NCBI GenBank assembly: GCA_903844775.1
Contig: CAIMUZ010000169.1
Location: forward strand, 1 to 34,777
Source of the DNA: an uncultured Burkholderiales bacterium
Lineage (GTDB): Bacteria > Pseudomonadota > Gammaproteobacteria > Burkholderiales > Burkholderiaceae_C
Direction of reading: 5' to 3'
DNA: 34,777 nt
Shown here: in pieces, positions 1 to 34,777 of the stretch
Layout: each line of letters begins with the position of its first letter
Position numbering within the stretch: the first letter of the stretch is position 1
Program-made: the position numbers and the translations under genes
Notes under the pieces: generated by a model
What the model was told of the DNA's origin: nothing
Seen by the model: only the letters and a program-made list of their open reading frames with translations
Database searches by the model: none

Positions 1-1352
1 AAATTCAGAATCATGTCGAAAATAGCTTTTAGGTTCTCTGGCGGAAGTGCACGTTCTGCACAATCCTCGAATTTATGCCACATTTCTTCTTGCGACATGG
101 GAGATGTGCCACCTCTACCTACCAGTTGATCTATCCGTCGAGATAGCTTGAGTCCGTTTCTTAAATAAACAATAACTTCAGCGCCCCATTGTTCATCCGA
201 GTCATCGGACATATGAGGATGGGGGCGGGCTTGAGTGAGAATAAGTAGATTTTTCACTTCTGGGGATAGAAATGCGTTATCTTCAAAATCACGTAATCTG
301 ACTGATCCACTCAAAAGTGCTCTAACGGTGACATATTGCACGCTGAATTTAGCCTCGAGCGATGTTTCCGGAAAAGGATTATTTGTATGCATCAGTCTCC
401 GACCATGCGGAAGTACTTCAATTTTTTCAATATTTCCTGTAATAATATTTTCCTCTTGGCGCAGTTGAAGCATCATGGTGATGGCTGGATGTGTACTGCC
501 ACAACATGGAAACTGTTTTAGCGCAATGGTATTGCCTTCAATTTCTAACGGCGAAGCCCAATCTTCGAAAAGCTTTTGAGTATCAAATGTGCCTTCTCCA
601 TTAAAAACATTGAAGAAGCCTTGCACATGTTCAAGACTATATGGGTTGGCGTCATACCCTTGTTTGGCCAGAAGTACTGCCAACAAGCCATTTCTTGCAC
701 ATTGACCAACGTGCAAGGGTTTAACCATGGTCCCAAAATTTGCTTTGATACCTGCTGCCATTGAGGCTGCAATTGAAAGGGCCGTTGATGTTTGTTTTAA
801 GTTGAGACTTAAAAGATGTGACAGTGATGCTGTTGCGCCAAAGGTTCCAATTGTTGAAGTGGGATGCCATCCTTTGTCATAGTGATGAAAACCTAGGGCA
901 CGCGCAAATCTAATTTCTACTTCAACGCCAATTATGTAGGCTATCAATACTTGTTCGCCAGAAAAACAATTTTCTTCTGCAACGGCCAACAAAGGCGCCA
1001 TCAATGGCACGGTATGGTGCCCCCCCATGATGCTACTGAAGTCATCGTAATCAAGTGCATGTGAAGCAGTGCCATTGATGAGGGCTGCATCAAGAGCGCT
1101 TGTTTTTCGGTCAGTACCAAATATCCGACATAAGCCCGTTGCACTTGCAACACCTGACGTGTTTCTCAAGAGTAATGAGGCCGGTTCGACAGTGCCAGCA
1201 AGCATCACGCCAACTGCATCCAAAAGGCACATCTTTGCTCGCTCAATAGACAGTGGCGTTAGTTGAGATTTGTCAAAACTCAAAATTTTTTCTGCCAATT
1301 GGGTGGTAAGTCCATCATCCTTTTTGGTGGAGCATTGGGTGATAGTCACCAT
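1..1352 (-). CDS. MmgE/PrpD family protein (partial, runs off left edge)
   Basis: The minus-strand frame is open from an ATG at 1352 to the window edge, giving 450 codons with no stop. That is close to the usual length of about 450-460 residues, so little is missing. The family includes 2-methylcitrate dehydratase and cis-aconitate decarboxylase; this member's substrate is unknown. Visible family motifs are NGTASHALDYDD at about residues 93-104, GWHPTSTIGTFGATAS at 161-176 and a TMVKPLHVGQCARNGLL block at 208-224. The start overlaps the stop of the upstream GntR gene by one base (TAATG), which points to translational coupling. Its job is probably a dehydration or decarboxylation step in the pathway encoded by the divergent genes from 2179 on, under the same regulator. 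Confidence 0.88.
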   Translation of the reverse strand, partial: MVTITQCSTKKDDGLTTQLAEKILSFDKSQLTPLSIERAKMCLLDAVGVMLAGTVEPASLLLRNTSGVASATGLCRIFGTDRKTSALDAALINGTASHALDYDDFSSIMGGHHTVPLMAPLLAVAEENCFSGEQVLIAYIIGVEVEIRFARALGFHHYDKGWHPTSTIGTFGATASLSHLLSLNLKQTSTALSIAASMAAGIKANFGTMVKPLHVGQCARNGLLAVLLAKQGYDANPYSLEHVQGFFNVFNGEGTFDTQKLFEDWASPLEIEGNTIALKQFPCCGSTHPAITMMLQLRQEENIITGNIEKIEVLPHGRRLMHTNNPFPETSLEAKFSVQYVTVRALLSGSVRLRDFEDNAFLSPEVKNLLILTQARPHPHMSDDSDEQWGAEVIVYLRNGLKLSRRIDQLVGRGGTSPMSQEEMWHKFEDCAERALPPENLKAIFDMILN

Positions 1353-2029
1353 TAGGCCCTTAACAGTTGGAGAGTTCGTTCTCTGGCATGTCGAAGATGT
1401 TTTCGCATTGCTATTTCTGCGCCATCTCCATCGCGAGCGTGAATATGTTCAATAATCGAAGTATGTTCTTTTACGCTATCTGCTAGATCGGGCCTCATAG
1501 CGACTTGAAGCCTGTATAAGCGTAAGGGTGAATACACATCCTTAATGAGAATATTTGCAAGCCATAGATTTCGACTTCCAACCGCTATAAGACGGTGAAA
1601 GTCATTGTCTGGCCCCCCACTGAAAACTGTTTCGGCAATATTTCTATTGTTTGATTTCAACATTTCTACTGTTCTCTTGAGTGCGTTGACCTCTGAGACG
1701 GTCATGTTTTCAGCAGCTTGTCGGGCTGCCATACCTTCAAGAGCTTCTCTTGTACTTAATATTTGAGAGAGCTTCTCATTTGATAAGGCAACTACTTGTA
1801 CGCCAGAATGAGGCGTTCGTTCAAGAAGTCCCCTTTCCTCCAAAGTCCGAATTGCCTCTCTAAGGGGCGCTCGGCTTACGCCTAATTCATCTGCAAGTAT
1901 TTGCTCACGCAATCTCTCTCCGGGCCGATAGCGACCACTAAATATCAGTTGTTCTAGTTTTTCCACGACATGGTCACTGAGTACCCGAGTTTCACGTGTT
2001 TGGAAAATTGTGTCATTCATCATTGCCAT
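1352..2029 (-). CDS. GntR family regulator, FCD (FadR) subfamily
   Basis: A 225-residue DNA-binding regulator. The winged helix-turn-helix covers about residues 15-80 (LREQILADELGVSRAPLREAI and the RGLLERTPHSGVQVV wing). The C-terminal FCD ligand domain follows, with the histidines that usually hold a metal in FDFH-like (H145), EHTSII (H189) and KHLRHA (H211) contexts. Effectors in this family are usually small organic acids. It is divergent from the substrate-binding gene at 2179 and coupled to the MmgE/PrpD gene downstream. No Shine-Dalgarno is visible before 2029: the space is filled by a TTGTATACAA operator-like core. The true start may be one of the ATGs at 2023 or 2020. Autoregulation is an inference from that placement. 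Confidence 0.9.
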   Translation of the reverse strand: MAMMNDTIFQTRETRVLSDHVVEKLEQLIFSGRYRPGERLREQILADELGVSRAPLREAIRTLEERGLLERTPHSGVQVVALSNEKLSQILSTREALEGMAARQAAENMTVSEVNALKRTVEMLKSNNRNIAETVFSGGPDNDFHRLIAVGSRNLWLANILIKDVYSPLRLYRLQVAMRPDLADSVKEHTSIIEHIHARDGDGAEIAMRKHLRHARERTLQLLRA

Positions 2030-2030
2030 A

Positions 2031-2099
2031 TTGTATACAAAATTTATTTATGAATCAATAATTTATCAGTAAAACACAATAAATAAATTTTGTAGACAA
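2031..2099. promoter_or_regulatory. Inverted-repeat operator pair between divergent GntR and SBP genes
   Basis: Two 20-base arms at 2031-2050 and 2080-2099 are reverse complements at 19 of 20 positions. Each arm has a palindromic core, TTGTATACAA at 2031-2040 and TTGTAGACAA at 2090-2099. T-GT-AC-A half-sites of this kind are the known pattern for FadR-type GntR proteins. The region is AT-rich and lies between the two divergent genes, so it probably holds both promoters and the binding sites of the regulator at 1352-2029. Binding itself is inferred. Confidence 0.72.
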
Positions 2100-2178
2100 G
2101 ATTAAAAATCGTAGGCAGAATGCAAAATCGAAGTTCCGTTGAGATTTAGGAAATCCATTAAAACCAAGGAGTAGTCAG

Positions 2179-3396
2179 ATGAAAAAATTATTGAAATTTG
2201 CCACCGTTTTGATAGCGGGCGTAATTTCCTTGAGTGCAGTCCACGCACAACAGGCCATCAAAATTGGTGCCATCAACCCTTATTCAGGACCGTTGGCGCT
2301 ATCTGGAAGTGAGGTCACCAGAGGTTATGAACTTGCTGTTGAAGCAGTAAATGGCAAAGGTGGCATTCTTGGTCGTAAGGTAGAGCTAATTAAAGGTGAT
2401 GCAGGAAATCCTCAGCAGGGTATTAGCATTGTTTCTAAGCTTGTCGAGCAAGATAAGGTCGACCTCTTCATGGGTACATATACAAGTGCTGTTTCAAATA
2501 CTGCCAGTGATTCTGCAGCCCGATATAACAAGATCTATTGGGAAACACATGCCTTGTCTGCTGATTTAACAGAGCGAGGACTTTCAAATTTCATACGAAG
2601 TGGCCCAAGTGCTGTTCATTTTGCAGAGACATCAGTTAAAGGCGCACTTGAGATTATTGCCCCTAAGCTGAATAAAAAGTCTGATCAATTGAAAGTCTGG
2701 ATTGAGCATGAGGATTCAGCGTATGGAACTTCAATAGCACAAGCGCAAAAGAAGTTATTTGAAACAGCAGGCGTCAAAGTTCTTGGTGTTGGATCTCATG
2801 CCTTCCGATCGATTGATTTGACTGATTCGATTTTGCGGGCTCGTGCTGCTGCGCCAGATATTTGGGTATCAACTGGCTATGTGCCAGACAGCATTTTATT
2901 GTTGAGGACAATGCGTGATCAGGGATTTGTACCCCCAGCTATTTTGATGCAAGGCACAGGAGACAGTAAGGAATTTCTTGATGCAATGGGCCCATTCATG
3001 GATGGCATCTTTGTGGTTGGATATCCCAATGCAGATCTAGCCCCAAGTTTTGCACCAGGTGCTGCAGCTTTTATGGACGCGTACCGTAAAAAGTTTGGTG
3101 CTGAGCCAATTGCACCTCAAAGCTTAGAAGCTTATGCAATGGCCCATGTTCTTTTTGATGTCATTACAGTTGCCGGTGGAACAGACATGAAAAAAATGAT
3201 TGCTGCTACTTTGGCTATGGATAAACCTGTCTCGACATATCCCAACGGATTTGGCGCAAAGTTTGACGCAAAGATGCAGAATACGAGAGCCAACCCTAAC
3301 ATTACGCAATGGCAAAAGGGTCGCTCAGTCACCATTTACCCAAATAATGCAGCGTCTGCTGGTACCACCATCATTAACATTCCTCGCGCCAAGTGA
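2179..3396 (+). CDS. Branched-chain-type ABC transporter substrate-binding protein
   Basis: A 405-residue periplasmic binding protein of the LivK/Peripla_BP_6 type. The N-terminus is a typical signal peptide (MKKLLKFATVLIAGVISLSA, probable cleavage after AVHA). AGGAG precedes the ATG. The mature protein opens with IKIGAINPYSGPLALSGSEV and carries ELIKGDAGNPQQGI, the fold I ligand region. It is clearly paralogous to the binding protein at 21775-22998 along its whole length, including the YPNGFGAKFDAKMQNTRA tail. No permease or ATPase gene lies next to it, so it may share the LivHMGF set at 18.3-21.7 kb. It heads the rightward gene run and faces the GntR regulator, so it is probably induced by the pathway substrate. 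Confidence 0.93.
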   Translation: MKKLLKFATVLIAGVISLSAVHAQQAIKIGAINPYSGPLALSGSEVTRGYELAVEAVNGKGGILGRKVELIKGDAGNPQQGISIVSKLVEQDKVDLFMGTYTSAVSNTASDSAARYNKIYWETHALSADLTERGLSNFIRSGPSAVHFAETSVKGALEIIAPKLNKKSDQLKVWIEHEDSAYGTSIAQAQKKLFETAGVKVLGVGSHAFRSIDLTDSILRARAAAPDIWVSTGYVPDSILLLRTMRDQGFVPPAILMQGTGDSKEFLDAMGPFMDGIFVVGYPNADLAPSFAPGAAAFMDAYRKKFGAEPIAPQSLEAYAMAHVLFDVITVAGGTDMKKMIAATLAMDKPVSTYPNGFGAKFDAKMQNTRANPNITQWQKGRSVTIYPNNAASAGTTIINIPRAK

Positions 3397-3406
3397 GGTC
3401 GTCATT

Positions 3407-3438
3407 AGAAGCGAGCGGCAACGAAGGCGCTCCCTTCT
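3407..3438 (+). other. Stem-loop after the substrate-binding gene
   Basis: Arms at 3407-3417 and 3428-3438 pair at 10 of 11 positions around a 10-base loop, beginning 11 bases after the stop of the binding-protein gene. No T-run follows, so it is not a standard terminator. Hairpins here often protect the upstream mRNA and reduce read-through, allowing more binding protein than enzyme. That role is inferred. Confidence 0.5.
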
Positions 3439-3548
3439 TCTATTGGCTTTGAGTTTGAGTCATTTGCATTTTGGATTAAATAACTAATTTCAAAAAAGCT
3501 AATCATTGATTTAGATGAAGTGATTTAACCTTCTTGAGGATATATTTA

Positions 3549-4598
3549 ATGACTTTACAAAAGGGTTGGGTCGCAGATGACCTCAAAAATAATACTCAAT
3601 GGATTCACACCCTCTCTGAGTCAGAGTTAAAAGACATAGAAAAGGCTTTGTCGCGTGCTCGCGATGCAGGTGAGACATTTGAAACTTTGACAAGGGAAAA
3701 TTTCCATTTATCAAGTTTAAAGCCTACTTTCGACCGTGTTCTAAATGAATTGGAAAATGGACTAGGCTTTTATGTCGTCAGAGGTTTGCCTGCTGAAAAA
3801 TATACAAAAGATGAATTGCGCCTCATGTATTGGGGTATGGGCAAGCACCTAGGCACCGCTGTTACACAAAGTAACAGAGGTGACATGCTGGGTGATGTGA
3901 GAGATTTTGGCGTTGATACCTTCAGTAAGAAGGGACGTGGCTATATGTCCAAACAACACCTTCAATTCCATTCAGACACGTGCGATGTTGTGTGCCTCAT
4001 GGTGTTACGAGTTGCAAAGGCTGGTGGTTTAAGTCGTTACTGTAGTTCTATTGCTATACACAATGAAATTGAAAGTAAGCGACCTGACCTGTTGGAGGCG
4101 CTTTATAGCCCCTTTTATATGAGTTGGAAGGGGCAGGAGCTTAAGGGAGAAAAGCCATATTACCTGCAACCTGTATTTTCCAAAGAGCAAGAAAAATTTG
4201 CTTCTCGATTTATCCCTCAACATATTATTGGACATGGTGTTGAGCATTCACAACATCCTGAATTACCAATGCTATCAGCTTTGCAAAAGGAAGCTATAGA
4301 GTACGTAGAGTTATTGGCAAATGATCCTAGATTTTACGGGGAGATGATGTTTCAGCCGGGTGATATGCAGTTCATGAATAACCATGTGATGTATCACTCG
4401 CGAACTGAATTTGAAGATTTTCCAGAGCAAGATAAAAAAAGACATTTGTTGCGCATGTGGCTCTCTGTTCCTAACAGCAGAGTACTAAACGAATCTATGT
4501 ATGCCATTTACCGCAAGCGACAGCCAGGTGACGTACGAGGCGGGTTCCCGTGTGAAACAGGCGAATTGGTTTTTGAAACGCCGGTTATCACTGATTAA
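3549..4598 (+). CDS. TauD/TfdA-type Fe(II)/2-oxoglutarate dioxygenase
   Basis: A 349-residue member of the taurine/2,4-D dioxygenase family, which couples 2-oxoglutarate decarboxylation to hydroxylation of an organic acid. The iron-binding facial triad is visible: H141-x-D143 in LQFHSDTCD, and H283 in NNHVMYHSRTEF. The 2-oxoglutarate-binding Arg is expected in KRHLLRMWLS (R298 or R302). The ATG at 3549 was chosen because GAGGA at 3536-3540 lies 8 bases upstream; an in-frame TTG at 3534 overlaps that ribosome site and is unlikely. It follows the binding-protein gene by about 150 bases and precedes a CoA ligase by 19 bases. An oxidative attack before or around CoA activation is plausible, but the substrate is unknown. 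Confidence 0.88.
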   Translation: MTLQKGWVADDLKNNTQWIHTLSESELKDIEKALSRARDAGETFETLTRENFHLSSLKPTFDRVLNELENGLGFYVVRGLPAEKYTKDELRLMYWGMGKHLGTAVTQSNRGDMLGDVRDFGVDTFSKKGRGYMSKQHLQFHSDTCDVVCLMVLRVAKAGGLSRYCSSIAIHNEIESKRPDLLEALYSPFYMSWKGQELKGEKPYYLQPVFSKEQEKFASRFIPQHIIGHGVEHSQHPELPMLSALQKEAIEYVELLANDPRFYGEMMFQPGDMQFMNNHVMYHSRTEFEDFPEQDKKRHLLRMWLSVPNSRVLNESMYAIYRKRQPGDVRGGFPCETGELVFETPVITD

Positions 4599-4617
4599 AA
4601 TATTTCGGAACTCTTTT

Positions 4618-6306
4618 ATGAACGAATCTACCAAAAGTTTTCTTTTAGCACGTGACTTATTGCAAAAACATCGAATTAACTATCTAGCAGGATGTGCCGA
4701 ATTTAAGTGGCCTGAACTCTCGCATTTTAATTGGGCTCTAGATTATTTTGATTTAATTACAAGCCCAAATTCTAGAGCACTTTCGATCGTTCAAGATGAT
4801 GGCTCACAAGAAAATTTTACCTTTTCACAACTCTCAGTTAGATCTAACCAAGTTGCAAATTGGTTTAAAGGTTTAGGTATTAAACGAGGTGATCGTGTGC
4901 TGCTGATGTTGGGAAACCAGAAGGAGCTCTGGGAGTCAATGTTGGCTTTGATGAAAGTGGGCGCAGTATTGATTCCCACAACCACTTTGCTAGATCAGAA
5001 TGACATGCAGGATAGAGTAGATCGAGGTCATGTTCGGCACGTGATCTGTAATCCGGATGCGATCGCTAGATTAAACAAAGTGACGGGAGATTTCACTCGA
5101 ATTTTGATTGGAAGGGAAGAGAATTGGCACTCATTTTCGGAATCGCATAATGAACCGGCTGTCTTCAATCCTGATACAGCTACTAAAGCAACCGATCCCT
5201 TGTTGCTTTACTTCACATCTGGTACTACATCTAAACCAAAGATAGTCCTTCATAGCCATCAAAGTTATCCAGTTGGGCACTTGTCCACCATGTTCTGGAC
5301 AGGTTTAAGACCAGATGATATTCATTTGAATATATCTTCGCCGGGCTGGGGTAAACATGCGTGGAGTAGTTTCTTTGCACCTTGGAACGCTGGCGCTTGC
5401 ATTTTCATTTATAACTATTCACGCTTCAAAAGCGTTGATCTTCTGAACGTACTTGTCGAGCATGGCGTGACAAGTTTGTGTGCACCTCCAACTGTTTGGA
5501 GAATGTTGATACAAGAAACCCTCTCTAATTGGCCCGTCAAGCTAAGAGAAGTTCTGGGTGCAGGAGAGCCTCTTAATCCAGAAGTTATAGAGCAAGTCAA
5601 GACTGCATGGGGGCTTACCATTCGAGATGGTTTTGGTCAAACTGAAACAACTTGTGCAATTGGTAACTCACCAGGGGAAACCATTAAATTTGGAAGTATG
5701 GGTAAGCCAATGCCAGGTTATCCAGTCGTTCTTCTTGATTTAGAAGGCCAAGTTTCAGATGAAGGTGAAATTTGCTTCGATCTTTCGAATCGACCACTGG
5801 GTCTCATGGATGGCTATTTTGGAGATGCAGAAAAAACAGCTGATGCAATGCGTGACGGTTACTACCATACTTGCGACGTAGCTTCAAGGGATAAAGATGG
5901 ATACATCACCTATGTTGGTAGATCTGATGATGTGTTTAAAAGCTCTGATTACAGATTGAGTCCCTTTGAACTTGAATCTGTTTTGATGACACACCCTGAT
6001 ATTGCTGAAACTGCAGTCATACCGAGTCCCGATGCACAAAGGCTCAATGTTCCAAAAGCGTTCATCGTGCTTCGTTCCGGTGTGCTACCAGATCGGAATG
6101 CGGCCCTGTCAATCTTGCGTTTTGCGCGAGAGCATCTTGCACCCTATAAACGTGTGCGTCGAATTGAATTCGCTGAATTGCCAAAAACGATATCTGGAAA
6201 AATTAGACGATCTCAGTTACGGACGATAGAAAATCAAAACATAAAAACTGGCATTAGAGATATCAATGAATATTGGGAAGAGGACTTTCCAGAGCTCTTT
6301 GCTTAA
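4618..6306 (+). CDS. AMP-binding acyl-CoA synthetase (ANL superfamily)
   Basis: A 562-residue ATP-dependent acid:CoA ligase. The ATP-binding P-loop YFTSGTTSKPK is at 198-208, GFGQTETT at 338-345, the adenosine-binding Asp in YHTCDVASRDKDGY (D420), the hinge GRSDDVFKSSDYRLSP at 434-449, and the C-terminal catalytic Lys in KTISGKIRR (K528). The overall pattern, with GWGKHAWSSFFAPW, resembles medium-chain/acetyl-CoA synthetase-like ligases rather than the aromatic type. The ATG at 4618 was preferred to an in-frame ATG at 4501 that lies inside the dioxygenase gene and adds 39 unrelated residues. It probably activates the acid substrate of the left block, or the product of the dioxygenase. Confidence 0.92.
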   Translation: MNESTKSFLLARDLLQKHRINYLAGCAEFKWPELSHFNWALDYFDLITSPNSRALSIVQDDGSQENFTFSQLSVRSNQVANWFKGLGIKRGDRVLLMLGNQKELWESMLALMKVGAVLIPTTTLLDQNDMQDRVDRGHVRHVICNPDAIARLNKVTGDFTRILIGREENWHSFSESHNEPAVFNPDTATKATDPLLLYFTSGTTSKPKIVLHSHQSYPVGHLSTMFWTGLRPDDIHLNISSPGWGKHAWSSFFAPWNAGACIFIYNYSRFKSVDLLNVLVEHGVTSLCAPPTVWRMLIQETLSNWPVKLREVLGAGEPLNPEVIEQVKTAWGLTIRDGFGQTETTCAIGNSPGETIKFGSMGKPMPGYPVVLLDLEGQVSDEGEICFDLSNRPLGLMDGYFGDAEKTADAMRDGYYHTCDVASRDKDGYITYVGRSDDVFKSSDYRLSPFELESVLMTHPDIAETAVIPSPDAQRLNVPKAFIVLRSGVLPDRNAALSILRFAREHLAPYKRVRRIEFAELPKTISGKIRRSQLRTIENQNIKTGIRDINEYWEEDFPELFA

Positions 6307-6351
6307 CTCTGATGAGTCAGAAATAAGATTCCCCCATTCACTGAAATAAAG

Positions 6352-7740
6352 ATGAATTCAAATAAATTAAGCATCAATGTATTAGTGCCAATTGGGGCCT
6401 TGGGACTTGGAGTCGATGCGGGTGATATTGTGCGTGGTGTTCAATTAGGTGCGCATGCTATTGCATGTGACGCTGGATCAACTGACAGCGGACCAGCTTA
6501 TTTGGCTACAGGTGTTTCAAAATATTCGCGTGCCGCAATTAAAGCTGATTTGCTAATTTTAATGCGTGCTCGTCATGATGCTTCCATTCCATTATTGATT
6601 GGTTCCTGTGGAACTTCAGGGTGTGACAAGGCACTTGAATGGACGCGTGATATTGCGATTGAAATTGCACTTGAACTTGGTCAGCAACCCAAAATTGCGG
6701 TTATTTATTCCGAACAAGAACCTCAACTTATGGCCAGTTTTGCTAAAAAAGGCAGAATGGATGTGCTGCCGCCTAATGAGACGATTGAGCCTGAACTCTT
6801 TAGCGTCTGCGATCACATTGTTGCCTTGATGGGTCCTGAGCCTTATATAGCTGCTTTGAAGGAGGGGGCAGATATTGTTCTTGGCGGACGCACAACGGAT
6901 ACTGCTGTGCTTGCAGCGGTCCCCCTAATGTTGGGAGCGGGTGCTGGACCAGCTTGGCACGCTGCCAAAATTGCAGAATGTGGCGCATTGTGTGCAACAA
7001 GGCCAAGAGAAGGCGGTGTGCTTATTAGGGTTGGCCTTAATAGTTTTGATGTTGAGCCACTTAGACCGACCAACAGTTGCACTCCACATACTGTATCTGC
7101 ACATATGCTTTATGAGAACAGTAATCCCTTTCTGTTGTATGAGCCCGGTGGCGTGTTGGATGTCTCGAAAGCAAATTACTTGGCCATTGATGAGCGAACG
7201 GTGAGGGTGACAGGGTCTACTTTTACTGTTATGCCATACACCATGAAGCTAGAAGGTGCTGCTAGGGGCGGTTGGCAAACAATAATGCTGGTAGGTATTC
7301 AAGACCGGAAAGTTTTAGCGAATATCGATATTTTTCTCAATAGAATGCACGAAGTCTTGACAGCCTTGGTCAATAAGGCCATGGGATCATCTGCAGGTAA
7401 TTTTCACATTTCACTACGTCCTTATGGTTGGAATGCGATCAGCGGACTCCCTGTTGGTAAGCAGGTTGTACCGCCTCAAGAAATTGGCTTACTTTTTATT
7501 GCCACAGCGCAAACGCAAGAGCTTGCTACTCAAATTGCTAAAACTTGCAATCCTTGGTTCTTCCATCTTCCGCTTGAAGAGTCACAGGGCCTTCCAAGTT
7601 ATGGTTTTCCATTTTCACCAGCTGAATTAGAGCGTGGTCAAGTTTTTGAATTCAAACTGAATCATATTGTTCGAGTTGCTGATGGATTTGAACTGGTACG
7701 ATTTAAATATGTCGATTGGAAGGCGCACGCACTTGCCTAA
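6352..7740 (+). CDS. AtuA-like (DUF1446 / acyclic terpene utilization) family protein
   Basis: A 462-residue protein of the family named after AtuA of the Pseudomonas citronellol pathway, whose biochemical role has not been settled. Typical features are the opening PIGALGLGVDAGDIVRGVQLG, CDAGSTDSGPAYLATG, IGSCGTSGCDKA and the ADIVLGGRTTDTAVLA segment at about 175-190. It is longer than the right-block relative at 16961-18292 (443 residues) and shares the layout rather than close sequence. Its last 32 bases overlap a DUF4387 gene, a partner arrangement that suggests the two proteins act together. It sits between the ligase and the SDR/aldehyde dehydrogenase genes, so a step on a CoA thioester or hydroxy-acid is plausible but unproven. 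Confidence 0.87.
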   Translation: MNSNKLSINVLVPIGALGLGVDAGDIVRGVQLGAHAIACDAGSTDSGPAYLATGVSKYSRAAIKADLLILMRARHDASIPLLIGSCGTSGCDKALEWTRDIAIEIALELGQQPKIAVIYSEQEPQLMASFAKKGRMDVLPPNETIEPELFSVCDHIVALMGPEPYIAALKEGADIVLGGRTTDTAVLAAVPLMLGAGAGPAWHAAKIAECGALCATRPREGGVLIRVGLNSFDVEPLRPTNSCTPHTVSAHMLYENSNPFLLYEPGGVLDVSKANYLAIDERTVRVTGSTFTVMPYTMKLEGAARGGWQTIMLVGIQDRKVLANIDIFLNRMHEVLTALVNKAMGSSAGNFHISLRPYGWNAISGLPVGKQVVPPQEIGLLFIATAQTQELATQIAKTCNPWFFHLPLEESQGLPSYGFPFSPAELERGQVFEFKLNHIVRVADGFELVRFKYVDWKAHALA

Positions 7741-8041
7741 ATTAGAAGACTTGTGCCATCAAATTCGATCCAAAAATGCAGGTCCTTTTTGGATAACAGT
7801 GGATCTTTTCTTTAAAGATCGGGCAACTTTCGATCGTTATTCTGAAGTTAAAGAGTTGCAGCCAGATCAGTTGGGACCATTGTTTGGCGTGCGCGTTGAT
7901 CAAGTTAGTTGCTATCTGGTACCTGAACTTTCGGTTTTAAAAATTTCTTATCCACGCAAGGATCCGCAGGGGGGCGTGGTGGAGAGAGATCTACATGGTG
8001 GCCAGCAATACATCCGAATCGTTGATCTGGAACTAAGTTGA
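7709..8041 (+). CDS. DUF4387 family protein
   Basis: A 110-residue protein matching the DUF4387 pattern: IRSKNAGPFWITVD at about 19-32, a DLFFKDRATFDRY segment, then PRKDPQGGVVERDLHGGQQY and a terminal IVDLEL. The function is unknown. Such proteins are commonly found beside AtuA/DUF1446 proteins. The ATG at 7709 gives the usual short N-terminus before the IRSKNAGP motif and overlaps the AtuA-like gene by 32 bases; upstream in-frame ATGs at 7667 and 7682 would lengthen it inside that gene. The overlap argues for co-translation with the AtuA-like protein, probably as the small subunit or partner. Confidence 0.82.
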   Translation: MSIGRRTHLPKLEDLCHQIRSKNAGPFWITVDLFFKDRATFDRYSEVKELQPDQLGPLFGVRVDQVSCYLVPELSVLKISYPRKDPQGGVVERDLHGGQQYIRIVDLELS

Positions 8042-8066
8042 TTCATTTAAATTTAAACAGCATAAC

Positions 8067-8087
8067 GATGATTCGTCATCAGTTTTT
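8067..8087 (+). terminator. Weak hairpin with TTCG loop and T-rich tail
   Basis: GATGA at 8067-8071 and TCATC at 8076-8080 pair around a TTCG loop and are followed by AG and five Ts, with another T-run at 8095-8103. The stem is only 5 bp, so it is at best a partial terminator inside the 114-base gap between the DUF4387 gene and the SDR at 8156. It may separate two transcription segments. Confidence 0.38.
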
Positions 8088-8155
8088 ATTCTCTATTTTT
8101 TTTGTCAATTTGCCGAAGTCGAAATAGGGTGAAAACTTAAAGAGAAAGAACCACC

Positions 8156-9157
8156 ATGAGAAATCAACATCATTTAATAAAAGATCAATCTTTTCTAATC
8201 ACCGGGGGGGCTAGTCTTGTGGGCTCTCATATCGCTGATGAATTACTAGCACAAGGTGCAAAAGAGGTACGGCTGTTTGATAATTTTTCCCTAGGTACTA
8301 CATCGGCTATTGCTCACCTTCTTAATAATCCTCGGGCGCCGCTAATTCGAGGAGATGTACTTCGAATGAATGAACTCATAGACGCTGCAAAAGGTGTGGA
8401 TGGCGTTTTTGCGATGGCAGGCTTCCTAACGATTCCAATGGCCAAAGATCCTGTGCTAGGAGTTTCAGTCAACACAATGGGGATGGTCAATACATTAGAA
8501 GCTTGCCGAATCAATGGTGTGAGACGCATTGTTTTTTCATCTTCGGTGGCAACTTACGGTAACCCTATTGCAACACCTGTTGAGGAAGCTGCACCTTATC
8601 GTTATGAAGCTCTCCAACCGCCATCCTTGTTGTATGGTGCAAGTAAGCTCATGGGGGAAGCTTTATGCGCCCAGTATTCAAAAGCTTATGGACTTGAATT
8701 CAATGTACTTCGTTTTTCTTCAGTTTATGGGGAACGTCAGCATGCGAGAGCACTTAATGCTGTTTTTGTCGCTCAAGTCTGTGACAAAGTTAGAGCTGGT
8801 CTGGCGCCAGTCATTGGTGGTGATGGCAGTGAGGTTCACGACTATGTTTACGTCACTGATGTTGCACAAGCGTGTGCACTTGCCATGACCAGTTACTCGC
8901 ATGGACATATCCTGAATATTGCAACCGGGATTGATACAACCCATACTGCTGTTGCAGAAATTGCTTTAAAGATATGCGGGCGCACGGACCTTAAGCCTAA
9001 ATATCAAGCAGACACTAGAACGGTTAAGCCTGCTGCGGGTTCAGTACTGGGATTTAGTCGCGAAGCCGCTAAAAACAATATTGATTGGGAGCCAAAGGTA
9101 GACATTCAATCTGGAATTACAAGATTGATTGAATGGCAGAAAAAAGTTTCACATTAG
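8156..9157 (+). CDS. NAD-dependent epimerase/dehydratase family (extended SDR)
   Basis: A 333-residue extended short-chain dehydrogenase. The nucleotide-binding TGGASLVG is at 16-23, the catalytic Ser in FSSSVATYG (about 128-131), and the YxxxK pair in LLYGASK (Y160, K164). The C-terminal half contains LRFSSVYGERQH and the GDGSEVHDYVYVTDVA block typical of sugar-nucleotide epimerase-like enzymes. Here it lies among catabolic genes, 16 bases before an aldehyde dehydrogenase, so it more likely oxidises a hydroxyl group or isomerises a pathway intermediate than makes sugars. That reading comes from context. AGAGAAAG upstream of the ATG may serve as ribosome site. Confidence 0.88.
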   Translation: MRNQHHLIKDQSFLITGGASLVGSHIADELLAQGAKEVRLFDNFSLGTTSAIAHLLNNPRAPLIRGDVLRMNELIDAAKGVDGVFAMAGFLTIPMAKDPVLGVSVNTMGMVNTLEACRINGVRRIVFSSSVATYGNPIATPVEEAAPYRYEALQPPSLLYGASKLMGEALCAQYSKAYGLEFNVLRFSSVYGERQHARALNAVFVAQVCDKVRAGLAPVIGGDGSEVHDYVYVTDVAQACALAMTSYSHGHILNIATGIDTTHTAVAEIALKICGRTDLKPKYQADTRTVKPAAGSVLGFSREAAKNNIDWEPKVDIQSGITRLIEWQKKVSH

Positions 9158-9172
9158 AAATCAGAATTTAAA

Positions 9173-10651
9173 ATGACAAATCTGAATATCAAGGCTTTTC
9201 AAATCGGCGGTAAGTGGATTGGAGATGACGTTCGGCGTGAGGTTATCACTTCAATTGATCCTGCTGATGGTAGCGTAGCTGGTATTGTGAGTCGAGCCCT
9301 TCCTTCGGACGTTGACGAAGCAGTTGAAATTGCATCGCAGGCTTTCAAAAATAAACCTTGGAGGAAACTACGTCCAGATCAGCGAGCCACGACCTTGTAT
9401 ACGATAGGTTCACGATTATTGGCAGAACGTGAATCATTGGCTAAACTTCAAATGAACGACAGCGGAAAACCTTGGAAGGAATGCTTGAACATGGTCGACA
9501 TGGCAGCAGGCAACTTCCGATACTACGCGGCAGTTTGTGAGACTTGGCAAAATGAAGTGACATCCCCCCGCGGTGATTATTTTTCCATGGCAATGGCAGA
9601 GCCATTTGGTGTAGTTGCAGCTATTACGCCTTGGAATTCTCCGTTAATCAGCGAATCTCAAAAAATTGCACCAGCACTAGCCGTTGGAAATGCTGTTTTA
9701 CTGAAGCCCTCTGAAGAGACGCCTCAACTTGCAATTGAGTTGGGACGTATTTGTTCTGAATCCGGATTGCCTGAAGGATTGCTCACTGTTTTGCCAGGTT
9801 ACGGAGAGGATGTTGGTGCTGCTTTGGTCAATCATCCTGGCGTAAGAATGATTTCATTTACTGGAGGAACAGATACGGGACGTATCATTTCGTCATCTGC
9901 GGGTCGACGTTTGATACCCGTCGGCATGGAGCTTGGGGGTAAGTCCCCCCACATTGTTTTTGAAGATGCTGACTTAGATAAAGCTGTAGCTGGCGTGCTT
10001 TCCGGAATTTTTGGATCTGCAGGTCAAAGTTGTGTCGCTGGTTCTCGCTTGTTTGTACAAAAATCAATTTATCAGAAATTTATCAAAGAACTGGTAGAAA
10101 GAACAGCCAAAATTCGTGTTGGTCTGCCCAGTGATTTAACAACTCAGATGGGGCCCGTCATTTCAGAAGCACACCGCCAAAAAATTGCATCCTATGTTGA
10201 TATTGGTCGTGCCGAAGGTGGGCAGATATTAACAGGTGGTCGAATTCCAGATATTCCAGCATTAAAAAATGGATGGTTTTATATGCCAACCATCATTGAT
10301 GGCTTAAACAATTCAGCACGTATCTGTCAAGAAGAAATCTTTGGCCCCGTACTTGTGGCACTTCCATTTGAAAATGAGGAAGATGTAATTTTGCAAGGCA
10401 ACGATTCAGTCTTTGGCTTGGCCGCTGGCATATGGACTTCCGATTACTCTCGTGCATGGCGTATTGCTCGCGAACTCGAGGCTGGCTCTGTTTGGATCAA
10501 TACTTACAAGCAATCGCATATTGCTACACCTTTTGGCGGCTTTAAAGACAGTGGCATAGCAAGGGAAAAGGGGTTGCATGGACTTCGGCTTTACAGCCAA
10601 GTGAAAAGTATTTTTTGGGGCATGCATTCAAATCCAATACAACTTGGTTAA
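9173..10651 (+). CDS. NAD(P)-dependent aldehyde dehydrogenase
   Basis: A 492-residue enzyme of normal family length that oxidises an aldehyde to an acid. Visible residues are ITPWNSPL with the oxyanion Asn (N155), LLKPSEETP with the cofactor Lys (K178), FTGGTDTG at 229-236, the general base in MELGGKSP (E253) and the nucleophile in GQSCVAGSR (C287). The C-terminal EEIFGPVL and PFGGFKDSG blocks are present. The gene follows the extended SDR by 16 bases and precedes a classical SDR by about 60. Alcohol-to-aldehyde-to-acid oxidation by these neighbours is a reasonable inference. The specific aldehyde cannot be told. Confidence 0.94.
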   Translation: MTNLNIKAFQIGGKWIGDDVRREVITSIDPADGSVAGIVSRALPSDVDEAVEIASQAFKNKPWRKLRPDQRATTLYTIGSRLLAERESLAKLQMNDSGKPWKECLNMVDMAAGNFRYYAAVCETWQNEVTSPRGDYFSMAMAEPFGVVAAITPWNSPLISESQKIAPALAVGNAVLLKPSEETPQLAIELGRICSESGLPEGLLTVLPGYGEDVGAALVNHPGVRMISFTGGTDTGRIISSSAGRRLIPVGMELGGKSPHIVFEDADLDKAVAGVLSGIFGSAGQSCVAGSRLFVQKSIYQKFIKELVERTAKIRVGLPSDLTTQMGPVISEAHRQKIASYVDIGRAEGGQILTGGRIPDIPALKNGWFYMPTIIDGLNNSARICQEEIFGPVLVALPFENEEDVILQGNDSVFGLAAGIWTSDYSRAWRIARELEAGSVWINTYKQSHIATPFGGFKDSGIAREKGLHGLRLYSQVKSIFWGMHSNPIQLG

Positions 10652-10714
10652 GAACAATTTAAAACCTCAAAATTTTTAAATTCAATTTAATATTTAAACA
10701 AAACTGAAATAAAC

Positions 10715-11485
10715 ATGTCTAAAACACCTAATTTCTTTGTAGGGAAAACCATTTTTATTACGGGTGCAGGAGGGGGAATAGGACGTTCGGCAGCGCTTAT
10801 TTTTGCCCGTGAAGGTGCCAATATTGTTGTGACAGACATTGATGAATCAGCAGCAATTGCAACAGCTAATTTAGTTAAAGAAAAAGGAAAAGAAGCCCTT
10901 GCAATTACAGTAGATGTCGCATCTCGAGCAAGCATTGACAATGGCATGAAGCTTGCCACAAACAGATTTGGCCGCGTCAATTTTTTATTTAACTCAGCAG
11001 GTGCTGCAGTAGCGCGGAGTAAGTTTCTGGACATTACCGATCAACTCTTGGAAAAAACATTGGCCATCAATCTGTATGGGACCTACTATGCAATGCAGGC
11101 TGTTTTACCCCATATGTTAGAGCGAGGTGGTGGTGTGATTGTGAATGTCTCCTCTATGACTGCAAAAAGAGGTGGCCCTGGAACATCGGTTCACTATGCC
11201 GCAGCAAAAGGTGCTGTAGATTCAATGACCATGGGTGTTGCGCGTGAATTTGCTGATCGCAACATTCGTTGTCTTTCAATTTCGCCTGGACCTGTCAATA
11301 CTCAGTTTCAAGCCGCTTCTAATTCGCCACCTGAATTTATGCAACGCGCTATTGCTGACGTCCCTATGAAACGAGCTGCTGAAGCAGACGAAATCGCTGA
11401 ATTGGTTCTTTTCATGTGCTCTGATGCGTGCGAATATATGACTGCCAATACCGTTTATGTCAACGGGGGCGGGGGATTCAGATGA
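10715..11485 (+). CDS. SDR family oxidoreductase
   Basis: A 256-residue classical short-chain dehydrogenase/reductase. The cofactor motif TGAGGGIG is at about 16-23, NSAG (the NNAG position) at 91-94, catalytic Ser in NVSSMT and YAAAK with Tyr and Lys at about 160-164. An Asp after the second strand (VVTDID) suggests preference for NAD. It is the last gene of the rightward block and ends about 80 bases before the tRNA-like scar. The gap upstream, 10652-10714, is very AT-rich and holds no clear signal. Its role is probably oxidation of a hydroxyacyl intermediate. Confidence 0.92.
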   Translation: MSKTPNFFVGKTIFITGAGGGIGRSAALIFAREGANIVVTDIDESAAIATANLVKEKGKEALAITVDVASRASIDNGMKLATNRFGRVNFLFNSAGAAVARSKFLDITDQLLEKTLAINLYGTYYAMQAVLPHMLERGGGVIVNVSSMTAKRGGPGTSVHYAAAKGAVDSMTMGVAREFADRNIRCLSISPGPVNTQFQAASNSPPEFMQRAIADVPMKRAAEADEIAELVLFMCSDACEYMTANTVYVNGGGGFR

Positions 11486-11561
11486 AAGCTTCTTAAAGCC
11501 GAATTACACGCTTTCAACTTTAACAAGTAGAAGTTTTATTTGTTCAAGCTTCACATATTAC

Positions 11562-11596
11562 TGTGGTAGCAGGTTCAAGTCTTGGTGGGCCCACCA
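11562..11596 (+). other. tRNA 3'-end fragment (candidate att scar)
   Basis: GGTTCAAGTC at 11572-11581 matches the conserved T-arm consensus. Exactly 11 bases later comes ACCA at 11593-11596, the spacing found in real tRNAs. The T-stem pairs at four of five positions (11569-11573 with 11582-11585 and 11581, one G-T, one G-G mismatch). The acceptor 3' strand would be TGGGCCC. No matching 5' GGGCCCA, D-arm or anticodon arm is found in the preceding 80 bases, so this is not a whole tRNA. A tRNA 3' fragment followed by a terminator is what integration at a tRNA leaves at the far end of an island. 11582-11597 is also a perfect 16-base palindrome, so chance cannot be excluded. Confidence 0.5.
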
Positions 11597-11602
11597 AAAT
11601 GG

Positions 11603-11634
11603 AAAAGCCACTGATTTTGGTCAGTGGCTTTTTT
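11603..11634. terminator. Strong bidirectional hairpin terminator
   Basis: AAAAGCCACTGA at 11603-11614 pairs perfectly with TCAGTGGCTTTT at 11621-11632 around the loop TTTTGG, followed by two more Ts. Because the stem is flanked by As on the left and Ts on the right it can work in both directions, closing the rightward block and the long leftward operon. Hairpins of this form directly after CCA are typical of tRNA genes, which supports the tRNA reading of 11562-11596. Confidence 0.85.
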
Positions 11635-11654
11635 CATGAAAAATCTTAAAACGC

Positions 11655-11778
11655 GGCTGGATCGGATGGCATCCAAGCTCAGGCTGTTTAACGATGAGGG
11701 GCGATTCACGGTGAGTGTGCAAACGGCACCTTGCCTTGTGAGCTGATTCACTTGATCTTGAGACGGCGAAGCGGTCAT
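11655..11778 (-). pseudogene. Truncated enoyl-CoA hydratase (N-terminal stump)
   Basis: An ATG at 11778 overlaps the stop of the SDR gene by one base (TAATG) and opens a frame starting MTASPSQDQ, then GAVCTLTVNRPSSLNSLSLDAI. This is the standard N-terminal strand of crotonase-family hydratases (V-x-L-N-R-P-x-x-L-N-A-L). After about 39 codons the family likeness stops and the frame runs into the terminator hairpin, ending near 11575. The family length is about 260 residues, so at least 85% of the gene, with the oxyanion hole and catalytic Glu residues, is missing. It marks a deletion or recombination point at the 3' end of the leftward operon. Confidence 0.72.
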
Positions 11779-12569
11779 TATTTTTTCCCTGCAGCAGACG
11801 GGGGGCGCCCCAAGGTAAAGCCACTATCGACCACCATGAGCTGGCCGGTCATCAAACAAGTCTTATCGAGCAGCCAACACACCGAACTGGCAATGTGCTC
11901 TGGTGTGGCCACTTCGCCCAGCAAAGAACTGTCGGTAAACTGATGCTTGACGCGTTCATAGACCTCATCCCCTAAACCTTCCCGCATCCAGCGTCCCTGA
12001 ATCATGCCGGGCAACACAGCGTTGACACGCACCTTGGGCGCCATAGTTCTGGCCAAACCCACTGTCAGGGAATTGAGTGCAGCCTTTGACAGAACATAAG
12101 GAAAAGAGCTGCCCATACCCAATTGACCCGCCACAGAGGAGACGTTCACAATGGCCCCGCTGTCCCTCATGTGCGGCGCCACGGCGCGCGACATTTGAAA
12201 CGGCCCAATGGCGTTGATACCAAATATTTTTTGAAAGTCGGCGGCTTGAACATCGTCAAGTTGAGACATCGGCACAAACAAAGTAGCGCCTGCACTGTTC
12301 ACCAGGGCATCAATGCGCCCCCATTGGACCATGGCTTTGTCAGCCAAGTTTTTACACACTGCATCCTCGGACACATCGCCTTGAACTGCAACGGCTTGTG
12401 CGCCCAAGTTCAAACAATCTTGCACCACACTTTGCGCCAGATCGGCACTGCGGTTGTAGTTGATCAGCACGTTGTAACCCTTGGTGGCCAGCATGCGTGC
12501 CGTCGCGGCGCCCACACCACTGGCAGCACCCGTGATGATGGCCACAGGAGATAAATGAACTGCACTCAT
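11778..12569 (-). CDS. SDR family oxidoreductase (FabG-like)
   Basis: A 263-residue classical short-chain dehydrogenase with TGAASGVG at about 14-21, NSAG in LVNSAGATL, NVSSVAGQLG carrying the catalytic Ser, and YVLSK with the Tyr-Lys pair. NYNRS after the second strand suggests NADP(H) preference. The start overlaps the MaoC gene by four bases (ATGA), and its stop overlaps the start of the truncated hydratase. It is likely to act on the 3-hydroxyacyl-CoA made by one of the hydratases in this operon. Confidence 0.93.
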   Translation of the reverse strand: MSAVHLSPVAIITGAASGVGAATARMLATKGYNVLINYNRSADLAQSVVQDCLNLGAQAVAVQGDVSEDAVCKNLADKAMVQWGRIDALVNSAGATLFVPMSQLDDVQAADFQKIFGINAIGPFQMSRAVAPHMRDSGAIVNVSSVAGQLGMGSSFPYVLSKAALNSLTVGLARTMAPKVRVNAVLPGMIQGRWMREGLGDEVYERVKHQFTDSSLLGEVATPEHIASSVCWLLDKTCLMTGQLMVVDSGFTLGRPPSAAGKK

Positions 12570-13048
12570 GATTTTTTTTCTCCTTGAAAATATCGCCTCA
12601 CCACGGACTCAGCAACGCACGCGGGTCGATCTTGACCTTCAATTTCAATGACCACTTGAAACGTCAACTGAATGGCCCCCAGCATGTCCTCAAGTTTGGC
12701 CAAGACAAAACGGCCTCGCACCTTGCTACCCGAGCGCACTGGATGGGTAAATCTCACCTTGTTGAGACCATAGTTCAGGCCAACATCGGTGAATGGAAAG
12801 TTCAAATACTGTTCGTAAAAATTACCCAACAAAGACAGTGTGAGAAAGCCATGTGCAATGGTGCCACCATAAGGCGATGACTTGGTAGCCCGCTCGGTAT
12901 CAACATGGATCCACTGAAAATCATCGGTCGCTTGTGCAAACAAATCAATGCGTTTCTGGTCCATGAGGACCCAATCGGTCAGCAAAATTTCTTTACCTTC
13001 GTGAGCTCGCAGTTTGTCTAAGGTACTGAGGTCGGCTGAAAAGGGCAT
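12566..13048 (-). CDS. MaoC-like (R)-specific enoyl-CoA hydratase
   Basis: A 160-residue hot-dog-fold hydratase. The characteristic ATDDFQWIHVDTERA and GTIAHGFLTLSLL segments carry the Asp and His of the hydratase site. The ATG at 13048 was chosen because AGGAG lies 7 bases before it; an ATG at 13081 would add 11 residues and has no ribosome site. Length fits the short stand-alone MaoC proteins. It lies 37 bases after the CoA ligase and overlaps the SDR gene. Adding water to an unsaturated acyl-CoA is its expected job, parallel to the crotonase-type hydratases upstream. Confidence 0.9.
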   Translation of the reverse strand: MPFSADLSTLDKLRAHEGKEILLTDWVLMDQKRIDLFAQATDDFQWIHVDTERATKSSPYGGTIAHGFLTLSLLGNFYEQYLNFPFTDVGLNYGLNKVRFTHPVRSGSKVRGRFVLAKLEDMLGAIQLTFQVVIEIEGQDRPACVAESVVRRYFQGEKKS

Positions 13049-13085
13049 GATCAAACTCCTAAGGTGTGGCTTGGCTTCCATGTAT

Positions 13086-14693
13086 TTATGCGGGAAGTGA
13101 TTTCAGCAACTGATCACGCATGTCTCGCTTGACAAGCTTGCCATTGGCATTGCGGGGTAGCGGCGTGGTTGAGATGGTGAAACTCTCTGGCACTTTGTAA
13201 TCCGACAACCGGATGCGACAGAACTCACGCAATTCAATTTCAAAATCGCCCGGCGTTTTAAGCATGACAAAAGCATGAACGCGCTCTCCCAACACAGGGC
13301 ATGGCTTAGAGACCACCGCGCACTCTTGCACAGCAAAATGTGCATAGAGCGCATTTTCGACCTCGATGGTGTAGATTTTGTAGCCGCCTCGGTTGATCAT
13401 GTCTTTTTTTCGATCGACCACCTTGACGTACCCATTGGCATCAATAGAGCCGATGTCGCCCGAATGCCAAAAGCCTGCGGTGAAGTTTTCTTGGGTAGCC
13501 TCAGGATTTTCCCAGTAGCCTGGCACCACCTGCGGGCCTTTGATCCAAATTTCGCCCAACACATTGGCCGGCGCTTCACATCCGTTGTCGTCTATCACGC
13601 GCATTTCAACGCAGCCTAAGGGCATGCCCACGGTATCGTTGTGTGCAGTAGTTTGACCAGGTGGCATCAAGGTCGAAGGTGATGTGGTTTCGGTCGAACC
13701 ATAACAGTTCATGAGCATTAGGGTGGGAACAGTTTTCGCCAAACGTTCAATGGTGGCCACTGGCATAGGTGCACCACCAAAAGCACCAATGCGCCAACCG
13801 GATAAGTTGTAGCTGTCAAAGTCATTTTGCAAAAGGCACAGGTTGTACATGGCCGGCACCATCAGAGTGTGGGTCATGGCCTCCTTCTCCGCCAATTTAA
13901 GAAATTCGGCCGCCTTGAAGCTGGGCATGATGACCAACTTGCCCGCCGCCAGCGTAAAGGTGGTGATCATTGCGATCAAGCCCGTCACATGACTCAATGG
14001 CACAGCGGCAATGGAGTTGTCGTGCTTGCCCAGGCTCATGGCAATTTGATAATGCAGTGAGGAATGCACGATGCTCAAATGCGTCAGCATGGCGCCCTTG
14101 GGCCGGCCCGTGGTACCAGAGGTGTAGAGAATGACCGCTGTATCTTCCTGCGCCACCGCTGCCACGGGCGGGCATTCTCCGTCTTCTAGCAACTGCTCAT
14201 ACAGCTTAGAGCCCTGGCAAGGCGCCATGGACACACGGTGCTGCAAGTTCGGTGCGTCTTGCGCCGATGGCAACAAGCTAGCCAAGTCAGCTTCATGGAT
14301 CACCATCACTGCCGCGCAGTGCGACAACATATAGGCCAAGCCTGGCGCTTGTTCGCGAATGCTAATGGGCACGGCGATGGCACCCAAATGCGCCAACGCA
14401 AAGAGAGTGACGACAAATTCATTGCGGTTACCCAACAACATGGCCACTCGATCACCGACTTTGACGCCGCGCTTGGAAAGACCTGTCGCCAGGCGCGAAG
14501 ACTGCTGCTGCAACTGTGCATAGCTGAGTCGATCGGCACCACAAATCAAGGCATCGCCCTTGGCATTTTGTGCGACGGCATGTTCCAGGAGTTGATACAA
14601 ATTGCTTGGGCGATCTTGAAAACACGGAACAACACGATCCCCGTAATGCGATTCCAGGCGCATAACTGGCCAGAGATTTTCCCAATCGTTCAT
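13086..14693 (-). CDS. Acyl-CoA ligase (AMP-dependent synthetase)
   Basis: A 535-residue ANL-superfamily ligase. The P-loop YTSGTTGRPKG is at 190-200, NCYGSTETT near 334-342, WHSGDIGSIDANGYVKVVDRKKD with the adenosine-binding Asp, INRGGYKIYTIEVE hinge, and the C-terminal Lys in NANGKLVKRD. The pattern is that of long-chain/aromatic acid ligases. The start overlaps the phosphotransferase-like gene by four bases (ATGA). It is a second ligase type compared with the one at 4618-6306, so the two blocks probably activate different acids, or the same acid at different stages. Confidence 0.94.
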   Translation of the reverse strand: MNDWENLWPVMRLESHYGDRVVPCFQDRPSNLYQLLEHAVAQNAKGDALICGADRLSYAQLQQQSSRLATGLSKRGVKVGDRVAMLLGNRNEFVVTLFALAHLGAIAVPISIREQAPGLAYMLSHCAAVMVIHEADLASLLPSAQDAPNLQHRVSMAPCQGSKLYEQLLEDGECPPVAAVAQEDTAVILYTSGTTGRPKGAMLTHLSIVHSSLHYQIAMSLGKHDNSIAAVPLSHVTGLIAMITTFTLAAGKLVIMPSFKAAEFLKLAEKEAMTHTLMVPAMYNLCLLQNDFDSYNLSGWRIGAFGGAPMPVATIERLAKTVPTLMLMNCYGSTETTSPSTLMPPGQTTAHNDTVGMPLGCVEMRVIDDNGCEAPANVLGEIWIKGPQVVPGYWENPEATQENFTAGFWHSGDIGSIDANGYVKVVDRKKDMINRGGYKIYTIEVENALYAHFAVQECAVVSKPCPVLGERVHAFVMLKTPGDFEIELREFCRIRLSDYKVPESFTISTTPLPRNANGKLVKRDMRDQLLKSLPA

Positions 14694-15724
14694 GACAATT
14701 CCTTCATCACTGAAACCACAGAACGCCCTTCAACAAACTCCATGGCGCGAACCGCAAAGGCCGCACTCAGGCGGCCCACCTGCGCGGCATCGCTAGAAGT
14801 CGCGTTGCCACTGGCAGCGCGCGAAGCAATGCCCTCAAAGATAACAGCCATTCGAAATAATGCAAATGCAAAGTGAAAGGCAGTGACCCCATTGTCTCGG
14901 CCACTGCACTGGTAATAGTGCTGCAAGTACTCGGCTTCTGAAGGAATACCCAAAGCGTCAAGATCAAGCCCCCGGATACCACCATACTCTTGCGGCAAGG
15001 TACGCCATGTCATGCAATTGAATGCGACATCTGCCAAGGGATGACCCAAAGTAGACAGCTCCCAATCCAAAATTCCCACCACGCGTGGCTCGGTCGGGTG
15101 AAACATCAAATTGCCCAAACGAAAATCGCCGTGGCTGATGGTGGTCTCTGTTTCGTCAGGCATCTGCTCAGCCAACCAATGGATAAGTACTTCAATGTTG
15201 GCGTCTTGCCGTGTTTTGGACATCTCCCATTGGCGCGTCCAGCGTGCCAACTGGCGAGAAAAATAACTTCCTTGACGCCCGTAATCGCTCAAACCAATGG
15301 CGGCCCAATCCACTTGATGCAAAGCAGCCATTGCCTCGGCCATGCCCATGTAGATAGAACGTCGCTCTTCTGGCGTCATGCCTGGTAAAGCACATTCAGA
15401 AAACACGCGGCCAGGCAATCGCGCCATCATGTAAAAAGGTGTACCCACGATATCGTGCTCTGCATGAAACAAGACCATGCGCGGCACCGGCACATCGGTT
15501 TGGGACAATGCTTGCATCACACGGTATTCACGGTCTACAGCATGTGCAGACGGCAGTAGGGTCGCATTGGGCTGCTTGCGCAAAACCAGCTCCCGATTGT
15601 CAAAGCTGACAAAAAACGTGGGGTTGGATTGCCCTCCGCCTATGCGCTCCAACTGCATGGCGCCTTGCAGGTCAGGCAGCTTGTCTTTTAAAAAAAATTC
15701 AAGTCGTTGGGGATCAAATTCCAT
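14690..15724 (-). CDS. Aminoglycoside phosphotransferase-like protein (ACAD10/11 N-domain type)
   Basis: A 344-residue kinase-like protein. The Brenner motif HGDFRLGNL is at 198-206 (H198, D200, N205) and the metal-binding Asp in ILDWELSTLGHPLADVA is D220. IGGGQSNPTFFV near residue 28 is the nucleotide loop. Relatives are fused to or encoded near acyl-CoA dehydrogenases; human ACAD10/11 use such a domain to phosphorylate 4-hydroxyacyl-CoAs. The ATG at 15724 overlaps the hydratase stop by one base, and an open frame further upstream lacks family likeness. If the activity is the same, the substrate has a 4-hydroxy group. That is inference, and no dehydrogenase is adjacent; the only one is at 28466-29644. 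Confidence 0.88.
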   Translation of the reverse strand: MEFDPQRLEFFLKDKLPDLQGAMQLERIGGGQSNPTFFVSFDNRELVLRKQPNATLLPSAHAVDREYRVMQALSQTDVPVPRMVLFHAEHDIVGTPFYMMARLPGRVFSECALPGMTPEERRSIYMGMAEAMAALHQVDWAAIGLSDYGRQGSYFSRQLARWTRQWEMSKTRQDANIEVLIHWLAEQMPDETETTISHGDFRLGNLMFHPTEPRVVGILDWELSTLGHPLADVAFNCMTWRTLPQEYGGIRGLDLDALGIPSEAEYLQHYYQCSGRDNGVTAFHFAFALFRMAVIFEGIASRAASGNATSSDAAQVGRLSAAFAVRAMEFVEGRSVVSVMKELS

Positions 15725-16617
15725 CAGTCCCACCATGGGTAAAAGTTGGGCATGTCGGAGGCGAGCGTTTGATAGTTGGGGTTGCGTTTTTCCAGGAAGG
15801 CCTTCACGCCCTCCTTGCCATCTGACATGCTGGTGTAAAAAATGCCAAGTGACTCTACCTTGTGCGCTTGCATCGGATGGTCGGCGGCGGCATTGCGATA
15901 CATCATCTGCCGAATCAGAGCCACCGAAACCGGCGACCTGGCCGTGGTGAAACTGGCAGCAACTTTCGAAGCTTCGGCAAGCAATTGATCGGGTTCGCAC
16001 AAGCGACTTACCAAGCCCGCTTGCAATGCCACTTGCGCATCAAATATTTCACCGCTGAGTGTCCATTCGAGTGCCTTGGGCAGTCCCACCACGCGAGGTA
16101 AAAACCAACTGGCACAAGCATCTGGCACGATACCAATCTTGCCAAAGACAAACCCAAAACGCGATCGGGTCGATGCCAATCGAACATCGCACGGCAAGGT
16201 GAGCGTAGCGCCAACGCCAACTGCCACACCATTGATGGCCGCAATCAAAGGCTTTTTGCAATCAAACATGGCCAACACCACACGGCCACCGGTGTCACGG
16301 ACACCCTTCACAAAAATTGGATCGTCTATCCGTTCATTCATATCCTGCAAGGTGGGCTGGAGGCTTTCGTCCAACCCAAACACATTGGCTTGCCCCTCTC
16401 CTTCCAAATCCATGCCCGCACAAAATGCTTTGCCATCTCCTGTTATGACGACGGCCTTCACCGCATCGTCTTCACTGGCTTGTTGAAAGGTTTGGATTAA
16501 CTCCTCTGCCATGTTGACAGTGAAGGCATTCATGCGAGCGGCTCGGTTGAGCTTGACTGTCAAGATGCCTTCGACCAATTGGCACTCAATGTCGCGCCAT
16601 GTTGTGTGCCAACTCAT
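15724..16617 (-). CDS. Enoyl-CoA hydratase/isomerase family protein
   Basis: A 297-residue crotonase-family protein. The first oxyanion segment is GKAFCAGMDLEG, the second AAINGVAVGVGATL. The region that carries the first catalytic Glu in classical hydratases reads FVFGKIGIVPDACASWFLPR, the variant of a known subfamily, while the second position is kept in KALEWTLSGE. So hydratase, isomerase or hydrolase activity are all possible. The C-terminal tail with EKRNPNYQ is typical. It overlaps the AtuA-C-type gene by four bases and the phosphotransferase-like gene by one, so translation is coupled. Confidence 0.9.
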   Translation of the reverse strand: MSWHTTWRDIECQLVEGILTVKLNRAARMNAFTVNMAEELIQTFQQASEDDAVKAVVITGDGKAFCAGMDLEGEGQANVFGLDESLQPTLQDMNERIDDPIFVKGVRDTGGRVVLAMFDCKKPLIAAINGVAVGVGATLTLPCDVRLASTRSRFGFVFGKIGIVPDACASWFLPRVVGLPKALEWTLSGEIFDAQVALQAGLVSRLCEPDQLLAEASKVAASFTTARSPVSVALIRQMMYRNAAADHPMQAHKVESLGIFYTSMSDGKEGVKAFLEKRNPNYQTLASDMPNFYPWWD

Positions 16618-16964
16618 GATGATGCCTCGCTATTGTGTAAGCGAAGGACCAATGTTTGGGGATCAATGTCTAAATCTAGAAGCAACCAGATGGCTGCCTT
16701 TTGCCAATGCAGGCCTGGGCGCAGCGTGGCATAGACCCCTCCGCCCAACGCCTCTGGCATCACAAACTTGAGCGCTTTCAATCCTGGCAAGTCATAGCGC
16801 AAGACAGGGCCAGGCACGACCTTGTTCAGCATGTGTTGAACAGCGTGGACACTTAAAGCTTGGCTCATCAAACTGAAAGACGCATCGTCTGCGGCCACCA
16901 ATGTCAGATCCAACATGTCGCCTTTGTCGCCAGCGCGTCCTACAGCAATGTCACCCACTCTCAT
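16614..16964 (-). CDS. AtuA C-terminal-domain-like small protein
   Basis: A 116-residue protein matching the C-terminal domain of full-length AtuA proteins: VGDIAVGRAGDKGD near the start, then VLRYDLPGLKALKFVMPEALGGG and a TLRPG-x-x-W-x-K segment. The ATG at 16964 makes a four-base ATGA overlap with the AtuA-like gene and has GGAG six bases upstream; a TTG at 16976 inside that gene is an unlikely start. Together with the neighbouring 443-residue protein it rebuilds the two-domain AtuA as two polypeptides. The role is unknown. Confidence 0.85.
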   Translation of the reverse strand: MRVGDIAVGRAGDKGDMLDLTLVAADDASFSLMSQALSVHAVQHMLNKVVPGPVLRYDLPGLKALKFVMPEALGGGVYATLRPGLHWQKAAIWLLLDLDIDPQTLVLRLHNSEASS

Positions 16965-18292
16965 GACTGGCTCCAAAGTAATTGAGTTTTAACCAGTGCA
17001 GGGTCAATGAAACCATCGAGCACCTCGATGCGATTGCGTTTTTCACTTCGCACACTGCAACCCCCTGCCGGACCGGACAGCGTCAGTGCATAAACTTCAT
17101 CTTCAATCTGCTGCGATATTTCAGCATCTTGGCAGCGTGCGGACACATGCACGCGAAGTTCAGCTGGCGGTGGTGCTGACAAAGAACCGGCACGCAAAAT
17201 GGCATTGACGCCCACCAAATCGATGGCGATATCCTCATCGGCCCAATCTGACAGCCTCATGCGCAGTGCATCGGCAGCACGTTTGGCGCGTTCCCATGCG
17301 CCGGTTCCAGCAAATCCAATTTCGCAATCCACGATAAAACCTGGCAACTCAATGAAGCCAGCCACTTTCAAAGTGGGGGGCGGCCCTGAAGTTCGCGCGC
17401 CAGACATACGAATTATGTTGTGACCTATTTGTTCAAAGCGAATACCACTGAAATCTAGCACCAGGTCAGGGGTTGCATAGCGTGAAGGGTCATGCACCTC
17501 ATAAAGCAATTGCAAGGTGCATGTGAGCGCATCGATAATCGCCGGCGCGCCATCTAAGACAGTAATGTCTGCGCTGCCGTCCGCATAAACAAGCGCCAGT
17601 GGATATCCCAAAGTCGCAAAGTCTGCAGCGGACAATGGATTGCCAGGGTGAGGACCGCCCAAGGTGTCGTAGTTGCCACCTGTGAGTTGACCGCCGCATT
17701 CCAATAAATGACCCACGGTCAAAGCGCCAGCCAACGCATTGGGGTCTGAATTTAAGAACTGACGCACAGGTGCCGCAAACAAGGCGGAGTCGGCGACGCG
17801 CCCAGTGACCACCACATCAGCGCCAGCCTCGAGTGCTTCCGCCATGGGCACACAACCCAAATAGGCATGCGCACCAATCAATTTGCCCGTCACAGGTTTA
17901 ACCCACTTCACCTTGTCGGCCATAGCAATCACATCGTCACCTTCTACGGCTGCGACTTTCAAACCCGAGACTCCCAAACCTTTGGCCAATTGTGCAATGG
18001 CCATGCCCGCAGCACGCGGATTGGCAGCCCCCAAGTTAGAGATGATCTTGCACCCAGTGCTGGCGGCAGCAGGCAGAAGTGGGGTTAAGCGTCGACGCAA
18101 GCGCGGATCGGCACCGGCTTCTGGATTGTCGGCCCGGGCTTTGATGGCGGGGACCAAAGTCCGTTCAGCCAAACATTCCAAGGCCACCGCATCAACTTTT
18201 CCCGATGCGGCCAAAGCCACGGCCGGATCGACTCGGTCACCCGCAAATCCGGCACCCGAGCCAATGCGATACACAGGTTTATGAGGATTCAA
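16961..18292 (-). CDS. AtuA-like (DUF1446) family protein
   Basis: A 443-residue protein corresponding to the large N-terminal domain of AtuA. Features are RIGSGAGFAGDRVDPA at 9-24, ALECLAERTL, ISNLGAANPRAAG, GADVVVTGRVADSALF near 175-190 and QLTGGNYDTLGGPHP. The apparent start is TTG at 18292 with AAGG eight bases upstream; the alternative GTG at 18274 lacks a ribosome site. It follows LivF by 40 bases and overlaps its small partner at 16614-16964. It is a distant relative of the left-block protein at 6352-7740. In the citronellol pathway atuA accompanies a geranyl-CoA carboxylase, which is not present here, so a terpene substrate is not established. Confidence 0.88.
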   Translation of the reverse strand: MNPHKPVYRIGSGAGFAGDRVDPAVALAASGKVDAVALECLAERTLVPAIKARADNPEAGADPRLRRRLTPLLPAAASTGCKIISNLGAANPRAAGMAIAQLAKGLGVSGLKVAAVEGDDVIAMADKVKWVKPVTGKLIGAHAYLGCVPMAEALEAGADVVVTGRVADSALFAAPVRQFLNSDPNALAGALTVGHLLECGGQLTGGNYDTLGGPHPGNPLSAADFATLGYPLALVYADGSADITVLDGAPAIIDALTCTLQLLYEVHDPSRYATPDLVLDFSGIRFEQIGHNIIRMSGARTSGPPPTLKVAGFIELPGFIVDCEIGFAGTGAWERAKRAADALRMRLSDWADEDIAIDLVGVNAILRAGSLSAPPPAELRVHVSARCQDAEISQQIEDEVYALTLSGPAGGCSVRSEKRNRIEVLDGFIDPALVKTQLLWSQS

Positions 18293-18332
18293 CTCGATGG
18301 CCTTGAAATTGAGCTATCAGCTTAGTGGTTCA

Positions 18333-19049
18333 TTAAAGACCCATGTAAGAGCGTTGCACGACAGGGTCGTTCAATAAATCTTTACCACGACCTGTCTTCA
18401 AAATCCCGCCATGTTCGATGATGTAGCCGCGTTCGCACACCCTGAGCGCATTGCCCACGTTTTGCTCCACCAGCAACACTGACAAGCCTTTGGTCTTCAC
18501 CAAGCTTGTCACCATCTCAAACACTTTATCCACAATGATGGGCGCCAGCCCTAAAGATGGCTCATCCAACATCAGGAGTTTAGGCATGGACATCATGGCG
18601 CGAGCGATTGCACACATTTGCCTCTCGCCACCCGACAATCGCCCTGCAAGTTGTTCGCGCCTGTCGGCCAAAATGGGAAACAAGCCCATGACCTCTTCCA
18701 GGGACTCGTTCATGCGACCTCGAGCTTTGGGGTGATAAGCCCCAAGTTCAAGATTTTCCAAAACAGTCATGAAGGGAAATAATCGACCCCCTTCAGGCAC
18801 CATCACTAAGCCATGTTCTGTGGCTTCATGCGCAGGCAACTTGGTGATGTCTTGGCCATCAAACTTAAGACTACCTAATCGCACTTTGAGGTGGCCACAG
18901 ATGGACAGTAACAAGGTGGTTTTACCCGCACCATTAGCGCCCACCACCGACACTATTTCGCCATGACCCACCTCCAGGCTCAAGTCATCAAGCACAGGCA
19001 ATTCACCATAGCCCGAGCTGAGCTTGTCAACTTGCAATATCGCGCTCAT
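18333..19049 (-). CDS. livF: Branched-chain-type ABC transporter ATPase LivF
   Basis: A 238-residue ATPase. Walker A is GANGAGKTT near residue 37, the signature is LSGGERQM, Walker B is LLMLDEPSLGLAP, and the switch His lies in LLVEQNV-type context (Gln before Asn as usual for LivF). Start and stop fit LivF length. It overlaps LivG by four bases. With LivG it should form the cytoplasmic ATPase dimer that powers LivH-LivM import. Confidence 0.95.
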   Translation of the reverse strand: MSAILQVDKLSSGYGELPVLDDLSLEVGHGEIVSVVGANGAGKTTLLLSICGHLKVRLGSLKFDGQDITKLPAHEATEHGLVMVPEGGRLFPFMTVLENLELGAYHPKARGRMNESLEEVMGLFPILADRREQLAGRLSGGERQMCAIARAMMSMPKLLMLDEPSLGLAPIIVDKVFEMVTSLVKTKGLSVLLVEQNVGNALRVCERGYIIEHGGILKTGRGKDLLNDPVVQRSYMGL

Positions 19050-19807
19050 GCATTCACCTCTGTTGTTTGTTTGGTCTGACCGCCCATGTGGCCTTCACCC
19101 AGGTAGGCCTTGATCACTGCGGGTGAGGTCAAAATTTCCTCTGCTGTGCCTTCACCAATCCAGCGGCCTCGATCAAGAACTACGACGCGCTCAGAAAATG
19201 CACGAACTACTTTCAGGTTGTGTTCAATGATCAAGAAGGTCAGACCATCGGCATGCAATCCTTTAAGTAATTCAATGGCCTTGCCCACTTCACTTTGATT
19301 CAGGCCTGCCATCACCTCGTCGAGCAACACAATTTCGGGCTCAAGTGCCATGGCGCGCGCCACTTCCAAACGCCGCCGCTCGCTCAATGTCAGGTCTCCC
19401 GCTCGCCGACGCGCAAGATGCGCCAAGCCCACGCGCTCTAAAACGACCATGGCTTTTTCGGTTGCAACCGCCATCGAACTGTGGCGCATGAAAGCACCAA
19501 TCATCACATTCTCAAGTGCATTGAGTGCAATCAAGGGCTTGGCAATTTGAAACGTTCGGCCCATGCCTTGTCGAGCTCTGTCATGCGGTGCCAATTGGTT
19601 GATGACTTGACCGCGCAGTTTGACTTCCCCTGCCGTCGGTTCCAATTGGCCTGTGAGCAAATTAAAGAAAGTTGTTTTACCTGCACCGTTGGGACCAATG
19701 ATGCTGACAATTTCACCTTTTTGAACCGTCAGGGACACGCCATCGACGGCCTTCAAACCCAAGAAGTGTTTGCTGACGTTGTTCACTTCTAACAGTGGAG
19801 TGCTCAT
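19046..19807 (-). CDS. livG: Branched-chain-type ABC transporter ATPase LivG
   Basis: A 253-residue ATPase. Walker A GPNGAGKTT is near residue 39, Walker B IVLLDEVMAGL, and switch His in LIIEHNLKVV. The signature reads DLTLSERRRLEVARA instead of LSGGQ, a variant seen in a LivG subgroup together with DEVMAGL. It overlaps LivM and LivF by four bases each. The C-terminal YLGEGH is typical of LivG. Confidence 0.95.
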   Translation of the reverse strand: MSTPLLEVNNVSKHFLGLKAVDGVSLTVQKGEIVSIIGPNGAGKTTFFNLLTGQLEPTAGEVKLRGQVINQLAPHDRARQGMGRTFQIAKPLIALNALENVMIGAFMRHSSMAVATEKAMVVLERVGLAHLARRRAGDLTLSERRRLEVARAMALEPEIVLLDEVMAGLNQSEVGKAIELLKGLHADGLTFLIIEHNLKVVRAFSERVVVLDRGRWIGEGTAEEILTSPAVIKAYLGEGHMGGQTKQTTEVNA

Positions 19808-20841
19808 GATTTCCCCTTTTTACTGCGCCAATACTTCACCAGATCTTCAACGGCACCCACAATCCCGCGCTTCATAAACAAAGCGGCCAAGACCATGAGC
19901 AGGCCCAATACGGCCAAATTGACACCTGGCAATGCATTGGCCAACTCTGCACGCAAGAAGTTTTCAAACGGCACAATCAATGCAGCACCTAACAAGGGGC
20001 CCGCAATCGTGCCAACACCGCCGATGAGTGCCAGGAGCGCAAACTTCACACCCACTTCTTGCAAATTGAACAAGGTTGGTGGATCGATAAATCTCAAATA
20101 CATGGTGAACAAGGTACCACCAATGGCTGTTAATGCCGCACTCAAAGCCATGCCTTGCAACTTCACTTGCAACACATGAATGCCGGAGGCGCGCGCTGAG
20201 TCTTCATCTTCACGGACAGCCAGCAGGTAATAACCCAAGCGACTGCGTCGAACCCATACTGAAATGGCAATGACCAGGGCTACAAAAGCAAACATCAACA
20301 GCGCATACTGCCAACGCTCTTTGAAAATCATATTTTGGAAACCTGCTTTGAAAGGAATCATGAGGCCCCTGGGGCCGCCCGTGATGGAATCAAAGTGATT
20401 GGCAATCACAAAGGCTACTTCATTGAAAGCCAAGGTGGCAATGGCAAAGAAGGGTCCACGCAATCTAAAAGTAGGCCAAGAGATCAAGACTGAAACCAGT
20501 GCGGCTACAGCAGCGGCAATTAGCATAATGCCCCAAGGAGACCACCCCAAGGTGATGTAGAGCTTGGCAGTCATGTAGGCGCCAATGCCAAAAAACACGC
20601 CGTGACCTAGGGAGAACTGACCACCAAAGCCACCAATGATGTTCCAAGACGAGGCCAAGCCTGCCATCAGATAGGTAAACGCAATGATGTTCAACCAATG
20701 CGGATCCTCAATCAGAAGCACGAAGGGTAAAAAGGCCAAGGCCATTCCGCCAAAATACTTCAGCCAAACAGATTTGCCCGACTCAATGACCGGGTCATGA
20801 TTTGTATCAATTTTGTTCACGGAATCCCACTTCTTCGGCAC
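19804..20841 (-). CDS. livM: Branched-chain-type ABC transporter permease LivM
   Basis: A 345-residue inner-membrane permease with about nine to ten hydrophobic segments. The LivM motifs NIIGGFGGQFSLGHGVFFGIGAY and VREDEDSARASGI (the EAA-like ATPase contact loop) are clear, as is ALIGGVGTIAGPLLGA. The long frame begins at a GTG at 20841, overlapping LivH by 35 bases; a GTG at 20820 giving 338 residues is an equally possible start, and neither has a strong ribosome site. LivM pairs with LivH to form the channel. Confidence 0.94.
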   Translation of the reverse strand: MPKKWDSVNKIDTNHDPVIESGKSVWLKYFGGMALAFLPFVLLIEDPHWLNIIAFTYLMAGLASSWNIIGGFGGQFSLGHGVFFGIGAYMTAKLYITLGWSPWGIMLIAAAVAALVSVLISWPTFRLRGPFFAIATLAFNEVAFVIANHFDSITGGPRGLMIPFKAGFQNMIFKERWQYALLMFAFVALVIAISVWVRRSRLGYYLLAVREDEDSARASGIHVLQVKLQGMALSAALTAIGGTLFTMYLRFIDPPTLFNLQEVGVKFALLALIGGVGTIAGPLLGAALIVPFENFLRAELANALPGVNLAVLGLLMVLAALFMKRGIVGAVEDLVKYWRSKKGKS

Positions 20842-21697
20842 CCACCTGGCCCATCAGGCCTGCAGGACGCACGATCAATACGACCAGGAAAATTAAGAAC
20901 CAAACGGCGCTTTTAAGCGCGGGGTCGATGTAATAACCAGCAAAGGCTTCCACCACGCCCACAATCAATCCGCCAAAGTAGGCACCCCACACACTGCCCA
21001 AGCCACCCAACACCACCACCGCAAATGCAGCCATGATGAAGTTACCACCTACCGAAGGTGTAATTGAATAGATGGGGGTGAGCAATGCGCCAGCCATTCC
21101 AGCCAAAGCAGCGCCAATGCCAAATGTGATTAAAAATGTTTTCTCAACATTGATCCCCATCACCCGGGCAGCACGTTTATCTTGTGTAACAGCTCGAATG
21201 GCTTTGCCCATCATGGTTTGACGTAAAAAGACATGAAGACCAATGGTGATGAGCGTGGTAGCGACCAATGTGACAAGTCGCACCACACTGATTTTGAGTT
21301 CTCCCACCGATAAGACTTCGGCACCCATCGTGCCGCCAATGCTAAAAGCCTCGCCGCGGGACATCGCCAGCATGATGTTTTGAAACAGCATGAGCAAGCC
21401 AAAGGTGGCAAAAATTTGCATGTTGGATTCATTGTGCAAAGGCTGAATCACCAAGCGCTGTATGGCCACGCCTAGCAAGCCCACCAAGGGGGCAACCACC
21501 AGCACAGACAAATAGGGGTTCAGCCCCAGCTGAACATAGGCCCAGTAGCAGCCATACATTCCAAACATGACCAACTCACCCTGGGCAAAGTTAACAATTC
21601 GCACAACGCCAAAGATCAAGTTCAGGCCAATGCTGACCAGGCCATAAATACCCCCTAGGAGCAAGCCAAATACCAATACATTCAGGAATTGATCCAT
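20807..21697 (-). CDS. livH: Branched-chain-type ABC transporter permease LivH
   Basis: A 296-residue inner-membrane permease. LivH hallmarks are LVFGLLLGGIYGLVSIGLNL at the start, GVVRIVNFAQGELVMFGMY, AVTQDKRAARVMGIN (ATPase contact loop) and VVLGGLGSVWGAYFGG. It follows the binding-protein gene by 77 bases. The Shine-Dalgarno is weak (GTGGA) and lies in a small inverted repeat that abuts the ATG. Confidence 0.95.
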   Translation of the reverse strand: MDQFLNVLVFGLLLGGIYGLVSIGLNLIFGVVRIVNFAQGELVMFGMYGCYWAYVQLGLNPYLSVLVVAPLVGLLGVAIQRLVIQPLHNESNMQIFATFGLLMLFQNIMLAMSRGEAFSIGGTMGAEVLSVGELKISVVRLVTLVATTLITIGLHVFLRQTMMGKAIRAVTQDKRAARVMGINVEKTFLITFGIGAALAGMAGALLTPIYSITPSVGGNFIMAAFAVVVLGGLGSVWGAYFGGLIVGVVEAFAGYYIDPALKSAVWFLIFLVVLIVRPAGLMGQVGAEEVGFREQN

Positions 21698-21720
21698 GAT
21701 CCACTTTCAATTATTGGATC
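21698..21720 (-). promoter_or_regulatory. Inverted repeat abutting the LivH start codon
   Basis: On the minus strand GATCCA (21720-21715) and TGGATC (21703-21698) pair around an 11-base loop, ending directly before the ATG at 21697. The only ribosome-site-like bases (AAGTGGA) fall inside the hairpin, so it could lower LivH translation relative to the binding protein. The stem is short, so this is tentative. Confidence 0.3.
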
Positions 21721-21774
21721 AGCCACCCCAGCTGCAAAGCAAGCAAGGGTGAACTGAAACGAAGTCGACTCTAA

Positions 21775-22998
21775 TTAGGGACGACCCAATGGTTTGACTG
21801 TCACCCCTGGCAAAGCAGCGTTCTGTGGAAACACCGTGACCATTTTACCAGACTGCCACTGTGAGGCTGTAAACCATGCACGAACGTTTTGCATGTTCTT
21901 GTCAAACTTGATACCAAAGCCAGATGGGTAAGTGCTTTCTGGCTTGTCCATTTTGGCTGCTGCGGCGCGAACCTTTTCTGGATCAACACTGCCCGCCAAC
22001 TTGATGGCTTCAAACATGATCAAGGTGCCAGAATAAGCGGCCATACCCTGAGGCGCAACAGGTTCTGATTTGTATTTGGCGCGATAAGCCGCCAAGAACG
22101 CTCTGTTACCAGGTCCAAAAGCTTCGGTAACATCGTTGCTGCGTGGATAGCCAATGACCAAAACACCTTCAAGGTAGGCTGGACCAATAGCTTCCAAAGT
22201 TTCGGGCGTGTCACCCGTACCCACAAACAAAATGGCACCGGGTTTGAAACCTTGATCACGGAATGTGCGGAGAAGCAAGTTGCCATCTGGCACATAGCCA
22301 GTCTGAACAAACACATCGGGAGCCGCTTGCTTGGCGCGCAACACGGTGTCGTTCAAGTCAATGCTGCGTGCAGAGTGAGCGCCAATGCCAACAATCTTTG
22401 CCCCCATTTCAGTCAGCAATTTCTTTTGTGCTTCCACAATGCCCGTGCCATAAATGGAATCTTCGCTTTCCAACCAGATTTTCAAATCCTTGATGTCTTT
22501 TTTCAGGTTGGCCGCAATCAAATTGCGCAAAACATTGGCTGAGGTTGTGGCAAAAGCCGCACCGTCTGGACCACTGCGAATGAAGTTGGGCAAGCCGCGT
22601 TCGGTGAGCGCGGTAGACACCGCATTGGTTTCCCAATACAGCTTGTTGTAGCGCATGGCTGCGTCACTGGCCGTCAGTGAAATACCGCTGATGTAGGTTC
22701 CCATGAACATGTCTACTTTGTCTTTGGTGGCCAATTGCTCCACCGTGGCAATGCCTTGTTGTGGATTAGATGCATCGCCACGTATCAGTTCCACTTTCTT
22801 ACCCAATACACCACCCGCTGCATTGATTTGATCCACTGCCAACTCATAGCCCCGAGTGACCTCGGTGCCATAAAGTGCCAGAGGACCACTGTAGGGGTTG
22901 ATGGCACCAATTTTGAGGGTCTGCTGCGCGCTCACTTGGGAGGCAAAGCCCAAGCCCAGCGCCAGTGCCAACCCCGCCATGGTTTTCAAAGTCTTCAT
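21775..22998 (-). CDS. Branched-chain-type ABC transporter substrate-binding protein (LivK-like)
   Basis: A 407-residue periplasmic binding protein with a signal peptide (MKTLKTMAGLALALGLGF, probable cleavage after VSA). AAGGAGA lies seven bases before the ATG. The mature start, LKIGAINPYSGPLALYGTEV, and the internal ELIRGDASNPQQGI nearly repeat those of the left-block protein at 2179-3396; the two align over their whole length. It directly precedes LivHMGF and so is the dedicated receptor of this importer. The ligand may be an organic acid rather than a branched-chain amino acid, since the whole operon is catabolic CoA chemistry. That is inference from context. Confidence 0.95.
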   Translation of the reverse strand: MKTLKTMAGLALALGLGFASQVSAQQTLKIGAINPYSGPLALYGTEVTRGYELAVDQINAAGGVLGKKVELIRGDASNPQQGIATVEQLATKDKVDMFMGTYISGISLTASDAAMRYNKLYWETNAVSTALTERGLPNFIRSGPDGAAFATTSANVLRNLIAANLKKDIKDLKIWLESEDSIYGTGIVEAQKKLLTEMGAKIVGIGAHSARSIDLNDTVLRAKQAAPDVFVQTGYVPDGNLLLRTFRDQGFKPGAILFVGTGDTPETLEAIGPAYLEGVLVIGYPRSNDVTEAFGPGNRAFLAAYRAKYKSEPVAPQGMAAYSGTLIMFEAIKLAGSVDPEKVRAAAAKMDKPESTYPSGFGIKFDKNMQNVRAWFTASQWQSGKMVTVFPQNAALPGVTVKPLGRP

Positions 22999-23049
22999 AC
23001 CTGTCTCCTTTTAAAGTTTTCAATCAACGACGTTACCAACTCGGTTAAG

Positions 23050-23085
23050 CAGCAGAAGAACGTCAGGTTCTGGCTGTTTTTTTTT
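23050..23085 (+). terminator. Terminator-like hairpin facing the plus strand
   Basis: CAGC at 23050-23053 and AGAAC at 23057-23061 pair with GTTCT (23067-23071) and GCTG (23073-23076), leaving a small internal loop, and nine Ts follow at 23077-23085. In the plus direction this is a normal Rho-independent terminator, but no plus-strand gene precedes it. For the minus-strand operon it is a hairpin in the 106-base gap between the SDR and binding-protein genes and may act as an mRNA processing or stability element. Confidence 0.55.
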
Positions 23086-23104
23086 CACACACTTCAAATT
23101 CAAT

Positions 23105-23899
23105 CTACAAAACGCCCACCGCTTTACCCACTGGCCAAAAAATACCGCCACTGGTCAGTCCGCCATCGACCGCCAAGTCCACACCGGTGATGTAAGCTGA
23201 CTGTGGTCCTAGCAAAAAGAACATGGCATCGGCCAGTTGATCGGCGCTGGCCATGTGCCCCATGGGCGTGATGTGCTGCAAGGCATCAAACAGTTTTTGG
23301 TTGTTTCGAATCATCTCGGTGTCGACCACGCCAGGGCAAATGCAATTGACTCGCACACCGGCAGAAGCCAGCTCCATGGCAGCACTTTTGGTGAGCCCTC
23401 GCAACGCCCACTTGCTGGTGGTGTAGGCTGCAGAAAAATACCCCGTAAGTCCTACCGTGGAGGAAATACTCACAATGGCGCCTCCTTTGGGCATGAGCGG
23501 TGCCAGGTGCTTGATGCCTAAAAACGCGCCTGTTAGATTCACTTGGAGCACGCGCTCCCACTCACTCAAATCAGTCTTGGTGACAGTGTTGCGCACACCT
23601 GTGATACCTGCGTTGTTGACCAAAGCAAACAGGGGCTCTTCTCCGGCTTTAAGTTTTACCTCAAGGTCATGCCAAGCATGTGGATCTGCAACGTCCATGG
23701 CGTGAACCGTTAACTTGCCAGCCAAGCCCTGAGCCTTGTGTTTCAAATCTTTCCAAGCCTCATCGGAACTGGGCAGTCGGTCCAAGACATGCACATGTGC
23801 CCCTGCTTGCATAAGCTGTAAGCTGATGGCCGCACCTTGTCCGCGGGCACCCCCTGTGACAGCCGCCGCTTTGCCGATCCAATAATTTTGAGTTTCCAT
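23105..23899 (-). CDS. SDR family oxidoreductase
   Basis: A 264-residue classical short-chain dehydrogenase with TGGARGQGAAI near the start, NNAGITG, SISSTVGLTG with the catalytic Ser and YTTSK with Tyr and Lys. HVLDRL after the second strand suggests NAD. The ATG at 23899 is 12 bases past the receptor gene stop; a GTG at 23914 overlapping that stop by four bases is a possible alternative adding five residues. The closest known types are 3-alpha-hydroxysteroid or 3-hydroxyacyl dehydrogenases, but the substrate is not evident. A 106-base gap with a hairpin follows. Confidence 0.91.
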   Translation of the reverse strand: METQNYWIGKAAAVTGGARGQGAAISLQLMQAGAHVHVLDRLPSSDEAWKDLKHKAQGLAGKLTVHAMDVADPHAWHDLEVKLKAGEEPLFALVNNAGITGVRNTVTKTDLSEWERVLQVNLTGAFLGIKHLAPLMPKGGAIVSISSTVGLTGYFSAAYTTSKWALRGLTKSAAMELASAGVRVNCICPGVVDTEMIRNNQKLFDALQHITPMGHMASADQLADAMFFLLGPQSAYITGVDLAVDGGLTSGGIFWPVGKAVGVL

Positions 23900-23910
23900 G
23901 TTGTTGTGTC

Positions 23911-24882
23911 TCACTCAGGTTTGATACCCGCGCCTAGCGCAACCCGTTTAAATCGCTCAGTCTCATCAAACTGAAATTTCCGCATGTCATCACCCGATAG
24001 TGGCAAGGGGTCTGAGCCAATCTTCGCTATGAAGGCTTTGCCTGCCGGCGATGCAATGATTTTTTTAACGCTATCGACAAGTTTGGCAGTGACTGCTTCG
24101 GGCGTTTCTGAACGGATATAAATAGACGTCCATGTGTAGTTCACATATTCGGGATAACCACTTTCCTTGATGGTTGGAATTTCCGGGTAATCGGGATGAC
24201 GCTTGTCGCCAGAAACTGCAATGGCTTTGAGCTTGGAAGCCTTCACTTGAGGAATCGCAGCAATCAAATCGCTGACGCCCCAATCGAGTTGATCGCCCAT
24301 CAATGCTGTAAACACTTCTGGCGCACCTTTGTAAGGCACATTGATACTTTGAGTGCCAGACACACTAGAAAACCATTCAGCCGACAAATGGAAACCGGCT
24401 GTATAAGTGCCCACATTCAATTTTTGTTTGCTGCTTTTAGCAGCACTGACCAAATCGCTCACATTATTGATTTTGGAATTGGGTGACGCAATGAAAATCA
24501 TCATGCCTCGCGCCAAACCCGATACAGGCTTAAAGTCTTTCACAGGGTCGTATGGCAAATCTTTCACCACAGAGGGGTTCACGGCCATGTGGGTGTTGGT
24601 GGCCAAGAACAATGCATAGCCATCTGCAGGCGCTTGCTTGACGGCCATGGCCGCAATCACGCCATTTGCACCGGGTTTATTTTCAATCAAAACGGGTTGC
24701 CCAAACAAAGTAGACAGTTGCTCGCCAAAGAAACGGGCGGTGGTGTCAGAGCCACTGCCAGGGGAAGTGGGCACCACAATTTTGAGGGGCTTGTTGGGAT
24801 ACTGCGCAGTTTGAGCTTGCGCACTCGTCCATGCAGACAAACACAAACACAAAGCCAAATTCAGAATGCGTCTCAAAGTCAT
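23911..24882 (-). CDS. Tripartite tricarboxylate transporter receptor (Bug/TctC family)
   Basis: A 323-residue periplasmic receptor. The signal peptide is MTLRRILNLALCLCLSAW with probable cleavage after AQA. Family motifs are KIVVPTSPGSGSDTTARF, PVLIENKPGANG, the conserved YKGAPEVFTALMGDQLDWG and the SGDKRHPDYPEIPTIKESGYP stretch. The start at 24882 has GGAG six bases upstream; in-frame ATGs at 24885 and 24894 lie closer to or inside that site. Bug proteins are extremely numerous in Burkholderiales. No TctA/TctB membrane genes are present, which is common for Bug receptors, so it may use a remote permease or act as a sensor. Confidence 0.93.
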   Translation of the reverse strand: MTLRRILNLALCLCLSAWTSAQAQTAQYPNKPLKIVVPTSPGSGSDTTARFFGEQLSTLFGQPVLIENKPGANGVIAAMAVKQAPADGYALFLATNTHMAVNPSVVKDLPYDPVKDFKPVSGLARGMMIFIASPNSKINNVSDLVSAAKSSKQKLNVGTYTAGFHLSAEWFSSVSGTQSINVPYKGAPEVFTALMGDQLDWGVSDLIAAIPQVKASKLKAIAVSGDKRHPDYPEIPTIKESGYPEYVNYTWTSIYIRSETPEAVTAKLVDSVKKIIASPAGKAFIAKIGSDPLPLSGDDMRKFQFDETERFKRVALGAGIKPE

Positions 24883-24917
24883 CATGCGCTCCATTTCATT
24901 GTTGAAATTATCTTGTC

Positions 24918-25340
24918 TCAAATGCATTTGAGGGGTCGAAAGCGAGGAATGGCCAAGCCTTGTTCTTTTTCAATAACCAACTGCAAAGCTTGATCAATTT
25001 TCAAAGATTCAAAGTCTTCAACGCCAACGACGTTGCTAATCAGTCGGGCCCCTTCTGCCAACTCCACGACAGCCACGGCATAGGGTAATCGTTGAGCGAA
25101 GGCGGGGTGATACGCCATGTGATAAACCACCCAACTGATCAGCTTGGCTTTGCCTGAAGCTGCTTGCCATGTCCACTTATCTTCCAGGCAATGAGGGCAT
25201 TCACTTCGAGGCGGGAGCCAGTTGTGAGCGCAGCAAGTGCAATGTTGAAAGCTCAGATGACCTTGGGCCAGACTGTCCCAATAGGGCTGATTGAGCTGAT
25301 TGAACTCGGGCATTGGAATGTTGAGATCGGTGTTTTCCAA
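24918..25340 (-). CDS. DUF35 zinc-ribbon/OB-fold protein
   Basis: A 140-residue protein with a rubredoxin-like zinc ribbon, CTCC then CPHC separated by about 12 residues, followed by an OB-fold with GKAKLISWVVYH and RLPYAVAVVEL. Such proteins bind acyl-CoA and form complexes with thiolase-fold partners. The chosen start is TTG at 25340, because GGAG (25351-25348) sits seven bases before it; the first in-frame ATG is at 25313. It lies 11 bases after the thiolase-like gene, its expected partner. It may help position CoA substrates. Confidence 0.88.
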   Translation of the reverse strand: MENTDLNIPMPEFNQLNQPYWDSLAQGHLSFQHCTCCAHNWLPPRSECPHCLEDKWTWQAASGKAKLISWVVYHMAYHPAFAQRLPYAVAVVELAEGARLISNVVGVEDFESLKIDQALQLVIEKEQGLAIPRFRPLKCI

Positions 25341-25351
25341 AACGGTACTCC

Positions 25352-26479
25352 TCAGTCTTGTCCAAGCAACAACGTGGCATGCGTGTGCATGATGCCGCCC
25401 TGATTGCTGATTGCGCAAGTTCGCGCATTTTTCACTTGATTGACTGATTCGCCGCGCATTTGGCGAACGCCCTCCAGCACCAATTGCAAGCCTGGCATGC
25501 CCGTTTCGGACAACAAGCCACCGGCGGTGTTGATAGGCAGCTCGCCGCCCAACTCAATCCGACCCCCTTCGACAAATTTTCCGCCCTGACCTTTGGCGCA
25601 AAAACCATAGGCCTCCAATGTCATGAGCGCCGCAATGGTGAAGCAATCGTAAATTTGCGCGACATCGATGTCTTTGGGTGTGAGCCCTGCCATCTTGAAT
25701 GCAGTGTGTGCAGACTTTTCTGCAGCGGAGGTGGTGAGGTCATGGCGCAGCGCCACTTCCCAAGAAGTCTGACCCTGGCCATAGCCCAACACGGGAACAG
25801 GTTTGGCCACACCCAATGTTTTGGCACGCTTGGCGCTCATGAGAACCACAGCGGCTGCCCCATCTGACACCAAACAGCAATCGTCTCGACGCAGGGGAGC
25901 CACAATGAGGCGCGATTCTCGGTACTGCTCTAAGGTGAGCGGCTTGCGCAATTGCGCATTCGGATTGGCAGCGCCATGCTTACGGCAGGCTACGGCAATG
26001 GCGCCCAGTTGATCACTCGTGGTGCCAAATTCACCCATGTGACGGCGCGCAATCATGCCGTAACCTGCAGGCGTTCCGAACCAGCCATAAATACTGTCGT
26101 CGCCCCAGGCTTTTTCATACGCCTGACGTGTTCCCGTAGCAGGGTTATCGGCCAAGCAGACCACGGCCACTTCGCACTGCCCTGCTTCAATGGCCATCGC
26201 CGCATACCCAATCATGCTGATATTACTGGCCCCGCCCTGATCCCACACACCGCCAATGCGCGGCACGATGCCCAAAGACTCGGCAAGTTTTTGGCCGTAC
26301 ATCATCTCGAACTTGGAGGTTGGAAACTTGACGAACAAGCCATCCACCATGTCTTTCTCAACGCCCGCATCGGCCAAGGCTTTGCGAACAGCTTCCACAT
26401 TCATCGACAGCGTGCTGCGTCCTGGCAGCTTGCCAAAAGCGGTGTTGCCGATTCCAGCTATGACGGTATGGCCTCGCAT
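25352..26479 (-). CDS. Thiolase-fold protein lacking the nucleophilic Cys (SCP2/Ltp2-like)
   Basis: A 375-residue thiolase-superfamily protein. Fold motifs are SDGAAAVVLMSAKRA near 205-219, YDCFTIAALMTLEAYGFCAKGQGG at 278-300 and NTAGGLLSETG at 317-327. Where thiolases have the nucleophile (NNxCSTG), this protein reads DQGGASN at 80-86 with Gly in the Cys place, and the GHP histidine after NTAGG is replaced by SET. Ordinary Claisen thiolysis is therefore unlikely. The same features, plus an adjacent DUF35 gene, occur in Ltp2-type retro-aldolases of steroid side-chain breakdown, which split beta-hydroxyacyl-CoAs. An aldolase role is a good guess but untested. It overlaps the CoA-transferase gene by one base. 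Confidence 0.9.
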   Translation of the reverse strand: MRGHTVIAGIGNTAFGKLPGRSTLSMNVEAVRKALADAGVEKDMVDGLFVKFPTSKFEMMYGQKLAESLGIVPRIGGVWDQGGASNISMIGYAAMAIEAGQCEVAVVCLADNPATGTRQAYEKAWGDDSIYGWFGTPAGYGMIARRHMGEFGTTSDQLGAIAVACRKHGAANPNAQLRKPLTLEQYRESRLIVAPLRRDDCCLVSDGAAAVVLMSAKRAKTLGVAKPVPVLGYGQGQTSWEVALRHDLTTSAAEKSAHTAFKMAGLTPKDIDVAQIYDCFTIAALMTLEAYGFCAKGQGGKFVEGGRIELGGELPINTAGGLLSETGMPGLQLVLEGVRQMRGESVNQVKNARTCAISNQGGIMHTHATLLLGQD

Positions 26480-27681
26480 CAGATCACCTCGTCTTCAATG
26501 AGTTGTTGAATTTCAGGATCGCTCAAACCCAGCCAGTCACCAAAGACGGCATGATTGTCGCAACCAAGTTCACCACTGGGTTTGATTTCCAGGGGCTCTA
26601 CGCCGTCGTAGCGCATCGGCGAATTGGGCAAACACACCCGGCCATACATGGGGTGATGAATCCACTCAAGGGCTCGGCGAGAATGCATGTGTTCGTCGTT
26701 CACCACTTCGTCAAGGTCTCGCACAGGGGCGCAAGCCACACGGTGTTTCATAAGCAAATCGAAGAGTTCTTTTTTAGCATAACGCTGGGTGAAATCACTC
26801 ACGAGCGCATCAATGTCGTCCATGTGAGCCACTCGACTTTTAAGGTCGGTAAATCGGGGGTCTTGGGCCAACTCAGGACGCGCCATGGCATCTAGCAAAT
26901 ATTTCCAATGTTTCTCACCGACACAAATGATGGCAATGTAGCCGTCCTTGGTGGGATAAACGTTGTAAGGCGCTTCGGCCATGCCGCCGTGGCGATTTCC
27001 CGTACGAGCAGGCACGCTGGTGCCTGCGCTGTAATGCAGTCCAAGGTTAGAACTTAAAGAGGCATACACAGCCTCTTGCATCGAGACCTCTACCAAACGA
27101 CCCACGCCGGTTTTTTCACGCTCGTACAGTGCCGTCATGATGGCACCATACAAATGCACACCACCAAAGAAATCGCACAAGGCAGGACCGGCTTTGACAG
27201 GCGGACGATCTGGAAAACCCGTGACATTCATGATGCCCGCCATGGCTTGCACCGTCAGGTCCATGGCCGGATAGTCTTTGTTAGGGCCTGTGCGGCCATA
27301 ACCTGAGCCTGCACCATAAATAAGTTGTGGATTGATTTTTCGTAATTCTTCGTAGCCCAAACCCAAACGCTCCATGGCGTTGGGTGCAAAGTTTTCCACC
27401 AGCACATCACCTCTGCGCACCATCTCGTGTAAGAGCTCACGACCACGCGGCGTCTTCAAATTCAAGGTGGCAAAAGTCTTGTTTGAGTTGAGCATGGCAA
27501 ACGGCAATGCGGCGCCACCCACCACACCTCGACGGCGCAAATGTTCACCGCCCTTGGCCTCAATCTTGATGACATTCGCGCCCGCCATGGCCATCAAAAA
27601 TGTGCAATAGGGCCCGTTGTAGATTTGTCCTAAATCGACAACCGTGACGCCCTTCAGTGGATATTGCGGTGTCATGATCAA
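26479..27681 (-). CDS. Class III CoA-transferase (CaiB/BaiF family)
   Basis: A 400-residue CoA-transferase. The N-terminal GVTVVDLGQIYNGPYCTFLM and VIKIEAKGGEHLRRRG bind CoA. The conserved Asp that forms the acyl-enzyme intermediate is expected at D141 in AMDLTVQAMAG. PVKAGPALCDFFGG and LFDLLMKHRVACAPV are also typical. It overlaps the hydratase gene by four bases and the thiolase-like gene by one. It would move CoA between pathway acids, an ATP-free alternative to the ligase at 13086-14693. Confidence 0.94.
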   Translation of the reverse strand: MIMTPQYPLKGVTVVDLGQIYNGPYCTFLMAMAGANVIKIEAKGGEHLRRRGVVGGAALPFAMLNSNKTFATLNLKTPRGRELLHEMVRRGDVLVENFAPNAMERLGLGYEELRKINPQLIYGAGSGYGRTGPNKDYPAMDLTVQAMAGIMNVTGFPDRPPVKAGPALCDFFGGVHLYGAIMTALYEREKTGVGRLVEVSMQEAVYASLSSNLGLHYSAGTSVPARTGNRHGGMAEAPYNVYPTKDGYIAIICVGEKHWKYLLDAMARPELAQDPRFTDLKSRVAHMDDIDALVSDFTQRYAKKELFDLLMKHRVACAPVRDLDEVVNDEHMHSRRALEWIHHPMYGRVCLPNSPMRYDGVEPLEIKPSGELGCDNHAVFGDWLGLSDPEIQQLIEDEVI

Positions 27682-28454
27682 CGGCCCTTGAAGTCTGGTG
27701 TACGTTTGGCTGAAAATGCTGCAGGCCCTTCTTTGGCATCTTCAGTTTGCATCAGCATGCGGTTGATAACAGCTTCAATCCGAAGACCCGTCGTGAGATC
27801 GGTATCGCGACTGCGCAAAGCCAATTCTTTGGCAGCCTGAACCGCCAGAGGGGCGTTGGCAGCAATCTTTTTAGCGTAGGTGTATGCGATCTCTAGCAGT
27901 GCTTCCGGCGCCACCACTTTGTTGACCAAGCCCCAACGCTCTGCTGTTGTGGCATCAATGCCATCACCAGTGAGCAACATTTCCATGCCGATGGCATAGG
28001 GCAGTTGATCGAGCACGCGCTGGGTACCGCCATTACCAGGAATGATGCCTCGCTTCACCTCAGCCAAACTGAAAGTAGCGTGCGTTGCAGCGATGCGGAT
28101 GTCTGTTGCCATCAAGAGCGTCATGCCGCCCCCCAAGCAGTAACCATTGACAGCGCCAATCACAGGCTTCCAGACTTCCAAACCACGATTGAGCAATTGA
28201 TCTCGCTGTGTGAGCCACATGTCAGACAAATCGGGCGGGGCTGTAAGAAATGATTTGATGTCTGCACCCGTGGTGAAGGAACGTTCGCCAGCGCCCGTCA
28301 CAATGGCCACGCGAATGGCCGAGTCATCGCGAACAGTGCACCATGCTTTTGACAACGATTCGTAATGCTCTGCATCCATCGCGTTCAGCCGCTCTGGCCG
28401 ATTGATGGTTATCAGGGCAACGCCCTCGTCTGAAACCTTGAAGTCAATGGACAT
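27678..28454 (-). CDS. Enoyl-CoA hydratase (crotonase family)
   Basis: A 258-residue hydratase of normal length. Both oxyanion segments (GERSFTTGADIKSF and NGYCLGGGMTLL) and both catalytic Glu residues (E132 in SLAEVKRGIIPGNGGTQRV and E158 in IGMEMLLTGD) are present, so it should be a true hydratase. The ATG at 28454 has AGGAGT nine bases upstream; the open frame further upstream lies in the dehydrogenase gene and has no family likeness. It sits 11 bases after the acyl-CoA dehydrogenase stop, so the two likely perform consecutive steps. Confidence 0.94.
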   Translation of the reverse strand: MSIDFKVSDEGVALITINRPERLNAMDAEHYESLSKAWCTVRDDSAIRVAIVTGAGERSFTTGADIKSFLTAPPDLSDMWLTQRDQLLNRGLEVWKPVIGAVNGYCLGGGMTLLMATDIRIAATHATFSLAEVKRGIIPGNGGTQRVLDQLPYAIGMEMLLTGDGIDATTAERWGLVNKVVAPEALLEIAYTYAKKIAANAPLAVQAAKELALRSRDTDLTTGLRIEAVINRMLMQTEDAKEGPAAFSAKRTPDFKGR

Positions 28455-28465
28455 CTTGCAACTCC

Positions 28466-29644
28466 TTAAGTGGGCGAACGGAAGGTACCCAACATATCCC
28501 GGGCTACAACCATGCGGTGAACTTCTGAAGGACCTTCGCCAATGCGTTTGATCCGCAGCTCGCGGTACCAACGCTCTAATGGCAATTCCTGCGCCACACC
28601 CATACCCCCTAAAATTTGAATGCAACGGTCCACCACACGACCCGCTGCTTCGGTACCATAAACTTTTGCGATCGAAGCATCCACTTTGATGTCTCGTCCC
28701 ATGTCGGCATTCCATGCAGCCTGGTATACCAATAAGCGCGCAGCGCGCAGTTCAATTTCAGAATCAGCGAGCATCCATTGAATGGCTTGTTTGTCCGCCA
28801 AGTGGCTGCCAAATGTTTTGCGTTGCAATGCCCAATCCTTGGCAATTTCCAAAGCAGCTTGCGCAATACCAATGGTGGCAGCGGCATACGGCGGACGTGC
28901 ATGAATTAACCATTCCTCAGCAAAAGAGAATCCCTTACCCTCTTCGCCCAATCGATCTTCAATCGGTACTTCATAGTCAGTGAAATGAACTTCGTATGGC
29001 GCATAAGAGCGTATGACCGGGATTTTTGACAAAGAAATACCTGGCTTGCTTTTGTCCACCACAAAACTGGTGATGCCGTCGCGTCCTTTGCTGTCGCCCA
29101 CACGTGCAAAGACGATGCCCCACTTGGCCATGCCTGCACCTGAGATCCAAATCTTGGTGCCATTGATGACATAGCGATCGCTCTTGCGTTCGGCGCGCGT
29201 TTTGATGGCGCGGCCAGGATCCGAGCCACCACTGGGTTCGCTGATGGCGACAAAGGCTTTGGTGCCGTTGGCCACATCATCACGTGCAAAGCGTTGTTGA
29301 TGCTCAGTGCCCTTCCAAATGACGTTGGGAGGATCAAATCCAAAAGCGCCACAGCCAGCAATGTAAGCACCCATGCGACATTTGGCTGTTTCTTCTGCAG
29401 CCACACATTGCCCCAAAAGATTCAGGCCCGGACCTCCGTGCTCACCAGGTGTTTCAAACAACCAGAGACCTAAATCACGCGCTTTTTTCTGAATGGTGGC
29501 AAGCTGTTCCGGCTCTGGCGTGTAGCAATCGTAAGGAAGGGTGTCCTCAAGCGGTTTGACCTCATCCTGCATGAAACGACGAATCGTGTCACGCAACATC
29601 CGATGTTCTTCTGGGAGTTCCCAACTACCTGTGGTATCATGCAT
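28466..29644 (-). CDS. Acyl-CoA dehydrogenase
   Basis: A 392-residue flavoprotein that introduces a 2,3-double bond in an acyl-CoA. FAD-binding segments include FVAISEPSGGSDPGRA at 131-146 and WISGAGMAKWG; the QILGGMGVAQELPLERWYRELRI block is typical. The catalytic Glu position is E370 in RIGEGPSEVHR, as in medium-chain-type enzymes. The Shine-Dalgarno is weak (AGGT, six As before ATG). It lies 38 bases after the HyuB-type gene. It is the only acyl-CoA dehydrogenase in the window and should deliver electrons to ETF. Confidence 0.95.
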   Translation of the reverse strand: MHDTTGSWELPEEHRMLRDTIRRFMQDEVKPLEDTLPYDCYTPEPEQLATIQKKARDLGLWLFETPGEHGGPGLNLLGQCVAAEETAKCRMGAYIAGCGAFGFDPPNVIWKGTEHQQRFARDDVANGTKAFVAISEPSGGSDPGRAIKTRAERKSDRYVINGTKIWISGAGMAKWGIVFARVGDSKGRDGITSFVVDKSKPGISLSKIPVIRSYAPYEVHFTDYEVPIEDRLGEEGKGFSFAEEWLIHARPPYAAATIGIAQAALEIAKDWALQRKTFGSHLADKQAIQWMLADSEIELRAARLLVYQAAWNADMGRDIKVDASIAKVYGTEAAGRVVDRCIQILGGMGVAQELPLERWYRELRIKRIGEGPSEVHRMVVARDMLGTFRSPT

Positions 29645-29682
29645 TTTTTTACCTGCTTATTTTAAAAATAGTTCAATTTGTA

Positions 29683-31449
29683 TCAAGCTTTACCCGTACG
29701 CTGCGCACGTTGTTTTTGACTGGCGGCAGCATCTAGTTGATAACGAGGTGTACCGGCATGAGCGGGTAGCACCTGAGCAATCACCACGCCATAGAGTTCT
29801 GCAGCTTTTTCAGGGCTGATATAGCCACGGTTCAAGTCCAACAGAACTGCGTCCAATTCACGCTCTAACGGGTTACCATAGCCTCCGCCACCGGGTGAGC
29901 CCACGCGAATTGAATCACCTGCAACCAACTCTTCTTTTTCTTGCTTACTTCGCAACTCGGGCTGCCAATCGCGGCCTTTGGTGTGAAAGGTCACACTGTT
30001 GGAATCAGCCGATGCGCCACCACATATCCCGAAGGGTGCATAGTCAACTCGGTCACCCAGTACAGAGACCGTCGTGTCTGACAAAGTAGTGAAACCGTAT
30101 TCGGTGCCACAGCCACCACGGTGCCAACCTGCACCGCCTGAGTTTTCACGAATGCGGAAATAATCAAAGCGCAGTGGGAAGCGGTGCTCCGACATTTCAA
30201 GCGACATGAAATTGGCCATCGACTGGGGCGGTGTGCCATTGATCAAACCGTCGCTTGCGCGGGTAGCACCATAACCACCAGGGTAAGGAAACACCCCCAC
30301 GAAATAGTTTTTACTGCGAGGGTGTGTGCCGCTGATGGCCACCACACCAATGGTTCCAAAGAATGCCGCGGGTGTTTTATCGGGCAATATTTTGGAGAGT
30401 GCGCCAAACACCACATCAATCACACGGCCCATGGGATCCAAATAGCCACCGCATGCCGCCGGATATTCAGCCGACAACAAAGTGCCATCTGGCACATGGA
30501 TGCTGATGGGCCTGAAGGTACCGCCATTCACAGGGACATCAGGAAAGATATGTTTGATGGCCACAAAACATGATGACAGCGTGGTGTTGCGGGACATGTT
30601 AAGAGGGCCTCTGGCCCGAGGACCCGTGCCTGTGAAGTCAAAGTGCATGTGATCGCCTTTGACGGTGATGGCAATCTTCACGGGAATGGGTTCGTCCACA
30701 ATGCCATCGTTGTCAATGAAGTCCTCCCATGTGTAAGTTCCATCAGGCAATTCAGCAATGTAAGAACGCATTTGTCGCTCTGAGTAAGCAATCATTTCGT
30801 TCAAGCAATCGGTTAACACAGGGCGACCATATTTCTTAACCAACGCTTCAATGCCGCGGTTGCCCACCGTAAACACATTGACCATGGCGGCCATGTCACC
30901 CGCAATTTCATTGGGCAAACGAACGTTGGCTTTGAACATGGCCACCAAGGCTTTGTTGAGCTTGCCTTCTTCGTACAACTTGACAGGCGGAATCACGATG
31001 CCTTCTTGGTGAATTTCAGTAGCGCGTGGAGCCCATCCTCCTGGCACATTGCCACCCATGTCCATCCAATGGCCCGTGGTGGCCATGACTGCGAACAATT
31101 CACCTTCCACAAAAACGGGGGCAATGATTTGCACATCTTGCAAGTGGCTACCGCCTAGGTAGGTGTCATTCATGATCCAAACGTCGCCCGGCTTAAATCC
31201 GCCGTCTTCATGGGCCAGCTCAATCACCTTTTGTACAGTGAATTGCATGTAGGCCAAGAATACTGGAAGTCCATAGCGGCCTTGGGCAATGGTCTCACCC
31301 GTGACCGGATGAAAAATACCGTTGGCACAGTCATTGGTTTCTGAAATGATGGGAGAGATGGCAGCATGAATCAGTTGCAAATCCATCTCATCGGCAATTT
31401 GTTCAAGGCTGCCGCGCACAACGGCGAGTGTTACGGGATCCATCGTCAT
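29683..31449 (-). CDS. Hydantoinase B/oxoprolinase family protein (HyuB-type subunit)
   Basis: A 588-residue B-type subunit. MTMDPVTLAVVRGSLEQIADEM, IISETNDCANGIF, DVWIMNDTYLGGSHLQDV and GHWMDMGGNVPGGWAP are hallmark segments; the acidic and His residues there bind the metal in related enzymes. GSPGGGGYGNPLERE marks the C-terminus. It overlaps the A-type gene by four bases. Pairs of this kind make N-methylhydantoinases, oxoprolinases, caprolactamase and acetone/acetophenone carboxylases. Placed before a beta-oxidation gene set, an ATP-driven ring opening of a lactam or imide, or a carboxylation, are both reasonable. Confidence 0.94.
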   Translation of the reverse strand: MTMDPVTLAVVRGSLEQIADEMDLQLIHAAISPIISETNDCANGIFHPVTGETIAQGRYGLPVFLAYMQFTVQKVIELAHEDGGFKPGDVWIMNDTYLGGSHLQDVQIIAPVFVEGELFAVMATTGHWMDMGGNVPGGWAPRATEIHQEGIVIPPVKLYEEGKLNKALVAMFKANVRLPNEIAGDMAAMVNVFTVGNRGIEALVKKYGRPVLTDCLNEMIAYSERQMRSYIAELPDGTYTWEDFIDNDGIVDEPIPVKIAITVKGDHMHFDFTGTGPRARGPLNMSRNTTLSSCFVAIKHIFPDVPVNGGTFRPISIHVPDGTLLSAEYPAACGGYLDPMGRVIDVVFGALSKILPDKTPAAFFGTIGVVAISGTHPRSKNYFVGVFPYPGGYGATRASDGLINGTPPQSMANFMSLEMSEHRFPLRFDYFRIRENSGGAGWHRGGCGTEYGFTTLSDTTVSVLGDRVDYAPFGICGGASADSNSVTFHTKGRDWQPELRSKQEKEELVAGDSIRVGSPGGGGYGNPLERELDAVLLDLNRGYISPEKAAELYGVVIAQVLPAHAGTPRYQLDAAASQKQRAQRTGKA

Positions 31450-33464
31450 TTCACTTTCGCAAGAAGGTTGCCATGCGCATCAACAGTGACGGTCATGTCA
31501 GGTTCAATCACAGTGGTGGTGTCGCTTTGTTCCACAATGGCGGGGCCACTAAAGGTCATGCCCGGGCCTAAGTCATCACGCTGATACACCGGCGTGTCGT
31601 GCCAGCCGCCGAAGTAGACAGGGCGGTGTCCTTTCGCCACAGGATGCCCCGACACAGCAGCGGCCACATGCGGCAAAGCAGAACTTGTGCGCGTGCCGAC
31701 CACAATGGTTCGCAAATTGACAATCACGACAGGCATGCCCTCCAGCGTGTTGCCAAATTTTTCCTTGTAGGCATCTTGGAAGGCTTGGTTCAATCGCTTT
31801 GCATCCCATTCCGGTTCGATGGTCACCCGCAATGCATGAATCTGACCGGCGTAAGCCATGTCTGCAGCATGTGTGAGGCTCGAACTGTCGATGGGCACCA
31901 TGCTCTCCTCCAGCTGCTTTTGACCCCCCCGGCGCTGACGCACAATGATTTCTTGCAATTCATTGGCGGCCAAACGGTCAAGGCGTTTTTCAACGGTTTG
32001 AGACAAGTCGTAGCGCAAGTCAGCATAGACACAGCCCAATGCGCAGAGGACGCCAGGGTAGAGCGGAACCAACATGGTGCTCACACCCACTTCGCGAATA
32101 AGCGCACCACCATGCAATGGACCGGCCCCACCAAATGCCACCAATGCAAAATCTCGAGGATCCAAACCTCGCTCGATGGACATCAAACGCATACGGCCCG
32201 CCATACGCTGATTCACCACCGCCAAAATTGCTTCGGCAGTTTGCTCCAAGCCCAAGCCCATTCGGTCGCCCAAAGTTTTGACAGCATGGCGCGCTCCATC
32301 TATGTCGAGCATGGTGCCATCGCCGTTCATTCGACTTTCAGGATTGATGCGACCCAACACCACATTGGCATCGGTTACGGTGGGCTCTGTCCCGCCGCGG
32401 CGATAAGCCACTGGACCCGGCATTGCGCCCGCACTGCGAGGACCCACTTGCAACATGCCACCGCGGTCCAGGTGCGCAATGCTGCCGCCGCCAGCGCCAA
32501 TGGTGTGCACATCGATCATGGGCAAACGAAGCGGAATACGAAAGTCTAAATTGGTCAGCTCAGCCACTTCAGGCTTGCCATCAATGATGACCGCCACGTC
32601 AAAACTGGTGCCACCCATGTCACCTGTAATCACATGGCTAAAGCCGGCTTCTGCTGCAATGCGCGCAGCCGCTGTAACGCCCGCTGCGGGGCCAGAGCGA
32701 ACAATGTAAGCAGCGCGCGCGCCCAGTTGCCTTAGTGGCGCTACACCGCCGTTGGACTGCATGATCGCCACTTCGCGCTGAAACCCCCAATTCTTGAGTT
32801 TTTCAGCCAAGTTACGCGCATAACGCGCTACCAAAGGCTGCAAATAACCTTGAACCACACCGGTGCTGGTGCGTTCAAATTCATAATATTCGCGCACCAC
32901 AGAAGTTGCAGTGACCAATTCCCACTTGGGATTGATTTCTGCCAAGATGTCACGGGCACGGTCTTCGTGTGCGGTATTGGCATAGGCGTGCATGAAAGAG
33001 ATCACCACAGACTCAACTTCACGCGCCAGCAATTCTTGTCCTACAGCACGCAATCCTTTTTCATCCAAGGGCTGCACCACATGGCCTTCATGGTCTAAAC
33101 GCTCGTCTACTTCGAAACGTAAATCGCGTGGTACCAAAGGTTCGTGCGTGCCCTCAAGGCCATACATATTGGGACGATCCCGGCGGCCTAGTTCTAACAA
33201 ATCACGGAAGCCTGTGGTGGTCACCAAGGCACAGCGAGCGCCTTTCTTTTCAATGACAGCATTGGTCGCAATGGTGGTGCCGTGCAAAATAGCTTCTAGC
33301 TCATGAGGCTCTAAACCCGCAGCTTTTAAGGCATTCAACAAACCGATGGATGGGTCTTGTGGTGTTGAAGGCACCTTCAAGATTTTGTGGGGCTTGTTGG
33401 TGTCCCCCGAGTAAAACAAGTCGGTGAACGTGCCACCCACATCAATGCCCACAATGCCTGCCAT
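31446..33464 (-). CDS. Hydantoinase A/oxoprolinase family protein (HyuA-type subunit)
   Basis: A 672-residue ATP-using A-type subunit of the actin/hexokinase-like fold. The phosphate loop GIDVGGTFTD is at 6-15 and the second loop is GDMGGTSFDVA in the middle; LHGTTIATNAVIEKKG and AFGGAGPLHG are family hallmarks. The ATG at 33464 has AAGGAG five bases upstream; a GTG one codon earlier is too close to it. It lies 20 bases after the GntR regulator, so both are probably on one transcript. Small gamma subunits of acetone carboxylase are not seen nearby, which slightly favours a hydantoinase/lactamase-like role. Confidence 0.94.
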   Translation of the reverse strand: MAGIVGIDVGGTFTDLFYSGDTNKPHKILKVPSTPQDPSIGLLNALKAAGLEPHELEAILHGTTIATNAVIEKKGARCALVTTTGFRDLLELGRRDRPNMYGLEGTHEPLVPRDLRFEVDERLDHEGHVVQPLDEKGLRAVGQELLAREVESVVISFMHAYANTAHEDRARDILAEINPKWELVTATSVVREYYEFERTSTGVVQGYLQPLVARYARNLAEKLKNWGFQREVAIMQSNGGVAPLRQLGARAAYIVRSGPAAGVTAAARIAAEAGFSHVITGDMGGTSFDVAVIIDGKPEVAELTNLDFRIPLRLPMIDVHTIGAGGGSIAHLDRGGMLQVGPRSAGAMPGPVAYRRGGTEPTVTDANVVLGRINPESRMNGDGTMLDIDGARHAVKTLGDRMGLGLEQTAEAILAVVNQRMAGRMRLMSIERGLDPRDFALVAFGGAGPLHGGALIREVGVSTMLVPLYPGVLCALGCVYADLRYDLSQTVEKRLDRLAANELQEIIVRQRRGGQKQLEESMVPIDSSSLTHAADMAYAGQIHALRVTIEPEWDAKRLNQAFQDAYKEKFGNTLEGMPVVIVNLRTIVVGTRTSSALPHVAAAVSGHPVAKGHRPVYFGGWHDTPVYQRDDLGPGMTFSGPAIVEQSDTTTVIEPDMTVTVDAHGNLLAKVK

Positions 33465-33484
33465 CACATCTCCTTCAATTATTT

Positions 33485-34204
33485 CTAAGTTTTTTTATCA
33501 AAGTGCTTCACGTTGACCACATAAGCACCCATATGACGTCCCATGCGGCGGGCGGCGGCCTCGCCGTCTTGTGCCCTGATTGCGTCCATCACCTTGCGAT
33601 GCGCAGAAATCACAGCGTTTCGAACCTCCAATGAGTTGAATCCTTCTAACTCGGTGGCAACAAATACCGACTGAGAGATGGCAGAGATAAAAGCCATTAA
33701 CAACTCGTTGTGTGAAGCACTCACCACTTGCACATGCCATTCCAAATTGGCCTTGGTGTAGGCCGACAAGTCACCCGCTTCAGAAGCCAACTGCAATTTG
33801 ACGTGACAAGCTTCTAGCGCCAGCATGTCCTCTTCGGTTCGGTGCATGGCGGCAAATTGAGCTGAAGCAGGTTCAATGGCGGAGCGCGCTTCAAGAACTG
33901 CTTCAAGGCGAATACCCTGACCTCGAATGAACATGCGCACTGAACGTTCAATGGTTTCGCTGGTGGGACGGATAACTGCAGAGCCACCATTTCTGCCCAC
34001 CCGCTTGGCGATCAAGCCTTCGCCTTCCAAAACACGCAATGCTTCACGCACAGAAGAACGAGACAAACCCGACTTCTCTCCCAATTCGCGCTCGTTTGGA
34101 AGGTCCATGCCCTCACTGATCTTGCCACTCAAGATCTTCTCGCGAAGCAATTCAGCCAGGACATCGGCAGCTTTGGGGACGTGAATCGATGGAATATTCA
34201 GCAT
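33485..34204 (-). CDS. GntR family regulator, FCD (FadR) subfamily
   Basis: A 239-residue regulator. The winged helix spans about residues 10-80 (PNERELGEKSGLSRSSVREALRVLEGEG), followed by an FCD domain with NLEWHVQVV, AHRKVMDAI and GRHMGAY supplying the usual metal-binding His residues. It heads the leftward operon and is followed after 20 bases by the HyuA-type gene, so it probably controls its own operon in response to a pathway acid. It is only distantly like the regulator at 1352-2029. Candidate binding sites lie upstream at 34286-34361. Confidence 0.92.
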   Translation of the reverse strand: MLNIPSIHVPKAADVLAELLREKILSGKISEGMDLPNERELGEKSGLSRSSVREALRVLEGEGLIAKRVGRNGGSAVIRPTSETIERSVRMFIRGQGIRLEAVLEARSAIEPASAQFAAMHRTEEDMLALEACHVKLQLASEAGDLSAYTKANLEWHVQVVSASHNELLMAFISAISQSVFVATELEGFNSLEVRNAVISAHRKVMDAIRAQDGEAAARRMGRHMGAYVVNVKHFDKKT

Positions 34205-34605
34205 GAAAAACCTCTGTCAAAGTTAACAAGACCTACGCACTGCGCTGGTATCTCTTCACTCAAACAATACAGGCCTCCTGTCCGTAAATGGTCAATCTAG
34301 TCAACAAATTGGTCAGTGCTTTCACCAAATTATTGATAAATAATATTGTCAGACCATTTAACTGGACAGAGGACTTACCCTAGTTTTTGCAAATTAAAGG
34401 TTCGCGACCAGCAGAGGCTTAATTAGTTGAACTCAGTTATCGACGTATCGGGGTAAAACTCTTCAAAAGTGAGCGCCATTTGTGCCTCAGGCAGTGCTGA
34501 TTTTTTGGAGCGCCTCATTGTTCAAGAGGGTGATGGTGAGCTCCGTCATTTGCCAGGTCGTAGACGCCGATAAGCATTGCTTTTTAGTTGCACAGACAAT
34601 TCATC
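34205..34605. other. Intergenic region without a supportable gene
   Basis: About 400 bases between the GntR start and the LivH-like fragment. The first 160 are AT-rich and hold the candidate operators. From about 34440 the composition resembles coding DNA, but every frame is broken by stops within about 20-30 codons. I see no RNA gene, repeat or convincing small protein; it may be decayed coding sequence. Confidence 0.6.
34286..34361. promoter_or_regulatory. Candidate GntR operator cluster upstream of the leftward operon
   Basis: TTGTCAGACCA at 34346-34356 matches the FadR-type consensus TNGTNNNACNA. AAATGGTC occurs at 34286-34293 and, reversed, at 34352-34359, with the variant AAATTGGTC at 34306-34314. 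These lie 80-155 bases before the regulator start, where its promoter should be. Binding by the regulator at 33485-34204 is inferred. Confidence 0.45.
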
Positions 34606-34607
34606 TG

Positions 34608-34777
34608 CGTACTGGCACAACACAGTGGTTGTGCCATTACTAGGTGGTCTCTGTGTTGGTCTTGGGATGGCTTTTCAAGCGCGGCTTGGTTGACCCTCTG
34701 TTTAAGTACGGCATGATGCCCATCGTGGTGGCCACCATCGGTTTGTCGATTGCCATGCGCAATGGTGTGCGCGCGGC
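34608..34777 (+). pseudogene. LivH-like permease fragment (frameshifted, runs off right edge)
   Basis: From 34644 a frame reads VLVLGWLFKRGLVDPLFKYG then MMPIVVATIGLSIAMRNG, the pattern around residue 60-100 of LivH permeases (L-x-R-P-L ... ATIGLS-x-x-x-x-N). A TAG lies immediately before it in the same frame. Hydrophobic LivH-like residues (YWHNTVVVPLLGGL) continue upstream in a different frame. The N-terminal 50-60 residues, with the NFAHG motif, are not found. So this looks like a decayed or 5'-truncated copy, though a sequencing frameshift is possible. It is a different lineage from the LivH at 20807-21697. Confidence 0.5.

Follow-up and report, generated by a model that had tools for sequence, protein, structure and literature searches.

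Two AtuA-family gene pairs with different small partners in a Burkholderiales contig: putative two-subunit carbon-carbon lyases related to citramalate lyase

The window, i.e. the whole 34,777-nucleotide stretch of DNA analyzed here, comes from an uncultured Burkholderiales bacterium and belongs, as contig C169, to a genome bin of 2.52 Mb that is 78% complete. Two convergent runs of genes meet near 11.6 kb (Table 1). The plus run, referred to as operon 1, is ordered LivK-type binding protein, TauD, CoA ligase, CmlA-like AtuA, DUF4387, epimerase family protein, aldehyde dehydrogenase and short-chain dehydrogenase, and contains the first of two large/small gene pairs (pair 1). The minus run contains pair 2 and, in transcription order, includes five Liv-type genes, AtuA, AtuA-C, enoyl-CoA hydratase, an APH-family gene, CoA ligase, MaoC and a short-chain dehydrogenase. 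Operons were assigned from gene order. Minus-strand genes run on upstream of the Liv importer as far as position 34204, and HyuA/HyuB genes (hydantoinase/oxoprolinase family) are located at 29683-33467 on the same strand.

Table 1 Genes and other features of the window.
Feature	Position	Strand	Basis and remarks
GntR/FCD regulator	1352..2029	-	Pfam GntR + FCD; divergent from operon 1; 68% identity with its counterpart at L065, a Ramlibacter MAG locus
LivK-type periplasmic binding protein	2179..3396	+	PF13458, 168 bits; first in plus run; no L065 match
TauD-type Fe(II)/2-oxoglutarate dioxygenase	3549..4598	+	PF02668, 117 bits; listed from TTG 3534, in-frame ATG 3549; 71% identical in L065
AMP-forming acyl-CoA ligase, operon 1	4618..6306	+	PF00501, 194 bits; listed from ATG 4501, in-frame ATG 4618
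Large subunit, CmlA-like AtuA family (DUF4387 type)	6352..7740	+	PDB 9erq_A, E 7e-68; 462 aa
Small subunit, DUF4387 (CmlB-like)	7709..8041	+	PF14330, 101 bits; PDB 9erq_B, E 6e-12
NAD-dependent epimerase/dehydratase family protein	8156..9157	+	PF01370, 153 bits
Aldehyde dehydrogenase	9173..10651	+	PF00171, 544 bits
Short-chain dehydrogenase, last of plus run	10715..11485	+	PF13561, 204 bits
Terminator-like stem, 12 pairs, between convergent runs	11603..11632		Consensus match only
AMP-forming acyl-CoA ligase, minus run	13086..14693	-	PF00501, 295 bits; 85% identical copy on contig C212
Small subunit, AtuA-C / AtuA ferredoxin-like	16614..16964	-	PF23544, 59 bits (ORF 16614-16976); ATG at 16964
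Large subunit, canonical AtuA	16961..18292	-	PF07287, 352 bits, nearly whole length
Five Liv-type ABC importer genes upstream of pair 2	18333..22998	-	ABC_tran, BPD_transp_2 and Peripla_BP_6 matches

The TauD protein matches PDB entries 7N7V ('Predicted hydroxylase') and 5EQN (FrbJ), and the best PDB match of the operon 1 ligase is 8BIQ, a 4-hydroxybutyrate-CoA ligase. Terminator-like matches such as the stem between the two runs are about as frequent in the scanned stretch as in shuffled sequence (25 versus a shuffle mean of 19.7, sd 3.9). The GC content changes from 43-44% across most of operon 1 (window positions 1-10000) to 50-53% in the minus run (15001-30000), a hint that the two gene blocks differ in origin.

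The two overlapping pairs, an AtuA-like gene with DUF4387 and an AtuA gene with AtuA-C, were first proposed in a preliminary description of this DNA, and both are corroborated by Pfam matches and by the overlaps of start and stop codons, with the second pair placed on the minus strand. The DUF4387 reading frame of pair 1 was listed from TTG 7667; an in-frame ATG at 7709 leaves a 32-nt overlap with the large gene. In pair 2, the AtuA-C start codon overlaps the AtuA stop codon as ATGA. The pair 1 large protein matches PF07287 weakly, in two pieces, with 76 bits (cut-off 22.8). If full-length PF07287 together with PF23544, in one gene or in adjoining genes, is taken to define an AtuA + AtuA-C system, pair 2 belongs to it and pair 1 does not. 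Pair 1 instead shows the features of a CmlAB-type system, namely CmlA homology over approximately the full length and a directly adjoining DUF4387 gene on the same strand. The genome bin contains four large/small pairs, with PF14330 on contigs C169 and C180, PF23544 on C169 and C212, and PF07287 beside all four. The C180 pair (L047, 3876-5613) has the reversed order, its DUF4387 gene preceding the large gene; its neighbors are an aconitase-like gene, a GntR/UTRA regulator, a short-chain dehydrogenase and a Liv importer. The C212 block (L048, 3026-6326) is a diverged copy of the AtuA/AtuA-C/ligase genes of the window, with encoded proteins that are 92, 85 and 85% identical. The DNA identity of these two blocks is 79.7% over 1637 bases; a LigB-type dioxygenase gene and a NuoF-like gene are likewise found on contig C212. 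Apart from the 92% identity to this copy in its own genome, pair 2 AtuA shares 32-41% identity with eight of the nine other aligned sequences.

The preliminary description asked whether DUF4387 and AtuA-C are mutually exclusive neighbors of DUF1446 genes, and two surveys support this. The first took in 249 genomes of the phylum, with that of the window among them; 48 contain PF07287, 17 PF14330 and 33 PF23544. Merging of profile matches less than 1,000 bases apart reduced 65 PF07287 matches to 55 genes, each of which has exactly one partner (AtuA-C 37, DUF4387 18, both 0, none 0), and no stand-alone small domain was found in these genomes. The second survey covered 25 further genomes, those among the 80 loci described below whose titles name taxa outside Pseudomonadota, all of them picked for holding the DUF4387 type. 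Here 57 matches merged into 52 AtuA genes, of which 50 have one partner (DUF4387 28, AtuA-C 22), none has both and two have neither; of these two, one is a profile match ending at position 408 of 437 and the other a 53-position fragment. None of the 105 small-domain matches of the two surveys is more than 1,500 bases away from an AtuA match. DUF4387 is thus tied to DUF1446, with 46 of 46 DUF4387 matches beside an AtuA gene, rather than occurring mostly away from it, which had been named beforehand as the outcome that would speak against the proposal. Both types occur in two of the 48 AtuA-bearing genomes, the window's own and G054, on different contigs in G054 and on one contig in the window.

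The best 80 of at least 564 relatives of the DUF4387-type large subunit, a set biased toward the window's relatives, were collected as named loci and their neighbors counted by tblastn. In all 80, DUF4387 is on the same strand and downstream of the large subunit, with 977 extra bases between the two genes at one locus (L100), and in none of the 80 is there an AtuA-C match (tblastn, E 1e-8). As judged by eye from equal open-frame lengths for both domains in the phylum survey, 17 of the 37 AtuA-C cases and one of the 18 DUF4387 cases are fusions; of the best 80 loci, none was flagged as an AtuA-DUF4387 fusion. A natural fusion of a CmlA-like protein with DUF4387 is seen in genome G217 (L055) as a single 697-residue stop-to-stop frame from 8357; on visual inspection, the order of its segments seems to differ from that of the window protein. 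Judged by the surveys, the association of large and small genes is far beyond chance. Viral contigs scanned for canonical AtuA and for the CmlA type yielded no relative.

A tree of 78 large-subunit sequences, which took in 46 of the 80 named loci and in which long branches were flagged, separates 10 canonical from 68 DUF4387-type sequences with support of 100/100. Within the latter, the pair 1 large subunit falls in a 57-row clade (99/99), and 9erq_A, discussed below, in a separate 10-row clade (100/99); the C180 large subunit groups with this CmlA clade, on a long branch, and not with pair 1. The canonical and DUF4387-type profiles align with each other at E 2e-23, and the canonical AtuA profile finds 9erq_A at E 3e-10. 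Eleven positions are invariant in the 10 canonical and 67 DUF4387-type rows (window numbers G161, G179, R180, D183, E209, C210, Y254, E255, P259, K299 and G359; the fused G217 row is omitted from these counts). In addition, K206 and H251 (67/67) and G87 (66/67) of the DUF4387 type are replaced by H, Q and N, respectively, in 10/10 canonical rows. The invariant residues are candidates for a shared active site, and the three exchanged positions are candidates for a split in specificity. A large-subunit match in Ramlibacter albus (L067, 10001-11395, tblastn) has an in-frame stop codon and was omitted from the alignments.

Both genes of pair 1 match PDB entries 9ERQ and 9EVF, the chains of which are named citramalate lyase subunits A and B, with DUF4387 corresponding to CmlB; the title of 9EVF reads 'Citramalate lyase - ADP - pyruvate complex'. 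An AlphaFold2 model of the pair 1 large subunit (pLDDT 93.2) superposes on 9evf_A over nearly its whole length (Foldseek E 7.8e-47, TM 0.89), and no other chain is matched at an E of 0.001 or lower. The pair 1 protein is 32% identical to 9evf_A and 34% identical to an E. coli protein; the latter and the aligned part of 9erq_A share 92% identity. The E. coli pair is located between the genes for methylaspartate ammonia-lyase and a class I fumarase, together with a symporter gene. A DUF1446 gene is described at this locus in PMC4682846, where the fate of citramalate is called unclear. In the literature collection searched, no paper on CmlAB or on DUF4387 was found. The proposal that the window holds a candidate undescribed catabolic system is not supported, since such a complex has been deposited as CmlA/CmlB and an AtuA-like two-gene lyase, ThnQS, is reported in a review (PMC12016498). 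The kind of enzyme is already known; what would be new in pair 1 is its clade, its operon and its likely substrate.

The match of both subunits to 9ERQ and the superposition over nearly the whole length would also fit an ordinary citramalate lyase that catalyzes the same reaction as CmlAB, and the composition of a large AtuA-family chain and a DUF4387 chain is common to both. This reading is nevertheless improbable. Pair 1 lies outside the clade of the characterized CmlA, its identity to 9evf_A and the E. coli protein is limited to the 32-34% given above, and neither glutamate mutase nor methylaspartate lyase nor fumarase/mesaconase is present among the 30 window ORFs scanned, so that the genes expected of a citramalate lyase in the narrow sense are not nearby; the operon provides TauD, a CoA ligase and an aldehyde dehydrogenase instead. 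Because of the different clade, the low identity and the different operon, the substrate of pair 1 probably differs from that of citramalate lyase. On the basis of the same identity and clade, even the reaction class could have changed.

As its name and known chemistry imply, citramalate lyase cuts between the carbon that carries a tertiary hydroxyl and the carbon alpha to a free carboxylate group. With a probability of roughly two in three, both pairs of the window may be two-subunit carbon-carbon lyases of the DUF1446/AtuA family that work on this plan. The reaction that we infer would convert R1R2C(OH)-CHR3-COO- into a ketone, R1R2C=O, and a free acid, CH2R3-COO-, as in the conversion of citramalate to pyruvate and acetate by CmlAB and, as a tentative case, in the formation of a 3-oxoacyl-CoA and acetate by AtuA. 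The large subunit would carry most of the catalytic residues, and the small subunit, DUF4387 on one sister branch and AtuA-C on the other, would be a homologous and obligatory partner. A nucleotide may activate the carboxylate, a guess prompted by the ADP in the title of 9EVF. The DUF4387 pair would use a product formed by the operon with the TauD dioxygenase and the CoA ligase; the substrate of the AtuA-C pair would be a 3-hydroxyacyl-CoA supplied by the neighboring ligase and hydratases. That both pairs instead hydrate, dehydrate or isomerize branched hydroxy acids might be considered, as aconitase-like, MmgE/PrpD and citrate-synthase-like neighbors in some genomes handle the same acids. It is unlikely, as the two family members found with a stated reaction, CmlAB by its PDB name and title and ThnQS in the review, are both lyases.

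The carbon-carbon lyase reading bears on AtuA itself, for which two papers differ. One (PMC4847356) tentatively assigns to it the cleavage of 3-hydroxy-3-isohexenylglutaryl-CoA to 3-oxoacyl-CoA and acetate, and in the other (PMC4097962) LiuE, rather than AtuA, is credited with the isohexenylglutaryl-CoA lyase step. The tentative assignment involves the same cut as that of citramalate lyase and of ThnQS as the review describes it. The homology of canonical AtuA to the citramalate lyase family favors AtuA as a lyase of this kind. A solved citramalate lyase is now linked to a protein with two competing assignments, and the testable prediction is that AtuA would be an acetate-releasing lyase. Pair 2 shares with AtuA of the Atu system the canonical AtuA plus AtuA-C make-up. 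It differs in that two separate genes are present, that a Liv importer and an APH-family gene adjoin, and that geranyl-CoA carboxylase genes, which would define an Atu operon, are absent from the window ORFs scanned. This agrees with the earlier remark that the terpene-pathway carboxylase is missing from the window: the Pfam scan found no carboxylase gene among the 30 window ORFs, and five PF01039 carboxyltransferase matches are located on other contigs of the bin. ThnQS, which the 2025 review (PMC12016498) presents from 'unpublished results', is an AtuA-like two-gene lyase from the anaerobic breakdown of naphthalene. Once a hydratase has acted on a CoA ester, it is said to cut next to a tertiary hydroxyl and a carboxylate. 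By this description it resembles the window pairs in having two AtuA-like gene products, and differs from them in that its operon belongs to an anaerobe.

The idea that DUF4387 and AtuA-C are interchangeable small subunits of one enzyme type stands in part. Alignment of profiles from 18 DUF4387 and 22 AtuA-C sequences by hhalign gave a collinear match over 107 columns with a probability of 94%, E 1.1e-7 and a score of 47.1. The reverse direction scored 40.5 and a reversed profile 10.7, and none of 100 column shuffles exceeded 17.9; after rotation, the AtuA-C alignment scored 21.9-45.6, as expected where a local match outlives the rotation. A second pair of alignments gave 90% over 77 columns. 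Judged from the profiles, the two are probably remote homologues, so that two Pfam entries, DUF4387 and 'AtuA ferredoxin-like', come out as one small-subunit family on two sister large branches. That they are unrelated folds which converged on one partner role is improbable: the conserved motifs do differ, R-S-K-x-A-G (x = N, S or D) in DUF4387 and R-x-G-D-K-G in AtuA-C, the AtuA-C profile matches no PDB chain, 9erq_B included, at E up to 10, phmmer with a single AtuA-C sequence against PDB finds weak, unrelated chains (E 0.12 and worse) and not 9erq_B, and the single-sequence AlphaFold2 model of AtuA-C, at pLDDT 38, was discarded, but against this stand the collinear 107-column match, well above its shuffled and reversed controls, and the size, gene position and partner family that DUF4387 and AtuA-C share. 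As far as sequences tell, the two are alternative small subunits that are not freely interchangeable, because each type stays with its own large-subunit branch across the 100/100 split. A role of the small gene as a redox ferredoxin was dropped, as AtuA-C has no conserved cysteine.

The large subunit of pair 1 is 72% identical to one at a locus of a Ramlibacter MAG (L065). This locus lacks the LivK-type gene and keeps the order regulator, TauD, ligase, large subunit and small subunit at 68-73% identity; the ligase is 73% identical, with the alignment starting at residue 38. Among the best 80 of at least 564 relatives, it is the only locus that matches the window TauD. A more specific and doubtful scheme for operon 1 is an 'oxidize and clip' route that replaces carboxylase plus hydratase. 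TauD would directly hydroxylate the tertiary carbon of a beta-branched acid; acetate, or a homologue, would then be clipped off by the CmlA-like/DUF4387 lyase to leave a ketone for the dehydrogenases. If true, this route, whose regulator, TauD, ligase and both lyase subunits have counterparts in the Ramlibacter MAG, would be a novel means of getting past a branched carbon.

Carboxylate transporters are frequent near DUF4387-type pairs, with TctA at 28 and CitMHS at 15 of the best 80 of at least 564 loci and no overlap between the two, as raw counts. For transporter-linked DUF1446 operons, the general guess would be a lyase that acts at a tertiary alcohol beside a carboxylate. Raw counts over the same best 80 loci are five for aconitase-like, four for citrate-synthase-like and six for MmgE/PrpD genes. 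A Cupriavidus plasmid has a citrate-synthase-family gene beside AtuA, DUF4387 and tripartite transporter binding proteins, a Variovorax plasmid the order AtuA, DUF4387, MmgE/PrpD, and a Spirosoma plasmid a citrate symporter, canonical AtuA and a small hypothetical gene. Cleavage of itatartarate by loci with glycerate-type genes would be a speculation. HyuB is found at six and HyuA at five DUF4387-type loci of the best 80 of at least 564; in Cupriavidus (L153), HyuA and HyuB come directly after a pair.
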